Source: Microbacterium dextranolyticum | Lineage (GTDB): Bacteria > Actinomycetota > Actinomycetes > Actinomycetales > Microbacteriaceae | Direction of reading: 5' to 3' | DNA: 64,000 nt | Assembly (NCBI RefSeq): GCF_016907295.1 | Contig: NZ_JAFBBR010000001.1 | Coordinates: 2,728,001-2,792,000, forward strand | Part shown: one piece after another, positions 1-64,000 of the stretch | Layout of the letters: every line of letters begins with the position of its first letter | Position numbering within the stretch: position 1 is the first letter of the stretch | The notes under the pieces: model-generated | The model's database searches: none | Told to the model about the DNA's origin: nothing | What the model saw: only the letters and a program-made list of their open reading frames with translations | Made by a program: the position numbers and the translations under genes

Positions 1-637
1 CAAGACCACTCTGCTGCACTGCCTGGCCGCGGTACTCCCGGCCGACGCGGGCTCGATCCGTCTGACCGTCCCCGGTCAGGCCCCGCGGGAGATCGTCGGC
101 ATGAGCGAGAGCGAGCGTTCGGCGGTGCGCCGCGCGAGTCTCGGTTTCGTCTTCCAAGAGCACCTGCTGCTCCCCGAGCTCACCGCGGTCGAGAACGCGG
201 CACTGCCCCTCCTGCTGCAGGGCACCCCGCGCGCGCAGTCCGAGTCGCATGCGGCGGGATGGCTCGCCGTTCTCGGCCTCGCCGGCATGGAGCAGCGGCG
301 GATCGGCCAGCTCTCCGGCGGTCAGGCGCAACGCGTGGCGATCGCCCGAGCTCAGGTGACGGGTGCGCCGCTGGTCTTCGCCGACGAGCCGACGGGGGCG
401 CTCGACTCGCACACGTCGGATGACGTGATGAATGCCCTGCTGTACGCGACGACGGCGCAGGGCCGGAGCCTCGTCGTCGTCACCCACGACACGGCCGTGG
501 CCGCTCGCTGTGACCGCACCCTGCGGATGGTCGACGGGCGCATCGTCGCCTCCGGGCATCCGGATGCCGCGGCGGCCCCCGCCCGCATCGGCGCTCCGTC
601 GGGATCCACCGCGTCGACGACGGAGGGCCGGCGATGA
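1..637 (+). CDS. ABC transporter ATP-binding protein (5' end outside window)
   Basis: Nucleotide-binding subunit of an ABC exporter of the LolD/MacB type, energising the FtsX-like permease encoded next. The reading frame is open from base 2 and begins inside the Walker A motif (KTTLLH), so roughly the first 40 residues are missing. Visible motifs are a Q-loop (VFQEHLLLPEL), the signature SGGQAQR, Walker B plus catalytic Glu (LVFADEPTGALD) and the H-loop (VVVTHD). An Ala/Pro-rich tail of about 30 residues follows the ABC fold. The stop overlaps the permease start by 4 bp (ATGA), which indicates translational coupling. The substrate cannot be told from sequence; family members export peptides or lipoproteins or act in antibiotic resistance. 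Confidence 0.93.
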   Translation, partial: KTTLLHCLAAVLPADAGSIRLTVPGQAPREIVGMSESERSAVRRASLGFVFQEHLLLPELTAVENAALPLLLQGTPRAQSESHAAGWLAVLGLAGMEQRRIGQLSGGQAQRVAIARAQVTGAPLVFADEPTGALDSHTSDDVMNALLYATTAQGRSLVVVTHDTAVAARCDRTLRMVDGRIVASGHPDAAAAPARIGAPSGSTASTTEGRR

Positions 638-2031
638 GCGCCGCAACCCTCGTCATCCCTCCGGCGCCCGCTCCCGCGCGACGGGTCGGCGGTCCCGCAC
701 GCACCATCGGTCTCACGGTGATGCTGGCACGACCGGCCCGCCAGGGAATCGCGGCGCAGCTTCTGCCGGTGGTCGCGTTCGCGGTCACCACGGCGCTGTT
801 GCTGATCGTCGCGGGCGGCGTGCACATGTTCTTCACCGACGCCCGTGCCGCCGGTGACACGGCGATGCTCTACCAGGTACTGAGCGCCCTCGCGCTCGTG
901 CTTCTCACGGTGCCGATCGCCACCCTCGGTGCCGCGGCGGCGCGACTGTCGGCGCGACGACGCAACGATCGCCTCGCGACTCTTCGACTGCTCGGGGCGA
1001 GCGTGGCGGAGGTGAGCGCGATGACGGTGCTCGAAGCGGCGACGACGGCGCTGGCCGGCGCCATCGCGGGTGTCGCCCTCTCCGTGGCACTCCTGCCTCT
1101 TGTCGAGCTGCTGCCCTTCTTCGGCGGCCCCGTGGGCGCGGCCGCGCTCTGGGCCGGCCCCGCCATCGCGGCCGCCGCGGTCGTCGGGGTCGTCGCGATC
1201 GCGACGGCGAGCGCCGCATGGGGTCTGCGTCGAGTACACCTCACGCCTCTCGGCGTACGCCGTCGCACCGACCCGCCGCGGCGCCGCACGGCCGTCCTCA
1301 TCGGCGGGGTCCTGGCGCTCATCGCCGTCGCGCTCCTGGCGGCGAACGTCAACGTGCTCGCTCAGCTGTGGGGCTCGGCGGTCACGATCATCGTGCTCCT
1401 CGGCCTGTTCGCCGGCGCCCTGCTCCTGGTGAACGTGATCGGCGCTCCGATCACCGCCGCCCGTGGCCGCGCGATGGCACGGTCGACGTCGTCCCCCGCG
1501 AGACTCATCGCCGGTCGCGAGCTCGCGGCGCACGCCGCCGTCGCCTGGCGGCGCGTGTCGGGGATCGCGATGATCTCGTTCATCGCGGTCGTCGGCGGGT
1601 CCGGGGCGAGTCTTGCGACGATGGGCGGCACCGAGGGCGCGGACGTCGTGATCTTCGACGACATGCGCACGGGGGTCCTCGTGACCCTGGGCATCGGCTT
1701 CGCGCTGCTGGCATGCTCGGTGGGCGTGACCCAGGCCGCCTCCGTCCTCGAGGATCGGGAACTGATCGTGGGACTGGACCGCCTGGGGATGCCCGCGCGC
1801 GAGCTCGACCGCGCACGCTCGCTCGCCGTCATGGTGCCGCTGCTGTGGGCGGCGCTCGGAGGCGCCGCGGTGGGAGGTGTCCTCGCGTTCCCGTTCGTCG
1901 GGGCCACGATCCTGTTCGCCCCCGTATCGATGCTGATCATCGCCGGCACCTTCGTCGCGGGCATCCTGCTCGTCCGGCTGTCGCTGCTGGCCACCCGACC
2001 TCTCGTGACGGCGATGCGTCGCGGCGCTTAG
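634..2031 (+). CDS. FtsX-like ABC transporter permease
   Basis: Membrane subunit (465 aa) partnering the upstream ATPase. Hydrophobic segments lie near residues 45-70, 90-115, 140-165 and 175-200, and again in the C-terminal half around 225-275, 315-335, 350-375 and 400-445. The layout is two FtsX-like domains in one chain, with short extracytoplasmic loops rather than the large periplasmic domain of MacB. The ATG start overlaps the ATPase stop codon. Cytoplasmic loops are Arg-rich (SARRRNDRLATLRLLG), the typical coupling segment of this family. Cargo is unknown. No regulator lies beside the pair in the visible region, although one may lie left of the window. Confidence 0.88.
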   Translation: MSAATLVIPPAPAPARRVGGPARTIGLTVMLARPARQGIAAQLLPVVAFAVTTALLLIVAGGVHMFFTDARAAGDTAMLYQVLSALALVLLTVPIATLGAAAARLSARRRNDRLATLRLLGASVAEVSAMTVLEAATTALAGAIAGVALSVALLPLVELLPFFGGPVGAAALWAGPAIAAAAVVGVVAIATASAAWGLRRVHLTPLGVRRRTDPPRRRTAVLIGGVLALIAVALLAANVNVLAQLWGSAVTIIVLLGLFAGALLLVNVIGAPITAARGRAMARSTSSPARLIAGRELAAHAAVAWRRVSGIAMISFIAVVGGSGASLATMGGTEGADVVIFDDMRTGVLVTLGIGFALLACSVGVTQAASVLEDRELIVGLDRLGMPARELDRARSLAVMVPLLWAALGGAAVGGVLAFPFVGATILFAPVSMLIIAGTFVAGILLVRLSLLATRPLVTAMRRGA

Positions 2032-2075
2032 GGCGAAGCCAGTTCCGCACCGGGCGGCGGGCACGGCCCGCCCGC

Positions 2076-2786
2076 TCACCGCAGGGCGGGGCGGTTCCAG
2101 ACGCCGGGTTCGTCGAACTCGCCGTAGCGCACGTCGAGTCCCTGCGCGCCGCCGAGAGACGCCGTGCACACGAGCAGCGACTGCGTGGGGTAGCCGAACG
2201 GCCGGTTGTCGCGCACGATCGCACGATCGTCGACGGGGCCGACGCCGCTCGTGCGCTGCAGCACGTCCAGCCATCCCTCCATCCATCGCTCATCGTCCGG
2301 GGCGGTCGCGCCGAACTCCTCGCGCCACGCCGCGATCCGCGCGGTGCGCGGGTCGTCGAGGTCGTCGTGCGCGATCATGTGGATGCCGGGGTCCAGCCGC
2401 ACCCGACGCAGCGCCTCGCCGTCCCACATCGTCACGGCGGCTCCCTCGGGCCCCAGCTCGACGAGGTTGAACCCGTGCGTGCGCGGCGGATCGGCGAGCG
2501 GATGCCCGGTGACGGCGTCTAGCACGATCGCGCCCCGCGAACGCGGCGGTTCGCCGTCCGTCAGGATGTCGGCACGGTTGAGGATGACGGCGAGTCGCCC
2601 CGCCGCGGCGTCCGCGGCCAGCCACGCTCCCCCGGCGCGACGATCGCGCACGCCGATGACGTCGGGCGTCTCCGGCCACCACGCTCCGAGCGGGTCCCAC
2701 GTGCGGGCGGGGTCCTCGTCGCGCACGGCGAGAAGGCGCACGGGGTCCCCCGAACCGTGCGGGACGTGGACGATGACGGTGCACAT
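2076..2786 (-). CDS. NRDE family protein (TANGO2-like)
   Basis: Protein of 236 aa starting MCTVIVHV, the usual N-terminus of the NRDE/TANGO2 family, in which Cys2 is near-invariant. The family name motif N-R-D-E appears as VRDEDPARTWDP near residues 22-33. Eukaryotic TANGO2 has been linked to Golgi organisation and haem or lipid handling; the bacterial function is not established. An upstream in-frame ATG at 2909 was rejected because the extra 41 residues are Arg/Pro-rich and overlap the coaBC gene, whereas MCTV fits the family. The gene is convergent with the FtsX permease on its 3' side and divergent from coaBC, with 56 bp between the two starts. Confidence 0.8.
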   Translation of the reverse strand: MCTVIVHVPHGSGDPVRLLAVRDEDPARTWDPLGAWWPETPDVIGVRDRRAGGAWLAADAAAGRLAVILNRADILTDGEPPRSRGAIVLDAVTGHPLADPPRTHGFNLVELGPEGAAVTMWDGEALRRVRLDPGIHMIAHDDLDDPRTARIAAWREEFGATAPDDERWMEGWLDVLQRTSGVGPVDDRAIVRDNRPFGYPTQSLLVCTASLGGAQGLDVRYGEFDEPGVWNRPALR

Positions 2787-2842
2787 GCCGGTCGTGGCCT
2801 CTCCCCGATCCGGCCCGCGCGAGCGCGTGGCAGGATCGGACC

Positions 2843-4042
2843 ATGTTCGTTGTCGTGGGCGTGACGGGCGGCATCGCCGCGTACAAGACGGTGCACCTCG
2901 TGCGTGCACTCGTGACGAACGGGCACGAGGTGCACGTTGTTCCCACCGCCGATTCGCTGCGCTTCGTCGGCGCGACGACCTGGGAGGCGGTCAGCAGGCA
3001 TCCCGTCACGACCAGTGTGCACGACGACGTCGCGCAGGTGCGCCACGTCGCCCTGGGAACCTCCGCCGACCTCGTGATCGTCGCCCCCGCCACCGCGAAC
3101 ACGGTGGCGCGTATGGCCGCGGGGATCGCCGACGACCTGCTCGGGGTGACCCTGCTCGCCACGACCGCGCCCATCGTGGTCGCCCCCGCCATGCACACCG
3201 CCATGTGGGAGCATGCGGCGACGCGGGCGAACGTCGCCACCCTACGGGAGCGCGGCGTGCACGTCGTCGGCCCCGCGGACGGCCCGCTCACCGGCGGCGA
3301 CAGCGGCCCCGGTCGGATGGCCGAGCCCGACGAGGTGCTCAGCGCCGCCCTCGCCGTCGTGACGAAGCAAGACCTCGCGGGGCTCACGGTGGCGGTCTCG
3401 ACGGGCGGCACCCGCGAGCCGATCGACCCGGTGCGTCACCTCGGCAACCGCTCTAGCGGGCGCCAGGGCGTCGCCGTGGCACGAGCGGCCGCCGAGCGCG
3501 GAGCCCGTGTGCGCCTGGTCGCCGCACACGTCGACGAGGGCGTGCTGACCGATGCCCTCCACCCGAGGATCGAGATCGCACGGGTGTCGACCGCCGCAGA
3601 GCTCCGGCAATCGATGCACGCGGCAGCCGACGGCGCCGATGTGGTGGTCATGGTCGCCGCCGTCGCCGACTATCGCGTGGCGCAGGTCTCGGATCACAAG
3701 CTGAGGAAAGAAGATGGGGCTCCGGTCCTCGAACTGGTCGAGAACCCCGACATCCTCGCCGAGCTGGTCGCCGCGCGTGAGCCCGGCCAAACGGTCGTCG
3801 GCTTCGCGGCCGAAACAGCCGACAGTGAGGACGAGCTCCTCGAACGCGGACGACGCAAGCGCAGCCGCAAGGCGGTCGACCTGCTGGTGGTGAACCGGGT
3901 CTCGCACGACCGCGGATTCGAGTCCGCCGACAACGACGTCACCCTCGTCGACGCGCACGACGAGGTCGTCTCGCACGCTGCCGGCTCGAAACGTCTGGTG
4001 GCAGACACCCTCTGGAATGAGGTGGTCTCCCTCCGCCGGTGA
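2843..4042 (+). CDS. coaBC: Bifunctional phosphopantothenoylcysteine decarboxylase / phosphopantothenate-cysteine ligase
   Basis: Catalyses two steps of coenzyme A synthesis: CTP-dependent joining of cysteine to 4'-phosphopantothenate (CoaB, C-terminal half), then FMN-dependent decarboxylation (CoaC, N-terminal half). The N-terminal flavoprotein domain shows GVTGGIAAYK and the substrate motif APAMHTAMWEH. The CoaB half begins near residue 185 with VAVSTGGTREPIDPVRHLGN and contains a Rossmann-like core (VVMVAAVADYR). The length (399 aa) is normal. The E. coli ACGDxGxGRM flap is TGGDSGPGRM here, without the cysteine; I believe this is common in actinobacteria but could not check. A terminator-like hairpin follows. 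Confidence 0.95.
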   Translation: MFVVVGVTGGIAAYKTVHLVRALVTNGHEVHVVPTADSLRFVGATTWEAVSRHPVTTSVHDDVAQVRHVALGTSADLVIVAPATANTVARMAAGIADDLLGVTLLATTAPIVVAPAMHTAMWEHAATRANVATLRERGVHVVGPADGPLTGGDSGPGRMAEPDEVLSAALAVVTKQDLAGLTVAVSTGGTREPIDPVRHLGNRSSGRQGVAVARAAAERGARVRLVAAHVDEGVLTDALHPRIEIARVSTAAELRQSMHAAADGADVVVMVAAVADYRVAQVSDHKLRKEDGAPVLELVENPDILAELVAAREPGQTVVGFAAETADSEDELLERGRRKRSRKAVDLLVVNRVSHDRGFESADNDVTLVDAHDEVVSHAAGSKRLVADTLWNEVVSLRR

Positions 4043-4090
4043 GCGACAGGCGGACAATGGAATCGGACCGCATCTCGGTGATGCGGCTGC

Positions 4091-4131
4091 ACGCCGATCG
4101 ACGACGCCACGGCGGGGTCGATCGGCGTTTT
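4091..4131 (+). terminator. Rho-independent terminator after coaBC
   Basis: A 12-bp perfect inverted repeat (4091-4102 with 4117-4128, half-site ACGCCGATCGAC) with a 14-nt loop is followed by TTTT. It lies only 45 bp upstream of the SDR start. The SDR promoter must therefore overlap the hairpin or sit immediately after it, or the hairpin may act as an attenuator for the SDR. Confidence 0.6.
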
Positions 4132-4175
4132 CGCGTGGCACGGAGGTGTCACGCCGGACCACGAAGGAGAACATC

Positions 4176-4958
4176 ATGTCCACTGCCAAGGTCGCCCTCG
4201 TCACCGGTGCCGGTCAGGGAATCGGCCGCGGAATCGCGCTGAAGCTCGCTGCCGACGGCTATGACATCGCCGTCGCCGACCTCGCGTTCCAGGAGGAGAA
4301 GGGCCGCGCCGTGGTCGCGGAGATCGAGGCGCTCGGTCGCCGCGCGATCTTCGTCGCCGCCGACGTCTCCCAGAAGGAGGACGTCGTCGCCGCGGTGAAC
4401 GCCGCCGCCGAGCAGCTGGGCAGCTTCGACGTCATCGTCAACAACGCGGGCATCGCCCAGGTCAAGCCGATCCTCGAGGTTACGGCCGAGGAGCTCGACA
4501 AGATCTTCTCCATCAACGTCAACAGCGTCGTGTTCGGCATCCAGGCCGCCGCCGCGAAGTTCCTCGAACTCGGCGTGAAGGGCAAGATCATCTCCGCCGC
4601 CTCGATCGCCTCGATCAAGGGCTTCCCGATTCTCGGCGCCTACTCGGCATCGAAGTTCGCCGTGCGCGGCCTGACGCAGGTGGCGGCCCAGGAGCTCGCT
4701 CCCCAGGGCATCACGGTCAACGCCTATGCCCCCGGCATCGTCGGCACGGGTATGTGGGACCTCATCGACGAGAAGCTCTCGGAAATCAACGGCAAGCCCC
4801 GCGGTCAGAACCTCAAGGAGAACGTCGAGAGCATCGCGCTCGGCCGCATCGAGACCCCCGAGGACGTCGCGGGCGTCGTCTCGTTCTTCGCGAGCGAGAA
4901 GGCCGACTACGTCACCGGTCAGGTGCTGCTGGTCGACGGCGGCATGCTCTACAACTGA
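4176..4958 (+). CDS. budC: Acetoin/diacetyl reductase, 2,3-butanediol dehydrogenase-like SDR
   Basis: Classical short-chain dehydrogenase/reductase (260 aa), predicted to interconvert diacetyl, acetoin and 2,3-butanediol with NAD(H). The cofactor motif is TGAGQGIG (residues 10-17), followed by NNAG, a catalytic Ser in IISAASIASIKG and the YSASK active site. The C-terminus matches the acetoin-reductase subgroup (ALGRIETPEDVAG and YVTGQVLLVDGGM). The ATG at 4176 was chosen because AGGAGA lies 5 nt upstream and the cofactor fold starts 10 residues later; a longer in-frame extension lacks these. The gene stands alone between two strong hairpins. Substrate preference is inferred from subgroup resemblance only. 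Confidence 0.82.
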   Translation: MSTAKVALVTGAGQGIGRGIALKLAADGYDIAVADLAFQEEKGRAVVAEIEALGRRAIFVAADVSQKEDVVAAVNAAAEQLGSFDVIVNNAGIAQVKPILEVTAEELDKIFSINVNSVVFGIQAAAAKFLELGVKGKIISAASIASIKGFPILGAYSASKFAVRGLTQVAAQELAPQGITVNAYAPGIVGTGMWDLIDEKLSEINGKPRGQNLKENVESIALGRIETPEDVAGVVSFFASEKADYVTGQVLLVDGGMLYN

Positions 4959-4965
4959 GCCACGC

Positions 4966-5010
4966 AACGACGGAGCGGCCGGGGACCTCGTCCCCGGCCG
5001 CTCCGTCGTT
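4966..5010. terminator. Perfect 20-bp stem terminator between convergent genes
   Basis: Arms 4966-4985 and 4991-5010 are perfectly complementary over 20 bp around the 5-nt loop CCTCG. T residues follow on the plus strand and A residues precede it, so it can act for both the SDR gene (plus) and the MFS gene (minus), whose 3' ends face each other here. Confidence 0.85.
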
Positions 5011-5055
5011 TCTTCGGCGGGAGTGTCGTGCGGCGACTCGTCGCCGCACGACATG

Positions 5056-6288
5056 TCACGCCGTCGGCAGGTGCCGCCGCCAGCTGAGCGCGACGACTCC
5101 GACACTCAATGCGGCCAATGCCGCACCGGCGAGGAACATCGTGGTGTACGGGATCCATGCGCCGAGCGCAGCCAGGATCGCCGGAATGAAGAATCCGAGG
5201 TAGGTCAGCGAGTAGTACACCGCCGTCAGCCCCGCAAGATCTCTCGGACCGGCGATCCGCTGGATCTCACGCAGACCACCCACCAGCAGCATGCCGTACG
5301 AGGCGCCGAGCGCTGCTGCGGCGATGAACGCCCAGACGAGCGAGTTCAGCTCGACCGCGACGGCGGCGAGCGCCATCGAGGGCACGGTCACGGCGAGCGC
5401 GACGCCGATCCCGCGGGCCGACCGGGGATCGTCGATCTTCGCCGCGAACCGCTGCACGGCCACACCGCATCCGAGGGCGACGACACAGAGCAGTCCGGAC
5501 ATCCCGATCTGCAGCCCGGGCGCTTGCGCCATCATCAGTCCGGGAAGGATCGCATACGCGCTCGCGGCGGTGCCGAACACCCACGGCGCCATCGGCACCA
5601 CGACCAGCAGGAAGCGACGGTGCATCGCGGCGGGGATCCGCAGGTCGGCCCACAGCGCACCGGCATCCTCGCGCCGCGGACGGCTCTCGGGTGCGCTCCA
5701 CAGCAGGAGGAAGGCGGCGAAGGTGATGAGGATGTGCAGCAGGTAGGGCGACGCCGTCGGAATCGGCCCGAACTGGCCCAGCGCGGCCGCGAAGCCTGCG
5801 CCGAGCGCGAAGCCCGAAGTGAGGGCCAGTGCGGCGCGCGAGGCCCCCCGACCGTCCACGGAGCGTGTCGTGAACGGCGGCTCGGAGAGCTCCTTCACCC
5901 AGCTCGTCCCGACCGCCATCACCAGCCCGAGGGCGATGCCCGAGAGCACGCGCCCGGCGAACAGCATTCCGATGGATCCAGAGCCGAAGGCGAGCAGCGC
6001 GCTGCCGGCGATCGCGATGAGCGGCGCGGGCACGAAGAGGGGCCGTCGACCGTAACGGTCCGACAGCGGTCCGCCGAGCAGCAGCGCGGGCACGATGCCG
6101 AGGACATATGCCCCCAGCAGCACATTGACGGTGAACGCACTCATCTGATCGATCTGCCGGTACATGACGAGCAGTGGGGTGAACTCGTTGCCACCCCAGG
6201 CGACGGCGAACAGCGCCGCGCTGACGCGCATCCACGGCACGATGGCGGTGCGCTCGCCTGCGACGGCGACGGCGGATGTCTCGGTCAT
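5056..6288 (-). CDS. MFS transporter
   Basis: Major facilitator superfamily carrier (410 aa) with about twelve hydrophobic segments. The loop 2-3 signature is GGPLSDRYGRRPLF near residues 76-89, and the motif-C-like glycines lie in the fifth segment. The start (ATG at 6288) overlaps the stop of the GntR gene by 4 bp, so the two are a translationally coupled regulator-transporter operon. The pair suggests uptake or efflux of a small acid or sugar-acid type ligand sensed by an FCD-domain GntR regulator, but the substrate cannot be deduced from sequence. Confidence 0.85.
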   Translation of the reverse strand: MTETSAVAVAGERTAIVPWMRVSAALFAVAWGGNEFTPLLVMYRQIDQMSAFTVNVLLGAYVLGIVPALLLGGPLSDRYGRRPLFVPAPLIAIAGSALLAFGSGSIGMLFAGRVLSGIALGLVMAVGTSWVKELSEPPFTTRSVDGRGASRAALALTSGFALGAGFAAALGQFGPIPTASPYLLHILITFAAFLLLWSAPESRPRREDAGALWADLRIPAAMHRRFLLVVVPMAPWVFGTAASAYAILPGLMMAQAPGLQIGMSGLLCVVALGCGVAVQRFAAKIDDPRSARGIGVALAVTVPSMALAAVAVELNSLVWAFIAAAALGASYGMLLVGGLREIQRIAGPRDLAGLTAVYYSLTYLGFFIPAILAALGAWIPYTTMFLAGAALAALSVGVVALSWRRHLPTA

Positions 6289-6935
6289 TTCAGGATCTCC
6301 CGGTGAGTGGTACGGATGTGCCGGCCGACGCCGACCTCGAAAGCGGTCTCGTCGCGGTCTGCGATGAGTCGGATGAGCAATTCATGGTCGGCGAGCACCT
6401 GCTCGGCGCGTTCGTCGCGGCGCCACAGCGATCGCGCCAGCATCCGCCGTTGGCGATCGCGGAGCGTGGCGAAGAACTCCGACAGCAGCGCGTTGCCGCC
6501 CGCGGCGACGATCCGCGCATGGAACGCGGTGTCGGCCTCGGCGAGGCGGGACAGATCGCTGTGGACGTATGCCTGCCGCTGCTCTTCGAGAATGTCGCGC
6601 AGGTCCGCCACGACGTCTTCGACCCGCGACGGTTCGCGCACGAGCCGCCGCACCGCGTCGGTCTCGATGAGGATGCGCGCCTCGACGATGTCGTCGAGCT
6701 CGCGGGGAGCGATTTCGCGGATGAGAGCGCCCCGTTTGGGGTACAGGCGCATCCATCCCTCGGCTTGCAGCCGCAGGAACGCCTCGCGCACCGGGGTGCG
6801 ACTGATCCCCAGCTCGTCGGCGATCGTCCCCTCGCTGATCATCGTCCCCCCGGGCAGATCTCCGTCGAGGATCCGCTCCTTCACCTTCGCGTAAGCCGCG
6901 TCGGCCGCGGAGGCCTCCGCGTGCACCTGGTTCAT
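6285..6935 (-). CDS. GntR family regulator, FCD (FadR-type) subgroup
   Basis: Transcriptional regulator of 216 aa. The winged helix-turn-helix is visible as ISEGTIADELGISRTPVREA (about residues 33-52). The all-helical FCD domain follows, with potential metal ligands in EADTAFHARIV and the later LADHELL and GRHIRTTHREIL segments. ATG at 6935 is preferred because AAGGAG lies 9 nt upstream; a GTG six codons earlier would have no ribosome site. The gene is first in an operon with the MFS carrier and very probably autoregulates through the promoter-embedded repeats just upstream. Confidence 0.88.
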   Translation of the reverse strand: MNQVHAEASAADAAYAKVKERILDGDLPGGTMISEGTIADELGISRTPVREAFLRLQAEGWMRLYPKRGALIREIAPRELDDIVEARILIETDAVRRLVREPSRVEDVVADLRDILEEQRQAYVHSDLSRLAEADTAFHARIVAAGGNALLSEFFATLRDRQRRMLARSLWRRDERAEQVLADHELLIRLIADRDETAFEVGVGRHIRTTHREILK

Positions 6936-6969
6936 CCGAACGCACTCCTTCACATCAAGAACAACATAG

Positions 6970-6997
6970 ATACTAGATGCATTTCACTAGCATGCAA
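6970..6997 (-). promoter_or_regulatory. Promoter with embedded direct repeats, probable GntR operator
   Basis: On the minus strand, TTGCAT (6992-6997) and TAGTAT (6970-6975) are separated by 16 nt. The spacer region holds two near-copies of TGCAT(g)CTAGT about 15 bp apart. The position between -35 and -10 fits repression by the adjacent GntR protein. This is an unverified prediction. Confidence 0.5.
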
Positions 6998-7032
6998 AAG
7001 ACCCCCTCGGCATCCGATGCCGAGGGGGTCTT
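6998..7032 (-). terminator. Terminator of the PTS permease gene
   Basis: A 16-bp perfect stem (6998-7013 with 7017-7032) carries a 3-nt loop and is followed by a short T-run on the minus strand. It lies 22 bp beyond the PTS stop codon and directly abuts the -35 of the GntR promoter, insulating the two units. Confidence 0.88.
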
Positions 7033-7053
7033 GCGCGACCTGACGAGTGCGGG

Positions 7054-9177
7054 TCAGGACTTCTTCTGCACGTCCAGCAACGCCTGACCGTGCGAGACGG
7101 GCCCGAGCGTCGCGGGATCGACGGTGTCGAACGTGTCGCCGTTCAGAACGATGACCGGAGTGATGAGCGGGTAGCCCGCCTTCTCGATCACGGCACGGTC
7201 GAAGGTCACCAGCGGGGTGCCGGTTTCGACGCGGTCGCCGTTCTTGACCTTGACGTCGAAGCCTTCGCCCTTGAGGTTCACCGTGTCGATCCCGACATGG
7301 ATCAGCACCTCGGCGCCGTTGTCCAACTGCAGCCCGAAGGCGTGGCCGGTGGGCTGCGCCGCCACGACGACGCCTGCTCCCGGGGCGTAGACCGTGTCAC
7401 CGGTCGGTTCGATCGCGACTCCGGGGCCCATGACACCACCCGCGAAGACGGGGTCGGGCACCTGATCGAGGGCGACAGCCGTGCCATCGAGCGGCGAGGC
7501 GACCTGGATCAGGGCGCCGACGTCCGGGGCTTCGCCGTGCGCCGCGGTGGCGACCGCGGTCGCCGTGCCCGCCGCTGCGGTGCCCGCACCCCCCGGAAGC
7601 AGTTCGCCGCCGCCCGCGACACCCGACACCGCCTGCGCCTCGTCCGAGACACGTCCGGCCGCGCCGGCCGCCGGCGCTCCGGCGCCCGCAGCCGCCGGCT
7701 CCGGGTTCTTGTAGCCCGAGACGATGACGAGCATCATCGCGACCACGAACGCGCCGGCGACGGCGATCAGGTAGAGCCCGATCGGGTCGAAGGCGGGGAT
7801 CGTGAGCAGCGACGTGAAGACGAAGGCCTGCGTCGTGATGCCGTTCTTCAGACCCAGCACGAGCGATCCGATGCCGATGATGAGACCACCCGTGAGGCAT
7901 CCGACCAGCATGCGCGGGTAGATGCGCTTGTACCGCAGATGGATGCCGTACAGCGAGGGCTCCGAGATGCCGCCGAGCAGACCTGCGGCGAGTGCACCGG
8001 TCGCCGTCTGCCGCATCTGCTTGTCCTTCTCGCGCCAGGCGAGGACGAGCACGCCGGCTGTCGCACCGAAGCACGCGAAGTTCCACGCGCCCATGGGGCC
8101 CTGGATGAAGTCATATCCCAGGGTCTGGATGTTCAGCAGCATGATCGCGTTGATCGGCCAGTGCAGGCCCAGCGGAACCATGAACGGGTAGGCGAGCGGG
8201 ATGACGATCGCGAAGATGAAGGGCGAGAACGTGTTGATCGCACTGAGCGCGTTCGCGAGGGCCGCGCCGGCGTACACGCCGATGGGACCGATGAGGAAGG
8301 CCGTGAGCGGGATCATCACGAGCATCGAGATGAACGGCACGAAGATCAGCTGGATGTTCTCGGGAATGACCTTCTTGAGCCCCTTGTAGACGAGGCCGAG
8401 GACCGCCGCCATCAGCAGTGGCGGGAAGACCTGCGAGCTGTAGTCGAAGATCGTGAGCGGCATACCGAACACCTGCACGGTGGTGATGTTCGAGCCCAGG
8501 AACGTCGTCTGCACGGCATCGTCGGTCTTGCCGAGTGCGGTGAAGCCGGGCAGCATCGTGACCGCCATGATGGCGAAGCCGACCCACGGATCGGCGCCGA
8601 TCTTCTGCGACGCGTTGTAGGCGACCATGAGCGGCAGGAAGATGAACACGCACTGCCACATGAGGTTCACGAACGCCCACGACGGCGGCAGCACGACACC
8701 CGGCGCGTTCCATGCCGGGATCCAGCCGAGCGTCGCCGCCAGCGCCATGAAGGTGATGAACAGGGATGCCCCGAGCAGAGCCCCCAGGATCGGACGGAAC
8801 GAGTCGGAGAGGAACTCGAACAACGTGTCGAGCCACGCGTTCGTGCCGCGCGGGCCCTTCGCCCGTTCGCGCGCCTTGATGTCGGCGTCGCTCTCACCGG
8901 AGCCGGCCTCGGCGGCCCCTCCGCCGCCGGCCATCACGGGAAGCGCCATGATGTCGTTGTAGACGGTCTGCACACCCCCGCCGATGACCACTTGGAACCG
9001 ATCGCCGGCCTGCGGCACGGCCCCGAGCACACCCGGAATCGCCTCCGCACGGTCTTTGTCGGCTTTCTCGCCGTCGCGCAGCTGGAAACGCAATCGTGTT
9101 GCGCAGTGCGTGAGGCTCGCGATGTTGCCGGGTCCACCAACGGCGTCGACGATGTCGGCCGCGGAATTGGATGCCAT
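7054..9177 (-). CDS. PTS beta-glucoside-type permease EIIBCA
   Basis: Single-chain phosphotransferase permease (707 aa) importing and phosphorylating a sugar, most likely a beta-glucoside or a related disaccharide. The EIIB domain is N-terminal, with phospho-accepting Cys in LTHCATRLRF (about residue 26). The EIIC membrane domain spans roughly 110-470 and carries the family motif GISEPSLYGIHLR. A Gly/Ala-rich linker leads to the EIIA domain, with catalytic His in VLIHVGIDTV. ATG at 9177 was chosen for AGAAGGAC upstream; the longer open frame is low-complexity. No antiterminator gene is adjacent. All active-site residues are present, unlike in the decayed relative at 13174-14040. Confidence 0.92.
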   Translation of the reverse strand: MASNSAADIVDAVGGPGNIASLTHCATRLRFQLRDGEKADKDRAEAIPGVLGAVPQAGDRFQVVIGGGVQTVYNDIMALPVMAGGGGAAEAGSGESDADIKARERAKGPRGTNAWLDTLFEFLSDSFRPILGALLGASLFITFMALAATLGWIPAWNAPGVVLPPSWAFVNLMWQCVFIFLPLMVAYNASQKIGADPWVGFAIMAVTMLPGFTALGKTDDAVQTTFLGSNITTVQVFGMPLTIFDYSSQVFPPLLMAAVLGLVYKGLKKVIPENIQLIFVPFISMLVMIPLTAFLIGPIGVYAGAALANALSAINTFSPFIFAIVIPLAYPFMVPLGLHWPINAIMLLNIQTLGYDFIQGPMGAWNFACFGATAGVLVLAWREKDKQMRQTATGALAAGLLGGISEPSLYGIHLRYKRIYPRMLVGCLTGGLIIGIGSLVLGLKNGITTQAFVFTSLLTIPAFDPIGLYLIAVAGAFVVAMMLVIVSGYKNPEPAAAGAGAPAAGAAGRVSDEAQAVSGVAGGGELLPGGAGTAAAGTATAVATAAHGEAPDVGALIQVASPLDGTAVALDQVPDPVFAGGVMGPGVAIEPTGDTVYAPGAGVVVAAQPTGHAFGLQLDNGAEVLIHVGIDTVNLKGEGFDVKVKNGDRVETGTPLVTFDRAVIEKAGYPLITPVIVLNGDTFDTVDPATLGPVSHGQALLDVQKKS

Positions 9178-9208
9178 GGGTCCTTCTCCCTGTTTTCGCG
9201 CCTGTAAT

Positions 9209-9231
9209 GTCGCTGTGTTCGCGACTCTATA
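9209..9231 (-). promoter_or_regulatory. Putative PTS promoter -10 and operator half-sites
   Basis: On the minus strand a -10-like TATAGA (9226-9231) is followed immediately by the inverted repeat GTCGC-N7-GCGAC (9209-9225). That position is suited to repression at the transcription start. No matching regulator gene is adjacent, and the evidence is limited to this arrangement. Confidence 0.3.
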
Positions 9232-9351
9232 CCGGCCCTCGGGCCCCGGAAAGGCGGGCCGCGTCCAGCGCGGAGCTCCCCTCGAGGGCAGTTCCTGACC
9301 ATCGTCCCATACAGGGAACGCCCAGGTTTCATACCCGTTCCGTCCAGAAAC

Positions 9352-9369
9352 TGTTGCCAATCTGTGACC
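9352..9369 (+). promoter_or_regulatory. MtrA-like direct repeat upstream of cell-wall gene
   Basis: TGTTGCC (9352-9358) and TGTGACC (9363-9369) are direct repeats 11 bp apart, close to a GTNAC-N6-GTNAC pattern. This resembles binding sites of the actinobacterial response regulator MtrA, which controls cell-wall hydrolase genes. The site lies about 80 bp upstream of a secreted transglycosylase-like gene. Inference only. Confidence 0.35.
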
Positions 9370-9445
9370 TTCGTGTCCACCCGAGGACGCACGCCGCACG
9401 CGCACCCGAGCGCCGCGGCGCTGATGCACCGGAAGTACTCCCTTT

Positions 9446-10411
9446 ATGTCTCGTAACGTTCTCCGCTCCGCCACGCCTCTTCTCGTCTGCGCCGGCCTCG
9501 TCGCCGGGATGTTCGCCACCACCGGCGCGGCCTTGCCGCAGGCATCGGAAGGAGCCGGCATCGACGCCTCCGCGTCCACGCAGACGCATTCGATCGCCGC
9601 TCCCCTCAGCACGATCGCCTCGCGCGCGCAGAGCACGCTGGATGCCGCGCGTCAGGCGATCGCCGACGCACGCACGGTCGGCACCGACGTCTCCACCTCC
9701 GGCCTGACGGTGAACACCACGGCGACGGTCATCGACACCGACCAGCTCGACGCCTTCGTCTCGAAGCTCAATGTCGTCGATGTGACCCCCACCCTGCTCG
9801 TCCCCACCCTGACGGCGAACGCCGCCGCCGAAGTCCAGTCGGTGCAGGAGAAGACGGCAGCCCTGCGCGGTCAGCTCGACGCCGCGAAGGCGAAGAAGGC
9901 CGAGGAGGAAGCCGCGGCGAAGGCCGCCGCCGAAGCCGCCGCTGCCGCGCAGGCAGCCGCTGAGGCCGCCGCTGCGCAGGCCGCCGCCGAAGCCGCCGCC
10001 AAGGCCGCAGAAGAGAAGGCCGCCGCGGAGAAGGCCGCCGCGGAGTCCACGTCGTCGTCCTCATCCTCGTCGTCGCGTTCGTCGACAGCCTCGGTGAACG
10101 TCAACGTCGACCCCGGTTCAGCGCAGGGTATCGGCCGCTCCATGGCCGCCGGGTATGGCTGGGGAGACGACCAGTTCGCCTGCCTGCTGTCCCTGTGGAA
10201 CCGCGAGTCCGGCTGGCGCGTGAACGCCGCCAGCAGCAGCGGTGCGTACGGGATCCCCCAGGCGCTCCCCGGCAGCAAGATGGCTTCCGCCGGCTCCGAC
10301 TGGGAGACCAACCCGGCGACGCAGATCGCGTGGGGGCTCGGCTATATCTCCGGTCGCTACGGCACGCCGTGCGGCGCATGGGACCACTCGGAGTCGTCGG
10401 GCTGGTACTGA
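9446..10411 (+). CDS. Secreted transglycosylase-like protein with Ala-rich coiled coil
   Basis: Exported protein of 321 aa, probably a peptidoglycan-cleaving or wall-binding factor. Residues 1-30 form a signal peptide (SATPLLVCAGLVAG core, cut near TGAALPQA). Residues about 130-200 are an Ala/Glu/Lys-rich coiled coil (repeats such as AAAEAAAAAQAAAEA), followed by a Ser-rich hinge. The final 95 residues are a transglycosylase SLT-like fold with the catalytic-type Glu in LLSLWNRESGWRVNA and the AYGIPQALPGSKMAS segment. A GGAAG lies 11 nt before the ATG. The domain order (signal, coiled coil, SLT) is common in Microbacteriaceae surface hydrolases. Activity is inferred from the fold motifs only. 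Confidence 0.82.
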   Translation: MSRNVLRSATPLLVCAGLVAGMFATTGAALPQASEGAGIDASASTQTHSIAAPLSTIASRAQSTLDAARQAIADARTVGTDVSTSGLTVNTTATVIDTDQLDAFVSKLNVVDVTPTLLVPTLTANAAAEVQSVQEKTAALRGQLDAAKAKKAEEEAAAKAAAEAAAAAQAAAEAAAAQAAAEAAAKAAEEKAAAEKAAAESTSSSSSSSSRSSTASVNVNVDPGSAQGIGRSMAAGYGWGDDQFACLLSLWNRESGWRVNAASSSGAYGIPQALPGSKMASAGSDWETNPATQIAWGLGYISGRYGTPCGAWDHSESSGWY

Positions 10412-10427
10412 TCCGACGCCGCATCAT

Positions 10428-10469
10428 CGACGGAGCGGGTCCGGGCACAGCCCCGGACCCGCTCCGTCG
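10428..10469 (+). terminator. Terminator of the transglycosylase-like gene
   Basis: An 18-bp perfect stem (10428-10445 with 10452-10469) with a 6-nt loop begins 17 bp after the stop codon. Only a short, imperfect T-run (TCTC) follows. Confidence 0.75.
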
Positions 10470-10516
10470 TCTCGCGTCGACTCGCCCGCGAGCGCGACGC
10501 GTCGTAGGGTGGCGTC

Positions 10517-11059
10517 GTGACGTGGAAGACGCGCGCCTCGCGCACGGTGTACGACAACCGTTGGATCCGGGTCGACGAGCACGAGGTCACCGGACCCCAC
10601 GGAGACGGCATCTACGGCGTCGTCGAGATGCAGCAGCCGGCGGTGTTCGTCGTCGCCCTCGACGATGATGAGCGGGTGTGCCTGATCACGCTCGAGCGTT
10701 ACACGACCGGACTCTCGATCGAAGTGCCCGCGGGAGGCTCGGACGGGGAGGAGCCACTGGTCGCCGCCCAGCGCGAACTGGCCGAAGAGACCGGGCTCGC
10801 GGCGCGGGAGTGGACCCTGCTCGGGCGCATGAACGCACTGAACGGCATCGCCCGCGCCCCCGAGTACGTGTTCCTCGCGCGCGGCGTGGAGCACTGGGCT
10901 GAGGCGTCCGCGGCGAGCCGCGACGAGGAGGGCATCGAATCCGTCCGCTGGGTCGCGTTCGACGAGGCTCTCACGATGATCTCCGACGGGCGCATCACCG
11001 ACGGCGAGACGATCGCCGCCCTCGCCTACGCCGGCATCCGCCTCGGCCGGTTCGCCTGA
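10517..11059 (+). CDS. Nudix hydrolase, ADP-ribose pyrophosphatase-like
   Basis: Protein of 180 aa predicted to hydrolyse nucleoside diphosphate-linked compounds such as ADP-ribose. The Nudix box lies at about residues 73-95, ending REL-A-EE-T-GL, with metal-binding glutamates present; the spacing between its first Gly and Glu is one residue shorter than canonical. The preceding SIEVPAGG segment is typical of the ADP-ribose branch. Translation starts at GTG 10517; the ribosome site is weak. The gene stands alone after a terminator and is convergent with rpmJ, leaving only 24 bp between stop codons. Confidence 0.85.
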   Translation: MTWKTRASRTVYDNRWIRVDEHEVTGPHGDGIYGVVEMQQPAVFVVALDDDERVCLITLERYTTGLSIEVPAGGSDGEEPLVAAQRELAEETGLAAREWTLLGRMNALNGIARAPEYVFLARGVEHWAEASAASRDEEGIESVRWVAFDEALTMISDGRITDGETIAALAYAGIRLGRFA

Positions 11060-11083
11060 GGGGCGCGGCCTCGCCGCCGGCGG

Positions 11084-11206
11084 TCAGCCCTGGCGCCCCT
11101 TGAAGCGCGGGTTCTGCTTGTTGATGACGTAGACGCGTCCTCGGCGGCGCACCACCTGCGCGCCGGGTTGCTGCGCCAGGGACTTGAGGGATGAACGAAC
11201 CTTCAT
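11084..11206 (-). CDS. rpmJ: 50S ribosomal protein L36, cysteine-free (zinc-independent) form
   Basis: Ribosomal protein of 40 aa beginning [19 protein letters not shown] and ending NPRFKGRQG, recognisable as bL36. It has no Cys or His, so it is the C-minus paralogue that replaces the zinc-ribbon form when zinc is scarce. AAGGAG lies just upstream of the ATG and overlaps the edge of a 23-bp palindrome resembling a Zur box. It is divergent from a COG0523-type gene. In several actinobacteria Zur represses C-minus ribosomal proteins together with a CobW-like protein, which matches this layout. Confidence 0.93.
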
Positions 11207-11214
11207 GTCTCTCC

Positions 11215-11237
11215 TTATTGAGAATTGTTTTCAATAA
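11215..11237. promoter_or_regulatory. Zur-box-like palindrome between divergent genes
   Basis: A 23-bp inverted repeat has outer half-sites TTATTGA (11215-11221) and TCAATAA (11231-11237). Its core reads TTGAGAAT-T-GTTTTCAA, close to Zur operators of actinobacteria (TGAAAATNNTTTTCA type). It lies 8 bp before the rpmJ start and 48 bp before the COG0523-like start, so one bound dimer could silence both. Confidence 0.75.
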
Positions 11238-11284
11238 GAGGCTAGAGTGATCGACGTCCATCCGTCAACACGAGAGCGAGCCCC

Positions 11285-12307
11285 GTGGAACCCGTCCCCC
11301 TCATCGTCACCGGTCTGTGCACGCCCGAGCGGAAGCGCTATTCGGCAGGGTTGGCCGCCGCGACGCGACGCGGCCTGATCGAGATCCCCGGCGGCCACGC
11401 CGCCGTCGGCGGGTCCACCCCGACGCGTATCACGCCCGCCGCCGGCGATCTCGGCCACGTGGTCGTCGACGTGGATGTCGACGTCGACGTCCGCCACCTC
11501 GACGTGGTGATGGGTTCGCCGGCACCGCCGATCGTCTGCGTCATCGATGCCCGCCACCTGATCGACGATCTGCGGGACGGATCGCCGCTCGACCCGCGGG
11601 CGCCCGCGGGCGACGACCGTGGCGATGTCGGGGCACGGGCCCGTCGCGCCGCCACTCTGCTCGAAGCGGCCGAGTCCGTCAGCATCGTGCAGTGGGAGTC
11701 GGTGGACACACCGCGACTCTCGCTGCTGATGGCGCTCGCCTCCCATCTGGCGCCCCGCGCGCGCGTCCGCCTGTCCCGCGGTCCTGCAGACGACGTGCGG
11801 GCGCTCTTCGCCGCGCGGACGCTGCCGTCCACCCCCGACGAGGTGCTCGAGCGGGCCGGCTGGGTGCACGCCCTCAACGACTCGCACGACCCGCACATGA
11901 CCGACCCGCGGGTCACCACGTTCCGGTACGAGAGACTGCATCCTTTCCATCCCGCACGCCTCGCCTCGGCGCTCGACCGGATCGACGCCGGACGCTCGGG
12001 GCTGCTCGTGCGCTCGGCAGGGTTCTGCCGCATCGCGTCGCGCCCCGGCATCCTCGCCCGATGGGACCAGGTCGGATCCGCGATCTGGATCGACCCGCTC
12101 GATGCGGGGCCGTCCGCGGACGGCACCGCGCAGGACATCGCACTGACCGGACTGGATCTCATCGTCGGCGATCTCGTCGCCACGCTCGACTCGGCGCTCG
12201 TCACCGACGCTGAGCTCGAGGAGGGCCCGGAGTGCTGGCGGAGGATGCCCGATCCACTGCCCGTGTGGCCGCCGTTGCCGCACGAGAGGTCGCCCCGCGA
12301 ACGGTGA
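11285..12307 (+). CDS. COG0523 (CobW-like) protein with degenerate P-loop
   Basis: Protein of 340 aa related to G3E GTPases that deliver metals. The C-terminal CobW_C-like domain is clear (HPFHPARLASALDRIDAGRS and the following hydrophobic strand, about residues 225-270). At the N-terminus, VTGLCTPERKRYS occupies the Walker A position but lacks the GxxGSGKT residues, and neither the CxCC metal motif nor a clean G-domain signature is visible. Start is GTG 11285. Divergent arrangement with zinc-free L36 around a Zur-like box suggests a role in zinc starvation, possibly without nucleotide hydrolysis. The family assignment is good, the biochemical role open. Confidence 0.75.
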   Translation: MEPVPLIVTGLCTPERKRYSAGLAAATRRGLIEIPGGHAAVGGSTPTRITPAAGDLGHVVVDVDVDVDVRHLDVVMGSPAPPIVCVIDARHLIDDLRDGSPLDPRAPAGDDRGDVGARARRAATLLEAAESVSIVQWESVDTPRLSLLMALASHLAPRARVRLSRGPADDVRALFAARTLPSTPDEVLERAGWVHALNDSHDPHMTDPRVTTFRYERLHPFHPARLASALDRIDAGRSGLLVRSAGFCRIASRPGILARWDQVGSAIWIDPLDAGPSADGTAQDIALTGLDLIVGDLVATLDSALVTDAELEEGPECWRRMPDPLPVWPPLPHERSPRER

Positions 12308-12406
12308 CCGCCGCCGTAGCCCGTCGCCGTCGAATCGTCAACCCACTCACTCCCCACCGCGGAGCGACGTAACGTCGATCCCGCAGTCCAGAGAAAGGAA
12401 GATGCC

Positions 12407-12577
12407 ATGGGTTTCGACGACAAGATCAAGAACGCGGCAGAGGATCTCGGCGGCAAGGTGAAGGAGGGCGTCGGCAAGGTGACGCACAACGAGCGCCTCG
12501 AGGCCGAGGGCGAGGCCGACCAGGCCAAGGCTCAGGTCAAGAAGGCCGGCGAGGACGTCAAGGACGCGTTCAAGTAA
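12407..12577 (+). CDS. CsbD family stress protein
   Basis: Small, highly charged protein of 56 aa (MGFDDKIKNAAEDLGGKVKE...) typical of the CsbD family, whose members are induced by general stress; their molecular function is unknown. AAAGGAAG precedes the ATG by 5-6 nt. The region 35 bp upstream contains CGTAACGTCGA, which recurs at the same relative place before the other CsbD-like gene at 35163. A strong terminator follows, so this is a monocistronic unit. Confidence 0.9.
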   Translation: MGFDDKIKNAAEDLGGKVKEGVGKVTHNERLEAEGEADQAKAQVKKAGEDVKDAFK

Positions 12578-12594
12578 CCGGCGGCAGACACAGC

Positions 12595-12630
12595 GAAGCG
12601 CCCCCATCCCGGCTCGGATGGGGGCGCTTC
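12595..12630 (+). terminator. Terminator of csbD-like gene
   Basis: A 15-bp perfect stem (12595-12609 with 12616-12630) with a 6-nt loop lies 17 bp after the stop codon. Confidence 0.85.
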
Positions 12631-12685
12631 CGTGCGCGGCAACGCGCGCGCCGTAGAGTAATCGCATTCGCACACAGGAGACCCC

Positions 12686-12727
12686 ATGACCCCGTCCGCA
12701 CGAGCACACCGTCTTCTCGGACGCTGA
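12686..12727 (+). CDS. Putative 13-codon upstream ORF
   Basis: ATG at 12686 is preceded by AGGAGA at good spacing and opens a 13-codon frame (MTPSARAHRLLGR). Its stop lies 3 bp before the GTG start of the DUF1622 gene, which itself has no ribosome site of its own. The arrangement suggests translational coupling, a leader peptide, or simply the remains of a longer gene start. No conservation data are available. Confidence 0.4.
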   Translation: MTPSARAHRLLGR

Positions 12728-12730
12728 TCC

Positions 12731-13177
12731 GTGGCCGAGTCGATCGAGCCGATCTTCACGGCGATCGCCGTCGCCTTCGAGATGGTGGGGGCGCTCGCCA
12801 TGGTCGCCGGCTTCGTCGTCGCCCTCGTGCTGGCGCTTCGATCGCTGCGCCGTAGCGGCGACGGGCACGCCGCCTACTCCCTGCTGCGCACCACGCTGGG
12901 CGCCGCCATCCTGCTCGGACTCGAGGTCCTCGTCGCGGCCGATCTCATCCGCACGATCACCTCGAAGCCCTCGATCGAGGATGCCCTCATCCTCGGCCTG
13001 ATCGTCCTCATCCGGACAGTGCTGTCGATGTCGATCCAGATCGAGATCGACGGCGTCCTGCCGTGGCGGCGAGCGCTGCTGACCAGCGGCGGGCAGGTGC
13101 TCGCGCGCACGATCGCGCGTGAACGAGCGAGCGTGCGCAAGGACCCCGAGCGCGGCGCAGCGACCGCGCGCGACTAA
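12731..13177 (+). CDS. DUF1622 family membrane protein
   Basis: Protein of 148 aa with three hydrophobic segments (about residues 5-35, 52-72 and 83-103) and a basic C-terminal tail. It includes the family-typical stretch GLEVLVAADLIRTI and LILGLIVLIRTVLS. The function is unknown; members occur widely as small inner-membrane proteins. GTG 12731 is the likely start and may be reached by coupling from the 13-codon ORF ending 3 bp upstream. The stop codon overlaps by 4 bp with the 3' end of the decayed PTS gene on the opposite strand. Confidence 0.75.
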   Translation: MAESIEPIFTAIAVAFEMVGALAMVAGFVVALVLALRSLRRSGDGHAAYSLLRTTLGAAILLGLEVLVAADLIRTITSKPSIEDALILGLIVLIRTVLSMSIQIEIDGVLPWRRALLTSGGQVLARTIARERASVRKDPERGAATARD

Positions 13178-14040
13178 CCCGCCTGCGCTCCGGCGCTGTT
13201 GACGAGCACGACCGGCGTGATCGGGTCGAGTCCGGCCGCGCGGATGGCCGCGAGGTTGACGCTCACGAGAGGCGCTCCCGCCTCGACGCGGTCGCCGACG
13301 ACCACGTGCGGCGTGAACGGCGCTCCACCGAGCGCGACGGTGTCGATGCCGATGTGCACGAGCACTTCCGCTCCCTGCGCCGAGGTGATGCCGAAGAAGT
13401 AGGCGCCGATCGCGATGGGAAGGGTCAGCAGGCCCGGCGCGCCGGTCGAGAAGACCTTCACACCGCCGGCGCCCACCACGGCGCCGGCGATCGCGCCGGA
13501 GATCGAGGCGACGAGGAAGGCGCGCTTGCGCGGCAGGGTGATGCCGTAGATCGCCGGTTCGGTGACGCCGAAGATCGCGGCGAGCCTGGCCGAGAACCCG
13601 AGAACCCGAGGGCCTTCGTCTTCTTCTCGCGCAGGCGCAGGGTCACACCGAGCGCGGCGCCGGCCTGGGCGAGGACGGCGGGGATCTGGCAGGTCGTCGA
13701 GGACGAGGCCAGCACGTGCGTCGTCGAGAGGATGATCAGCAGACCCTTGAGGATGCCCGTCGCCGCCAGCACCCCGAGGATGGGCGCGAAGATCGACGAG
13801 ATGACGTCGATCACACGCGAGAGCGCGCTGACCTTCTGGCCGCTGCCCGCCGACGGGTCGGCGACACGGTCGCCGTCGGTGAGCGAGGTCGGAAGCCCCG
13901 CGTACACCTTCGAGACGTTGTTGCCGACGACCACCTGGAACTGCCCGCCGTTCTCCATGACCGTGATCACACCGGGAAGCGCGGTCACCGCATCCTTCTG
14001 CGCCTTCGATCGGTCGCGCAGGGTGAAGCCGACCGGTCCG
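13174..14040 (-). pseudogene. Decayed PTS permease EIIBCA with internal deletions and a frameshift
   Basis: Remnant of a glucose/beta-glucoside-superfamily PTS protein. In order it keeps: the EIIB domain without its first residues and active-site Cys (begins FTLRDRSKAQKDAV); the start of EIIC (up to LSTTHVLASSSTT); a jump of well over 100 residues to CQIPAVLAQAGAALG; a +8 frameshift caused by duplication of GAGAACCC (13592-13607 on the plus strand); the FGVTEPAIYGITLPRKR motif in the new frame; and a second abrupt join from PIAIG to YFFGITSAQGAEVLVHIG of EIIA, whose catalytic His remains. It is about 290 codons long where 650-700 is normal. It cannot give a working permease. It sits directly after nadK. 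Confidence 0.88.
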
Positions 14041-14061
14041 TGGCTCTCCGGGCGCGCTGCC

Positions 14062-15018
14062 TCAGGCCGAGGGAACCTCGCCCGCGCGCAGGTCGCGAGG
14101 CTCGACGGGGCCGCGCCAGCCGGCGACGGGCAGCTGGAACTTGCGCACCAGCCGATCGGTGAACGGGGCGGGGTGCAGGCGCGCGAGCCGCACATGCTCC
14201 TCCGAGCGGCGGGCGATGACTCGGGCACCCGGCGGCAGGTCGTGAGAGCGGCGACCGTCGCACCAGAGGATGCCGGTGCCGTCCGTGCGGGCGAGCACAT
14301 CGATCGCGACCGTCGCCTCGGGGCCGACGACGAGGGGGCGGGCGAACAGCGCGTGCGCCGACAGGGGAACGACGGCGATCGCTTCGACGGTGGGCCAGAT
14401 GACGGGCCCACCCGCGGAGAAGTTGTAGGCGGTCGACCCGGTCGGGGTCGAGATCACGACCCCGTCGCAGCCGAAGCTCGACAGCGGACGGCTGTCGATC
14501 TCGAGGACGACCTCCATCATCCGCTCGCGAGCCGCCTTCTCGACGGTCGCCTCGTTCAGGGCCCACGTCGAGTAGATGACGGTATCGGCCTCGTCACGCA
14601 CCTCGACGTCGAGCGTCATCCGCTCTTCGACGTCGTATTCGCGGTCGATGACCCGGCGCATGGCGTCGTCGATCACGTCCGCCTCGATCTCGGCGAGGAA
14701 GCCGACGTGGCCCATGTTGATCCCGAGGATCGGGGCCGTCCCGGTGCGCACGAGCTCCGCCGCGCGCAGGATCGTGCCGTCGCCGCCCAGGACGATGGCG
14801 ATCTCCACGGCATCCACCGACACGTCCACTCCGAGCGTCGCCAGCGGTCCGACGTCGCCGAGCTCGTGCCGCAGCTCGTCGTCGCCGTCGGGCAGCACGG
14901 CGCGCGCTCCCGCCGATTGCACGGCGGCGATGACGCGCCGCGCGGCGAGGACCGTGTCCGTGCGCCGCGCATGCGCGACCACCAGGATCTCGCGCGGGTC
15001 GGTGCTCTCGATGGTCAT
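14062..15018 (-). CDS. nadK: NAD kinase
   Basis: Phosphorylates NAD to NADP using ATP or polyphosphate. The protein (318 aa) shows the GGDGT motif in IVLGGDGTILRAAEL (about residues 73-87), the conserved NMGHVGFLAE segment, the CDGVVISTPTGSTAYNFSAGG block and a C-terminal WCDGRRSHDLPPGAR region. The ATG overlaps the tlyA stop by 4 bp, so it is the last intact gene of a housekeeping operon. In many actinobacteria recN follows nadK; here the decayed PTS gene occupies that place. Confidence 0.96.
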   Translation of the reverse strand: MTIESTDPREILVVAHARRTDTVLAARRVIAAVQSAGARAVLPDGDDELRHELGDVGPLATLGVDVSVDAVEIAIVLGGDGTILRAAELVRTGTAPILGINMGHVGFLAEIEADVIDDAMRRVIDREYDVEERMTLDVEVRDEADTVIYSTWALNEATVEKAARERMMEVVLEIDSRPLSSFGCDGVVISTPTGSTAYNFSAGGPVIWPTVEAIAVVPLSAHALFARPLVVGPEATVAIDVLARTDGTGILWCDGRRSHDLPPGARVIARRSEEHVRLARLHPAPFTDRLVRKFQLPVAGWRGPVEPRDLRAGEVPSA

Positions 15019-15854
15019 CTCGCTCCCGCCACTAGGTTCACGGTCTCCAGGTATTCTGTCGGATTGCCGGCTTCCGCCGTGCTGTCGACGTCTGGAGATC
15101 GCCCGGGTCGCAGATGCACCAGGTATTCCTGGTTCCCATGCGTGCCCGCCAGCGGAGACGCGATCACGCCCCGTGTTCGAAGGCCCGCGTCCCACGCCGC
15201 CCAGAGCACACCGGCGACCGCGTCGGCGCGCGCCGCGGGGTCGGTAACGAGTCCCTCGCGCACTCCCGTGCGCCCCACCTCGAACTGGGGCTTCACGAGC
15301 AGCACGATGTCGCCGTCCGGTGCGACGACCCCGGCCACGGCGGGGAGCACGTGGGCGAGGGAGATGAAGGAGAGATCCCCGGTGACGACGGATGGAGCTT
15401 CCTCCACGGGCTGCGCGGGCCCCACAGCCTCGGCCAGGGCATCGCGGGTCATGTGACGCACGTTGAACCCTTCGACGACCGTGACGCCGGGGTCGGCGGC
15501 GATCTCGGGAGCGAGCTGGTCGTGGCCGACGTCCACCGCGAGAACGCGTACGGCTCCGCGCTCCCGCAGCACCTGGGTGAACCCGCCTGTGGAAGCCCCC
15601 ATGTCGAGGCAGAGCCGTCCGGCGATCCGGACGTCGAATGCGTCGAGTGCAGCGATCAGCTTGTGCGCGGCGCGGCTCACGTAGTGATCGGATGCCGCGA
15701 CGGTGATCTCCTGTATATCGGACACACGGGTCGACGGCTTCACGACCGGCGTGCCGTCGACCGAGACCAGGCCGGCCTCGATGAGCTGCGCGGCATGGGT
15801 GCGAGAGCGCGCGAGCGATCGGGCGGCGACCGCGGCGTCGAGTCGGGAGGTCAC
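15015..15854 (-). CDS. tlyA: TlyA family rRNA (cytidine-2'-O)-methyltransferase
   Basis: Methylates ribose 2'-OH of cytidines in 16S and/or 23S rRNA; in mycobacteria this activity confers capreomycin susceptibility. The 279-aa protein has an N-terminal S4 RNA-binding domain (about residues 1-60) followed by a Rossmann methyltransferase fold with SAM motif LDMGASTGGFTQVL (about 85-98) and the K-D-K-E-type residues in VVTGDLSFISL and LVKPQFEVG. The start is GTG 15854, overlapping the stop of a small conserved ORF. It is flanked by nadK (4-bp overlap), a common actinobacterial neighbour. Confidence 0.95.
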   Translation of the reverse strand: MTSRLDAAVAARSLARSRTHAAQLIEAGLVSVDGTPVVKPSTRVSDIQEITVAASDHYVSRAAHKLIAALDAFDVRIAGRLCLDMGASTGGFTQVLRERGAVRVLAVDVGHDQLAPEIAADPGVTVVEGFNVRHMTRDALAEAVGPAQPVEEAPSVVTGDLSFISLAHVLPAVAGVVAPDGDIVLLVKPQFEVGRTGVREGLVTDPAARADAVAGVLWAAWDAGLRTRGVIASPLAGTHGNQEYLVHLRPGRSPDVDSTAEAGNPTEYLETVNLVAGAR

Positions 15855-16015
15855 GCGGAAGCGTCCCGCGGTCCGGACTCCAGTCGACGCGCGAGTTCGT
15901 CGTGAAGTGCGGCATAGGCGTTCGCGCGCTCGGCGAGAGGCTGCTCCTCGATCACTTCGAGAGTCGAGAGCAGATCGTCCCGGCGCGCATCCGCATCAGC
16001 GGCATCCATCGACAT
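15851..16015 (-). CDS. Small conserved acidic protein between HAD phosphatase and tlyA
   Basis: Protein of 54 aa (starts MSMDAADADARRDDLLSTLE, ends RLESGPRDASA), rich in Asp, Glu, Ala and Arg and predicted helical. GGAG lies 3 nt before the ATG. The stop overlaps the tlyA GTG start, so it is translationally coupled. Small acidic ORFs of this kind are commonly seen upstream of tlyA in actinobacterial genomes; the function is unknown. Confidence 0.75.
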   Translation of the reverse strand: MSMDAADADARRDDLLSTLEVIEEQPLAERANAYAALHDELARRLESGPRDASA

Positions 16016-16084
16016 GTCTCCACGATACGCGGCGCCGTCGACGCGCCGTGCCCGCGCGCCGAAGGGCGGCGTCGGCGGGCCTTC

Positions 16085-17125
16085 TCAGGGCCGGTGGAAC
16101 GGATCGGCGTACAGCCGCTCGGGCACACGGAATCCGTAAATCGCGCGTCCGGTCGCCCAGATGGCGGCCGCTCCGGCACGGACCAGGTCGATCGGACGGT
16201 CCCCTTCGCGCACGATGTGGATGTCGGGTCCGTCGATGCGCACCGACGCGCCGCCCACGCTGGTGACGTCGCCGTCGACGATCGTCTCGGGGTAGGGCTC
16301 GTGGAGCTCGCGGAGATCGCCCACGATGAACGTCGGACGCGAGGTCGTCGGCGCGGCCAGCACGTGTTTGGGACGGTCGATGCCGGTGAGGACCAGGACC
16401 GAATCGATCCCTGCCCCCTGGGCGCCTGCGATGTCGGTGTCGAGGCGGTCGCCGATGAACAGCGGATGCCGCGCACCGAACCGCGCGACGGCTTCGTCGA
16501 AGATGGGTCGCTCCGGCTTGCCCGCCACGACCGCGAGCCGTCCGACGGCGGTGTGCACCGCCGAGACGAGCGTGCCGTTGCCCGGAGCGATCCCCCGCGC
16601 CTGCGGGATCGTCCAGTCGGTGTTGGTGGCGATCCAAGGAATGCCGCCCTCGTCCTCGGGCGTGGCGAGCGCATACGCGGCCTCGGCGAGATGCACCCAG
16701 CCGAGCTCGGGGGCGAAGCCCTGCACGACGGCCGCCGGCGCATCGTCGGCGCTGCGGGTGACGGCGTAGCCTGCCTTCTCGAGCTCGTCGACCAGGCCGT
16801 CGCCGCCGACGACGAGGATCGTCGCTCCCGGCGCGACCCGCTCGCGCAGCAGCCGCATCGCCGCCTGGGGGCTCGTGACGACGTCCTCCGGACGGGTCGA
16901 CGACAGCCCGAGTTCGCGCAGGTGCGTCGCGACCGTGCTGTCACGACGTGACGCGTTGTTCGTGATGAATCCGAGCCGACGCGTCTCCCCCGCACGGTTC
17001 AGGCTCTCGACGGCGTGCGGGAGGGCGCCCGGGCCCGCATAGACGACGCCATCGAGGTCGGCCAGGACGACGTCGACGTCCTCGAGCGGGGTCACCGCAG
17101 CCGTGCGTCGGGAGAAGAGCGCCAT
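16085..17125 (-). CDS. HAD superfamily IIA hydrolase (NagD/PGP-like)
   Basis: Phosphatase of 346 aa. Motif I is DLDGVVY (about residues 23-29), with Asp nucleophile and Asp acid/base. Motif II is in GFITNNASR, and motif III/IV in LFIGDRLDTDIAGAQGAG. The cap arrangement (C2a) matches 4-nitrophenylphosphatase/NagD-type enzymes that dephosphorylate small sugar or glycolytic phosphates. It starts 3 bp after the stop of the TPR-like gene and belongs to the same operon as tlyA and nadK. The physiological substrate is not evident. Confidence 0.9.
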   Translation of the reverse strand: MALFSRRTAAVTPLEDVDVVLADLDGVVYAGPGALPHAVESLNRAGETRRLGFITNNASRRDSTVATHLRELGLSSTRPEDVVTSPQAAMRLLRERVAPGATILVVGGDGLVDELEKAGYAVTRSADDAPAAVVQGFAPELGWVHLAEAAYALATPEDEGGIPWIATNTDWTIPQARGIAPGNGTLVSAVHTAVGRLAVVAGKPERPIFDEAVARFGARHPLFIGDRLDTDIAGAQGAGIDSVLVLTGIDRPKHVLAAPTTSRPTFIVGDLRELHEPYPETIVDGDVTSVGGASVRIDGPDIHIVREGDRPIDLVRAGAAAIWATGRAIYGFRVPERLYADPFHRP

Positions 17126-17128
17126 CGG

Positions 17129-18565
17129 TCAGGCCTCGCTCTCGCCACCGGATGCGGGCGAGTCATCCACGCCCGTCTCGAGGAGGATCTCATCGACCTC
17201 GTCCTGGACGCTGGGCACCGCCGACGAGGTCGAGTCGTCCGAGAGGCGGGGCGCAGACGCGGGCATCGCCTCTGGGGCTGCTTCCCCGTCGGCCTCATCC
17301 TCGTCCTCGTCGTCGAGCGGGATCTCTTCGACCTCTTCGACGACGAGGGTCTCGAGATCGGCCTCGCTCATACCGAGTGCCTCTTCGGCGACGTCGGCAC
17401 GGCGCTGCCACTGAACGGCCTCGTCGTGACGTCCGAGCTCTTCGAGCACGGCGGCACGGGCGGCGAACAGGCCGGGGCTCCAGCTGAAGGCGCGCTGCGG
17501 GTCCAGTTCGGGGATGTCGAGTTCCTGCAGCGCGCGTTCGTTCTCGCGAAGGTCGAGCCGAGCGCCCGACATCGCGATGGCGAGCTCGACACGCACGTCG
17601 ACGGGGAGGCTCGCCCGATCCACCGCACGACCGACCTCGAGCGCGCGATCGGGGCGCCCCACGCCGCGTTCGCTGTCGACGAGCAAGGCGATCTGGTCAT
17701 CCCGACCGGAGATGCGCCGGTAGGTTCGCAGTTCACGCACGGCGAGCGGGAAGTCACCGTTGGCGTAGGCGGTGATGGCGACGGTCTCCCGTACCACGGC
17801 GATCCGCCCGGCGCTGCGGGATGCCGCCAGCGCATGCTCGTGCGCCCGTGCCGGATCCTCGTCGATGAGGCGCGCGGCCATCGCCAGGTGGCGGGCCACC
17901 TGTTCGGCGTTCTCTTTACTGAGGGTCTTCAGCTCGTTCCGCGCTGCCGACGGCAGGTCCTGCGGCGTCACGTCATCGGGCAGCGCCGGCCCCGCCGGCC
18001 CACGGCGCTCGGATCCCTGAGGGGGTCGCGACGTGCGACGCTCGCCATCGCGCGGTGCGTACGCCTTTCGCTCACCGTCTCGAGGGGGATACGGCTTCCG
18101 TTCGCCGTCACGAGGCGCGTAGGGCTTCCGCTCACCGTCACGCTTCGGATACGGCTTCCGCTCGCCATCACGCGACGCATACGGCTTACGTTCACCGTCA
18201 CGAGGCGCGTAGGGCTTCCGCTCACCGTCACGCTTCGGATACGGCTTCCGCTCGCCATCACGCGACGCATACGGCTTACGTTCACCGTCACGCTTCGGAT
18301 ACGGCTTCCGCTCGCCATCACGCGACGCATACGGCTTACGTTCACCGTCACGAGGCGCGTAGGGCTTCCGCTCACCGTCACGCTTCGGATACGGCTTCCG
18401 CTCGCCATCACGCGACGCATACGGTCTACGCTCGCCATCGCGCGGCGCGTACGGCTTACGGTCACCATCGCGCTTGGGCTGCGAGCGATCGCTGCTCCGC
18501 GATGACGGGGTGCGACGAGGAGAGCGCTCGGCATCGCCCCGTTCCGGTCGATCCTGCTCACCCAT
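17129..18565 (-). CDS. TPR-like protein with N-terminal DGERKPY decapeptide repeats
   Basis: Cytosolic protein of 478 aa with three parts. Residues 1-32 are charged; residues 33-172 consist of 14 tandem decapeptides of the form D-G-E-R-K-P-Y-(A/P)-x-R, strongly basic and surely disordered. Residues about 195-390 are helical with TPR character (ENAEQVARHLAMAARLIDED, PLAVRELRTYRR, ALQELDIPELDPQ). The C-terminus is acidic (EEIPLDDEDEDEADGE). AAGGAG lies 8 nt before ATG 18565. It is first in the operon with the HAD, tlyA and nadK genes. Homologues in this family carry uninformative names, so a molecular role cannot be given; the basic repeat could bind RNA or acidic partners. Confidence 0.8.
   Translation of the reverse strand: MGEQDRPERGDAERSPRRTPSSRSSDRSQPKRDGDRKPYAPRDGERRPYASRDGERKPYPKRDGERKPYAPRDGERKPYASRDGERKPYPKRDGERKPYASRDGERKPYPKRDGERKPYAPRDGERKPYASRDGERKPYPKRDGERKPYAPRDGERKPYPPRDGERKAYAPRDGERRTSRPPQGSERRGPAGPALPDDVTPQDLPSAARNELKTLSKENAEQVARHLAMAARLIDEDPARAHEHALAASRSAGRIAVVRETVAITAYANGDFPLAVRELRTYRRISGRDDQIALLVDSERGVGRPDRALEVGRAVDRASLPVDVRVELAIAMSGARLDLRENERALQELDIPELDPQRAFSWSPGLFAARAAVLEELGRHDEAVQWQRRADVAEEALGMSEADLETLVVEEVEEIPLDDEDEDEADGEAAPEAMPASAPRLSDDSTSSAVPSVQDEVDEILLETGVDDSPASGGESEA
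18050..18469 (-). repeat. Coding tandem array of 14 x 30-bp units
   Basis: Fourteen in-frame 30-bp units encode decapeptides in three recurrent variants ending YAPR, YASR and YPKR. The variants recur in blocks of 60-90 bp, so the array has grown by duplication of multi-unit segments. Copies of the same variant are nearly identical at the DNA level, which indicates recent expansion. There are no spacers, so it is not a CRISPR array. Confidence 0.95.
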
Positions 18566-18619
18566 CACAACACTCCTTCGCATACCGTCAGAACGCATGC
18601 TGACAGACCCTGTTAACGA

Positions 18620-18651
18620 GAAATGGCCACCCATCGATGGGTGGCCATTTC
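18620..18651 (-). terminator. Terminator of the rRNA operon
   Basis: A 15-bp perfect stem (18620-18634 with 18637-18651) lies 10 bp beyond the 5S 3' end, with a T-containing tail on the minus strand. It separates the rRNA operon from the TPR-like gene, which starts 55 bp further on. Confidence 0.88.
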
Positions 18652-18660
18652 ACGAAAGAA

Positions 18661-18779
18661 GTCCGGCGGTGTCCTACTCTCCCACAGGGTCCCCCCTGCA
18701 GTACCATCGGCGCTGTGAGGCTTAGCTTCCGGGTTCGGAATGTAACCGGGCGTTTCCCTCACGCTATGGCCGCCGAAAC
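18661..18779 (-). rRNA. rrf: 5S ribosomal RNA
   Basis: Minus-strand sequence beginning GTTTCGGCGGCCATAGCG and ending near GAGTAGGACACCGCCGGAC, about 119 nt. It has the conserved CGCCCGGTTACATTCCGAAC and GGAAGCTAAGCC segments of actinobacterial 5S rRNA, and the two ends are complementary as in helix I. It is the last gene of the rRNA operon. Confidence 0.96.
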
Positions 18780-18889
18780 ACTATTGATGTTTCAATCATG
18801 CACACAACGATCATGTAGATCTGTTGCGTGGTTCTCGACCGTACATCGAGAACCACTCAGTGGACGCAAGCACCAAAACGGTGTGTTAT

Positions 18890-23887
<4,998 letters not shown>

Positions 23888-24131
23888 GAAAAAATGCATA
23901 CACCACCGGGAAAACGACGATGCAGCGAGTTTGAACTGACCAAAGAGATACTCATTGCTGACTATCCGTTGCCGACACCGAAGTGCCGGACTTTGATCCA
24001 AAGGAATCTCACCCAACCAAAAGGTCGAGTCGAGGTTATTTGGCATTTGACAAGTGCACGCTGTTGAGTTCTCAAGGATCGGATGCTCCTACCGTTCGGC
24101 CTCTCGGCCTCCCCTGCAGGGCAACTTCTCT
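23888..24131 (-). other. rRNA operon leader
   Basis: Non-coding leader between the proximal promoter and 16S. It holds the TTGAGAACTCAACAGCG element near 24060 and sequences able to pair with the 16S-23S spacer for RNase III-type processing. No convincing gene is present; open frames here are short and lack ribosome sites. Confidence 0.7.
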
Positions 24132-24159
24132 ATCTTATCTCATCTGTTCTGCTTGTCAA
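24132..24159 (-). promoter_or_regulatory. rRNA promoter P2
   Basis: On the minus strand TTGACA (24154-24159) and TAAGAT (24132-24137) are separated by 16 nt. The downstream segment AGAGAAGTTGCCC closely matches that after P1. Confidence 0.7.
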
Positions 24160-24266
24160 ATCGGTGCTTTCGACTGAATGTCACACACACGATGACCTGC
24201 ATTACATGAAGGAGATCGGCTGCCCAGCCTTTCGGCTCTGCGTCCGGCGCGCCGGGCAACTCGAAT

Positions 24267-24294
24267 AGCTTATAACGACCGCGGCGGATGTCAA
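24267..24294 (-). promoter_or_regulatory. rRNA promoter P1
   Basis: On the minus strand TTGACA (24289-24294) and TAAGCT (24267-24272) are separated by 16 nt, the same geometry as P2 located 135 bp downstream. The discriminator/initial region ATTCGAGTTGCCCGG resembles that of P2, suggesting duplication of one promoter. Confidence 0.65.
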
Positions 24295-24363
24295 AACCGC
24301 GGTGCGCTTCGGCGTGTCGCGCACGTCGCGACGCCGTGACCGAGGCGACAAATCAGCGGTGTC

Positions 24364-24753
24364 TCAGCGGATCAGGAACCCCGCGCTGAAGGCGACGACG
24401 GCGTAGGTGACGAACGGCGCCATCACCAACACGACGACTCCCGCGATCACCAACGGTCGGGCGCGCGGCCCGCCCCAGAGCGCCAGGACGACGGCGAGCG
24501 CACCGACGATGACGACGCAGATCGTCGCGACCAGACCGGTACCCGCACGCCGCGCGGGAGAACAGTGCAGCGGCGGAGGATCGATCGCCGGGCAGACACC
24601 CGAGCCGAACGGCACCGCTGCCAACCAGATCAGGCATGCGGTGGCGCACGTCATGAGAACGCTGGCACTGATCAGCCCCCGCGCTCCGGCCGCCCTGCCC
24701 CGGCTCACTGTCGCGCCCTCGTCGAGTGCCATGCGACGACCGTACCGCGGCAT
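24364..24753 (-). CDS. Hypothetical membrane protein
   Basis: Protein of 129 aa with three hydrophobic segments, roughly residues 27-47 (ISASVLMTCATACLIWLAAV), 72-95 and 101-125. The loop between the first two contains Cys residues (GSGVCPAIDPPPLHCSP), which could form a disulphide outside the cell. The start at 24753 was chosen for GGAGG 5 nt upstream. The open frame extends 36 codons further to 24861, but without a ribosome site. I do not recognise the family. It lies just upstream of the rRNA promoters on the same strand. Confidence 0.6.
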   Translation of the reverse strand: MPRYGRRMALDEGATVSRGRAAGARGLISASVLMTCATACLIWLAAVPFGSGVCPAIDPPPLHCSPARRAGTGLVATICVVIVGALAVVLALWGGPRARPLVIAGVVVLVMAPFVTYAVVAFSAGFLIR

Positions 24754-24890
24754 CAGTGCCTCCCCCTCGGTGACGGCGACGCCAGCGAAGCGCGTGACCG
24801 CGGACAGCCGGATCCTCTCAGGGTGCCGCACGGCCGCGCTCGGCGTGCGCTCCTTCGCCATCGGACAGCAGGGATCGACGAAAGTATGAA

Positions 24891-24945
24891 GTCACGAAAA
24901 GGTAACGAAATCTCCTTGTGGACCGTTACCTGGCCGTTATAGAGT
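24891..24945 (+). promoter_or_regulatory. Promoter of the gene-less unit with GTNAC direct repeat
   Basis: GTCACGAAA (24891-24899) and GTAACGAAA (24902-24910) form a direct repeat 11 bp apart. It abuts a promoter-like pair TTGTGG (24916-24921) and TATAGA (24938-24943, 16-nt spacing) or TAGAGT (24940-24945, 18-nt spacing). GGTAACG (24901-24907) is also the left arm of an inverted repeat with CGTTACC (24924-24930) that straddles the -35 element. Confidence 0.5.
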
Positions 24946-24950
24946 GCTCG

Positions 24951-25050
24951 CACGGTAGTTGTTTTGCTGTGGCAGCTACCGGCATGTGATTGCAGGACAC
25001 TCTTGGTGCAGGGACAAGGGCCGGTCGGAAGCCTCTCCGACCGGCCCTTA
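24951..25050 (+). ncRNA. Candidate small RNA, about 100 nt
   Basis: A promoter-like sequence upstream and a strong terminator at 25016-25049 delimit about 100 nt without a plausible gene. The predicted 5' part folds as a hairpin with stem CGGTAG/CTACCG, extended inward by TG/CA pairs. A mostly single-stranded middle (ATGTGATTGCAGGACACTC) follows, then the terminator stem. It does not match 6S, 4.5S, tmRNA, RNase P or the C-rich-loop 6C motif that I can recognise. It could alternatively be an attenuated leader of the gene at 25185. Confidence 0.45.
25016..25049 (+). terminator. Terminator of the candidate small RNA
   Basis: A 14-bp perfect stem (25016-25029 with 25036-25049) with a 6-nt loop is followed by TACTCT. 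No coding sequence ends upstream on this strand, so it terminates a non-coding transcript or acts as an attenuator. Confidence 0.8.
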
Positions 25051-25184
25051 CTCTGTGCCCGCGCAGGAGCCCGGCCTCGACGTCCATCGGAACTCATCGA
25101 CGAGATCACCGAGCCGCTGCGCGGCATCCTGGGAGAGAGGGCCGCGCCGCTCTCGGCCTGTGACCGCTGTGATGGAATGTCCCC

Positions 25185-25505
25185 ATGCCCGACAACGCGC
25201 TCTCCCTTCAGCTCGACGGCACACCCGAACCACCGGCGGCTTTCCTGCAGGTGCTCTACCGACTCACGGGCCGATCCACGGTGGAGATGCGCCGCAGCAT
25301 CCTCGCCGGCGAGCCGTTCTACACCGTGCCACTGTTCGGCCCCGAGCACATCACCGTCGTGCCGCGCCTCGAGAAGACGATCGACTACCTCACCGAACAG
25401 CGTGTCCCGTTCCGCCTCGTCGAATGGATCGACGGCGAACGCGACGAGATCTCGCTCGACACCCTGCGCGAGATCCTCGAGGTCACGAACGGCCCGCTCG
25501 CCTGA
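25185..25505 (+). CDS. Hypothetical protein
   Basis: Soluble protein of 106 aa (starts MPDNALSLQLDGTPEPP). It is predicted as mixed alpha/beta with the distinctive stretch HITVVPRLEKTIDYLTEQRV and an acidic helix DEISLDTLREILE. There is no signal peptide or recognised motif. The size and the segment RRSILAGEPFYTVPLFG recall a small fold related to ribosomal-protein L7/L12-type C-terminal domains, but this is only a resemblance. It is convergent with the DUF2207 gene, 39 bp away. Confidence 0.6.
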   Translation: MPDNALSLQLDGTPEPPAAFLQVLYRLTGRSTVEMRRSILAGEPFYTVPLFGPEHITVVPRLEKTIDYLTEQRVPFRLVEWIDGERDEISLDTLREILEVTNGPLA

Positions 25506-25544
25506 CCACTCGGTGCGGGGGTCTGCGGGATCCCGACCGGCGGC

Positions 25545-27428
25545 TCAGACCCCGCCGCCGCCTCCGCCACCGCCGCCACCACCGGCAGAACCACCGCCTC
25601 CGGAGCCGCCCGACGTCGATGACGACGATGAGGCCGCCGATGACAGCGATCCGATACCCGACGAGAACGACGACGCGTCGAACGCACCCGTCCCGTAGTA
25701 CCAGTACGGACCGGTCGCTCCGACGGCGGTGTAGAGCACGGCGAGCTGTGTCGACCACTCCTTCTCCTGGTCGAACACCACGGCGTACGGCAGCAGCTTC
25801 TCGTAGAGCGCCAGCTTCTGATGCGGGTCGTTCGCGTCGACGGGAACACGCTCGGCGCCGGAGGGCGACTGCAGCACGCGGATGCGGTCGGCTTCGGCCC
25901 AGCGGATGAATTCCTCGAGGCCCCGGAGGTGGTCCCGCGTCTCGGCGCCACGCGCGCTCAGCGGGCGCCGCATGAGCACGCCGATGACCATAGCCAACAC
26001 CAGGAAGGACGCGATGATCGCGACGATCGGCAGCGCCTCTCGGGTGCCGACGGCGATGGACACCAGACCGAGCACCGTCGTCGCGACCGCGGCGAGCGCG
26101 GCGACGAGGATCGGCCACAGGCGCGTGCCGGGCCGGACCGGACGACGCAGCCCCCGGGCGGTGAGGTCCTTGTCCGCTGCCGCCAGGATCTTCTGCGCGG
26201 CGGCCGAGAAGCGCGTGTCCTGCCGGCCGAACTGGTACCGCGATCCGGGTGCGCCGCCGGGGAACAGCCCCTCGAGCAGCATGCGCCCGTCACCGTCGGC
26301 GCGGGTGGGGTCGACGAGCTCGGCGGTGAGCTTGGCCTTCCCGGTCCACGACCGTTCGCCTTCGACGATGCGGATCGAACCGACGACGGCCTGTTCGAGC
26401 ACTTCGGCGGGGATCGCCTTCGATGGGCGCCGCAGCAGGACGGCGCTCTGCAGGGCATCCACGTCACGCGGCGGGTTGTACTCCGCGATGATCGTCGGTC
26501 GTCCCGGCTCATCCACGAGCCCGCGTCGGCGGGCGCGCACCGCAAGCGTGCCGGCTCCTGCGGCGCCCAGCGCGGCGACGAGTCCCTGAGCCCACCCGAA
26601 CGGGGTCGCGAGATAGGACGAGTCGAACACCGCGAACGTCCCGGGCGCGAAACCGACCGCCATCGTGAGGGTCTCGTGCGGCCCCAGTGATCCTGCGCGT
26701 GCGGCGATGACGGTTCCGCCGTCGCTGTCCGTCGCGGAATCGATCGAGGCACAGGCATCCGTCGCCCCCTGCCCGCCCTGGTAGCACGACATGCGGCCGG
26801 TCACCGCGTCGGCGAGGTCGGCGGGAACGTGCAGGCGCGCGCTCACCGACCCGAATCGCTGCGCGAAGTCGACGCCGTTGACATCCCAGTAGAACTCGAG
26901 CCCGGTGTCCGGAAAGTCCCACGTCACGTTCTGCAGCGTGTAGGTGATCACGTACGTCTGCGGCCCGTGCACGTAGTGGTCGGCCCGCGAGACCACGGTG
27001 AAGTCGCCGTCGTCGTCGTCCGTCTCGGAGGGGCGGGGTACCCCGTTCTGATCGGTGAGCGAGACGAGCGTCGCGTGCAGCGGCTGACCGTTGTACCGAC
27101 CGGGGATCGTCCGACGGATGCCGCGGTTCTGATCCGTCTCGGGGAACACCGCGACGATCGTCTCGACCACGCGCAGGTGACTGCGGCCGTCGGCGTCGCG
27201 GCTGAGCGTGTAGTCGGCGTCGAACGAGTCGAAGGAGAAGTCGTCGACGTCGCCCGACACAGCGTTCACCGCGGATGTCCCTGCGGCCCGCTCCCCCACG
27301 ATCGCCGTGCCGATCGTGTGCGCGCGCTGCGAGACGGGCGCCGACGGCGCGGCGGCCGAACCGGTCAGCACGAGGACGGCGAGAAGGCCGGCGCCGATCA
27401 GCGCCGAGATCGACCGTATCCGGCTCAT
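25545..27428 (-). CDS. DUF2207 domain-containing membrane protein with Gly-rich tail
   Basis: Exported, membrane-anchored protein of 627 aa. A signal peptide covers residues 1-27. The DUF2207 extracytoplasmic domain follows (about 60-270, with YTLSRDADGRSHLRVVETI and QNRGIRRTIPGRY, typical of the YciQ-like family). Hydrophobic segments lie near 275-300, 435-460 and 465-485. A cytoplasmic domain contains WAEADRIRVLQSP and LYEKLLPYAVVF. The C-terminus is a Ser-rich stretch ending in a Gly run of about 20 residues. The function of the family is unknown. It is transcribed towards the hypothetical gene at 25185 and stands alone. Confidence 0.85.
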   Translation of the reverse strand: MSRIRSISALIGAGLLAVLVLTGSAAAPSAPVSQRAHTIGTAIVGERAAGTSAVNAVSGDVDDFSFDSFDADYTLSRDADGRSHLRVVETIVAVFPETDQNRGIRRTIPGRYNGQPLHATLVSLTDQNGVPRPSETDDDDGDFTVVSRADHYVHGPQTYVITYTLQNVTWDFPDTGLEFYWDVNGVDFAQRFGSVSARLHVPADLADAVTGRMSCYQGGQGATDACASIDSATDSDGGTVIAARAGSLGPHETLTMAVGFAPGTFAVFDSSYLATPFGWAQGLVAALGAAGAGTLAVRARRRGLVDEPGRPTIIAEYNPPRDVDALQSAVLLRRPSKAIPAEVLEQAVVGSIRIVEGERSWTGKAKLTAELVDPTRADGDGRMLLEGLFPGGAPGSRYQFGRQDTRFSAAAQKILAAADKDLTARGLRRPVRPGTRLWPILVAALAAVATTVLGLVSIAVGTREALPIVAIIASFLVLAMVIGVLMRRPLSARGAETRDHLRGLEEFIRWAEADRIRVLQSPSGAERVPVDANDPHQKLALYEKLLPYAVVFDQEKEWSTQLAVLYTAVGATGPYWYYGTGAFDASSFSSGIGSLSSAASSSSSTSGGSGGGGSAGGGGGGGGGGGV

Positions 27429-27550
27429 ACTCCCAGACTAGGGTCCCGGCGGCGACCGGCACGCTGCGGCACCCGGTGTGGCTTGACGAGGTTCCCTGCA
27501 CGCCCCGCAAGCCCCCGACCGGCACGTCGACGCGCGACTACAGTGGCCTG

Positions 27551-27982
27551 ATGACCGATCGCCGTCTCGCCGTCGCCGCCTGGGAGAGCCTCTTCCGCGC
27601 GCAGCACGAGGTGCTGCACGACATCAGCGGCGACTTCCACGACGACGACCTCGCCCAGGCGGAGTACGACGTGCTGCTCACCGTCACCCGCGGCGAGGCG
27701 CGCTCGGCCCGGCTGCGCGATGTGACGGCCAACATGCTCATCAGCCAGCCGAGCGTCTCGCGTCTGGTCGAGCGGATGGTCGCGCGCGGCATGCTGACCA
27801 AGTGCCCCGACCCGCAGGACGGCCGGGGCTCGATCGTCACGGCGACCGACCAGGGCATCGCCGCCTTCCGGCGCGTCGCGACGGTGCACGGGCGGTCGAT
27901 CGCGGAGCGCATGTCGGTGCTCTCCGACGACGAGCTCGCCCTGCTTCAGCAGCTCACCGCCAAGCTCCGCGGCACCCTCTGA
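27551..27982 (+). CDS. MarR family transcriptional regulator
   Basis: Regulator of 143 aa. The winged helix-turn-helix lies at about residues 45-105, with recognition-helix region ISQPSVSRLVERMVARGML and the wing CPDPQDGRGSIVTATDQG. The N- and C-terminal helices form the dimer interface. ATG 27551 fits the family length; no strong ribosome site is visible. It has no divergent partner: DUF2207 lies upstream on the other strand (122 bp between starts) and sdaA is convergent downstream. The DUF2207 gene is the most likely neighbour target. The ligand is unknown. Confidence 0.85.
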   Translation: MTDRRLAVAAWESLFRAQHEVLHDISGDFHDDDLAQAEYDVLLTVTRGEARSARLRDVTANMLISQPSVSRLVERMVARGMLTKCPDPQDGRGSIVTATDQGIAAFRRVATVHGRSIAERMSVLSDDELALLQQLTAKLRGTL

Positions 27983-28001
27983 CCCACCCTCACCGGGGTG
28001 G

Positions 28002-29519
28002 TCAGCACTCGACGACGTTGACGGCGAGACCGCCTTCGCTGGTCTCCTTGTACTTCGTCGACATGTCGATGCCGGTCTGACGCATCGTCTCGACGACGGC
28101 GTCGAGCGACACGAAGTGCTCGCCGTCGCCACGGAGCGCGAGCCTCGCCGCAGTCACCGCCGTCGCCGCCGCGATCGCGTTGCGCTCGATGCACGGGATC
28201 TGGACGAGCCCACCGACCGGGTCGCACGTGAGGCCGAGGTGATGCTCCATCGCGATCTCGGCCGCGTTCTCGATCTGGCGATTGGTCCCGCCCATGACGG
28301 CGGTGAGCCCTCCGGCCGCCATCGCGCAGGCCGATCCCACCTCGGCCTGGCATCCGCCCTCGGCTCCCGAGATCGAGGCGTTCGCCGCGAACAGCGATCC
28401 CAGCGCCGTCGCCGTGAGGAGAAATCGTCGGATGCCGCGCCGCCGATTCGCCTCTGCGATCACCGCCTCCGACTCGCGTGCGTCGTCCGTCTCGAGACGC
28501 CCACCTCCCGACGCGGCGACCGCGCCGGGCTCGGGTGCATGCAGCCCCAGCAGAGCAGAGCCCACGAGCTCGCCGTACGGCGTCACCGCGGTCGCCGAGC
28601 CGAGGCCCGCGTCGGCGAGGAACCGCCACCAGTACATCGCGACGGCCGGCACGATTCCGGCGGCACCGTTCGTCGGTGCCGTCACGACGCGACCCCCCGA
28701 CGCGTTCTCCTCGTTGACGGCGAGCGCGAAGGCGCCGAGCCACTCCTCCGGCAGCTCACGGGCACCGGCAGCCTCGGCCTGCTCCAGCTGTGCCCGGATG
28801 GCTCCGGCCCGGCGCCGCACCCTGAGCATTCCCGGAAGGGTGCCCTCCGCGTCGAGCCCCGCCTGTACGCAGGCGGCCATGGCATCCCAAATCGCGTCGA
28901 GTCCCTCGGCGACCTCGGTCTCGCTGCGCAGCGCCTCTTCATTGCGGCGCGCGGTCTCGGCGATCGTCAGCCCCTCCTCGTCGCATATCGCAATGAGCTC
29001 CGCTGCGCTGTCGAACGCCACGGGGAAGGCGAGCGAGGCGACGCTCGGGGCCTCACCTTCGCGTCGGATGAATCCGCCCCCGACGGAGTAGTAGGTCTCG
29101 ACCGCGATCACCTCGTCGCCGCCGTCGAACGCGCGCAGCGTCAAGGCATTAGGATGCCCGGGCATCCGCGTGCGGGGAAGAAGAGCGATGTCCGAGCGAC
29201 GGAACGGGACGCGCCGGCGGCCCGCGAGAAGAAGGCCGTCACCGTCGGTCCACCGCGTCCAGGCGTCGCGGACCTCGGCGGGGTCCACCGTCTCCGGATC
29301 CCGGCCCTGCAACCCCGCGACCACCGCATCGGGCGTCCCGTGCCCGATGCCGGTTGCGCCGAGCGAGCCGTACAGTTCGCAGGCCACACGTGCGAGAGCG
29401 GGGAGGTCCACGACCCGGCGCGCGAAGTCTGCCGCGGCCCGCAGCGGACCGACGGTGTGGGAGCTCGAGGGGCCCACACCGATGGAGAACAGCTCGAACG
29501 CCGAGACGTACGCACTCAC
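28002..29519 (-). CDS. sdaA: L-serine ammonia-lyase, iron-sulfur dependent
   Basis: Converts L-serine to pyruvate and ammonia using a 4Fe-4S cluster. The N-terminal beta domain begins SAFELFSIGVGPSSSHTVGP, and the alpha domain carries the conserved NGAAGIVP segment and the cluster cysteines in GGCQAEVGSACAMAAGG and PCIERN, with LTCDPVGG nearby. The protein is 505 aa, about 45 longer than usual. The excess lies between about residues 345 and 395 (around LLGLHAPEPGAVAASGGGR), an acidic/Arg-rich insertion before the catalytic cysteine segment. Start is GTG 29519. It is divergent from amylosucrase and convergent with MarR. Confidence 0.93.
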   Translation of the reverse strand: MSAYVSAFELFSIGVGPSSSHTVGPLRAAADFARRVVDLPALARVACELYGSLGATGIGHGTPDAVVAGLQGRDPETVDPAEVRDAWTRWTDGDGLLLAGRRRVPFRRSDIALLPRTRMPGHPNALTLRAFDGGDEVIAVETYYSVGGGFIRREGEAPSVASLAFPVAFDSAAELIAICDEEGLTIAETARRNEEALRSETEVAEGLDAIWDAMAACVQAGLDAEGTLPGMLRVRRRAGAIRAQLEQAEAAGARELPEEWLGAFALAVNEENASGGRVVTAPTNGAAGIVPAVAMYWWRFLADAGLGSATAVTPYGELVGSALLGLHAPEPGAVAASGGGRLETDDARESEAVIAEANRRRGIRRFLLTATALGSLFAANASISGAEGGCQAEVGSACAMAAGGLTAVMGGTNRQIENAAEIAMEHHLGLTCDPVGGLVQIPCIERNAIAAATAVTAARLALRGDGEHFVSLDAVVETMRQTGIDMSTKYKETSEGGLAVNVVEC

Positions 29520-29634
29520 CCCTGAAGCGTACGCCGCGCCCGATCGGCTGGCTCCGCACCGCGGTCGCGGAAACGGCGCATCCCCCGTGCGGACGCTTCC
29601 CGCTCTAGGCTGGCACGAGGCGGAAGGAGCCCCG

Positions 29635-31533
29635 ATGACCGTGCTGACCACGCTCGAGACCGACCGTGCCGCCGCACTGTCGGCCGCCGACGCCGCCGGA
29701 CGCGTCGACGACGCGTTTCTCACCCGATTCGAGGGAGAGTTCCCGCGTCTGCACGCGCTGTTCTCGCGTCTGTACGGGGACCGTGAGGACGGACAGGAAC
29801 AGCTCGCCCGGACGATCGCCGAAGCCAGTGCCGCGTGGAACGCGCGCCCTCTCGAGCTCAGGGCCCGCGACGCGCAGCGAGCGGCCGATCCCGACTGGTT
29901 CCAGTCCGAGCGGATGCTCGGCGGCGTCTGCTACGTCGACCGGTTCGCGGGGAACCTCGCCGGCATCCACGATCAGATCCCGTACTTCCGCGAGCTGGGA
30001 CTGACCTATCTGCACCTCATGCCGCTGTTCGCGAGCCCCGCTGACCACGGCGCCGATGCCGATGGCGGGTACGCCGTGTCGAGCTACCGCGAGGTCGCGC
30101 GCAGCCTCGGCACGATGGAGCAGCTGACCCGGCTGGCGGCGGACCTGCGGACGGCGGGGATCTCGCTGGTCGTCGACTTCATCTTCAACCACACCAGCAA
30201 CGAGCACGAGTGGGCGCAGAAGGCGGTCGCCGGCGACCCCGACTTCGAGGACTTCTACCTGATCTTCGACGATCGCGAGATGCCTGACGCGTACGAGCGG
30301 ACGACGCGGGAGATCTTCCCCGACGACCATCGCGGCTCATTCGTGCAGCTCGATGACGGCCGGTGGATCTGGTCGACCTTCTACCACTATCAGTGGGACC
30401 TCAACTACGCGAACCCGGCGGTGTTCCGCGCGATGGCCGGCGAGATGCTCTTCCTCGCGAACCGGGGCGTCGAGGTGCTGCGGATGGACGCCGTGGCCTT
30501 CATCTGGAAGCGCCTGGGCACCTCGTGCGAGTCGCTGCCCGAAGCGCATCTGCTGCTGCAGGCGTTCAATGCCGTCCTCGCGATGGCGGCCCCGGGCATG
30601 GTGTTCAAATCCGAGGCCATCGTCCACCCCGACGAGGTCGTCAGCTACATCTCCCGCGACGAGTGCGAGCTCTCGTACAACCCGCTGCAGATGGCTCTGA
30701 CGTGGGAAGCCCTGGCCACCCGCGACGCGCGGTTGCTGCAGGATGCCCTGGAGCGTCGCCACGCTCTGCCCGCCGGAACCGCCTGGGTCAACTACGTGCG
30801 CAGCCACGACGACATCGGCTGGACGTTCGCCGATGAGGATGCCGCGGCGCTCGGCATCGACGGGTACGCGCACCGGCAGTTCCTGAACCGCTTCTACACC
30901 GGTCGACACGAGGGCGGGTTCGCCCGCGGCGTCGCCTTCCAGGAGAACCCCGAGACGGGCGATGCCCGGGTCACCGGCACCACCGCCTCGCTCGCGGGGG
31001 TCGAGGCGGGCGACTCCGGAGGCGAGGACCGCATCGTCTTGGCGCACGGCTTGGCGCTGTCCACAGGCGGCATCCCGCTCCTCTATCTCGGCGACGAAGT
31101 CGCGCAGCTGAACGACTACTCCTATGCCGACGACCCGGTGCGCCGTGGCGACACCCGATGGGTGCACCGCGGCAACCGTCCGCGCGACGCGTACGCGGAC
31201 CGCGACGACCTCGGCACACCCGCCGGCCGCGTGTACCGACGCCTGACGAAGCTCGTCTCGGTGCGTCAGACGACGCCGGAACTCGCCGGGAACCACCTGA
31301 TCGGGTTCCGCACGCCGCACGCCTCGGTCGTCGGCTACCAGCGACCCGGCGACGGTACCACCGTGCTCGCCCTCGCCAACGTGGGCGACGCCGCGGTGCA
31401 GATCGACCACGGCACCCTCGCGGGCTTCGAGCGCGTCGCGTTCGATCTGCTGAACGACATCGAGCGCGACCTCGAGCAAGGGATCGCGCTGGCGCCGCAC
31501 GCGTTCGTCTGGCTGCGCGTCACCCCGCGCTGA
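29635..31533 (+). CDS. Amylosucrase (GH13 subfamily 4)
   Basis: Transfers glucose from sucrose to an alpha-1,4-glucan with release of fructose. The 632-aa protein has the helical N-terminal domain of this subfamily (about residues 1-90), then the GH13 barrel: region I VDFIFNHTSNEHEW, nucleophile Asp in VEVLRMDAVAFIWKR, acid/base Glu in VFKSEAIVHPDE and region IV RSHDDIGW. The long B' domain and the C-terminal beta domain (QTTPELAGNHLIGF onward) are present. GGAAGGAG lies 6 nt before ATG 29635. It is monocistronic with no signal peptide, so it acts inside the cell on imported sucrose. Related trehalose synthases lack the N-terminal helical domain. Confidence 0.9.
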   Translation: MTVLTTLETDRAAALSAADAAGRVDDAFLTRFEGEFPRLHALFSRLYGDREDGQEQLARTIAEASAAWNARPLELRARDAQRAADPDWFQSERMLGGVCYVDRFAGNLAGIHDQIPYFRELGLTYLHLMPLFASPADHGADADGGYAVSSYREVARSLGTMEQLTRLAADLRTAGISLVVDFIFNHTSNEHEWAQKAVAGDPDFEDFYLIFDDREMPDAYERTTREIFPDDHRGSFVQLDDGRWIWSTFYHYQWDLNYANPAVFRAMAGEMLFLANRGVEVLRMDAVAFIWKRLGTSCESLPEAHLLLQAFNAVLAMAAPGMVFKSEAIVHPDEVVSYISRDECELSYNPLQMALTWEALATRDARLLQDALERRHALPAGTAWVNYVRSHDDIGWTFADEDAAALGIDGYAHRQFLNRFYTGRHEGGFARGVAFQENPETGDARVTGTTASLAGVEAGDSGGEDRIVLAHGLALSTGGIPLLYLGDEVAQLNDYSYADDPVRRGDTRWVHRGNRPRDAYADRDDLGTPAGRVYRRLTKLVSVRQTTPELAGNHLIGFRTPHASVVGYQRPGDGTTVLALANVGDAAVQIDHGTLAGFERVAFDLLNDIERDLEQGIALAPHAFVWLRVTPR

Positions 31534-31559
31534 CACCGCCCCGGCGGACGGCCAGGACC

Positions 31560-31590
31560 GGGCGCCCTCGCCAGGCGGGGGTCGGCGCCC
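31560..31590. terminator. Putative bidirectional terminator
   Basis: GGGCGCC (31560-31566) pairs with GGCGCCC (31584-31590), and the loop can form a smaller CGCC/GGCG stem. It lies between the converging ends of the amylosucrase and oxidoreductase genes; no T-run follows. Confidence 0.4.
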
Positions 31591-31629
31591 ACCGGATGAT
31601 GCGGCCCGGCAGGCACCGACCCGAGCGGA

Positions 31630-32760
31630 TCAGCCGAGCGTCCGCGCGAACGGGTCGAAGCCATCCGGCAGCAGCGGCACGGGCGCGACGGTGCTCTCGA
31701 TCTCGAAGTACCGGCCGCTCGCGGCGGAGTCCTGTGCGGAGAGCATGACGTCGAGCACGTGGTAGCCGAGCTCGCCCGTGGCGACGTGCGGCCGGTCCGC
31801 GGCGATCGCCCGCGCCATGTCGAGCACGCCGAGCCCGCGACCGACGACGGCGCCCTCGCGCTCGATCTCGATCCACTCCTGCTCGGTCTTCATGCCGTCG
31901 CGCAGCACGCCGAGCGGGCGCACGTAGGCGATGCGGCCGTCGAACTGGTTCGGGTCGGGCAGCACCATCGTGCCCTCCGAACCGTGGATCTCAACGATTC
32001 CATGACGCTCCAGCGCCGAGTCGAAGCTGAGCAGGTGCGTGCCGTGCTGACCGCCCGCGAAGCTCGTGAGCACCTGCACGGTCGAGGGAACCTCGACGGG
32101 GAAGGTCTCTCCGGCACGGGGCCCCGTACGGATCGTGCGCTCCAGGCGCGGGCGCGAGCCGCGCGCGTCGACGCCCGCGATCGGCCCGAGCAGGCTCACG
32201 AGCGCCGAGAAGTAGTACGGCCCCATGTCGAGCAGCGGGCCCGCACCGTGCGCGAACAGGAACGCCGGCTCCGGATGCCAGAGATCGGGCCCCTGGGTCT
32301 GGAACGCCGTCTGCACGAACAGCGGCTCACCGATGACGCCCGCCTGGATCGCTCGCTTGGCGGACTGGAAACCGGGCCCGAGCAGAGTGTCGGGCGCCGA
32401 CCCGATGCGCACACCCGCGGCATCCGCCTGCGCGAGCAGTGCCCGCGTCGCATCCCGATCCAGCCCGATCGGCTTCTCGGTCCACACGTGCTTGCCGGCG
32501 GCGACCGCGGCCCGCGAGACGGCGACGTGCACCTGCGGGATCGTGAGGTTCACGACGAGGTCGACATCGGGGTTGCCGAGCACGTCCTCCGGCGTGCCCC
32601 AGGCGGGGACGCCGTGCTCCGCCGCCTTCGCCTGCGCCCGTTCGGGCAGCAGGTCGCCGACGGCGACGACGGAGACATCGGGGAACGACCCGAGGTTCTC
32701 GAGGTAGGTCTGGCTGATGACACCGGCACCGATGATGCCGACTCCGAGCGGACGGCTCAT
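31630..32760 (-). CDS. Gfo/Idh/MocA family oxidoreductase
   Basis: NAD(P)-dependent sugar or inositol-type dehydrogenase of 376 aa. The Rossmann dinucleotide motif is GIIGAGVISQTYLEN (about residues 8-22), the cofactor/catalytic Lys sits in VWTEKPIG, and the substrate-side segment GAGPLLDMGPYYFSAL is present. The start overlaps the stop of the TIM-barrel isomerase gene by 4 bp. Such pairs (isomerase plus Gfo/Idh/MocA dehydrogenase) usually act together on a keto- or deoxy-sugar. The exact substrate cannot be deduced. Confidence 0.88.
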   Translation of the reverse strand: MSRPLGVGIIGAGVISQTYLENLGSFPDVSVVAVGDLLPERAQAKAAEHGVPAWGTPEDVLGNPDVDLVVNLTIPQVHVAVSRAAVAAGKHVWTEKPIGLDRDATRALLAQADAAGVRIGSAPDTLLGPGFQSAKRAIQAGVIGEPLFVQTAFQTQGPDLWHPEPAFLFAHGAGPLLDMGPYYFSALVSLLGPIAGVDARGSRPRLERTIRTGPRAGETFPVEVPSTVQVLTSFAGGQHGTHLLSFDSALERHGIVEIHGSEGTMVLPDPNQFDGRIAYVRPLGVLRDGMKTEQEWIEIEREGAVVGRGLGVLDMARAIAADRPHVATGELGYHVLDVMLSAQDSAASGRYFEIESTVAPVPLLPDGFDPFARTLG

Positions 32761-33581
32761 GCGACGAATCCGCCGTCCTTCAGGAAGGCCAGGCTCGCCG
32801 CGATGTCGGCGAAGACGTCGCCGGGCGCCCGGTCGTACTCGATCACCGCGTGACGGATCCCCGTGCCGGCCGACAGTGCGGCGGCGAGCGGCACGTCGCC
32901 GGTGCCGGCATGACGCTGGTCGAGGCTGTCCGAGCCGAAGGGCTCGGCGCCCGGAGCCCAGGGGTTCGAAGCCGGGACGACACCGTCCTTCACGTGCACG
33001 GCGGTGACACGGTCGCCCAGAGCAGAGACGAGCTTCGGCACGTCCTGACCGCCGGTGAGCGCCCAGAACAGGTCGAGCTCGAGCTGCACGCGCTCATCCG
33101 TGAGCGAGACGAAGCGCTCGTAGGCGCTCTGTCCGTCGAAAGAGGCGATGAACTCCTGCGCGTGGTTGTGGTAGCCGACCGTGAGGCCGAAGGTCGCCGC
33201 CTGGCCGGCCGCACGGTTCAGCCGCTCGGCGATGTCGGCGACGCCGTCCTCGGTGAGCCAGCGCTCCGGCGCGACGAAGGGGTCGAACACGGTCTGGATG
33301 CCGATACGTGCGGCCGCCTCGAAGACGACCTCCGGCGCGGGGGTCGGGATCGAACCGTCGGGCGTCCACAGCTCGTCGGTCAGCAGCGGCGCGTGGCCAG
33401 TGGGGGCGGCGAGCCCGCTCGCGTCGAGCGCGGCGCGGATCTGGTCGGGGCGGCCGACGAAGTCGAACGCCTCGACGTTGCGCAGGCCGAGCTCTGCCAG
33501 CCGGTCGAGCGAGCCCTGCATGTCTGCAGAGAAGTCCTTCGCCAGCGAGTAGAGCTGGATCGAGGCCTCGGGAAGGGTCAT
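32757..33581 (-). CDS. Sugar phosphate isomerase/epimerase (TIM barrel, AP endonuclease family 2 fold)
   Basis: Protein of 274 aa starting MTLPEASIQLYSLAKDF, with barrel strands ending in metal ligands: GYHNHAQEF (His), LELDLFWALTGG (Glu/Asp) and AVHVKDG (His, Asp). GGAGG lies near ATG 33581; a longer frame upstream would run through the promoter palindrome and is rejected. It is the first gene of an operon with the oxidoreductase. An operator-like palindrome lies 65 bp upstream, so the pair is probably induced by its own sugar substrate. Confidence 0.85.
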   Translation of the reverse strand: MTLPEASIQLYSLAKDFSADMQGSLDRLAELGLRNVEAFDFVGRPDQIRAALDASGLAAPTGHAPLLTDELWTPDGSIPTPAPEVVFEAAARIGIQTVFDPFVAPERWLTEDGVADIAERLNRAAGQAATFGLTVGYHNHAQEFIASFDGQSAYERFVSLTDERVQLELDLFWALTGGQDVPKLVSALGDRVTAVHVKDGVVPASNPWAPGAEPFGSDSLDQRHAGTGDVPLAAALSAGTGIRHAVIEYDRAPGDVFADIAASLAFLKDGGFVA

Positions 33582-33645
33582 GATGCGTCCTCCGGGTACG
33601 TCGTCGTGGGGAAGCGCCGCCGCGCTGCGCCCGACGATACCGAAG

Positions 33646-33667
33646 AAAACCTCCAAGTGGAAGTTTT
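33646..33667 (-). promoter_or_regulatory. Operator-like palindrome before the isomerase/oxidoreductase operon
   Basis: A 22-bp inverted repeat with arms AAAACCTCC and GGAAGTTTT around AAGT (one mismatched pair) lies upstream of the operon. On the minus strand a weak TTCCAC-N17-TATCGT promoter pair would place it at the -35 region. No regulator gene is adjacent, so the binding protein is unknown. Confidence 0.5.
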
Positions 33668-33689
33668 TGTGTCGAGGTATGACGAAACG

Positions 33690-33723
33690 ACGAAAGCCCT
33701 CGGTTCTCACCGAGGGCTTTCGT
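33690..33723 (-). terminator. Terminator of tRNA-Arg
   Basis: A 15-bp perfect stem (33690-33704 with 33709-33723) with loop TCTC lies 21 bp beyond the tRNA 3' end on the minus strand. Confidence 0.85.
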
Positions 33724-33744
33724 CGCTACTGTCTCAACACAGTG

Positions 33745-33817
33745 TGCGCCCGAAGGGACTCGAACCCCTAACCTTCTGATCCGTAGTCAGATGCTCTATC
33801 CATTGAGCTACGGGCGC
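33745..33817 (-). tRNA. tRNA-Arg (anticodon ACG)
   Basis: A 73-nt cloverleaf: acceptor stem GCGCCCG/CGGGCGC with discriminator A, D-arm TAGCTCAATGGATAGAGCA, anticodon arm TCTGA-CTACGGA-TCAGA (anticodon ACG, read as inosine-CG in mature tRNA), and T-arm GGGGTTCGAGTCCC. CCA is not encoded. It decodes CGU/CGC/CGA, the dominant arginine codons in this genome. Confidence 0.96.
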
Positions 33818-33888
33818 AGTCTGCACCTTCCTTCCGGAAGGCCGTGGATTAGCTTAGCGCACTCTGCGGCATCCGACGAATCGAGCAG

Positions 33889-34554
33889 CTATTCGAGCTC
33901 TCCCGGGTCGACGGCGCCGGGCGCGCGAGGGCCGCCGTCGACGATGTCGGGCAGCTCGCCGCGCTCGCGCAGCCGCTGCTGGGTGGCCGCCGAACGGCGG
34001 TGGGCACGCAGTTTCGGCAGATCGACGAGACGCAGTGCCTGCATCCGCGCCGTGCGCATGCGCGCATAGTCGGGTTCGAGATCCGGGCGCGATGCCTCGA
34101 TGCGCAGCGTGCGGTCGATGTTCTTCGCGACCTCCGCCCACGCAGCGTCGCGAGCGTCCGCGATCAGCCGGTGCAGTTCGTCGTCGTCGGCCGCCCGAGC
34201 ACGCAGTTCGTGGGCGACGTGCAGGGACTGCTTCTCCCGTCGGCGCAGATTGCGCACGTCTCGACTGCGGTAGTCGTGCGTGCCTCCGGAGTCGGAGTGC
34301 CGCGTGCGGGCTCTGCGACGCTCGTGCACCGTCCGCTCGGCGTCGGCTTCGGCCTCGAGTGCGAGCGCCTCCAGCGCCGAGCGGGCCTCGGGCAGGTAGC
34401 GCTCGGCGTCGAAATCCTCACCGTCGGCGAGGATGTGCACGAGGATCGTGTTCTTGAGGATCAGCCGAGTGGCCGCGGAGGCGATGTAGAGCCCCTCGGC
34501 GACGACGTCGCGCGTGCGCATACGCGGTCGCCTACCCGGTCGCTGATCGGCCAC
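33889..34554 (-). CDS. Hypothetical helical protein
   Basis: Protein of 221 aa, almost entirely charged helix with no signal peptide or membrane segment. The N-terminal stretch VAEGLYIASAATRLILKNTILVHILADG is its most hydrophobic part; the remainder is rich in Arg, Glu and Ala (RRREKQSLHVAHELRARAADDDELHRL) with coiled-coil character. I do not recognise a functional domain. It lies downstream of the DUF5684 gene on the same strand and ends 71 bp before tRNA-Arg. Confidence 0.65.
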   Translation of the reverse strand: MADQRPGRRPRMRTRDVVAEGLYIASAATRLILKNTILVHILADGEDFDAERYLPEARSALEALALEAEADAERTVHERRRARTRHSDSGGTHDYRSRDVRNLRRREKQSLHVAHELRARAADDDELHRLIADARDAAWAEVAKNIDRTLRIEASRPDLEPDYARMRTARMQALRLVDLPKLRAHRRSAATQQRLRERGELPDIVDGGPRAPGAVDPGELE

Positions 34555-34620
34555 GACACCTCCTCATGTCGATCCTAGGCAACCAGATCGCCCAGGATCG
34601 AGGGGCAGCGTCAGGCCGTA

Positions 34621-35004
34621 TCAGACCGGGCGCGTGTACCGATCCGAGCCGAGACCGATCACGAAGTAGCCGATCGGAGCGACCAGCCAGAGGAGCACGA
34701 ACGAGAACAGCGCACCGTGCCCGAATCCGCGCCCGATGCGGATCGCGACGATGATCGAGAACACGACGTTGACGAGGGGGATCAGCGCGAGAAGCCCCAG
34801 CCAGGCGGAGAAGCCGGCGATCTTCACCTGGACGAACCAGTTGACCACCGGGATCAGCGCGAGGATACCCGCGTACCCGGCCTTCGAGAAGGCCTTCCAC
34901 ATCGCCACGGCGAGCAGCACATAGTAGGCGAGGAAGAGGACGAGGCCCGTCCCATGCCCGAAGGCCGCCTGCCAGCTCTCGATCGATCCCCAGGAATCCG
35001 TCAC
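34621..35004 (-). CDS. DUF5684-type small membrane protein
   Basis: Protein of 127 aa with four hydrophobic stretches (about residues 17-40, 45-62, 68-90 and 98-120). It has the pattern AGILALIPVVNWFVQVKIAG and LLALIPLVNVVFSIIVAIRIG, an internal repeat of ALIP(V/L)VN typical of DUF5684 proteins. Function unknown. GTG 35004 is preferred over an upstream start because the membrane fold begins soon after it. It is divergent from the second CsbD-like gene. Confidence 0.7.
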   Translation of the reverse strand: MTDSWGSIESWQAAFGHGTGLVLFLAYYVLLAVAMWKAFSKAGYAGILALIPVVNWFVQVKIAGFSAWLGLLALIPLVNVVFSIIVAIRIGRGFGHGALFSFVLLWLVAPIGYFVIGLGSDRYTRPV

Positions 35005-35162
35005 CGGGCCAGCATAGAGGTCCGGCGTCCGCCCGCACAGAGCCTCCGCAGCGGCGCTCAGGGCTACCACGGCCGGCGCCCGGGCGGCAACCCCTTGTCG
35101 CCCGGAGGGGCGCTGCGTAACGTCGAGAGCGATTCAGTCCCCGAACGTTGAAGGAGCGGACC

Positions 35163-35366
35163 ATGGGTTTCATCGATGACGCGAAGGATGCCGCCGAGAC
35201 GGCCGGTCGCAAGATCAAGGAGGCCTTCGAGGACACTGCCGACCGCATCGGCGACAAGGTCGACGAGGTGAAGGCCGATGCCGACGTCAAGAAGGCCGAA
35301 GCCGAGCGCGACTCCGTCGACAAGCGCAACGAGGTCAAGGCGGAGCTTCGCGGCGACGACAAGTAA
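35163..35366 (+). CDS. CsbD-like small charged stress protein
   Basis: Protein of 67 aa starting MGFIDDAKDAAETAGRKIKE, an amphipathic helical, Lys/Glu/Asp/Ala-rich protein resembling CsbD and LEA-like stress proteins. It shares its first residues and composition with the CsbD protein at 12407. AAGGAG lies 7 nt before ATG 35163; an earlier ATG at 35148 would leave no ribosome site. The sequence 45 bp upstream contains GCGTAACGTCGA as in the other gene. A terminator follows directly. Confidence 0.78.
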   Translation: MGFIDDAKDAAETAGRKIKEAFEDTADRIGDKVDEVKADADVKKAEAERDSVDKRNEVKAELRGDDK

Positions 35367-35394
35367 GTCGTCGTCGCCACGCGACGGCACGACA

Positions 35395-35427
35395 GAAGGG
35401 CCCCGGAGATCGCTTCCGGGGCCCTTC
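35395..35427. terminator. Bidirectional terminator
   Basis: A 13-bp perfect stem (35395-35407 with 35415-35427) lies between the convergent csbD-like gene and the end of the arabinose operon. Confidence 0.82.
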
Positions 35428-35444
35428 CGTCATGTCCGCCGAGA

Positions 35445-36395
35445 TCAGACGGCGCGAATGCGCCAGGAGGCCTCGGCAGAGGCTTCGGGCTGCAACACGA
35501 TGAGGCCCGCATCGAACGAGTACCGCTCCGCGTTGAACGCGTCCGGAGCGCACGTCATCGGCTCCACGGCGAGGCCGACGCGGTGGGACGGGTCCGAGAC
35601 GCCACCCGGGCGGTCGGCGGTGTGCACCTGCACCCACGGGCACGCGTCGTCCCAGATCATCTCGACCCCCGTGCCGGACGGGTCGGTCACGCGAACGGTC
35701 GCCAAACCCTCGCCATCGCGGACGAGTCCGGTGTAGGCATGATCGATCTCGACGGCACCGAGGGTGCGCGGCGCGCGCCAGTCGAAACGGTTCGCGTCGA
35801 AGGACGCGACCTCGTGCACGTCGATCGGCGACAGCCTGTCGGGTGTGACTTCGAGCACCGTCTCCGCCGGAAGCTCGAGCGTCCAGCTGTCGAGGGGCCC
35901 GGGCCCGGCCACCAGATACGGATGCGGGCCGGTGCCGAACGGCGCGGCATCCGCGCCGACGTTCACCCCGCGGACGGTCTGGGTCAGACCGTCCTCCCCC
36001 ACCCGGTAGGTGGTCTCGACGCGCACACGCCACGGGTAGCTCGCCTGCGGCTCGATCGTCGCGGCGAGGGTCACTTCGTCGTCCGTGTGCGACAGCACGA
36101 CGAAGTCGAGCCAGCCGGCGAAGCCGTGCAGCGCGTGGCCGCGATCGGGTTCCGTGAGCGCCAGCTGGAACGTCGCCCCGCCCGACGCGTAGAGTCCATC
36201 GACCACGCGGTTCGGCCACGGAGCGAGCAGCGCCCCCCGGAAGTTCGGGCGGACCTCGTCGGCCGCGAACGGCACGACGAGGTCACGCCCGTCATAGGTG
36301 AGGCTGCGCAACGATGCACCGATGCTCGCGATCTCGGCGCGGTAGGCGCCGGAGCGGATCGTGTACTGCGTGCCGGAGCGCGGGCGGTCGGTCAT
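35445..36395 (-). CDS. Aldose 1-epimerase (mutarotase)
   Basis: Interconverts alpha and beta anomers of a free aldose, here presumably L-arabinose before isomerisation. The 316-aa beta-sandwich protein carries the family residues: Arg/Asn in APWPNRVVDG, catalytic-type His in HALHGFAGWLD, His in FGTGPHPYLV and a C-terminal Glu in VGLAVEPMTCAPDAF. It is the last gene of the transporter-araDBA operon, starting 5 bp after the araA stop, and ends at a bidirectional terminator. Confidence 0.9.
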   Translation of the reverse strand: MTDRPRSGTQYTIRSGAYRAEIASIGASLRSLTYDGRDLVVPFAADEVRPNFRGALLAPWPNRVVDGLYASGGATFQLALTEPDRGHALHGFAGWLDFVVLSHTDDEVTLAATIEPQASYPWRVRVETTYRVGEDGLTQTVRGVNVGADAAPFGTGPHPYLVAGPGPLDSWTLELPAETVLEVTPDRLSPIDVHEVASFDANRFDWRAPRTLGAVEIDHAYTGLVRDGEGLATVRVTDPSGTGVEMIWDDACPWVQVHTADRPGGVSDPSHRVGLAVEPMTCAPDAFNAERYSFDAGLIVLQPEASAEASWRIRAV

Positions 36396-36400
36396 TGTCG

Positions 36401-37903
36401 TCAGAGTCCCTGTGCGAGTCGGTAGTACGCCTGGTTCCAGCGGATCTCGCGCTGGAAGTCGCGGACCGTCGTCTGCTCGTCGATGACGAGCAGCTCCGTG
36501 CGCGCGATCTCCGCGAAGTCACGGAAGACCTCAATGCCGACGGCCGTCGTCATCACCGTATGGTGAGCGGCGCCCGCCGTCAGCCAGCACGCCGCGCTCG
36601 TCGCGAAATCGGGTGCGGGCTTCCACACGGCGCGTCCCACGGGGAGGTTCGGCAGGTCGGGCGCCTCGACGGTCTCCACGACGTTCGCGACCAGCCGGAA
36701 GCGGTCGCGCATGTCGCTCATCGCGACGACGACGGCGGGGCCGGGGTCGGCGGTGAAGACGAGCCGCACCGGGTCGTCCTTTCCGCCGATGCCGAGCGGG
36801 TGGATCTCCAGCCGGGCCTTCGACGCGGTCAGGGTCGGGGCGACCTCCAGCATGTGCGCGCCCAGGATCTTCTCCTCGCCCGCGACGAGGTCGTAGGTGT
36901 AGTCCTCCATCAGGCTCGCGCCGCCGGGAAGACCCGCGCCCATGACGTTGGCGATGCGCACGAGGATCGCGGTCTTCCAGTCGCCCTCGGCGCCGAAACC
37001 GTAGCCTTCGGCCATGAGGCGCTGCACGGCGAGGCCGGGCAGCTGCTTCAGCGACCCGAGGTCTTCGAAGCTCGTGGTGAACGCGCCGAAGCCGCCCTCC
37101 TCGAGGAACGACCGCAGACCGAGCTCGATCGCCGCACCGTCGCGCAGCGACTGGTGGCGCTCTCCCCCGGGCAGGAGCTCCTCGACCACGTCGTACTCGG
37201 CGAGGTAGACCTCCACGAGCGCGTCGATGTCGGCCTCGGATGCCGCGGCGACGGCGTCGGCGAGCTCGTTCACGCCCCACGTGTTCACCTGCACGCCGAA
37301 CCGCAGCTCCGCCTCGGTCTTGTCACCTTCGGTGACCGCCACGAAGCGCATGTTGTCGCCGAAGCGCGCCAGCTTCAGGGTGCGCGCCGCCTGCCATCCG
37401 GCGGCAGCACGCTGCCACTGCTCGATCTGGGTCAGCACCGCCGGGTTGGAGACGTGTCCGACGACGGTCTTGCGGGCGACCCCCAGACGCGTCTGGATGT
37501 AGCCGAACTCCCGATCGCCGTGGGCGGCCTGGTTGAGGTTCATGAAATCGAAGTCGATCTCTGCCCAGGGCAGCTCGACGTTCGCCTGCGTGTGCAGGTG
37601 CAGCAGCGGCTTCTGCAGCGCGTCGAGGCCGCCGATCCACATCTTGGCGGGGCTGAACGTGTGCATCCAGGCCATGACGCCGATGACGCTGTCGTCGGCG
37701 TTCGCCTCGAGCGCGAGGCGGCGGATGCTGTCGGCATCCGTCAGCACCGGCTTCCACTCCACACGCACCGGAAGGCCCTCGAGGCCGGCGACGACCTGTT
37801 GGGACTGCTCGGCGACCTGCCGGAGGGTTTCCTCGCCGTACAGCCCCTGGCTGCCGGTGACGAACCAGACGGTGTACCCGTCGAGAGAAGTGCGCAGAGT
37901 CAT
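36401..37903 (-). CDS. araA: L-arabinose isomerase
   Basis: Converts L-arabinose to L-ribulose using Mn2+. The 500-aa length is standard. Recognisable segments are [16 protein letters not shown], the [10 protein letters not shown] active-site region, GDxEFG-type GDREFGYI and the Glu-containing metal-site stretch [26 protein letters not shown] precedes ATG 37903; five extra codons upstream were excluded. It sits between araB and the epimerase, so a full AraA-AraB-AraD route to D-xylulose 5-phosphate is encoded here. Confidence 0.96.
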
Positions 37904-37923
37904 GGTGGTCCTTTCCACAGAGT

Positions 37924-39555
37924 TCAGAGAGCGGTGACGGCGGCGCGCTCGATCGCGAGGCCCGCGCGGTACCGGTCGAGGTACGCGGCGAAGCCCGCCG
38001 CGTCGGTGACGTCGGGCGCGACGACGGATGCCGCAGCATCCGCGAAGACGACGTCGTCGAGATATCGGTGCAGCTCGGGGACGAATGCCCGCTCGCCCGT
38101 GACAGCGACCGTGCGCCGGAAGGCGGCGAGCACGGCGACGCCCCAGGCGCCTCCCTCCGAGGCGGTGTCGCCGACGGCGACGGGCGCCTGCAGAGCGGCC
38201 GCGAGGAAGCGCTGCGCGACTCCCGCGGTGCGGAACATGCCGCCATGCGCATACATGCGATCGAGAGCGACGCCTTCGGCGGCGAGCACCTGCATGCCGA
38301 GGGCGAGCGTCCCGAAGACGCCGTAGACGTGGGCACGCATCACGTTCGCGAGGTCGAACACCGAGTCCGGCGTGCGGACGAACAGCGGCCTGCCCTCGGC
38401 GAGACCGGCGATCGGCTCACCGGCGAGGTGGTTGTAGGCCAGCAATCCCCCGGCATCGGCGGCGCCTTCGAGCGCCTCGCGCAGGAGCACGTCGAAGACG
38501 GCATCCGAGTCGAGCGGCGCTCCGGCGGCGGCGGCGAACCGCGAGAACAGCCCCGCCCACGCCGCAAGCTCGCTCGCACCGTTGTTGCAGTGCACCATCG
38601 CGACGGCATCGCCCGCGGGCGTCGTCACGAGATCGAGCTCGTGGTGGATGCCCTCGAGAGGACGCTCGAGCACGACCATCGCGAAGATGCTCGTGCCGGC
38701 GCTGACGTTGCCCGTGCGGGGAGCGACGGCGTTGGTCGCCACCATGCCCGTGCCCGCGTCGCCTTCCGGCGGGCAGGCGAGGGCTCCGGCGTGCAGAAGT
38801 CCCGTCGGGTCGAGCAGCAGCGCCCCCTCGTCGGTCAGCGCACCGGCGTCGCCGCCGGCCGGGAGCACCTCGGGCAGAAGCGCACGCAGCGGCGGGACCG
38901 ACTCGGGCGCCAGAGCGTCGAACAGCGCAAGCAGACGCTCGTCGTAGTCGCTGCCGTCGGCCGCGATCGGGAACACCCCCGATGCGTCGCCGACGCCGAG
39001 CACGCGGCGGCCCGTGAGCCGCTCGTGGACGTAGCCGGCCAGCGTGGTCACCGACGCGATGCGGCCGATGTGCGGCTCCTCGTCGCGCACGGCCTGCCGC
39101 AGGTGCGCGACCGACCAGCGCAGCGGGATGTTGAGTCCGAACAGATCGGACAGCTCCGCCGCAGCCGGGCCCGTGTTGGTGTTGCGCCAGGTCCGGAACG
39201 GCACGAGGAGCTCTCCGTCGGCATCGAACGCGAGGTAGCCGTGCATCATCGCGGACACCCCGATCGCCCCGATCGTCTCGACGCGCACTCCGTGCCGGTG
39301 CTGCGCGTCGTCCACCAGAGCCGAGAACGCCGCCGCAGCACCCGCCCAGACCTCGTCGAGCGGATACGTCCACAGGCCGTCCTCGAGACGGTTCTCCCAG
39401 GAGTGCGCCCCGACCGCGAGCACGTGCGAGGGGTCGTCGGCATCGATCAGGCAGGCCTTGATGCGCGTCGAGCCGAACTCGATACCCAGCGCCGTCCGCC
39501 CGTCGCGGATCAGCTGCGCCGTCCGCGGGTCCGCGGCGCTCACCTCGCCCGTCAT
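37924..39555 (-). CDS. araB: Ribulokinase-like FGGY carbohydrate kinase
   Basis: ATP-dependent kinase (543 aa) predicted to phosphorylate L-ribulose. FGGY-family features: ATP-binding [16 protein letters not shown] (about residues 23-38), the substrate region [14 protein letters not shown], catalytic Asp region [11 protein letters not shown], and a C-terminal [15 protein letters not shown] loop with the second phosphate-binding glycines. The start overlaps the araD stop by 4 bp. FGGY kinases for xylulose look similar; the ribulose assignment rests mainly on the araA/araD neighbours. This is the AraB type seen in actinobacteria rather than a close E. coli AraB relative. Confidence 0.88.
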
Positions 39556-40274
39556 CGCCGGTCGTCCGTGTTCTGTCCGTAGACGTTCTGGTAGCGGTTG
39601 TAGAGCGCGTCGATCGATTCCTGCGGAATCGGAATCAGCTCGCCGGCCTGGCGTGCGAGGTGCACCGTGCGCGCGACGTCTTCGCACATCACGGCCGCCT
39701 TCACGGCATCCTTGGCGCTCGTGCCGATCGTGAACGGTCCGTGGTTCTGCATCAGGACCGCACGCGAGCGGTGCCCGCGCAGCGTCTCGACGATCCCACG
39801 ACCGATCGAGTCGTCGCCGATGATCGCGAAGGGACCCACCGGGATGGGTCCGCCGAACTCGTCCGCCATCGCCGTGATGACGCAGGGAATCTCCTCGCCC
39901 CGCGCCGCCCATGCGACCGCGTAGTCCGAGTGCGTGTGCACGACTCCGCCGACCTCGGGCATGTTCCGGTAGACGTACGCGTGTGCCGCGGTGTCGCTGG
40001 ACGGGCTGCGGTCACTTCCCGGCGTTCCCGGGACGACCGCGCCGTCCAGATCGCACAGGATCATGTTCTCGGGCGCGAGGTCGTCGTACGAGACACCCGA
40101 CGGCTTGATGACGAACAGGTCGCTGCCGGGAACCCGACCGGAGACATTGCCTCCGGTCCAGACGACCAGGCCGTAGCGGACGAGTTCGCTGTGGAGGGCT
40201 GCCACATCGGCGCGGACGGCGTCGATGCGCTGCTGCAGGTCGGCGTCCGAGACGCTCGCCGTCGCGGCGGTCAT
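39552..40274 (-). CDS. araD: L-ribulose-5-phosphate 4-epimerase
   Basis: Class II aldolase-fold enzyme (240 aa) converting L-ribulose 5-phosphate to D-xylulose 5-phosphate. The phosphate-binding WTGGNVSGR and KPSGVSYDDL segments, zinc ligands in VVHTHSDYAVAWA (two His), a third His in MQNHGPFTIG, and a C-terminal tyrosine-containing segment ALYNRYQNVYGQ are present. The gene is joined by 4-bp ATGA overlaps to a permease gene upstream and araB downstream. This confirms a single polycistronic message linking uptake and catabolism. Confidence 0.95.
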   Translation of the reverse strand: MTAATASVSDADLQQRIDAVRADVAALHSELVRYGLVVWTGGNVSGRVPGSDLFVIKPSGVSYDDLAPENMILCDLDGAVVPGTPGSDRSPSSDTAAHAYVYRNMPEVGGVVHTHSDYAVAWAARGEEIPCVITAMADEFGGPIPVGPFAIIGDDSIGRGIVETLRGHRSRAVLMQNHGPFTIGTSAKDAVKAAVMCEDVARTVHLARQAGELIPIPQESIDALYNRYQNVYGQNTDDRR

Positions 40275-41344
40275 TCTGCTCTCCGTCGCGTGAGGGCCCG
40301 CTGCAGGAGCACGAACACCAGCAGGATGCTGCCCGTGATGATCGTGAGGTACTCGGGCTTGATCGATCCGTCCTTCGTGATGATCATCCACAGCGCCGCG
40401 AGCACGAGCGATCCGACCACCGATCCGAGGACGTAGCCGACACCGCCGGTGAGGAGCGTGCCGCCGATCACGACGGCCGCGATCGCGTCGAGCTCCCAGC
40501 CGATGCCGGTGACGTTCTGCGCCTTGCCGCCGACCTGGGCGGTGTAGACGACGGCCGCGAGGCCGGCCAGCGCACCGCTGAGGATGTAGATCCACACGCG
40601 GGTGCGGGCGACGGGCAGACCCATCAGCTGAGCCGAGGACTCGGCGCCGCCGATCGCATAGACGGTTCGTCCTGCGCGGGTGCGGTGCATGAAGATCACC
40701 GCACCGATCACGACGAGAACGGCGATGAAGAATCCGGGGGTCAGGACCAGGTCGTTCGTCTTCGGGCCGTCGATCAGCTTCCAGTCCGTGGCGAACATGT
40801 GGATCGGCGCGTCGTCGGGAGCGTGCACCGGCACGGTCGAGAGCATCGAGGCCAGGCCTCGGGCGAGGAACATCATCGCCAGCGTGGCGATGAAGGGCTG
40901 CACGTTGAAGTACTGCACCAGCACGCCGGACACGAGTCCGAACAGGGCGCCGAACACGATCATCAGCACGATGGCGAGCCATCCGTTGACACCGGCATCC
41001 ATGAGCATGACGCCGGATACCGAGGTGAAGGCCACGACCGCTCCGACCGAGAGGTCGATGCCGCCCGAGATGATGACGATCGTCATGGCGACGGCGAGGA
41101 TGATCGTCGGCGCGAAGCTGACCAGCAGGCTCGACATGGTGCCGAGGTGGAACACCCGGCCGTACGCGATCTCCGCGTAGACGAGCATGCTGATGAACAG
41201 GACGACGGCGGCGAGCGTCGGGATCAGCGACTGGCTGCGCCCCCAGGCGCGAGTCCACCGGGAGCTCGTCGAGGTCAGGGCGGCGGTCGGCGCTCCGGAG
41301 AGGTCGGCTCCGCGACGTTCGCGGGTGGTGGATGTGCCGCTCAT
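40271..41344 (-). CDS. Sugar ABC transporter permease (YjfF-like)
   Basis: Membrane subunit (357 aa) of a BPD_transp_2 (RbsC/AraH/YjfF) importer. About nine hydrophobic segments are visible, including GGIDLSVGAVVAFTSVSGVM (the family signature) and GLPVARTRVWIYILSGALAG with the cytoplasmic EAA-like loop. It is the second of two permeases, giving a hetero-dimeric channel as in the E. coli YtfT-YjfF furanose transporter. The neighbours (araDBA) indicate L-arabinose, possibly in the furanose form released from arabinan. Confidence 0.9.
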   Translation of the reverse strand: MSGTSTTRERRGADLSGAPTAALTSTSSRWTRAWGRSQSLIPTLAAVVLFISMLVYAEIAYGRVFHLGTMSSLLVSFAPTIILAVAMTIVIISGGIDLSVGAVVAFTSVSGVMLMDAGVNGWLAIVLMIVFGALFGLVSGVLVQYFNVQPFIATLAMMFLARGLASMLSTVPVHAPDDAPIHMFATDWKLIDGPKTNDLVLTPGFFIAVLVVIGAVIFMHRTRAGRTVYAIGGAESSAQLMGLPVARTRVWIYILSGALAGLAAVVYTAQVGGKAQNVTGIGWELDAIAAVVIGGTLLTGGVGYVLGSVVGSLVLAALWMIITKDGSIKPEYLTIITGSILLVFVLLQRALTRRRAE

Positions 41345-42408
41345 GCGACGACCTCCTTCGGCTGCATGTTCTCAGCCAGCGGAGCCGCGGGCTTCTGAGG
41401 TCGCTTGCGCCCGAGCGCCAGCGACCGGATGCGCTCGGACTGCAGGAGCACGAGCACCACGATGACGATCGCCTTGAAGGCGGGGGTGGCCGCGGCGGAG
41501 ACTCCGAGGAAGAGCACCGTCTTGTTCAGCGTCGCGATGACCAGCGCACCGATCGTCGATCCGACAATCGAGAACTTGCCGCCGGCGAGGGATGTGCCGC
41601 CGATGACGACCGCCAGCACGGCATCCAGCTCCATCTGGTAGCCGGTGCCCGACACGTCCACCGTCATCACTTCCGACACCGTGAAGAGGCCGCCGATCGA
41701 GGCGAGACCCGCCGACAGGACGTACACGGTGATGAGGATCGGCCGGGGGCGGATGCCCGCCATGCGGCTGGCGTGCGGGTTGATGCCGATCGACTCGATC
41801 ATCAGGCCGAGCGCGGTCTTGCGCATCAGCACTGCGATGAGGATGACGATCACCAGCGCCAGCACGAAGCTCAGCGGCAGACCGAGGAACTGACCGTTCG
41901 CGAGGGTGCGGAACGGCTCGTTCTCCGAGTTCGTGTTCTGACCCCCGGTGATGACGCGGGCGATGCCGCGACCGGCCATCATCATGACGAGGGTCGTGAT
42001 GAACGGTTGCAATCCGATGACTGCCACCAGGAATCCATTGACGGCGCCGAGGACCAGTCCCAGCAGGATCGCCAGGCCGATCGCGGCGAACATCGCGCCA
42101 ATCGAGTCAGGCTGACGAAGGCCCGAGAGGGTGACCATGGCGACGGCGCCTCCGACCGCCATCACCGAGCCGACCGACAGGTCGATACCGCTCGTGGCGA
42201 TGACGAAGGTCATGCCGAGCGCGATCATCATGATCGGCGCGGAGACCCGGAGGATATCGAGCACGTTGCCCGACAGCTGTCCCGTCGCGGGGTTGACCCC
42301 GATTGCGAGGTACGAGGGGTCCTTGATGGAGTTGATGGCCAGCAGGAGCGCGATGCCGATCACGCCCCAGAACCAGGGGGTGCGCACGATGTTCCGCAGC
42401 GCGTTCAT
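41341..42408 (-). CDS. Sugar ABC transporter permease (YtfT-like)
   Basis: First permease (355 aa) of the same importer. The family signature is TSGIDLSVGSVMAVGGAV, followed by hydrophobic segments and the loop IGINPHASRMAGIRPR that contacts the ATPase. Starts and stops overlap by 4 bp with the ATPase and the second permease. Located in the cytoplasmic membrane; it would form the translocation path with the YjfF-like subunit. Confidence 0.9.
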   Translation of the reverse strand: MNALRNIVRTPWFWGVIGIALLLAINSIKDPSYLAIGVNPATGQLSGNVLDILRVSAPIMMIALGMTFVIATSGIDLSVGSVMAVGGAVAMVTLSGLRQPDSIGAMFAAIGLAILLGLVLGAVNGFLVAVIGLQPFITTLVMMMAGRGIARVITGGQNTNSENEPFRTLANGQFLGLPLSFVLALVIVILIAVLMRKTALGLMIESIGINPHASRMAGIRPRPILITVYVLSAGLASIGGLFTVSEVMTVDVSGTGYQMELDAVLAVVIGGTSLAGGKFSIVGSTIGALVIATLNKTVLFLGVSAAATPAFKAIVIVVLVLLQSERIRSLALGRKRPQKPAAPLAENMQPKEVVA

Positions 42409-43988
42409 TCAAGTTCTCCTTCGACCTCGTCGACGAGCGCGTCCGTGCGCGCCTCCGCCTTCTCGCCCGAGTCGGCGGCGATGATCGAGACGATCCGCTC
42501 CGCCGTGACATCGGGTCCGTTGACGACCTCGCCGACCTTCTGGTGGTCCTTCATGATGAGGATGCGCTCGGACAGGCGCACGACCTCTTCGAGCTCGGAC
42601 GAGATGAACACGACGCTCATCCCGCCTTCGGCGAGCTCGGCAACCGTCTCCTGGATGTCCGCCTTGGCGCCCACGTCGATTCCGCGGGTCGGCTCGTCCA
42701 GCAGCAGCAGCTCCGGGTCGGTGGCCAGCCAGCGACCGAGGAGCACCTTCTGCTGGTTACCGCCGGAGAGCAGCCGGATCGGCCGATCGGGGTCGTTGGG
42801 ACGCACGCTGAAGCGCTCCATGTAGGTCTTGACCATGCGGTCGACGTCGCGCGCCGGCACGCGGCGCATCCACCCGCGCTGGGCCTGCACGGCCAGCATG
42901 ATGTTCTCGCGGATGCTGAGGTCGCCGACGATGCCGTCTTCGCGGCGGTTCTCGGTCGAATACGCGATGTGGTTCGCCAGACCCGAGACCGGCGACGAAA
43001 TAGTGGTCTTCTTGCCCTTGAGGCGCACGGTGCCCGCATCGGGCTTGTCGGCGCCGAAGATCAGGCGGGCGAGCTCCGTGCGTCCCGAGCCGAGCAGACC
43101 GGCGAAGCCGACCACCTCGCCCTTGTGGATCTCGATGTCGGTGGGAGTGAGCGAGCCCTTGCGGCCCAGCTCGTCGGCCGCGTAGACCGGTGTCTGGGTG
43201 CGGTCGCGCTCGTCGACCTGGCGGTTCGAGCCGAGAGCCCGCAGCGCATTGATGTCCTTGCCGATCATCTTCGAGATGAGCTCGGTGCGGTCGAGGTCGC
43301 GCTTGAGGTATTCGCCGACGAAGCCGCCGTTGCGCAGCACCGTGATGCGGTCGCTGATCGCGTACACCTGGTCGAGGAAGTGCGAGACGAACAGGATCGC
43401 AACGCCCTGGTCGCGCAGGCGCCGGATGACGCCGAAGAGCATCTCGACTTCGGCGGCGTCGAGGCTGGAGGTGGGCTCGTCGAGGATGAGCACCTTCGAC
43501 TTCGTCACCATGGCGCGGCTGATCGCGACGAGCTGCTGCAGGGCGATCGAGATCGACGAGAGCGGCGCCCGCGTGTCGAGGTCGCCGAGGCCCATGTCCG
43601 CGAGCACCTCGTGTGCCCGCGCATGGGTCTTGCGCCAGTTGATGCCGACGAGACCGCGGGTCTCGTGCCCCAGCATGACGTTCTCACCGATGGTGAGGTT
43701 GGTGCACAGGTTCACTTCCTGATACACCGTGGAGATTCCGGCGGCCTGAGCGGATGCGGTTCCGGAGAACCGGCGCTCGGTGCCGAAGACCAGGATCGAC
43801 CCGGAGTCGATCTGGTAGACGCCGGTGAGAGCTTTGATGAGCGTCGACTTACCGGCGCCGTTCTCACCCATGAGAGTGTGGACCTCGCCGGGCAGCAGGC
43901 GGAAATTCACTTCGTCGAGCGCTTTGACGCCCGGGAAAGTGATCGACGCACCGCGCACTTCGACGATCGGGAGAGGTTCGTTGGCCAC
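42405..43988 (-). CDS. Sugar ABC transporter ATP-binding protein (tandem ABC, YtfR/RbsA type)
   Basis: ATPase of 527 aa with two fused nucleotide-binding domains. Domain 1 has Walker A GENGAGKSTLIKALTG, Walker B ILDEPTSSLDAAEV and the H-loop region. Domain 2 has the degenerate Walker A GLLGSGRTELARLIFG, signature LLSGGNQQKVLLGRW and Walker B LLLDEPTRGIDVGAK, the usual asymmetry of CUT2 sugar importers. Start is GTG 43988. A hairpin between the binding-protein gene and this gene probably lowers its expression relative to the binding protein. Confidence 0.95.
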   Translation of the reverse strand: MANEPLPIVEVRGASITFPGVKALDEVNFRLLPGEVHTLMGENGAGKSTLIKALTGVYQIDSGSILVFGTERRFSGTASAQAAGISTVYQEVNLCTNLTIGENVMLGHETRGLVGINWRKTHARAHEVLADMGLGDLDTRAPLSSISIALQQLVAISRAMVTKSKVLILDEPTSSLDAAEVEMLFGVIRRLRDQGVAILFVSHFLDQVYAISDRITVLRNGGFVGEYLKRDLDRTELISKMIGKDINALRALGSNRQVDERDRTQTPVYAADELGRKGSLTPTDIEIHKGEVVGFAGLLGSGRTELARLIFGADKPDAGTVRLKGKKTTISSPVSGLANHIAYSTENRREDGIVGDLSIRENIMLAVQAQRGWMRRVPARDVDRMVKTYMERFSVRPNDPDRPIRLLSGGNQQKVLLGRWLATDPELLLLDEPTRGIDVGAKADIQETVAELAEGGMSVVFISSELEEVVRLSERILIMKDHQKVGEVVNGPDVTAERIVSIIAADSGEKAEARTDALVDEVEGELE

Positions 43989-44042
43989 GTGCTGACTTCC
44001 TCGATGATCGGTATCGGACGGGTCGGCAGCCAGTCGGAGGAC

Positions 44043-44065
44043 GGGGGCGCCTCGAGGGCGCCCCC
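44043..44065 (-). terminator. Intra-operon hairpin after the binding-protein gene
   Basis: GGGGGCGCC (44043-44051) pairs with GGCGCCCCC (44057-44065). There is no T-run, so it more likely stabilises the upstream mRNA segment or causes partial termination, giving an excess of binding protein over membrane subunits. Confidence 0.55.
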
Positions 44066-44101
44066 ATCCGCCTTACCGTGAGCCGGCTCGGGTGGTGTGA
44101 C

Positions 44102-45109
44102 TCAGAAGCCGAGTCCGCTGTCGAGGGCCTTCTTGGCAGCCTCGGGCGAGTCGAACGTGGCGCTCTTGACGATGATGGTGGAGTCGACCTTCTCGCCGGC
44201 GAGGGCCTTGTTGACGGCATCCACCGCGTCGGTTCCGAAGAACGGGTTGTACTGGGCGACGAAGCTCAGGTCACCCTTGGACAGCGCCTCGAGAGCACCC
44301 TTGGTGCCGTCGATGGTCGCGATCTTGACGTCCGTGCCAGGCTTGAGGCCGGCGGCGGAGACGGCCTGCGCCGCACCGATGCCCATCTCGTCGTTCTGCG
44401 CGAAGATGAACTGGATGCCGTTGTTGTTGGCCTTCAGCGCGGTCTCGACGACCGACTTGCCCTCGTCCGTCTTCCAGTTGGCGGTCTGCGCGCCGACCTT
44501 GTTCCAGCCCGCCTTGCCGGCGATGGCCGAGTCGAAGCCCTGGTTGCGCTCGTTGACGACCGACAGACCGGGGACACCCTCGAGCACGAAGTAGTTCGCG
44601 CCCTGCGGGAAGGTCGTGGCTGCCCACTGGCCGACCGAGGTGGCCACCTGGACGTTGTCGGGCGCGATGCGGGTGACGTAGAGGTCGCTGTCCGCGTCGA
44701 CGCCGCGGTCGAGCAGGATCACGGGGATGTTGGCTTCCTTGGCCTTCTTCAGCTGGTCCTGCCAGCCCGAGGCCTCCGTGGCCGTGAGCAGGATGACGTC
44801 GACCTCGTCGTTGACGAAGGTCGAGAACGCGTCCAGCTGCGACTTCTGGTCGCTCGGGCTCGCGGCCGGAGCGTACTTGAGGTCGAAGCCGGCCTCCTTG
44901 GTGAACGCGTCCTTGATCGCCTGCTCGTTGGCGTTGCGCCAGCCGCCCTCGGGGCCGACCGCGACGAAGCCGACGGTGACCGTCTTGCCGTCCTTGCCGG
45001 CGTCGCCGGACGATGCCGGCTCGCCCGAACCCGACGAGCATGCCGTGAGCGTCAGGGCGCCGACCGCTGCGAGACCGACCAGTCCCAGGAACCTCTTGTT
45101 GTGTCCCAT
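44102..45109 (-). CDS. Sugar-binding lipoprotein of ABC transporter (YtfQ-like)
   Basis: Solute-binding protein of 335 aa, anchored outside the membrane. The signal peptide ends in lipobox LTAC (Cys at about residue 24), followed by a Ser/Gly linker. The mature part resembles YtfQ: VGFVAVGPEGGWRNANEQAI, VDVILLTATEASGWQDQL, IPVILLDRGVDADSDLYV and the hinge segment IFAQNDEMGIGAAQA. E. coli YtfQ binds furanose sugars such as galactofuranose and arabinofuranose, fitting arabinan breakdown. GGAGGAG precedes the ATG. It is the first gene of the eight-gene uptake/catabolism operon and lies behind a LacI-type operator. Confidence 0.93.
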   Translation of the reverse strand: MGHNKRFLGLVGLAAVGALTLTACSSGSGEPASSGDAGKDGKTVTVGFVAVGPEGGWRNANEQAIKDAFTKEAGFDLKYAPAASPSDQKSQLDAFSTFVNDEVDVILLTATEASGWQDQLKKAKEANIPVILLDRGVDADSDLYVTRIAPDNVQVATSVGQWAATTFPQGANYFVLEGVPGLSVVNERNQGFDSAIAGKAGWNKVGAQTANWKTDEGKSVVETALKANNNGIQFIFAQNDEMGIGAAQAVSAAGLKPGTDVKIATIDGTKGALEALSKGDLSFVAQYNPFFGTDAVDAVNKALAGEKVDSTIIVKSATFDSPEAAKKALDSGLGF

Positions 45110-45199
45110 CTCTTCTCCTCCTTGAGATACTCCCGACGCCGTTCGTCGATGAGATCGAATTTCCGGTCGCCTACCGAGGCCACCGAAGGGTGCAGTTAG

Positions 45200-45228
45200 A
45201 TTGTGCGCGCTAACACTTCAGATAGCAA
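45200..45228 (-). promoter_or_regulatory. Promoter and LacI operator of the arabinose operon
   Basis: On the minus strand TTGCTA (45223-45228) and CACAAT (45200-45205) are 17 nt apart. The operator TGTTAGCGCGCACA (45202-45215) fills the 3' half of the spacer and overlaps the -10. The same motif occurs at 48512 and 54490. The LacI gene just upstream is the obvious binding protein. Confidence 0.75.
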
Positions 45229-45245
45229 GCAAAACTTTCCGACTC

Positions 45246-45261
45246 GTTACCATCTTGTTAC
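45246..45261 (-). promoter_or_regulatory. GTAAC direct repeat upstream of arabinose promoter
   Basis: Two copies of GTAAC (minus strand) are separated by 6 nt, just upstream of the promoter. This is the GTNAC-N6-GTNAC pattern resembling MtrA sites. An activating or modulating role is speculative. Confidence 0.3.
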
Positions 45262-45301
45262 CGCGCACATTTGTGACGGCGCGAGGCGTTCGCGCCATGG
45301 G

Positions 45302-46321
45302 TCAGCGGCGCGGCGGCGCCGTCGAGGCGCGCACGACCAGGACGGGCTCGATCACGTCGTGATGGACGTCACCGTCTCCCCCGATCGCCGCGAGAATCTG
45401 CCTCAGAGCGAGCTCGCCGAGCGCCGAGAAATCCTGCTGCACCGTCGTCAGCGGGGGCAGGAAGTGGCGCGAATCGGGCAGATCGTCGACGCCGATGACA
45501 CTGATGTCCTGCGGAATGCGCAAGCCGCGCTCGGCGAGCCCGTGCATGAGGCCGAGCGCCATCTGGTCGTTCGCGGCGAAGACGGCGGTCGCATCGCCGA
45601 AATCATGCGTCCGCCCGTACTCGTAGCCGAAGTCCGAGGTCCAGTCCCCCACCACGGGAGCGATGACGTCGAGACCTGCCAGCGCGAGGGCATCCGCCCA
45701 CCCCTGCTGACGCTCACGCGCGTCGTACCAGTCCTGGGGTCCCGCGAGATGAAGGATCCTGCGGTGGCCGATGCCGATCAGATAGGTGACCGCCTCGACA
45801 GCGCCGGCGCGCTGATCCACGGCGATCGTGTGCCACACGGGGTCGGGCTCGGCCTTGATCACGATGGTGGGCAGTCCTCGGTCGTGCTCGCGGAGGACCC
45901 GCAGCGAGGATGCCCGGGGCGCAATGACGCAGAGCGCCTCCACACCTTCGGTGGCGAGTTCCATCAGGCCGTCGTCCATCTGGGACTGGGCGCCGTCGGA
46001 GACCGAGAACGCGCTCACCCCGTAACCCTGATGACGGGCCGCGCTCTCGAGGGCGCGCAGAGTGCTGTTCGGTCCGTACTCCACAGGGCCGTCCACGAGC
46101 ACACCGATGCGCATGGCGCGGCGGGTCGCGAGCGCCCGCGCGATCGAGCTGCGCGTGTAGTTCATGTCCTCGATCGCGCGGAGCACGCGCTCACGCGTCG
46201 AGTCTCGGATGTTGGGGTGACCGTTGAGCACACGGGAGACCGTCATGTGCGACACGCCCGCCTGCTTCGCGACGTCGTAAATGCTGGGCCTCTGCCAGCC
46301 TCGCGTCGCCTGATCGGTCAT
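45302..46321 (-). CDS. LacI family transcriptional regulator of arabinose/arabinan genes
   Basis: Repressor of 339 aa. The N-terminal helix-turn-helix and hinge read SIYDVAKQAGVSHMTVSRVL and ARALATRR. The effector-binding domain is of the sugar-binding-protein type (IGVLVDGPVEYGPNST, HHxxx-like GIGHRRILHLAGP and VIGVDDLPDSRHFLPPLTTV). The ATG overlaps the stop of the LPVTG gene by 4 bp, so it is made from the surface-cassette mRNA and is thereby autoregulated through the operator at 48512. Its probable inducer is arabinose or an arabino-oligosaccharide. It is not related to the GntR-type AraR of Bacillus. Confidence 0.92.
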   Translation of the reverse strand: MTDQATRGWQRPSIYDVAKQAGVSHMTVSRVLNGHPNIRDSTRERVLRAIEDMNYTRSSIARALATRRAMRIGVLVDGPVEYGPNSTLRALESAARHQGYGVSAFSVSDGAQSQMDDGLMELATEGVEALCVIAPRASSLRVLREHDRGLPTIVIKAEPDPVWHTIAVDQRAGAVEAVTYLIGIGHRRILHLAGPQDWYDARERQQGWADALALAGLDVIAPVVGDWTSDFGYEYGRTHDFGDATAVFAANDQMALGLMHGLAERGLRIPQDISVIGVDDLPDSRHFLPPLTTVQQDFSALGELALRQILAAIGGDGDVHHDVIEPVLVVRASTAPPRR

Positions 46322-46545
46322 CCAACCCCGTTTCGTCGAGACCCATGGTAGCCCCGGACGACAGCGACACCCGCAATGACGAGCGCTGCACCCGCCGCCA
46401 ACAGCATCCACGCCGGCTCGCCTCCGGTCACCGGAAGCGCCCCCGAGCAGCCGGTACCGCAGGGCACCGGCAGAATGTCGACGAAGACGCGGACGCCCTC
46501 GCTGTTGTACTCGGTGGTGTCCGCGGCAGCGGTGAGCCAGGTCAT
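46318..46545 (-). CDS. Small LPXTG-anchored surface protein (CscD-like)
   Basis: Protein of 75 aa with a sorting signal: LPVTGGEP, a hydrophobic segment AWMLLAAGAALVIAGVAVV and a positively charged tail RGYHGSRRNG. The remainder is a short exposed part with two Cys (PVPCGTGCSG). No classical signal peptide is visible before the exposed part, which is unusual for a sortase substrate. Start and stop overlap the DUF916 gene and LacI gene by 4 bp each. In Firmicutes csc clusters a small LPxTG protein (CscD) accompanies WxL and DUF916 proteins. No sortase gene lies in the window. Confidence 0.72.
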   Translation of the reverse strand: MTWLTAAADTTEYNSEGVRVFVDILPVPCGTGCSGALPVTGGEPAWMLLAAGAALVIAGVAVVRGYHGSRRNGVG

Positions 46546-47603
46546 GATGATGTCTCCTGTTCGGCAGTGCGGCGCCCCTCTTCACGGGCGCGATCGAGCA
46601 TGGCGGTCAATCGGCGTCGCGAGCGGCGACGCGATCCGACCAGTGCCCAGACGACGAGCGCGAGTCCGACGAGGACAGCGATCTGAGGCCAGGGCACCGC
46701 GATGACCGACGATGTCCAGCTCGCCGGGGCGACCTCGGGGCGCTGCCCGTCGAAGGTCACCGCCGTCGGCTGGAGCGTCACCGCGACCGGGACCGAGAAC
46801 AACGGCCAGGCCCCGGGAACGGAGACGCTGAGAGTGCGGTGGTCGCCGGGGAGGAGTTCGGGCGCCGACTCCCCCTCGGCGGGGAAGGATATGGATTGCC
46901 CGCCCGCCTCGACCGTGCCGGCGACGAGGATCCGGGCGTTCCCGGTGTTCTGGACGTCGAACGACACCGTGACCGACCCTGGGCGGAAGGGGTTCCACGA
47001 CATCTCGTAGGACGCCGAGCCGTTCGTCAGCGCCGCGGCGGGAGCCAGCTGGCCGTTCACCCGCGTGAGCACCCGGAAGCCGATGCGGCTTTCGACGCCG
47101 ACGCTCGCTCCCCCGTCTGCGGTCTGGGTGGACGTGATAGAGGCGGTGATGCCGGCGGCATGGTCTCCCGGTTCGGCGCGTTCGGGAACGGAGATCGAGT
47201 AGGGGACGACGACGGTGGCACCGGCGGCGACCGTCACCGACGGTGGCAGCGAGATCCAGGTGCCCGAATCGACGGACTTCTTGTCGGACGAGAGGGTATC
47301 GAAGCGGCCAGACCGCGTGAAATAGCCGTCCGCGGCGGCGAGCGCGAAGCTCACCTCGTGATCGCTGGAGTTGCGGATGGCGAGGTGGTCATCCGCACTC
47401 GCTCCAGGATCGAGCTGATACTCCGCGAACCTCCGCCCGTCGGGCCCGTTCGCGTCCGACGGCGTGACCGACCAGCGCACCGGCGCATCGGCCGCGTCGT
47501 CCGCCAGCACGGCGGGTGCCGGCAGCACCAGGAGCCCGAGCGCGGCCGCGGCCAGCGCCGCCGTCAGACGTGCGGCGACGGCGCGAAGGGGGAGGTGGGG
47601 CAT
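46542..47603 (-). CDS. DUF916 (WxL-interacting) membrane-anchored protein (CscA-like)
   Basis: Exported protein of 353 aa. A signal peptide covers residues 1-35. A DUF916/peptidoglycan-binding beta domain follows (about 45-150, with EYQLDPGASADDHLAIRNSS, FxxxxDGYF-like ALAAADGYFTRSG and ISLPPSVTVAAGATVVVPYS). A second beta domain (about 165-285, with SFDVQNTGNARILVAG) comes next, then a transmembrane helix (IAVLVGLALVVWALVG) and a basic cytoplasmic tail. Firmicutes homologues bind WxL proteins to the wall. AGGAG lies 5 nt before the ATG. A hairpin separates it from the WxL-like gene, and ATGA overlaps join it to the LPVTG gene. Confidence 0.85.
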   Translation of the reverse strand: MPHLPLRAVAARLTAALAAAALGLLVLPAPAVLADDAADAPVRWSVTPSDANGPDGRRFAEYQLDPGASADDHLAIRNSSDHEVSFALAAADGYFTRSGRFDTLSSDKKSVDSGTWISLPPSVTVAAGATVVVPYSISVPERAEPGDHAAGITASITSTQTADGGASVGVESRIGFRVLTRVNGQLAPAAALTNGSASYEMSWNPFRPGSVTVSFDVQNTGNARILVAGTVEAGGQSISFPAEGESAPELLPGDHRTLSVSVPGAWPLFSVPVAVTLQPTAVTFDGQRPEVAPASWTSSVIAVPWPQIAVLVGLALVVWALVGSRRRSRRRLTAMLDRAREEGRRTAEQETSS

Positions 47604-47622
47604 CGGAACTCCTGAGAGGGAA

Positions 47623-47657
47623 CGGGCCGGAGCCGCCGCGAGGACGGCTCCGGCCCG
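47623..47657 (-). terminator. Intercistronic hairpin after the WxL-like gene
   Basis: A 13-bp perfect stem (47623-47635 with 47645-47657) with a 9-nt loop and no T-run lies between the WxL-like gene and the DUF916 gene. It probably protects or partly terminates the upstream message, so that the secreted protein is made in excess of its membrane-bound partner. Confidence 0.6.
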
Positions 47658-47677
47658 AGGGGCATAGACCGACGGGC

Positions 47678-48319
47678 TTACTGCTGGGCGTCTTCCCAGA
47701 GCGTAAGCGTGATCTTGCCCGAGTACGCGCCCGGCGCGACCGTGGCCGGCGTCTTCAGGAAGAGGTCGGCGTCCGCCTTCCACTCGCCGGTCGGCCGCAC
47801 CTGCTGCGAGTCGAGCGACAGCACGAACAGCTCGTCGCCGACGAGGCCGACGTTGTTCGGCGTGCTCGTCGATCCGCTCGTCGGGTCATCCAGCGTGGTC
47901 ACGACCTCGTCGCCCTCGCTGACAGCACCGTCCGAGTTGTCGGAGAGGAGCTTCGGCGTCCAGCCCAGGTTCCCCGCAGCGATCTTCTGCGTGACGCCCG
48001 GAGCGCTGAACTCGGACGACTGACCGGTCACGTACCAGAAGACGCCGTCCGGCACCTGCTGGCGGTCGTCGGTCACCGTCACGACGGGCAGCTTGCCGTC
48101 GAACTGACGGAGCGTCGTGTCGGCCGACGCGACCTCGGTCAGCGTCGTCGAGGTCGCGGCCACCGACATCGTCAGCGCACCCTTCGCCTCGATGTTGACG
48201 TTGACGTTGACGTCGTCGTTCTGCACCTCGGCGGCCATCGCCGCGCCGGCGCAGCCGACCAGCATCGCTCCGCCGACCACGCCCGCCGCAACGCGGGTCC
48301 AGGTTGCCCTGTTCTTCAT
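47678..48319 (-). CDS. WxL-like secreted surface protein
   Basis: Exported protein of 213 aa with a signal peptide (GVVGGAMLVGCAGAAMAAEV, cut near AMA). The mature protein is beta-rich: NVNVNIEAKGALTMSVAATS, FWYVTGQSSEFSA, LGWTPKLLSD and the C-terminal SGKITLTLWEDAQQ. It resembles the WxL cell-wall-binding domain in layout, with W-Y-V at the first motif position and LTLW at the end, but neither is a strict W-x-L, so the assignment leans on the DUF916 and LPVTG neighbours. GGAG lies 6 nt before ATG 48319. An untranslated leader of about 170 nt separates it from an operator-controlled promoter. Confidence 0.65.
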   Translation of the reverse strand: MKNRATWTRVAAGVVGGAMLVGCAGAAMAAEVQNDDVNVNVNIEAKGALTMSVAATSTTLTEVASADTTLRQFDGKLPVVTVTDDRQQVPDGVFWYVTGQSSEFSAPGVTQKIAAGNLGWTPKLLSDNSDGAVSEGDEVVTTLDDPTSGSTSTPNNVGLVGDELFVLSLDSQQVRPTGEWKADADLFLKTPATVAPGAYSGKITLTLWEDAQQ

Positions 48320-48497
48320 CGGATACTCCATTTCTTCGAGCGGCCTCAGCACCACCCGATTGGTTTCGGCGCGCAGGGTTCCGCCCGCCCGATCTGATCG
48401 ACGTGCACGGGGGTGCACACGCCGGGTCGGCGGGAGAGAGGGGGCATCGTGCGTCGTCGCATCCTCTTGGTCCGCCGTCGGTCCTTGCCTGAGCAAA

Positions 48498-48526
48498 ATG
48501 TTATCGTGAACTGTTAGCGCAAACAA
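48498..48526 (-). promoter_or_regulatory. Promoter with tandem LacI operators for the surface cassette
   Basis: On the minus strand TTGTTT (48521-48526) and TAACAT (48498-48503) are 17 nt apart. TGTTAGCGCAAACA (plus-strand reading, 48512-48525) and a weaker copy TGTTATCGTGAACT (48499-48512) lie side by side in and around the spacer. No terminator is visible after the upstream GH43 gene, so some read-through from it is also likely. Confidence 0.7.
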
Positions 48527-48544
48527 GGCTGATTTTCCGGTCTT

Positions 48545-51487
48545 CTATCGTCCACAGGTGTGGGCTTCGTAGGGAGCCGTGACGGTCGTTTTGACCGCCT
48601 TGCCCCCGACCTCTCCGGAGGCCTCCACACTCGCGACTCCGGCCGGCACGGACACCTGCCGCGTCGACAGGGCGACCGAGCTCGCGGCACCCGCCGCGAC
48701 CGAGACGGTGCGGTTTCCGACCGGAGTCGACACCGCCGCCGTGACCGGAACATCGGACGCGTTCTTCACCGTGACGGCGAGCACCGACTTGCCGGCCACG
48801 CACCGCGACGTCGTGGTCGCCGTGACGGTCAGTGCCGGCGGCGTGCTCTCGGCGATCACGGCGAGCTCGGCGAGGGATCGCTCCAGCGGTCGCGCCACCG
48901 CCTCGACCTGGTTGAGCGTCGAGAACGGGTGCTGCGCCGCGGCATCCCGAGCGGCGATCGCCTTGCCGTAGGTGTGCTGGAACGACGCCCAGGCGGCCGC
49001 GGGATAGTCGGACTCCTTAAGTCCCGCGGCGCGAGAGATCGCGGCATCCAGACGAGCGCCTGTGACGGCGACGCCGTCGGCGGTGAGCACCTTGCTGAGC
49101 GAGTAGTGGTCGAAGTCGACCCCGCCGCCGGTCTGCTGCGTCGCGTACGAGAAGAGCCCCATACGGTAGCCCATGAAGTGCGACAGACTCCAGTCCATCG
49201 AGAGCGGACCGGTCCGCTGGCCGAGCTGCTGCCACGTCTGACCGTCGAGGCTGTAGTAGTAGCGGATCCACATCTGGCCGCCGTTGGTCACCGAGTCGAC
49301 GTCGGCCTTGAGGTGGACGACACGGCTGTCGCCGAGCGGGACCGTCGACCCGGAGACGAACGCCTCGGTCGCCGCGCGATCGAGCGTCGCCTGGAAGGGC
49401 TGGCCTCGGTAGACGATGCCGAGCGTGTACTGACCGTCGACCTTCTTCACCCCCGCGTAGGCGAAGCTGCGCGTGTAGGTCGCGAGACCCGCGACATCGC
49501 CGTCCTTCATGCGCGACACGTCGATCGTGGTCTCGACGGACTGCTTCGGGCCGAAGGTGCGCTGCGACAGGGTGTTGCGGGCCTCCTCGAACCAGGTCAG
49601 GTCGTCCTTGCCCGAGAGCTTGGCGTACTTGTACTGCCCCGTGACGACCTTGCCGTTGGTCAGGCTCAGCCATCCGGGACGCTCGGTCAACGACCAGTAC
49701 CGGTTGTCGGGTGCGTGGTTCCACTCCCACGCCGGGTCGAGGTCGGAGCCGTTGTAGGCGATCTCGTCGGCCGACGGCGCCTCGGTGGTCAGCGGACGCC
49801 CCCGCAGCGACAGGTCGTCGACCAGGACATCCATGACGTGCGCGTCGGGCGAGGCCTGCACGTTCGTCGCGCTCGTCCACGGGGTCTCGAGGAAGATGCG
49901 CATCGAATCCAGAGGCTGCGAGGACGGCACGGTGAAGCTGCCCTTGATCTGCGCCCACTGGCCGTTGGTCGCGGTCACGTTGGCGAGGTTCGTGTACGTG
50001 CCGTTGCCGTACCGCGCGGTCAGGATGAACTGCTTCGTGGCGGGAGAAGTCGCCTTGTCGTACTTCACCCAGGCGGAGATGTCGTACGTGACATCGTGCT
50101 GGACCTTGCCGGACACGTCCTGCGCGATGCCCGACCCGGTGGTCTTGCGGTCGGAGATCAGGACGGCGGACGATCCGTTGTGCCCGTTCGGCGAGGCGGT
50201 CAGCGTCGCGTTGTCGTTGACGATCCAGCCCGTCGTGCCCGCGTCGAGGTTCGCGTTCGCGAACAGCTCGACGCCCAGCAGCGACTGATCGATCGCCGGC
50301 TGCGCCGGGATCTGCCACTTCTCATCCGACCATGCGCGATGCGGTGCGTCGTTGTCGAAGTCGTCCGACGCGACGACCGACCGCGAGCGCTCGAGCTCGG
50401 TCTGCGCCGGGGTGAGGGAGATGACCTTGTCGAAGGTGCCGTTGTAGGGCACGTTGCCGTTGTTGCCGAAGGTCGGCCAGCCGTCCTTCCAGGTCGCCGG
50501 GATCAGCGCGGGGATGCGGCCGACCGGGAATGTGTCGCGGAAGAAGAATCCGTACCAGTCGCTTTCCTGACCGGCGCGCGGGACCTCGAACAGACCGCCC
50601 TGCGCGAAGCCGTTGGAGTTCAACGCGCTGCGCGCCTCATACGTGTTGGCGCCACCGACCGACTGGTAGCGCCCGAGCAGGTCCTTGGAGCGGAAGACGG
50701 CTTCCTGGCGGCCCTGGCCGCTCGGCCACGTGATGATGAAGACGTAGTAGTAGTCGCCGATCTTGTAGACCTGCGCGCCCTCGAACAGTCCGCCGACGAA
50801 GGACTGGTCGGCGTAGTCGCTGGCCCGGAAGATGTTCGGGTACTCCGCGACGATGCTCGAGAGGTCTTCGCTGAGCTTGACCGCGCTCGTCCCGCCCGAG
50901 CCGTAGAAGATGTAGGGCGTGCCGCCGTTCGCGTCGTCGAAGAAGAGCGAGGGGTCGTGGAAGGCGCGACCGAACGCGTGCGACTCCCACACGCCGTTCT
51001 CGATGTCCTTGGTCGTATAGAGGTAGGCGCCACCGAGGTTGTTCGTGTTGAACAGCACGTAGAACGTGCCGTCGTGGTACCGCAGGGACGACGCCCACTG
51101 GCCCTGACCGTACGACTCCTTGCCGTTTCGCAGCGACGAGGCATCCGAGATGCTGATCCGGTTGAACACGTAGTTGACGGTCTCCCAGTTGACACCGTCG
51201 TAGGACTTCATGATGGGGGCACCGGGGCTGAGGTGCATCGTCGTGGACACCATGTAGTAGATGTCTCGGCCCTCGGCATTCTCTGCTGCGGGGACCATCG
51301 CGACGCTGACGTCGGGGACATCGGCGTTGATGACGGGGACGGTGTAGGTGCCATCACCCTTGTCCGTGGAGGTGTAGCCGGAATCGGGAGCGGTGCTGTC
51401 CGCCGCCGACGCGGCTGTCGTGGTGAGCATGCTCCCCGCGAGCGCGGCTACCACCGCGATCGCCGCGAGCGGGCGTTTCTTCGACAT
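48545..51487 (-). CDS. Secreted multi-domain GH43 glycosidase (arabinofuranosidase/xylosidase type)
   Basis: Extracellular enzyme of 980 aa. In order: signal peptide (1-29); five-bladed GH43 catalytic domain (about 35-345, with YYMVSTTMHLSPGAPIMKS, AFHDPSLFFDD and GLFEGAQVYKIGDYYYVF, the last carrying a catalytic-type Glu); CBM4/9-like module (about 378-540); GH43 C-terminal concanavalin-like domain (about 555-770, with YYYSLDGQTWQQLGQRTGPL); FIVAR-like helical hairpin (about 780-860); and a 95-residue C-terminal domain beginning after TTSRCVAG and ending AHTCGR. Likely substrates are arabinan or arabinoxylan side chains, given the arabinose operon next door. It lies 116 bp downstream of the other GH43 gene. 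Confidence 0.88.
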   Translation of the reverse strand: MSKKRPLAAIAVVAALAGSMLTTTAASAADSTAPDSGYTSTDKGDGTYTVPVINADVPDVSVAMVPAAENAEGRDIYYMVSTTMHLSPGAPIMKSYDGVNWETVNYVFNRISISDASSLRNGKESYGQGQWASSLRYHDGTFYVLFNTNNLGGAYLYTTKDIENGVWESHAFGRAFHDPSLFFDDANGGTPYIFYGSGGTSAVKLSEDLSSIVAEYPNIFRASDYADQSFVGGLFEGAQVYKIGDYYYVFIITWPSGQGRQEAVFRSKDLLGRYQSVGGANTYEARSALNSNGFAQGGLFEVPRAGQESDWYGFFFRDTFPVGRIPALIPATWKDGWPTFGNNGNVPYNGTFDKVISLTPAQTELERSRSVVASDDFDNDAPHRAWSDEKWQIPAQPAIDQSLLGVELFANANLDAGTTGWIVNDNATLTASPNGHNGSSAVLISDRKTTGSGIAQDVSGKVQHDVTYDISAWVKYDKATSPATKQFILTARYGNGTYTNLANVTATNGQWAQIKGSFTVPSSQPLDSMRIFLETPWTSATNVQASPDAHVMDVLVDDLSLRGRPLTTEAPSADEIAYNGSDLDPAWEWNHAPDNRYWSLTERPGWLSLTNGKVVTGQYKYAKLSGKDDLTWFEEARNTLSQRTFGPKQSVETTIDVSRMKDGDVAGLATYTRSFAYAGVKKVDGQYTLGIVYRGQPFQATLDRAATEAFVSGSTVPLGDSRVVHLKADVDSVTNGGQMWIRYYYSLDGQTWQQLGQRTGPLSMDWSLSHFMGYRMGLFSYATQQTGGGVDFDHYSLSKVLTADGVAVTGARLDAAISRAAGLKESDYPAAAWASFQHTYGKAIAARDAAAQHPFSTLNQVEAVARPLERSLAELAVIAESTPPALTVTATTTSRCVAGKSVLAVTVKNASDVPVTAAVSTPVGNRTVSVAAGAASSVALSTRQVSVPAGVASVEASGEVGGKAVKTTVTAPYEAHTCGR

Positions 51488-51565
51488 GTCGTCGCTTTCT
51501 TGTGGGGTCGTTGTGGGGTCGTTTGTCGGGTGTCGTTCGAGGCCGTGAGAGAGGAAGGCGCGAGG

Positions 51566-51599
51566 ACCCGGGGCGACCGCGCGAGCGGCCGCCCCGGGT
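51566..51599 (-). terminator. Intercistronic hairpin between the GH43 genes
   Basis: ACCCGGGGCG (51566-51575) pairs with CGCCCCGGGT (51590-51599), and the loop can add GACCGC/GCGGCC-type pairing. There is no T-run. It starts within 5 bp of the upstream stop codon and probably acts as an mRNA 3'-end stabiliser or weak terminator. Confidence 0.55.
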
Positions 51600-51603
51600 T
51601 CGC

Positions 51604-54027
51604 TCAGCCGCAGGACCGAGCGGTGTACGGAGCGCTCACGCTCACGCGCGAGCCGTCGGCCGCCGTGGCGACCACCTCGGCCTGTCCGGCATCGAACGAT
51701 GCCGCGCGCGTCGACACGGCCGCCGTGGCGGTCTTGCCCGCGCCGACCGACAGCGTCCGCGTTCCCGCCGGCGTGGTGATGGCCGCGGTGACCGGCGTCG
51801 CCGGGTCGCCCGTGACGGAGACGGCCAGCACGACCTTGCCCGCGACGCAACGCGTCGTGGCCGTCGCCGTGACCGCGAGCTGCGGCTCGGGCTGGGCGGC
51901 GGCGAACGAGAACGTGTCGAGCTCGAACAGGTCGCCCGTTCCCCCGGTGTAGGTGAAGTAGACGTCGTGCGTTCCGGTGGCGCCGGTCAGCGTCGCCGTG
52001 CTCTCGGACCATTCACCGATCGGACCGTCGACGGAGATCGTGCCGAGGACGGTGCCCGTGGCGCTGCCCGAACGGACCTCGATCTTGCCCCCGGCCTGCA
52101 GCGGCTTGGCCTTGACCGTCACCGAGGCCGCGCCCTTCTCACCGAACGCCACCGACGACAGACCGGTCCAGTCACCGGCGTCGATGTCCTTGACGACGAG
52201 GTTGGGCGCGGTGGAGCCGAACTGCGTCGACCCACCCGCGATCTTCTCGGTCGCGATGCCCTTGCTCCAGCCGAAGGTTTCGGCTTCGAACACGCGGAAC
52301 GGGTCGAAGTCGTGCACCTGCGCCACGCCGGCGTAGTCGCCGACGACCTGCTTGATCGTGCCGTCCGCGTTGAACGCCATCTCCTGGATGTGCGGGCTGC
52401 GGTAACCCTGCGTCGTGTTGCCGTTGATGCGCTTGTTCAGGGTCGGGGCGTGGTACGTGAAGTAGTACTTGCCGTTGAACTCGAACACCGACTGGTGGTT
52501 GTTTCCGCCCGTGCCGGCACCGAAGAACTGGCCCTGGTTCGGGAAGAGCACGCCCGCGTACGTCTCCTTCGGGAAGTTGGTCGGGCTGTCCGACATCAGG
52601 TAGCCGATCTCGCCGCCGCCCGGGTAGTTGGCCTGGGCCTTGGCCTGGTTGCCGCCGAAGTCGTTGCCGCCGAAGTGGGACGAGTAGGACAGGTAGTACT
52701 TGCCCTCGCGCTCGAACACCTGAGCGGCCTCGAACGACACCGGGGTGTCGACGACCTGGGCCGAACCCTTGGTGCTCACCATGTCGTCACCGAGCTCGAT
52801 GACGCGGATGTTCTTCGGGTTGTTGAACCGCTCGGACGCCGGCATCGACGTCGACGCCGGACCGCCGCCGAAGTAGAGGTACGCCTTGCCGTCCTTGTCC
52901 ACGAGAGGCGCGGGGTCGAACTTCCAGGCCACCGACTCGGCGCCGGGCGTCGAACCGTCGATCAGCGTCGAGCTGCGCTCACTGGTCCACGGCCCGAGCG
53001 GGCTGGCACCGGTGATGACGTTGGACGATCCGCCGCCGTTCGCGTAGTACAGGAAGTACTTGTCCTGACCGTTCACCTTCTTCTTGGCGAAGCCGGGCGC
53101 CCACGAGTTGTTCGTGAACGGGGCGACACCCGCCGAGCCGGCCACCTGGATCTCACCGTGGTCGGTCCAGTTGACCAGGTCCTCGGAGGAGATCAGCGTG
53201 ATCTGGTTGATGCTGCCGTAGTTGATCTGCGGCGAGACCCCGGTCACCGGGTCGGGCGCGTAGCCCTGGGTGTCGTTGGTCATGAACATGTAGACGCGCC
53301 CGTTCTCGGCATACCCGAACCCGTCCGCACCGAACTTGTGTCCGATCAGCGGGTTGTGCTCGCCGGGAAGCTTGCCGACGACCTCGATCGTCTTGGACGG
53401 AGCAGCGGGCGGGGCGGCGCCCACCAGCGACACGTCGTCGAGCACGAAGTCCATCAGGTGCGTGTCGGGAGCGCTTGCCGGGTCGGACGTCCACGGCGTC
53501 TCGAAGAAGATGCGCGCGGTCGCCGTGCTCTGCGCCGACGGGATCGTGAAGTTGCCCTGGATGTGGCTCCACTGACCGCGGGTCGCCTGCACCGAGGCCA
53601 GGTTCGTGTAGGTGCCGCCGCCGTAGTGCATGGTGGCGAAGAACTGCTTGGTGGCCGGGCTCGCCGCGTTGTCGTATTTGACCCACGCGGACACGGTGTA
53701 GGTCTTCCCTGACTGCACCTTGCCGGACAGGTCCTGCATGGGACCTGTGCCGGTCGTCTTGCGACCGGTCGTCTGCACAGCCGACGCCCCTGCGTGGGGA
53801 TCGGAGACGACGGCGAGCTGGCCGCCGTCGGTGGCGTTGCCGTTGTTGACGAACCACGAGCTGATGCCGCTCTCGAATCCGCCGTTCACGATCAGTTCGG
53901 TGTCCGCGGCCGTCGCGGGGGGTGTCACGGCGGACCACGCGAGAGCGACGCCGGCAATCGCCGCCGCGAACGTCATGGTCCTGCGCCTTCTCGTGCCGTC
54001 GGGACGGCTCTTGGTCGATGGGCTCAT
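51604..54027 (-). CDS. Secreted GH43 arabinofuranohydrolase with CBM4/9 and CBM6 modules
   Basis: Extracellular enzyme of 807 aa. Signal peptide (1-40, ending PPATAAD); N-terminal CBM4/9-like module (about 42-195, starting ELIVNGGFESGISSWFV); GH43 domain (about 210-560, with NPLIGHKFGADGFGYAENG, NSWAPGFAKKK and VSFEAAQVFEREGKYYLSYS holding the acid-type Glu); CBM6-like module (about 565-700, VFEAETFGWSKGI to DLFELDTFSF); and the 95-residue C-terminal domain shared with the other GH43 enzyme. The catalytic domain resembles XynD-type arabinoxylan arabinofuranohydrolases. AGAGGAAG precedes ATG 54027. It is first of the hydrolase unit behind an operator-controlled promoter. Confidence 0.88.
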   Translation of the reverse strand: MSPSTKSRPDGTRRRRTMTFAAAIAGVALAWSAVTPPATAADTELIVNGGFESGISSWFVNNGNATDGGQLAVVSDPHAGASAVQTTGRKTTGTGPMQDLSGKVQSGKTYTVSAWVKYDNAASPATKQFFATMHYGGGTYTNLASVQATRGQWSHIQGNFTIPSAQSTATARIFFETPWTSDPASAPDTHLMDFVLDDVSLVGAAPPAAPSKTIEVVGKLPGEHNPLIGHKFGADGFGYAENGRVYMFMTNDTQGYAPDPVTGVSPQINYGSINQITLISSEDLVNWTDHGEIQVAGSAGVAPFTNNSWAPGFAKKKVNGQDKYFLYYANGGGSSNVITGASPLGPWTSERSSTLIDGSTPGAESVAWKFDPAPLVDKDGKAYLYFGGGPASTSMPASERFNNPKNIRVIELGDDMVSTKGSAQVVDTPVSFEAAQVFEREGKYYLSYSSHFGGNDFGGNQAKAQANYPGGGEIGYLMSDSPTNFPKETYAGVLFPNQGQFFGAGTGGNNHQSVFEFNGKYYFTYHAPTLNKRINGNTTQGYRSPHIQEMAFNADGTIKQVVGDYAGVAQVHDFDPFRVFEAETFGWSKGIATEKIAGGSTQFGSTAPNLVVKDIDAGDWTGLSSVAFGEKGAASVTVKAKPLQAGGKIEVRSGSATGTVLGTISVDGPIGEWSESTATLTGATGTHDVYFTYTGGTGDLFELDTFSFAAAQPEPQLAVTATATTRCVAGKVVLAVSVTGDPATPVTAAITTPAGTRTLSVGAGKTATAAVSTRAASFDAGQAEVVATAADGSRVSVSAPYTARSCG

Positions 54028-54121
54028 TGCTTCCTCTTCCTGTCTTTCCTGGGATGGGATGGGGTGGGGGACCCGGTGCGGACTCGGGGAGAGGGGGAAC
54101 CGCACCGGGGCCGCGCCGTGG

Positions 54122-54313
54122 TCATCGGCAGGCGGCGGCGTCGTACGCGACCGGGGCCTGAGTCGTGGCGCCTCCTTCCGTCGTGCTCGTCGTGATCTCG
54201 ACGTCGTCAGCGGGGATGCCCGGCGCGCCCGCGGCATCGCGCGGGCGAGACCGATATCGGTCTCGCCTCGCGGATGGCCCGGCGTCGCAGCCGGGCGTCG
54301 CGATCGGCCTCAT
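54122..54313 (-). pseudogene. Truncated remnant of a third secreted protein sharing the GH43 C-terminal domain
   Basis: An open frame of 63 codons has AAGGAG 9 nt before its ATG, but only its last 30 residues look meaningful: VEITTSTTEGGATTQAPVAY then DAAACR. This matches in pattern the ends of the two neighbouring GH43 enzymes (Thr/Val-rich strand, aromatic residue, Cys near the end). The first half is Arg/Pro-rich and unlike a signal peptide. I read it as the fused start and end of a gene that lost its middle by deletion. It lies between the operator-controlled promoter and the intact GH43 gene. It may still be translated. Confidence 0.5.
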
Positions 54314-54489
54314 GCGTCATCACTCCTTCGTGGGGTGAGCGCAGCGATGCGCTCGGTGTTGCGGCGAGGCCCGGGGAAACCTACGGGGGTGCAGCCAATC
54401 GAATCGCGGGGACCTCGACCGCGGTCGCGCGCTGCGACAGCGCCGCGGGGGCGGCGCAGGTACCTCCTTGACGTCAGCGATGGGGAGTT

Positions 54490-54547
54490 AGTTAGCGCTC
54501 ACATTGCGCCCTGCGGCAAAGATACCAACAACACAACTCCGACACAA
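54490..54547 (-). promoter_or_regulatory. Promoter and LacI operator of the GH43 genes
   Basis: On the minus strand TTGTGT (54542-54547) and TATCTT (54519-54524) are 17 nt apart. The operator AGTTAGCGCTCACA (54490-54503, plus reading) lies just downstream of the expected start site. It is the third copy of the TGTTAGCGCNNACA motif. The leader is about 480 nt to the GH43 start and includes the truncated gene and a hairpin CCGGTGCGG/CCGCACCGG near 54078-54110. Confidence 0.75.
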
Positions 54548-54557
54548 GAAACTCTCA

Positions 54558-54592
54558 GAAAAGTCCGGCGCGCCGATTTGCGCGGCGCGCCG
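54558..54592 (-). terminator. Terminator of the alcohol dehydrogenase gene
   Basis: CGGCGCGCC (54566-54574) pairs with GGCGCGCCG (54584-54592) and is followed by CTTTTC on the minus strand. It ends 11 bp before the -35 of the GH43 promoter, insulating that promoter. Confidence 0.7.
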
Positions 54593-54607
54593 ACGAGAGG
54601 TCTCCCC

Positions 54608-55642
54608 TTAGGGGCGGAGCATCACCTTGAGCGCCTCGCGGCGATCCATCAGCTCGTAGCCGCGCGCCGCGTCGTCGAGGGAGAGTTCGACGTCGAAGAC
54701 CCGACCTGGATCCACCTCGCCCGACAGCACGTCGGGAAGCAGCCGATCGATGTAGTGGCGCACCGGCGCGACACCGCCGGTGATCGTGACGTTGCGGGCG
54801 AACTGCTCGCGTCCGATCGGCCCCTCGCGGTACTGCGGCACCCCGACGCGCGCGATCCGCCCCCCGGCGCGGACGATCCCGAGCGCCTGCTCGAGCGCCG
54901 GGAGGTGCCCGACCGCCTCGAGCACGACGTGGCATCCGTCGCCGCCGGTGAGCTCTCGCACGGCCTCGACGCCCTCGTCTGCGCGGGTCGCCACGACATC
55001 CGTCGCGCCGAACTCGCGGCCGAGGTCGGTCCGAGCGGCATGCCGGCCCATGAGGATGATCCGCTCGGCACCCAGTCGCCGGGCCGAGAGGACCGCGAGC
55101 AGCCCGACCGCCCCATCACCGATGACCGCGACGGTGGTCTCGGGGCCCGCCCCGCCGGTGAGTGCGGCGTGGAACCCGGTGCCGTAGACGTCGCTGAGAG
55201 TCAGCAGGCTCGCCAGCAGCCCACTGTGCTCGTCGACCGGAACGGGGTAGAGCGTTCCGTCGGCCAGAGGCGCGCGCAGCAGCTCGGCCTGTGCACCGGC
55301 GGAGCCGAGCCGGCTCGCGAGCCCGGCCCGGCGGCACGAGGTCTGCAGGCCCTCACGGCAGAAGTCGCACACCCCGCACGAGAACACGAACGGGACGATC
55401 ACGAGGTCGCCGGGTCGCACGGTGACGACCTCGGCGCCGACCTCTTCGACGACACCGAGGTACTCGTGGCCCATCGACGTGCCGTCGGGGTTCGGGGCCA
55501 TCGAATGGTAGGGATGCAGGTCGCTGCCGCAGACGCACGTTCGGACGAGCCTCACCAGGGCATCCGTGGGCTCCTCGATCCGAGGGGCGGGAGCATCGAT
55601 CACCCGGACATCGCCGGGGGCGAACATGTACGCGGCACGCAT
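54608..55642 (-). CDS. Zinc-dependent alcohol dehydrogenase (MDR family)
   Basis: Medium-chain dehydrogenase/reductase of 344 aa. Catalytic zinc ligands are Cys in TCVCGSDLHPY and the HE pair in MGHEYLGVVEE; structural zinc cysteines are in CGVCDFCREGLQTSC. The cofactor fold has VAVIGDGAVGLLAVLSARRLG. The C-terminus ends DRREALKVMLRP. The segment GHLPALEQALGIVRAGGRI is typical of the threonine-dehydrogenase/IMP-like branch often acting on alcohols or formaldehyde derivatives. The substrate is not evident. The start at 55642 gives the standard MRAA-type N-terminus. It shares no regulatory motif with the arabinose genes. Confidence 0.9.
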   Translation of the reverse strand: MRAAYMFAPGDVRVIDAPAPRIEEPTDALVRLVRTCVCGSDLHPYHSMAPNPDGTSMGHEYLGVVEEVGAEVVTVRPGDLVIVPFVFSCGVCDFCREGLQTSCRRAGLASRLGSAGAQAELLRAPLADGTLYPVPVDEHSGLLASLLTLSDVYGTGFHAALTGGAGPETTVAVIGDGAVGLLAVLSARRLGAERIILMGRHAARTDLGREFGATDVVATRADEGVEAVRELTGGDGCHVVLEAVGHLPALEQALGIVRAGGRIARVGVPQYREGPIGREQFARNVTITGGVAPVRHYIDRLLPDVLSGEVDPGRVFDVELSLDDAARGYELMDRREALKVMLRP

Positions 55643-55697
55643 GCCTCCAGTCAACACCCTCGGCGGCACGCCTCCTGCCGCCCGCGAGCGGAGACCG

Positions 55698-56537
55698 TCA
55701 GGGCTGGTCGCCGGTGGCGACGGGCCGCCCGGGCGTGTTCGCCCACTGGCTCCAGGAACCGGGGTACAGCGCCGCCTTGTGGCCCGCCACGGCGAGCGCG
55801 AGCACCTCCTGCGCGGCGCTCACGCCTGAGCCGCAGTACACACCCACACGACCGCCCCCGACACCGAGCGCGGCGAAGCGCGCCTGCAACTCGTCCGGCG
55901 AGCGGAGAGTCCCGTCCCCGTTCACGTTCTCGGACGTGGGCGCGCTGATCGCACCGGGGACGTGTCCCGCACGCGGATCGATCGGCTCAGTCTCACCCCG
56001 GTAGCGCTCGCCGGCCCGGGCATCCAGCAGCACCCCGTCGGGGCTCGCGGCGAGCGACGCCGCCTCGTCGATCGTGAGCTGGGGCATCCGTCCGGACTGC
56101 AACGTCACACCGCCCTCCACCGGGAGGATCTCGCCCTGCTCCAAGGGAAGACCTGCCGCGCGCCACACGGCAAGTCCGCCGTCGAGAACCCGCGCGTCCA
56201 CTCCCGCGTCGCGCAGCATCCACCATGCACGGGCCGCCCCGTAGCCCTGCCAGTCGTCGTAGACGACGACCGTGTCGCCGTCGTCGATCCCCCATCGGCG
56301 GGCGGATGCCTGGAACGCGGCAGCCTCGGGCAGGGGGTGCCTCCCGTCGAACGGGTGGCCGTGAGCGGCGAGGTCGTCGTCGAGTCGCACGAAGACCGCT
56401 CCGGGGATGTGCCCGGCACGGTAGTCGGGGTGGCCGTCCGGGCCGCCGAGCCGCCAGCGCACGTCGAGGACGACGGGCGCCGCGCCCGCGCGCAGCGCGG
56501 CATCGAGTTCGGCGGCGGTGATGAGGTGATCGGTCAT
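55698..56537 (-). CDS. Sulfurtransferase with two rhodanese domains (thiosulfate/3-mercaptopyruvate type)
   Basis: Transfers sulfane sulfur from thiosulfate or 3-mercaptopyruvate to cyanide or thiols. The 279-aa protein has an inactive N-terminal rhodanese domain (about 1-130, with Asp in VVYDDWQGYGA at the usual Cys position) and an active C-terminal domain (about 155-275) with CGSGVSA, the catalytic loop of the TST/MST family. The preceding LDARAGERYRGETEPIDPRA is a conserved family stretch. It stands upstream of the alcohol dehydrogenase on the same strand and is divergent from the DHA2 MFS gene. Confidence 0.9.
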   Translation of the reverse strand: MTDHLITAAELDAALRAGAAPVVLDVRWRLGGPDGHPDYRAGHIPGAVFVRLDDDLAAHGHPFDGRHPLPEAAAFQASARRWGIDDGDTVVVYDDWQGYGAARAWWMLRDAGVDARVLDGGLAVWRAAGLPLEQGEILPVEGGVTLQSGRMPQLTIDEAASLAASPDGVLLDARAGERYRGETEPIDPRAGHVPGAISAPTSENVNGDGTLRSPDELQARFAALGVGGGRVGVYCGSGVSAAQEVLALAVAGHKAALYPGSWSQWANTPGRPVATGDQP

Positions 56538-56651
56538 GATCCGACGGTACGCCCGGCGTCCGCGCGATGGGGCGCCACGACCCTGCGGCCAGCGCGCACC
56601 GCCGATCGAGCATATTGTCAGACCACAACTGGACAGAGGTCGCCCACGGGT

Positions 56652-56680
56652 GCATACTTTCAGCATGACTGAAGGTATGC
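56652..56680. promoter_or_regulatory. Operator palindrome overlapping the MFS start codon
   Basis: Arms GCATACTTTCAG (56652-56663) and CTGAAGGTATGC (56669-56680) surround CATGA, with one mismatched pair in 12. The spacer contains the ATG at 56665, and a TANNNT -10-like hexamer (TACTTT, 56655-56660) lies in the left arm. The adjacent PadR regulator is the prime candidate to bind here. Confidence 0.6.
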
Positions 56681-58303
56681 CCGTTGCGGTCGCCGGCGAA
56701 TCCGACGCACCCTCCCGCCGCGCGTGGATCGGGCTGGCGGCGCTGGCCACCGGGCTCGGCATGATCGTGCTCGACGGGACGATCGTCGGCGTCGCCCTGC
56801 CGACGATGATTCACGACCTCTCGCTCGATCTCACAGACGCGCAGTGGGTGTCGAGCCTGTACGCGGTGCTGCTGGCCGCCCTCCTGCTGTCCACGGGGAA
56901 GCTCGCGGACCGGTTCGGGCGCAAGCGCCTGTTCCTCGCCGGCGTCGCCGTCTTCGTCGCCGGCAGCCTGTGGGCGGCCACAGCCGAGTCTGCGGGAATC
57001 CTGCTCGCCGCCCGCGCCGCGCAAGCGGTGGGCGCCGCGCTCATCATGCCCTCGACACTGTCGACCGTGAACGCCGTCTTCCGCGGGAAGTCACGAGCGG
57101 CCGCCTTCGGGGTGTGGGGCGCCGTCATCTCCGGCGCCGCCGCGCTGGGTCCTCTCGTCGGCGGCATCCTCACGCAGTATGCGTCATGGCAGTGGGTGTT
57201 CCTCGTGAACCTTCCGCTCGGGGCGGCGGTGTTCGCCGTCGCCGTCTGGGCGGTGCCCGAGACGCGTGGTTCGGGCTTCCGGCGCGGAGCCGACGTCGAC
57301 GGCGCCCTGCTGGCGGCGATCGGTTTCGGCGCACTCGTCTTCGCTGTGATCGAAGGGCCCACGCTCGGCTGGTGGGCTCCCGCGGCCGACCTCGCCATCG
57401 GCGGATGGGGCTGGCCCGCCACCGCCCCCGTCTCGATCGTCCCGATCTGTCTCGCCGTCTCGGCCGTCGCCCTCACGCTGTTCGTGATCTGGGAACGCCA
57501 TCGCGAACGTGTGCAGCGCGACGCGCTGCTGGATCTGCACCTCTTCTCCCTGCGCACCTTCTCGTGGGGCAACGTCACCGCCGCGACCGTGGCGGTGGGC
57601 GAGTTCGCGCTCATCTTCGTGCTGCCGCTGTACCTCACCGCCGCCCTCGGCCTGTCGGTGCTGCAGACCGGTCTCATCCTGGCCGCGATGGCGTTCGGCG
57701 CGTTCGCCTCCGGAGCCGCCGCACGGCATCTGGCCGCGCGGTTCGGCGCCACTGGCACCGTCGTCATCGGCCTCTCGCTCGAGGTGATCGGCGTCATCGC
57801 CCTCGCTCTCGTCGTGAGCGGGGTCACCCCCGGCGGAATCATCGCCCTCCCGCTGGTCGTCTACGGCCTCGGCCTCGGCCTCGCCTCGGCGCAGCTGACC
57901 GGCACCGTGCTGCGCGACGTACCGGTCGCCGTCAGCGGCCAGGCATCGGCGACCCAGTCGACCGTCCGTCAGATCGGAACGGCACTCGGCACAGCCTTCG
58001 CCGGGGCCACTCTGTCGATCTCGCTCGCGATCGCCCTGCCGGGCGCGCTGGAGCAGGCAGGGTTCACCGGCCCTGCCGCGTCGCAGCTCGCCGACGCGAC
58101 CCGCGCCTCGGCGGGGACGATGATCTCTCAGCTGCGCGCGCACGGCGCTGCCAGCAGCCTCGGGACTCAGACGGATGCCGCCGTGGCGGCCCTGTCCGCC
58201 GGGTTCGCAGACGCGACGCGCTGGTCGATGCTCGTCGCCGGCGTGTTCCTGCTGCTCGGGCTGGTGGGCGCACTGCGACTGCGCTCCCTCGACCGATCCT
58301 CGA

Positions 58304-58329
<26 letters not shown>
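56665..58329 (+). CDS. DHA2 family MFS transporter (EmrB/QacA type drug exporter)
   Basis: Proton-driven exporter of 554 aa with about 14 membrane segments. DHA2 signatures are visible: motif A in GKLADRFGRKRLF, motif D1-like LDGTIVGVALPTM in segment 1 and motif C-like GPLVGGILTQYASWQWVF. Start ATG 56665 has no ribosome site and sits 5-6 nt after a -10-like hexamer, so the mRNA is probably leaderless; a second ATG lies four codons on. Its 3' end overlaps that of the convergent PadR gene by 26 bp. Substrates are probably toxic or antibiotic compounds sensed by PadR. Confidence 0.9.
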
Positions 58330-58903
<574 letters not shown>

Positions 58904-58982
58904 CCGTGTCCCCTCCCTCTGCATGCCGGGTATGTGTATTCCGAGTATAGAGAGCGCCCGCGCGGCTCGGCCCGCGCAGCGG

Positions 58983-60056
58983 TCAGTCGTCGTGCAGGCG
59001 CACGGTGAGCGCGGCTGCCGTGCCGATCGCCGCTCCGACGACGGTGTCGACGACCCGCTCGAGCGCGAGCGGCACGGTCGCCGCATGCCCCGATGCCGCA
59101 CCGATGAGCAGCAGGACGAGCGGCGTGATGAACACCAACGCCAACGCGTAGTGGCGCACGACGACCAGCTCGATCACGAACTGCAGGGCGCCGAGCACGA
59201 TCCCCAGCGCCCAGATCGGCAACGGCAGGAACGCGAGCACCAGGTAAAGCACTCCCCCGCCGATCGTTCCTACCGAGCGATGGATGCCGCGGGTCGCCGC
59301 GGCCCGTCGACCCAGAGGCATCCCGGCCACCGCGATCCCCGCGCAGACCACCCAGTAGGAACGGGTCGGGTCGACGAGCATCGCGGCGCAGACGCCGAGC
59401 ACCGCGACGATCGCGCTCCGTGCCGTCAGCGACCGCGCGACGCCGCCCCATCGCGCGGGAAAGAGCTCGGCGAGCGGTCGCGGCTTCTCAGCGCGATACC
59501 GGGGCAGCGCAAGCGGCGCCGCCACCAGGACGCACGCGAACACACACGAGCCCGCGACCACGACCAGGTACGTGAGGGGATCGACGGCCCTGCCCCCATC
59601 GTGCAGGGCGGTGATCTGCGCCGACAGCCCGAAGACCAGCACGAAGAAGACCGTGCCCGGCGGACCGAGCGAGCGCCGGCCCGCGACGGCGGCCGAGACG
59701 ATCGTGACGATCACGACGCCGGCCAGCACGACGGGCGTCCCTCCCGCGGCGGCGAGCGTCCCCGCCGCCGCGCAGGCGATCAGCGCCAGTGCGATGAGAG
59801 GAGCGAAACGTGCCCGCTCGCGCGGGCGCAGCCATCCGCCGTAGATGACGGTGAACGCGCCGGATGCCGCCAGCAGCGCGATGTCGGAGCGACCGACGGC
59901 GGCGAGGAGCACGATCGGTGCGGCCATCGCGAGGCCCGCCTGCAGCGCCAGCGGCCAGCGACGCCCCGTCGGTGGGCCGAAGCTCGTGAGGCTGTCGGCG
60001 ACGTGTCGCAGTTCCCGGTGCATCCGCGCGCCGAGGGGGACATGATCGGGATGCAC
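58983..60056 (-). CDS. FUSC family membrane protein
   Basis: Membrane protein of 357 aa with about ten hydrophobic segments in two blocks (about 35-185 and 210-345), the repeated architecture of FUSC/aromatic-acid exporter proteins. The second block carries SIVAVLGVCAAM-like ARSAIVAVLGVCAAMLVD followed by YWVVCAGIAV and RGIHRSVGTIGGGVLYLV, the family signature with conserved Arg and Gly. It lacks the large cytoplasmic domain of AaeB and is closer to compact actinobacterial members. Start is GTG 60056, with GGGAG nearby. It is upstream of and on the same strand as padR, with a 79-bp gap. Confidence 0.8.
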   Translation of the reverse strand: MHPDHVPLGARMHRELRHVADSLTSFGPPTGRRWPLALQAGLAMAAPIVLLAAVGRSDIALLAASGAFTVIYGGWLRPRERARFAPLIALALIACAAAGTLAAAGGTPVVLAGVVIVTIVSAAVAGRRSLGPPGTVFFVLVFGLSAQITALHDGGRAVDPLTYLVVVAGSCVFACVLVAAPLALPRYRAEKPRPLAELFPARWGGVARSLTARSAIVAVLGVCAAMLVDPTRSYWVVCAGIAVAGMPLGRRAAATRGIHRSVGTIGGGVLYLVLAFLPLPIWALGIVLGALQFVIELVVVRHYALALVFITPLVLLLIGAASGHAATVPLALERVVDTVVGAAIGTAAALTVRLHDD

Positions 60057-60136
60057 GCTCCCATTCTCCCTGCATCCGCTCCTGTCGCGGCGACCCTCTC
60101 AGCATCCGCCCAAGCGCTCTGGCTACGGTCTGACAC

Positions 60137-60835
60137 ATGAGCACCCGTGGCGGAGATCTCTCCGTGTCGTTCGGCGGCGACGTCGCGACATTCTCGACCG
60201 AAGAACTCCGTTCGATGCGCGACGAGCTGCAGCGGTTCCTCCTCGAGTACCAGTTCGGACTGCGCGAGGTCGAGACGAAGCTGGTCATCCTGCGCGACGA
60301 GTTCCAGCTCACGCACGACTACAACCCGATCGAGCACGTATCCAGCCGCGTGAAGACGGCCGACAGCCTCGTGGACAAGATCGCCCGCAAGGGCATCGAG
60401 CCGACCTTCGATGCGATTCGCACGGGCGTCACCGACATCGCCGGGATCCGGGTCACGACGAGCTTCACCCGCGATGCGTATCGCCTGTTCGACCTGCTGA
60501 CCGGACAGGACGACATCTCCGTGCGCCTGGTCAAGGACTACATCTCCGATCCCAAGCCGAACGGATACAAGAGCCTGCACGCGATCGTGGAGGTGCCGGT
60601 GTTCCTCTCCACGGGCAGGGTCGAGGTGCCCGTCGAGGTGCAGTTCCGCACGATCGCGATGGACTTCTGGGCCAGCCTCGAGCACAAGATCTACTACAAG
60701 TACGACGGCGCCGTCCCCGACGGGCTGCTGGCGGAGCTCAAGGATGCCGCCGACTCGGCCGCCCTGCTGGATGCGCGGATGGAACGCCTGCACGAGCAGC
60801 TGCACGGCCCGAATCACGTCGTCCACGCCATCTGA
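60137..60835 (+). CDS. Small alarmone synthetase (RelQ/YjbM-type GTP pyrophosphokinase)
   Basis: Single-domain (p)ppGpp synthetase of 232 aa that makes alarmones from GTP/GDP and ATP without a hydrolase or TGS/ACT regulatory domain. Synthetase motifs: SRVKTADSLVDKIARKG (ATP side), DIAGIRVTTSF, VKDYISDPKPNGYKSLHAIV (the nucleotide-binding loop with the Tyr and Ser-Leu-His) and VEVQFRTIAMDFWASLEHKIYYK. All expected catalytic residues (Asp in DIAGIR, Glu in VEVQFR) are present. ATG 60137 has no strong ribosome site. It is a lone gene ending in a hairpin shared with the convergent oxidoreductase. Confidence 0.92.
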   Translation: MSTRGGDLSVSFGGDVATFSTEELRSMRDELQRFLLEYQFGLREVETKLVILRDEFQLTHDYNPIEHVSSRVKTADSLVDKIARKGIEPTFDAIRTGVTDIAGIRVTTSFTRDAYRLFDLLTGQDDISVRLVKDYISDPKPNGYKSLHAIVEVPVFLSTGRVEVPVEVQFRTIAMDFWASLEHKIYYKYDGAVPDGLLAELKDAADSAALLDARMERLHEQLHGPNHVVHAI

Positions 60836-60873
60836 CGCACGCCCCTCTGCGGCGAACGGAGAGGCGTGCGTCA
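60833..60873. terminator. Bidirectional terminator overlapping a stop codon
   Basis: A 15-bp stem with one mismatch (60833-60847 with 60859-60873) begins with the TGA of the alarmone synthetase and ends in the first unit of the adjoining 8-bp repeat. It can serve both convergent genes. Confidence 0.65.
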
Positions 60874-60899
60874 GGGCGTCAGGGCGTCAGGGCGTCAGG
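60871..60899. repeat. Tandem 8-bp repeat TCAGGGCG
   Basis: Three full copies plus a partial copy lie at the 3' end of the oxidoreductase gene. Because the unit is 8 bp, each copy puts a TGA on the minus strand in a different frame; the gene stop is the copy at 60895-60897. Confidence 0.9.
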
Positions 60900-61935
60900 A
60901 GAGAGTGATGCTCTCGCCGTTCTCGGCGGCGGCCTTGACCGCGTTCAGCACGTCGAGCGTGCGGATCGCGTCCTCCGGCGTCACGATCGGCTGCTCCTCG
61001 CCCCGGATGACCCCGGCGAAGTGCACGAGCTGCAGACGGTGCGGCAGGCCCTCTCGCACTCCCTGGATCTCGCACGTGAGCGGCGCGGTCCAGTCCGAGA
61101 CGCCGTCGGCGTAGGTGAAGAGCTGCAGGCGCGGCAACGAGAGCGATCCGCGCGTCCCCATGATGAGGTACGCGTCCGTGTCGAAGGGGGCGAAGAACGG
61201 GTTCTCCCGCGCCGTCGCCTCCCAGTTCCACGGCGACGCCGCGGCATCCGACAGCGTCAGCGAGCCGAGCGCGCCGCCCGCGAACCGCACGTTGACGACG
61301 GCGGAGTCCTCCACCTCGAAACCGCGGGCCGCATTCGCCGCCATGCCCTGGATCTGCTCCGGCTCGCCGATGAGATACCGCATCAGGTCGACGTCGTGGA
61401 CCATGTTCACCAGGATCGGGCCGGCGCCCTTCTGACGCCGCCACGGGATGTCGTAGTAGGTGTCGGGCTTGTAGATCGCGTAGTGCATCGACACCGTGAC
61501 GATCCGCCCCAGCACGCCCGAGTCGATGATCTCCTTCGCCCGACGCACCTTGGGGTTGTGCCGACGGTGTTGACCGATGAGCACCTTCGCGCCCTGCTCG
61601 CGGGCCTCGGCCGCGAAGGCGCGTGCGTCGTCGAGGTCGTCGCTGATGGGCTTTTCGACGAGAACGGGGATGCCCCGGGCGATGACGTCACGCGCCATCG
61701 GCAGATGCAGACGGTTCGGCGACGCGATGATCACGCCGTCGGGTCGGACGGCGTCGAGCATCTCGACGTGGTCCGCATACCAGGGGACGCCGAGCGATGC
61801 GGCATACGCCTCGGTCTCCGGCATGGGGTCGGCGAGCGCGACGAGCACCGTCTGCGGATCGTCCTGGACGTAGCGGACGTGGTCGCGGCCCATGGCGCCG
61901 GCGCCGATGATAGCGATGCGGAGCTGTTCGTTCAT
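60895..61935 (-). CDS. Gfo/Idh/MocA family oxidoreductase
   Basis: NAD(P)-dependent dehydrogenase of 346 aa. Rossmann motif IAIIGAGAMGRDHVRYV (about residues 7-23), EKP motif in VLVEKPISDDLDDA, and the substrate-binding MVHDVDLMRYLIGEP with the conserved Asp-His region are present. It resembles inositol 2-dehydrogenase-like members. GAGAGGAAT precedes the ATG, and it lies 26 bp after the MFS gene, forming a transporter-dehydrogenase operon for uptake and oxidation of an unidentified polyol or sugar. It is a distant paralogue of the oxidoreductase at 31630. Confidence 0.88.
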   Translation of the reverse strand: MNEQLRIAIIGAGAMGRDHVRYVQDDPQTVLVALADPMPETEAYAASLGVPWYADHVEMLDAVRPDGVIIASPNRLHLPMARDVIARGIPVLVEKPISDDLDDARAFAAEAREQGAKVLIGQHRRHNPKVRRAKEIIDSGVLGRIVTVSMHYAIYKPDTYYDIPWRRQKGAGPILVNMVHDVDLMRYLIGEPEQIQGMAANAARGFEVEDSAVVNVRFAGGALGSLTLSDAAASPWNWEATARENPFFAPFDTDAYLIMGTRGSLSLPRLQLFTYADGVSDWTAPLTCEIQGVREGLPHRLQLVHFAGVIRGEEQPIVTPEDAIRTLDVLNAVKAAAENGESITLS

Positions 61936-61961
61936 GGTGGATTCCTCTCCTTCGGGCGGGG

Positions 61962-63236
61962 TCACTCGACGCCGACCGATGCCGACGGGGCAGGCACCAC
62001 GGAAGCGGTGCCGCGGGTGCGGGACGCGGTCGCCTTCAGTACGAAGACCAGGACCAGTCCGACGGCGCAGATCGCGGATGCGGCGAAGAAGGCGTTGCGG
62101 TACCCCGTCTCGTCGGAGAACAGCGAGGTCGCCAGACGCGGTCCGATCCAGGCGCCGATGGCGTAGCCGAGGAACATGATCCCGTAGTTCACGCCGAGGT
62201 TCTTCGTGCCGAACGTCTCTCCCGTCAAGGGCGGGTAGATCACCAGGAGCGCGCCGAAGGTGAATCCGAGCATCACGATGCAGACGACGAACAGTGCCGG
62301 GGCGGTCGCGATCGTGAGCAGGAGCATGGCCGCCAGCGTGCCGGAGAGCATGATGAGCAGGCTGCGGTAGGGGCCGATCCTGTCGTACAGTGCGCCGAAG
62401 CTGAGGCGCCCGGCGAAGTTCGCGATCGTCGACACCGACACCATCAGTGCGCCGAAGGCGGCCGCGGCCATCGTTCCCACATCGCCGATCTGCTTCTGCG
62501 CGATGGCCGAGACGGCCCCCACCAGCATGGTGCCACCGGTCGCGGCGGCGGCGAACAGCGCGAGCATCAGGTAGAAGCGACCGGACGACAGCATGCCGCG
62601 CCAGTCGACTCCTCCGTCGGCGGTCGCCGCCGCCGGAGCACCCTGGGGGGCGTAGCCGACGGGAACGGGGCGCACGAACAGCCCGCCGAGGCTGATCGCG
62701 ATCCAGAACACGACCCCGAGGGTCATCAGGGCGCCGGTGAGCCCCATCGCGCCCAGCAGCGCGTTGGCGGCGGGAGCCAGCAGGGCCGGCCCGATGGCGG
62801 CGCCGCCGAGCAGCAGACCGGAGGCCTTGCCGCGCATGTCGGGGAACCAGCGCTGCGCCGTCGTCAATGCGGGGTTGTAGACCAGGCCGTTGCCCATTCC
62901 GGCGATGACACCGTGGACGAGATAGAGCATCGGCAGCGCGGTGACCAGACCGGTGAAGAACCAGCCGATGCCGAAGAGCAGACCGCCCAGCAGCAGCACC
63001 GCACGCGGACCGACGCGGTCGCTGATCCGGCCCGAGAAGATGCCCGTGACGGCCATCACCGTCTGGAAGATGGAGAACGACAGTGTCACGTCGACCGGTG
63101 TCCAGTCGTTCTTCTGCGCCAGCGGGTTGAGGAAGACGCTGAAGAGCGCGATCGACGAGACGAAGAACAGCACGATGAAGGCGGCTCCGAGCACCCCCCA
63201 TCGCGCGGGATTGTTCGGACGGGAGACGGAGGACAT
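61962..63236 (-). CDS. MFS transporter, oxalate/formate antiporter-like (OFA/MCT) type
   Basis: Twelve-segment carrier of 424 aa. Loop 2-3 motif is GRISDRVGPRAVLLLGG, the family stretch GMGNGLVYNPALTTAQRWFPD (segment 4) is that of OFA and monocarboxylate transporters, and motif-A repeat GRLSFGALYDRIGPYRS lies after segment 8. GAGGAG lies 7 nt before the ATG. Members carry oxalate, formate, lactate or other small acids, but co-operonic Gfo/Idh/MocA dehydrogenases suggest a polyol or sugar acid here. Substrate uncertain. Confidence 0.85.
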   Translation of the reverse strand: MSSVSRPNNPARWGVLGAAFIVLFFVSSIALFSVFLNPLAQKNDWTPVDVTLSFSIFQTVMAVTGIFSGRISDRVGPRAVLLLGGLLFGIGWFFTGLVTALPMLYLVHGVIAGMGNGLVYNPALTTAQRWFPDMRGKASGLLLGGAAIGPALLAPAANALLGAMGLTGALMTLGVVFWIAISLGGLFVRPVPVGYAPQGAPAAATADGGVDWRGMLSSGRFYLMLALFAAAATGGTMLVGAVSAIAQKQIGDVGTMAAAAFGALMVSVSTIANFAGRLSFGALYDRIGPYRSLLIMLSGTLAAMLLLTIATAPALFVVCIVMLGFTFGALLVIYPPLTGETFGTKNLGVNYGIMFLGYAIGAWIGPRLATSLFSDETGYRNAFFAASAICAVGLVLVFVLKATASRTRGTASVVPAPSASVGVE

Positions 63237-63349
63237 GCTCACTCCTCGGGGGCGACCTCGCGGACGCCGACATCGCGGTCGGCGCCAGGACGGGCGACCG
63301 TCGCCCGCCCTTCCACCCTCGCGAGACTCCCCCACCGGGTTTCCCCGAT

Positions 63350-63374
63350 CGCACCGGGAAAATGGCCCGGTGCG
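63350..63374 (-). terminator. Hairpin downstream of the sulfhydrylase gene
   Basis: CGCACCGGG (63350-63358) pairs with CCCGGTGCG (63366-63374). A second small stem GTGCTC/GAGCAC lies at 63397-63413, 9 bp after the stop codon. Either may end the sulfhydrylase transcript; neither has a clear T-run. Confidence 0.5.
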
Positions 63375-63421
63375 GTCATGAATCAAATCTCACACTGTGC
63401 TCTCGCGGAGCACAATGCGCC

Positions 63422-64000
63422 TCACGAGCGGCGCAGCGCCTGATCGAGATCGGCGATGAGGTCGGCCGGGTCTTCCAGCCCGATCGACAGGCGCACCGTC
63501 CGTGGCGAGATCCCCGCGTCGGCGAGCTGTGCGGGGCTGAGATGGCTGTGGGTCATCGACGCCGGGTGCGCGACGAGCGAGCGGGCGTCGCCGATGTTGG
63601 CGACGAGCTTCACGAGGCTCAGCCCGTCGACGACGCGATGCACGCGCGCGAGGTCGGCCGCGGCGTCACCGGTCGAGGCCACATCGAACGAGAACACCGC
63701 GGGGATGCCCTGCGGCAGGTAGGTCCGCGCCGCATCAGCCCAGGGGTTGCCCTCCAGACCCGGGTGGTGCACGACGGCGACGTCGGGGTGCCCGTCGAGG
63801 AACCGCGCGACGGCGAGGGCGGATGCCGCATGACGCCCCATCCGCAGGTCCAGCGTTTCGAGTCCCTGCAGCAGCTGGAACGAGTTGAACGGCGACAGCG
63901 ACGGCCCGAGGTCGTGCACGTACTTCGTCTTGATGAGGACGGCGAGCGCCTGGCCGTCCGCACCGAACCGCTCCCACAGGGTCACCCCGGGGATGCGGGC
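63422..64000 (-). CDS. metY: O-acetylhomoserine sulfhydrylase, C-terminal part (cut by window edge)
   Basis: PLP-dependent Cys/Met-metabolism enzyme that makes homocysteine from O-acetylhomoserine and sulfide. Only the last 193 codons are in the window; the frame is open to base 64000 and the lysine-binding PLP site lies outside. The visible part has the signature stretch LVKLVANIGDARSLVAHPAS followed by THSHLSPAQLADAGISP and TVRLSIGLEDPADLIADL, which distinguishes this class from cystathionine enzymes. The insertion-rich region FNSFQLLQGLETLDLRMGRH is also typical. The codon before LWERFG is an internal GTG/ACC context, not a start. Confidence 0.92.
   Translation of the reverse strand, partial: ARIPGVTLWERFGADGQALAVLIKTKYVHDLGPSLSPFNSFQLLQGLETLDLRMGRHAASALAVARFLDGHPDVAVVHHPGLEGNPWADAARTYLPQGIPAVFSFDVASTGDAAADLARVHRVVDGLSLVKLVANIGDARSLVAHPASMTHSHLSPAQLADAGISPRTVRLSIGLEDPADLIADLDQALRRS

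Follow-up and report, generated by a model that had tools for sequence, protein, structure and literature searches.

The window analysed here, a 64,000-nucleotide stretch of the Microbacterium dextranolyticum genome, carries a three-gene csc-like cassette encoding a small secreted WxL-like protein, a DUF916 protein and a tiny LPVTG protein (the mini-protein), all on the minus strand and arranged with a LacI gene in a single run (Table 1). We lean slightly towards the view that this cassette provides the anchor of a surface system under pentose control which would bind and retain tagged arabinan- and xylan-active enzymes encoded throughout the genome, with the DUF916 protein playing a part similar to that of a pilus chaperone and the mini-protein contributing a donor strand that is itself anchored.

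The cassette and its neighbourhood

The csc-like gene set proposed in the initial annotation is present, with profile matches for its DUF916 and LPVTG members. Its genes had been described as overlapping. This is true of the DUF916 and mini-protein genes, which share an ATGA, but the WxL-like and DUF916 genes are separated by a 74-nt gap. The coupling to the LacI gene was confirmed, as the mini-protein and LacI genes also overlap by ATGA. The described placement of the cassette between the enzymes and the importer holds: the two GH43 genes are upstream of it and the importer genes downstream. The ORF start of GH43a is over-called, so that it overlaps GH43b, and that of GH43b is probably over-called too. 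As to an operator-controlled promoter of the cassette's own, the operator-like site exists, but a search for a sigma-70 promoter consensus found none.

Table 1. Features of the cassette and its surroundings (positions within the window)
Feature	Position	Strand	Basis
L-arabinose isomerase AraA	36401-37918	minus	profile match
Two importer permeases	41341-42408 and 40271-41344	minus	BPD_transp_2
Importer ATPase	42405-43988	minus	profile match
Importer sugar-binding protein	44102-45109	minus	Peripla_BP_4
Operator-like site upstream of importer	45202-45215		pattern search
Weaker operator-like site upstream of importer, 3 mismatches	45256-45269		pattern search
LacI-family regulator gene	45302-46321	minus	profile match; ATGA overlap with mini-protein gene
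LPXTG mini-protein gene (LPVTG), 75 aa	46318-46545	minus	sorting-signal profile matches
LPVTG sorting motif, with a membrane helix and a basic tail after it	46423-46437	minus	anchor-domain profiles
Mini-protein strand motif EGVRVFVDILP, resembling the WxL-like N-strand	46468-46500	minus	family-level result
DUF916/WxLIP-type protein gene, 353 aa	46542-47603	minus	profile searches, AF2, nearest solved chains
WxL-like small secreted protein gene, 213 aa	47678-48319	minus	219 family members; AF2; profile match to Firmicute WxL
WxL-like N-terminal beta-strand DVNVNVNIEA, residues 36-45	48185-48214	minus	AF2 strand 37-45; aligned pattern
LacI-type operator-like palindrome upstream of cassette, 1 mismatch	48512-48525		pattern search
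GH43a enzyme gene, GH43 + CBM_4_9 + GH43_C2	48545-52012	minus	profile matches
GH43a C-terminal two-cysteine tag domain	48548-48841	minus	tag alignment; no Pfam/NCBIfam family
GH43b enzyme gene, CBM_4_9 + GH43 + CBM_6	51604-54237	minus	profile matches
GH43b C-terminal two-cysteine tag domain	51607-51900	minus	tag alignment
Operator-like site upstream of GH43b	54490-54503		pattern search

Judged from its sequence profile, the 213-aa protein appears to be a distant and atypical relative of the WxL domain. The two W-x-L motifs of this domain are absent, and PF13731 (WxL) gives no match above the Pfam cut-off. In profile-profile comparison, an alignment of 58 relatives matches a Firmicute WxL alignment (prob 46, E 2e-4); VTDDR..W-Y-V falls on the D-R..W-x-L region and YSxTLTLTLWED on YxTTLTWxL. 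The motifs are thus divergent, as had been proposed: the first is W-Y-V, with W kept, and the second is L-T-L, with W replaced by L. The family is widespread, counting 219 members with the query itself at E<=1e-3, and a sequence search for solved relatives gave none below E 0.05. In the AF2 model (pLDDT 81.8) an N-terminal strand follows soon after the signal peptide, and its D-x-V-x-V-x-V-x-I pattern recurs in 80 aligned sequences. The fold matches of this model are pilin-like but no stronger than the noise of the method; the WxL chain 9i25_A is absent among those listed, which carries no weight either way. The cassette contains no large WxL protein. Among the candidates scored in this genome, just one further WxL-like place passes the threshold, a phosphatase fusion of 675 aa located elsewhere, with a DUF916 gene of its own. 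Direct fusions of the WxL-like domain to enzymes occur elsewhere too; one of them, a GH53 fusion in another genome, scores 20.0 bits with PF13731 against a cut-off of 25. Some genomes have several WxL-like genes.

In the DUF916 protein a signal peptide precedes two Ig-like domains, and the C-terminus is a membrane helix. The protein is borderline in Pfam (26.9 bits in one search and 28.9 in another, with a cut-off of 27.3), but its match to Firmicute WxLIPs in profile-profile comparison (prob 95, E 2.8e-8) makes the DUF916/WxLIP assignment secure at the level of sequence. The solved chains nearest to its AF2 model (pLDDT 90.6) are 9i25_C and 9i1y_A. The model is fitted equally well by chaperones and by Ig domains from glycosidases and sialidases.

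A C-terminal tag on dispersed enzymes

In 65 of 76 loci, the protein encoded beside the WxL-like gene ends in a domain of about 95 residues that belongs to no family in Pfam or NCBIfam. This tag has two cysteines and is probably an Ig-like domain; its resemblance to designed Ig domains is weak. A Pfam search with 41 tag sequences at E 0.01 gave no match to dockerin. Eight tagged enzymes are encoded in the genome, namely both GH43 enzymes of the window and six more. A single LacI-type operator pattern precedes the cassette, the importer and the units containing seven of these eight enzymes.

The proposals of a distinct actinobacterial version of the gene set, and of its links to arabinan genes and to a LacI-type operator, are supported. 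The further suggestion that the cassette may hold hydrolases at the surface receives indirect support from the enzyme-WxL fusions, the common tag and the common operator. On the whole, the original interpretation is partly supported. New relative to it are the C-terminal domain common to the two GH43 enzymes, the strand likeness of the LPXTG protein, the operators in other parts of the genome and the phosphatase-WxL paralogue, most of which take tools to detect.

The mini-protein, its strand and the working model

The LPVTG motif scores above the NCBIfam anchor cut-offs (NF058582, 27.4 against 27; TIGR01167, 17.3 against 15.9). No signal peptide is visible by eye in the 75-aa protein, and 11 of the 24 mini-proteins compared look the same. 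What this family has in common is the membrane or sorting end plus one stretch resembling the WxL-like N-strand, and little else; the -3 offset of its gene from the DUF916 gene is common to 23 of the 24. Not all of them are LPXTG proteins: five (L011, L014, L015, L016 and L041) lack a sorting motif within the final 70 residues. All five keep the strand, and four have a hydrophobic C-terminal stretch. A separate mini-protein is missing in 34 of 58 DUF916 loci within the stretch searched; in L056 it is fused.

With a matrix built from the WxL strand alone, mini-proteins took the top 11 places against 958 other genes, and in a sliding-window test on untrimmed 60-residue starts the likeness peaked sharply at one of 65 WxL windows. 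The window's own mini-protein is the lowest of the 24 (3.4 bits), close to an unrelated LAATG ORF (3.3); it is outscored by nine genes that are not minis, five of which encode DUF916 proteins and the best of which reaches 10.1. Full-length scanning placed one GH within the mini-protein range (18.3); the scan gave only scattered internal matches, and the idea that the enzymes themselves bear the donor strand was dropped. The same applies to an adhesin logic in which a large WxL protein lacks the N-strand, like a pilus tip, because the actinobacterial phosphatase fusion has the strand-like stretch GQDIQVDVP. Firmicute large WxL proteins differ in the N-strand region.

In the model that we favour, the WxL-like domain would be an Ig-type acceptor with an exchangeable N-terminal strand. 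During export, DUF916 may complement it by lending a strand of its hairpin, in line with a prediction for Firmicute WxLIP. The mini-protein, being little beyond the strand likeness on a sorting signal or membrane helix, would then replace the N-strand and tie the WxL-like protein to the envelope. Thus anchored, the WxL-like protein, alone or with DUF916, would hold C-terminally tagged enzymes, such docking being the counterpart of the enzyme-WxL fusions found elsewhere. Enzymes, oligosaccharide release and importer would be kept at one place.

The WxL-like and DUF916 proteins may instead form a separate adhesin or substrate-binding complex, merely co-regulated with the enzymes, whose tag would be an ordinary stabilising or sugar-binding Ig-like module without a partner in the cassette. 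This fits the finding that, among the candidates scored, 99 of 117 tag places lie more than 2 kb from any WxL-like match and 5 of 23 tag genomes have none (kinship of the genomes disregarded), as well as the carbohydrate-binding modules already present in many tagged enzymes and the weakness of the Ig resemblance. We nevertheless regard it as rather unlikely: tagged proteins adjoin the WxL-like gene in most loci, the tag occurs in all but one of the 14 genomes whose WxL-like match is strong (among the candidates scored, and with kinship again disregarded) and is nearly absent beside large or divergent WxL-like genes, and direct enzyme-WxL fusions exist.

More weight should be given to the possibility, though we doubt it, that the strand likeness is generic, a property of edge strands near the mature N-terminus, and that the mini-protein is an anchored peptide of another role, for example as a spacer or as a decoy for sortase. 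Strands of alternating V/I are common, DUF916 N-termini also score weakly and the window's mini-protein does no better, and the 24 actinobacterial pairs give no cognate mini-WxL specificity (p 0.64), which is not used as support; in seven Firmicute clusters it is weak (p 0.03, with hand-cut windows). Against this stand the ranking and the sharp peak described above, the strand retained by mini-proteins that have little else in common and even without a sorting motif, a natural ORF that joins DUF916, strand and LPETG, and similar stretches in several Firmicute CscD proteins, three of seven of which outrank non-WxL ORFs in the strand test, the other four being unremarkable. Finally, the WxL-like protein might build a fibre whose subunits exchange N-strands and whose base is the mini-protein, that is, a chaperone-usher-like pilus without usher. 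The position of the strand soon after the signal peptide, the pilin-like matches, the chaperone-like fold of WxLIP and the multiple WxL-like genes of some genomes would suit such a fibre, but those matches are at noise level, and in the predicted monomer the strand may complete the very domain it belongs to; we consider it improbable.

Returning to the anchored donor strand, it is conceivable, if still speculative, that Actinobacteria and csc clusters generally share a Gram-positive donor-strand system, with DUF916/WxLIP as a tethered PapD-like chaperone, WxL proteins as strand acceptors and CscD as the anchored terminal donor strand. The actinobacterial complex would dock dispersed glycosidases via the two-cysteine tag, forming a cellulosome-like machine for arabinan and xylan. 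The strand likeness offers a concrete, testable answer regarding the tiny LPXTG protein of csc clusters, and it fits the predicted strand insertion of WxLIP and the suggested N-strand rearrangement of WxL (PMC10599100, PMC9772566). If true, the tag domain would be a new way for Actinobacteria to keep plant-cell-wall enzymes at the surface, with a use in enzyme display.

Comparison with known systems

The cassette proteins are related to surface proteins known from lactic acid bacteria. In Firmicutes, csc/WxL clusters comprise cscA-D, and Siezen 2006 (PMC1534035) leaves the mode of action of the tiny LPXTG protein as 'as yet unknown interactions', gives a signal peptide to all csc-encoded proteins and describes a large WxL protein as usual; according to PMC9772566 the latter is always present. 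Shared with the present cassette are the grouping of a DUF916 membrane protein, a small WxL or WxL-like protein and a tiny LPXTG protein, the tie to plant sugars and, in some CscD proteins, the strand likeness. Unlike the Firmicute clusters, this cassette lies in a high-GC actinobacterium, has W-Y-V and L-T-L motifs, contains no large WxL protein (one is found elsewhere, as the phosphatase fusion), and has a mini-protein without visible signal peptide and neighbouring enzymes with a common tag.

Strand donation or insertion has been predicted for Firmicute WxLIP (PMC10599100), and N-strand rearrangement has been suggested for WxL (PMC10599100, PMC9772566). WxLIP (DUF916-DUF3324; PMC10599100; PDB 9i1y, 9i25) has the same two Ig-like domains and C-terminal helix as our DUF916 protein and matches it by profile, in the first domain only; the identity is 16% and the rmsd 8.6-8.9 A over both domains. 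PapD-like chaperones (FimC, Caf1M, CsuC) resemble the DUF916 model in the fold of domain 1, in a long hairpin at its end and in a second Ig domain. In contrast to them, DUF916 is membrane-anchored, Gram-positive and without usher, and the likeness is one of fold only, which other Ig domains show as well.

Cohesin-dockerin systems of cellulosomes combine a small scaffold with dispersed enzymes that carry a common terminal module. The system proposed here would resemble them in these features, but its module is a two-cysteine, probably Ig-like domain rather than a dockerin recognised by Pfam.

Layout of the cassette and its neighbours

The three cassette genes, encoding a WxL-like protein, a DUF916 protein and a 75-aa LPVTG mini-protein (mini), lie where the initial annotation had placed them, all on the minus strand. 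Its claim that they overlap holds only in part: DUF916/mini and mini/LacI share ATGA, but the WxL-like and DUF916 genes are 74 nt apart. The reported position between a GH43 pair and an importer was borne out, with two GH43 enzymes upstream and, downstream, LacI, sugar-binding protein, ATPase and two permeases, beyond which are a class II aldolase domain protein, FGGY kinase and AraA. The source genome is 3.18 Mb in one contig. At this locus, its closest named relatives belong to Microbacterium and to further Actinobacteria, Microbacteriaceae predominating. LacI, sugar-binding protein and ATPase closely follow the cassette in 16 of 79 compared loci (15 Microbacterium, 1 Microbacteriaceae).

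Coordinates of the cassette and of features in compared loci
Feature	Locus	Position
WxL-like gene (213 aa)	window	47678-48319
DUF916 gene	window	46542-47603
mini gene	window	46318-46545
operator-like site	window	48512-48525
phosphatase/DUF916 pair	L006 (G000:C1:2564000-2576000)	3595-6846
S15 and M64 peptidases	L108	3359-9510
508-aa ORF, Galactobacter MAG	L056	733-2259
LPATG mini, Arthrobacter	L031	9207-9680
LPATG mini, Paenarthrobacter	L052	9260-9646
CscD-like/WxL junction, Enterococcus mundtii plasmid	L088	2703-3935
site at phosphoketolase gene	L132	near 2358
site between FBPase and FBP aldolase	L133	near 2695

An enzyme tag accompanying WxL-like proteins

For 76 loci, the WxL-like gene had an upstream neighbour that could be called. 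By reading, 65 of these neighbours carry a C-terminal domain of ~95 aa, of the type RCVAGK...CG (the tag); a regular expression gave 67, including one false (L031) and one frameshifted (L048) case. Among the 65, the tag lacks cysteines in three (L023, L035, L062), and the neighbour is on the opposite strand in three (L017, L025, L060) and more than 3 kb off in two (L043, L064). Two cysteines are invariant in 41 aligned sequences. No Pfam or NCBIfam family was found for the tag, each listed family matching 1 of the 41 members at E 0.0015 or worse; it weakly resembles designed Ig domains (best E 5e-5). GH43 is present in 37 of 67 scanned neighbours (15/37 and 22/30 in two sets; 76 neighbours overall), beside GH127, GH30, GH95, rhamnosidase and more. 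Both GH43 enzymes in the window are tagged, and the genome has eight tagged enzymes: six GH43 (one under the Pfam cut-off), one GH10 and one alpha-galactosidase.

The tag occurs in at least 23 of 149 genomes, at no fewer than 117 places (at least 19 in the richest genome). Among the matches listed, 18 of the 23 tag genomes have a WxL-like match (p 5.7e-10, ignoring kinship), and tags were present in 13 of the 14 genomes whose WxL-like match reached E<1e-30 (p 8.9e-12, also ignoring kinship). Among the same matches, a tag lies within 2 kb of 17 and within 10 kb of 22 of 24 small-type WxL-like places, as against within 2 kb of 1 of 48 large or divergent ones, the two classes being split by an E-value set post hoc. 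Large WxL-like proteins often have an enzyme in cis: 13 of 20 further ones contain an enzyme domain (esterase, phosphatase, GDPD, GH53, peptidase), and the others HtaA (three), Ig repeats alone (one) or nothing (three). It is mainly because of the enzyme in cis, or the tag in trans, that the cassette may be thought to hold enzymes.

The source genome also has a second pair (L006), in which a WxL-like domain forms the C-terminus of a purple acid phosphatase and a separate DUF916 gene comes next; a mini was looked for downstream and not found. In one genome of the family (L108), S15 and M64 peptidases near a DUF916 gene both have C-terminal WxL-like domains.

Putative operators

The scanned pattern, a LacI-type palindrome, was picked after the site at 48512 had been seen, and has eight sites genome-wide at up to 2 mismatches (reversed control pattern: four). 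Sites lie at 7 of 8 units examined (cassette, importer and five tagged-enzyme units), counted up to 400 nt ahead of the earliest possible start, except for one site that falls 14 nt into an over-called start; two divergent units have one site in common. The five units comprise 7 of the 8 tagged enzymes if GH43b-GH43a (the window's pair) and GH43-GH10 are co-transcribed. The alpha-galactosidase unit is without a site. With sites placed at random, the count never rose above 3 in 200,000 trials. Of the two remaining sites, one is at a gene for phosphoketolase and the other separates glpX-type FBPase from FBP aldolase, which suggests one pentose regulon for the putative operators.

Minis, CscD and the WxL strand

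Minis are variable. In L011, L014, L015, L016 and L041 they directly follow DUF916, keep the stretch resembling the WxL-like N-terminal beta-strand and have long Gly/Pro-rich repeats; LPXTG is absent from these five, most of which end in a hydrophobic stretch. In L031 and L052, LPATG minis that bear the strand motif are encoded upstream of a WxL-like gene, and DUF916 was not found within the locus stretches examined. The L056 ORF combines DUF916, strand motif and an LPETG sorting signal.

In Firmicutes, a tblastn search found WxL genes in 61 plasmid records, of which 12 were examined. Seven annotated small LPXTG (CscD-type) proteins resemble, to a variable degree, the neighbouring WxL protein just after the signal peptide, for example NYDSNGVTAF/NYDSNGVITF (L094) and RSVETEGTIGF/RQVTTNGNIEF (L089). 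When 326 ORFs were scored with a matrix built from WxL proteins alone, three CscD were the top non-WxL matches and four were unremarkable (ranks 33, 53, 76 and 238; rank 238 reflects the choice of an upstream start). Therefore, the strand rule is clear in some Firmicute clusters and open in others. In L088, a CscD-like N-terminus is in frame with a WxL gene, as a fusion or a decayed junction.

PapD-like chaperones act by donor-strand complementation. Hassan et al. 2023 (PMC10599100) predict that a gap in WxL is filled by a hairpin strand of WxLIP, the Firmicute DUF916-type protein, parallel to a WxL strand. In our reading, such an insertion would follow the PapD logic, and this hairpin would match that of the window's DUF916 protein. 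By its title and sequence match, PDB 9i25 (2026) is WxLIP with a long WxL bound. Hassan and Williamson (PMC9772566) highlighted the N-terminal WxL strand, above the WxL platform, and suggested a rearrangement. CscD, of 90-140 aa and with an uninformative alignment, was proposed to anchor other csc proteins 'through as yet unknown interactions' (Siezen 2006, PMC1534035). In our reading, CscD might supply the second strand. No paper joining 'WxL domain' and 'donor strand' was found in a search whose coverage left out preprints and most subscription papers. For the cassette, we infer a chain from the mini strand through the WxL-like protein to the tag.

The strand likeness, the enzyme tag and the operator set are new here. 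Failing strict WxL tests and having no large WxL, the cassette is a divergent relative of the csc cluster, putatively working like one.
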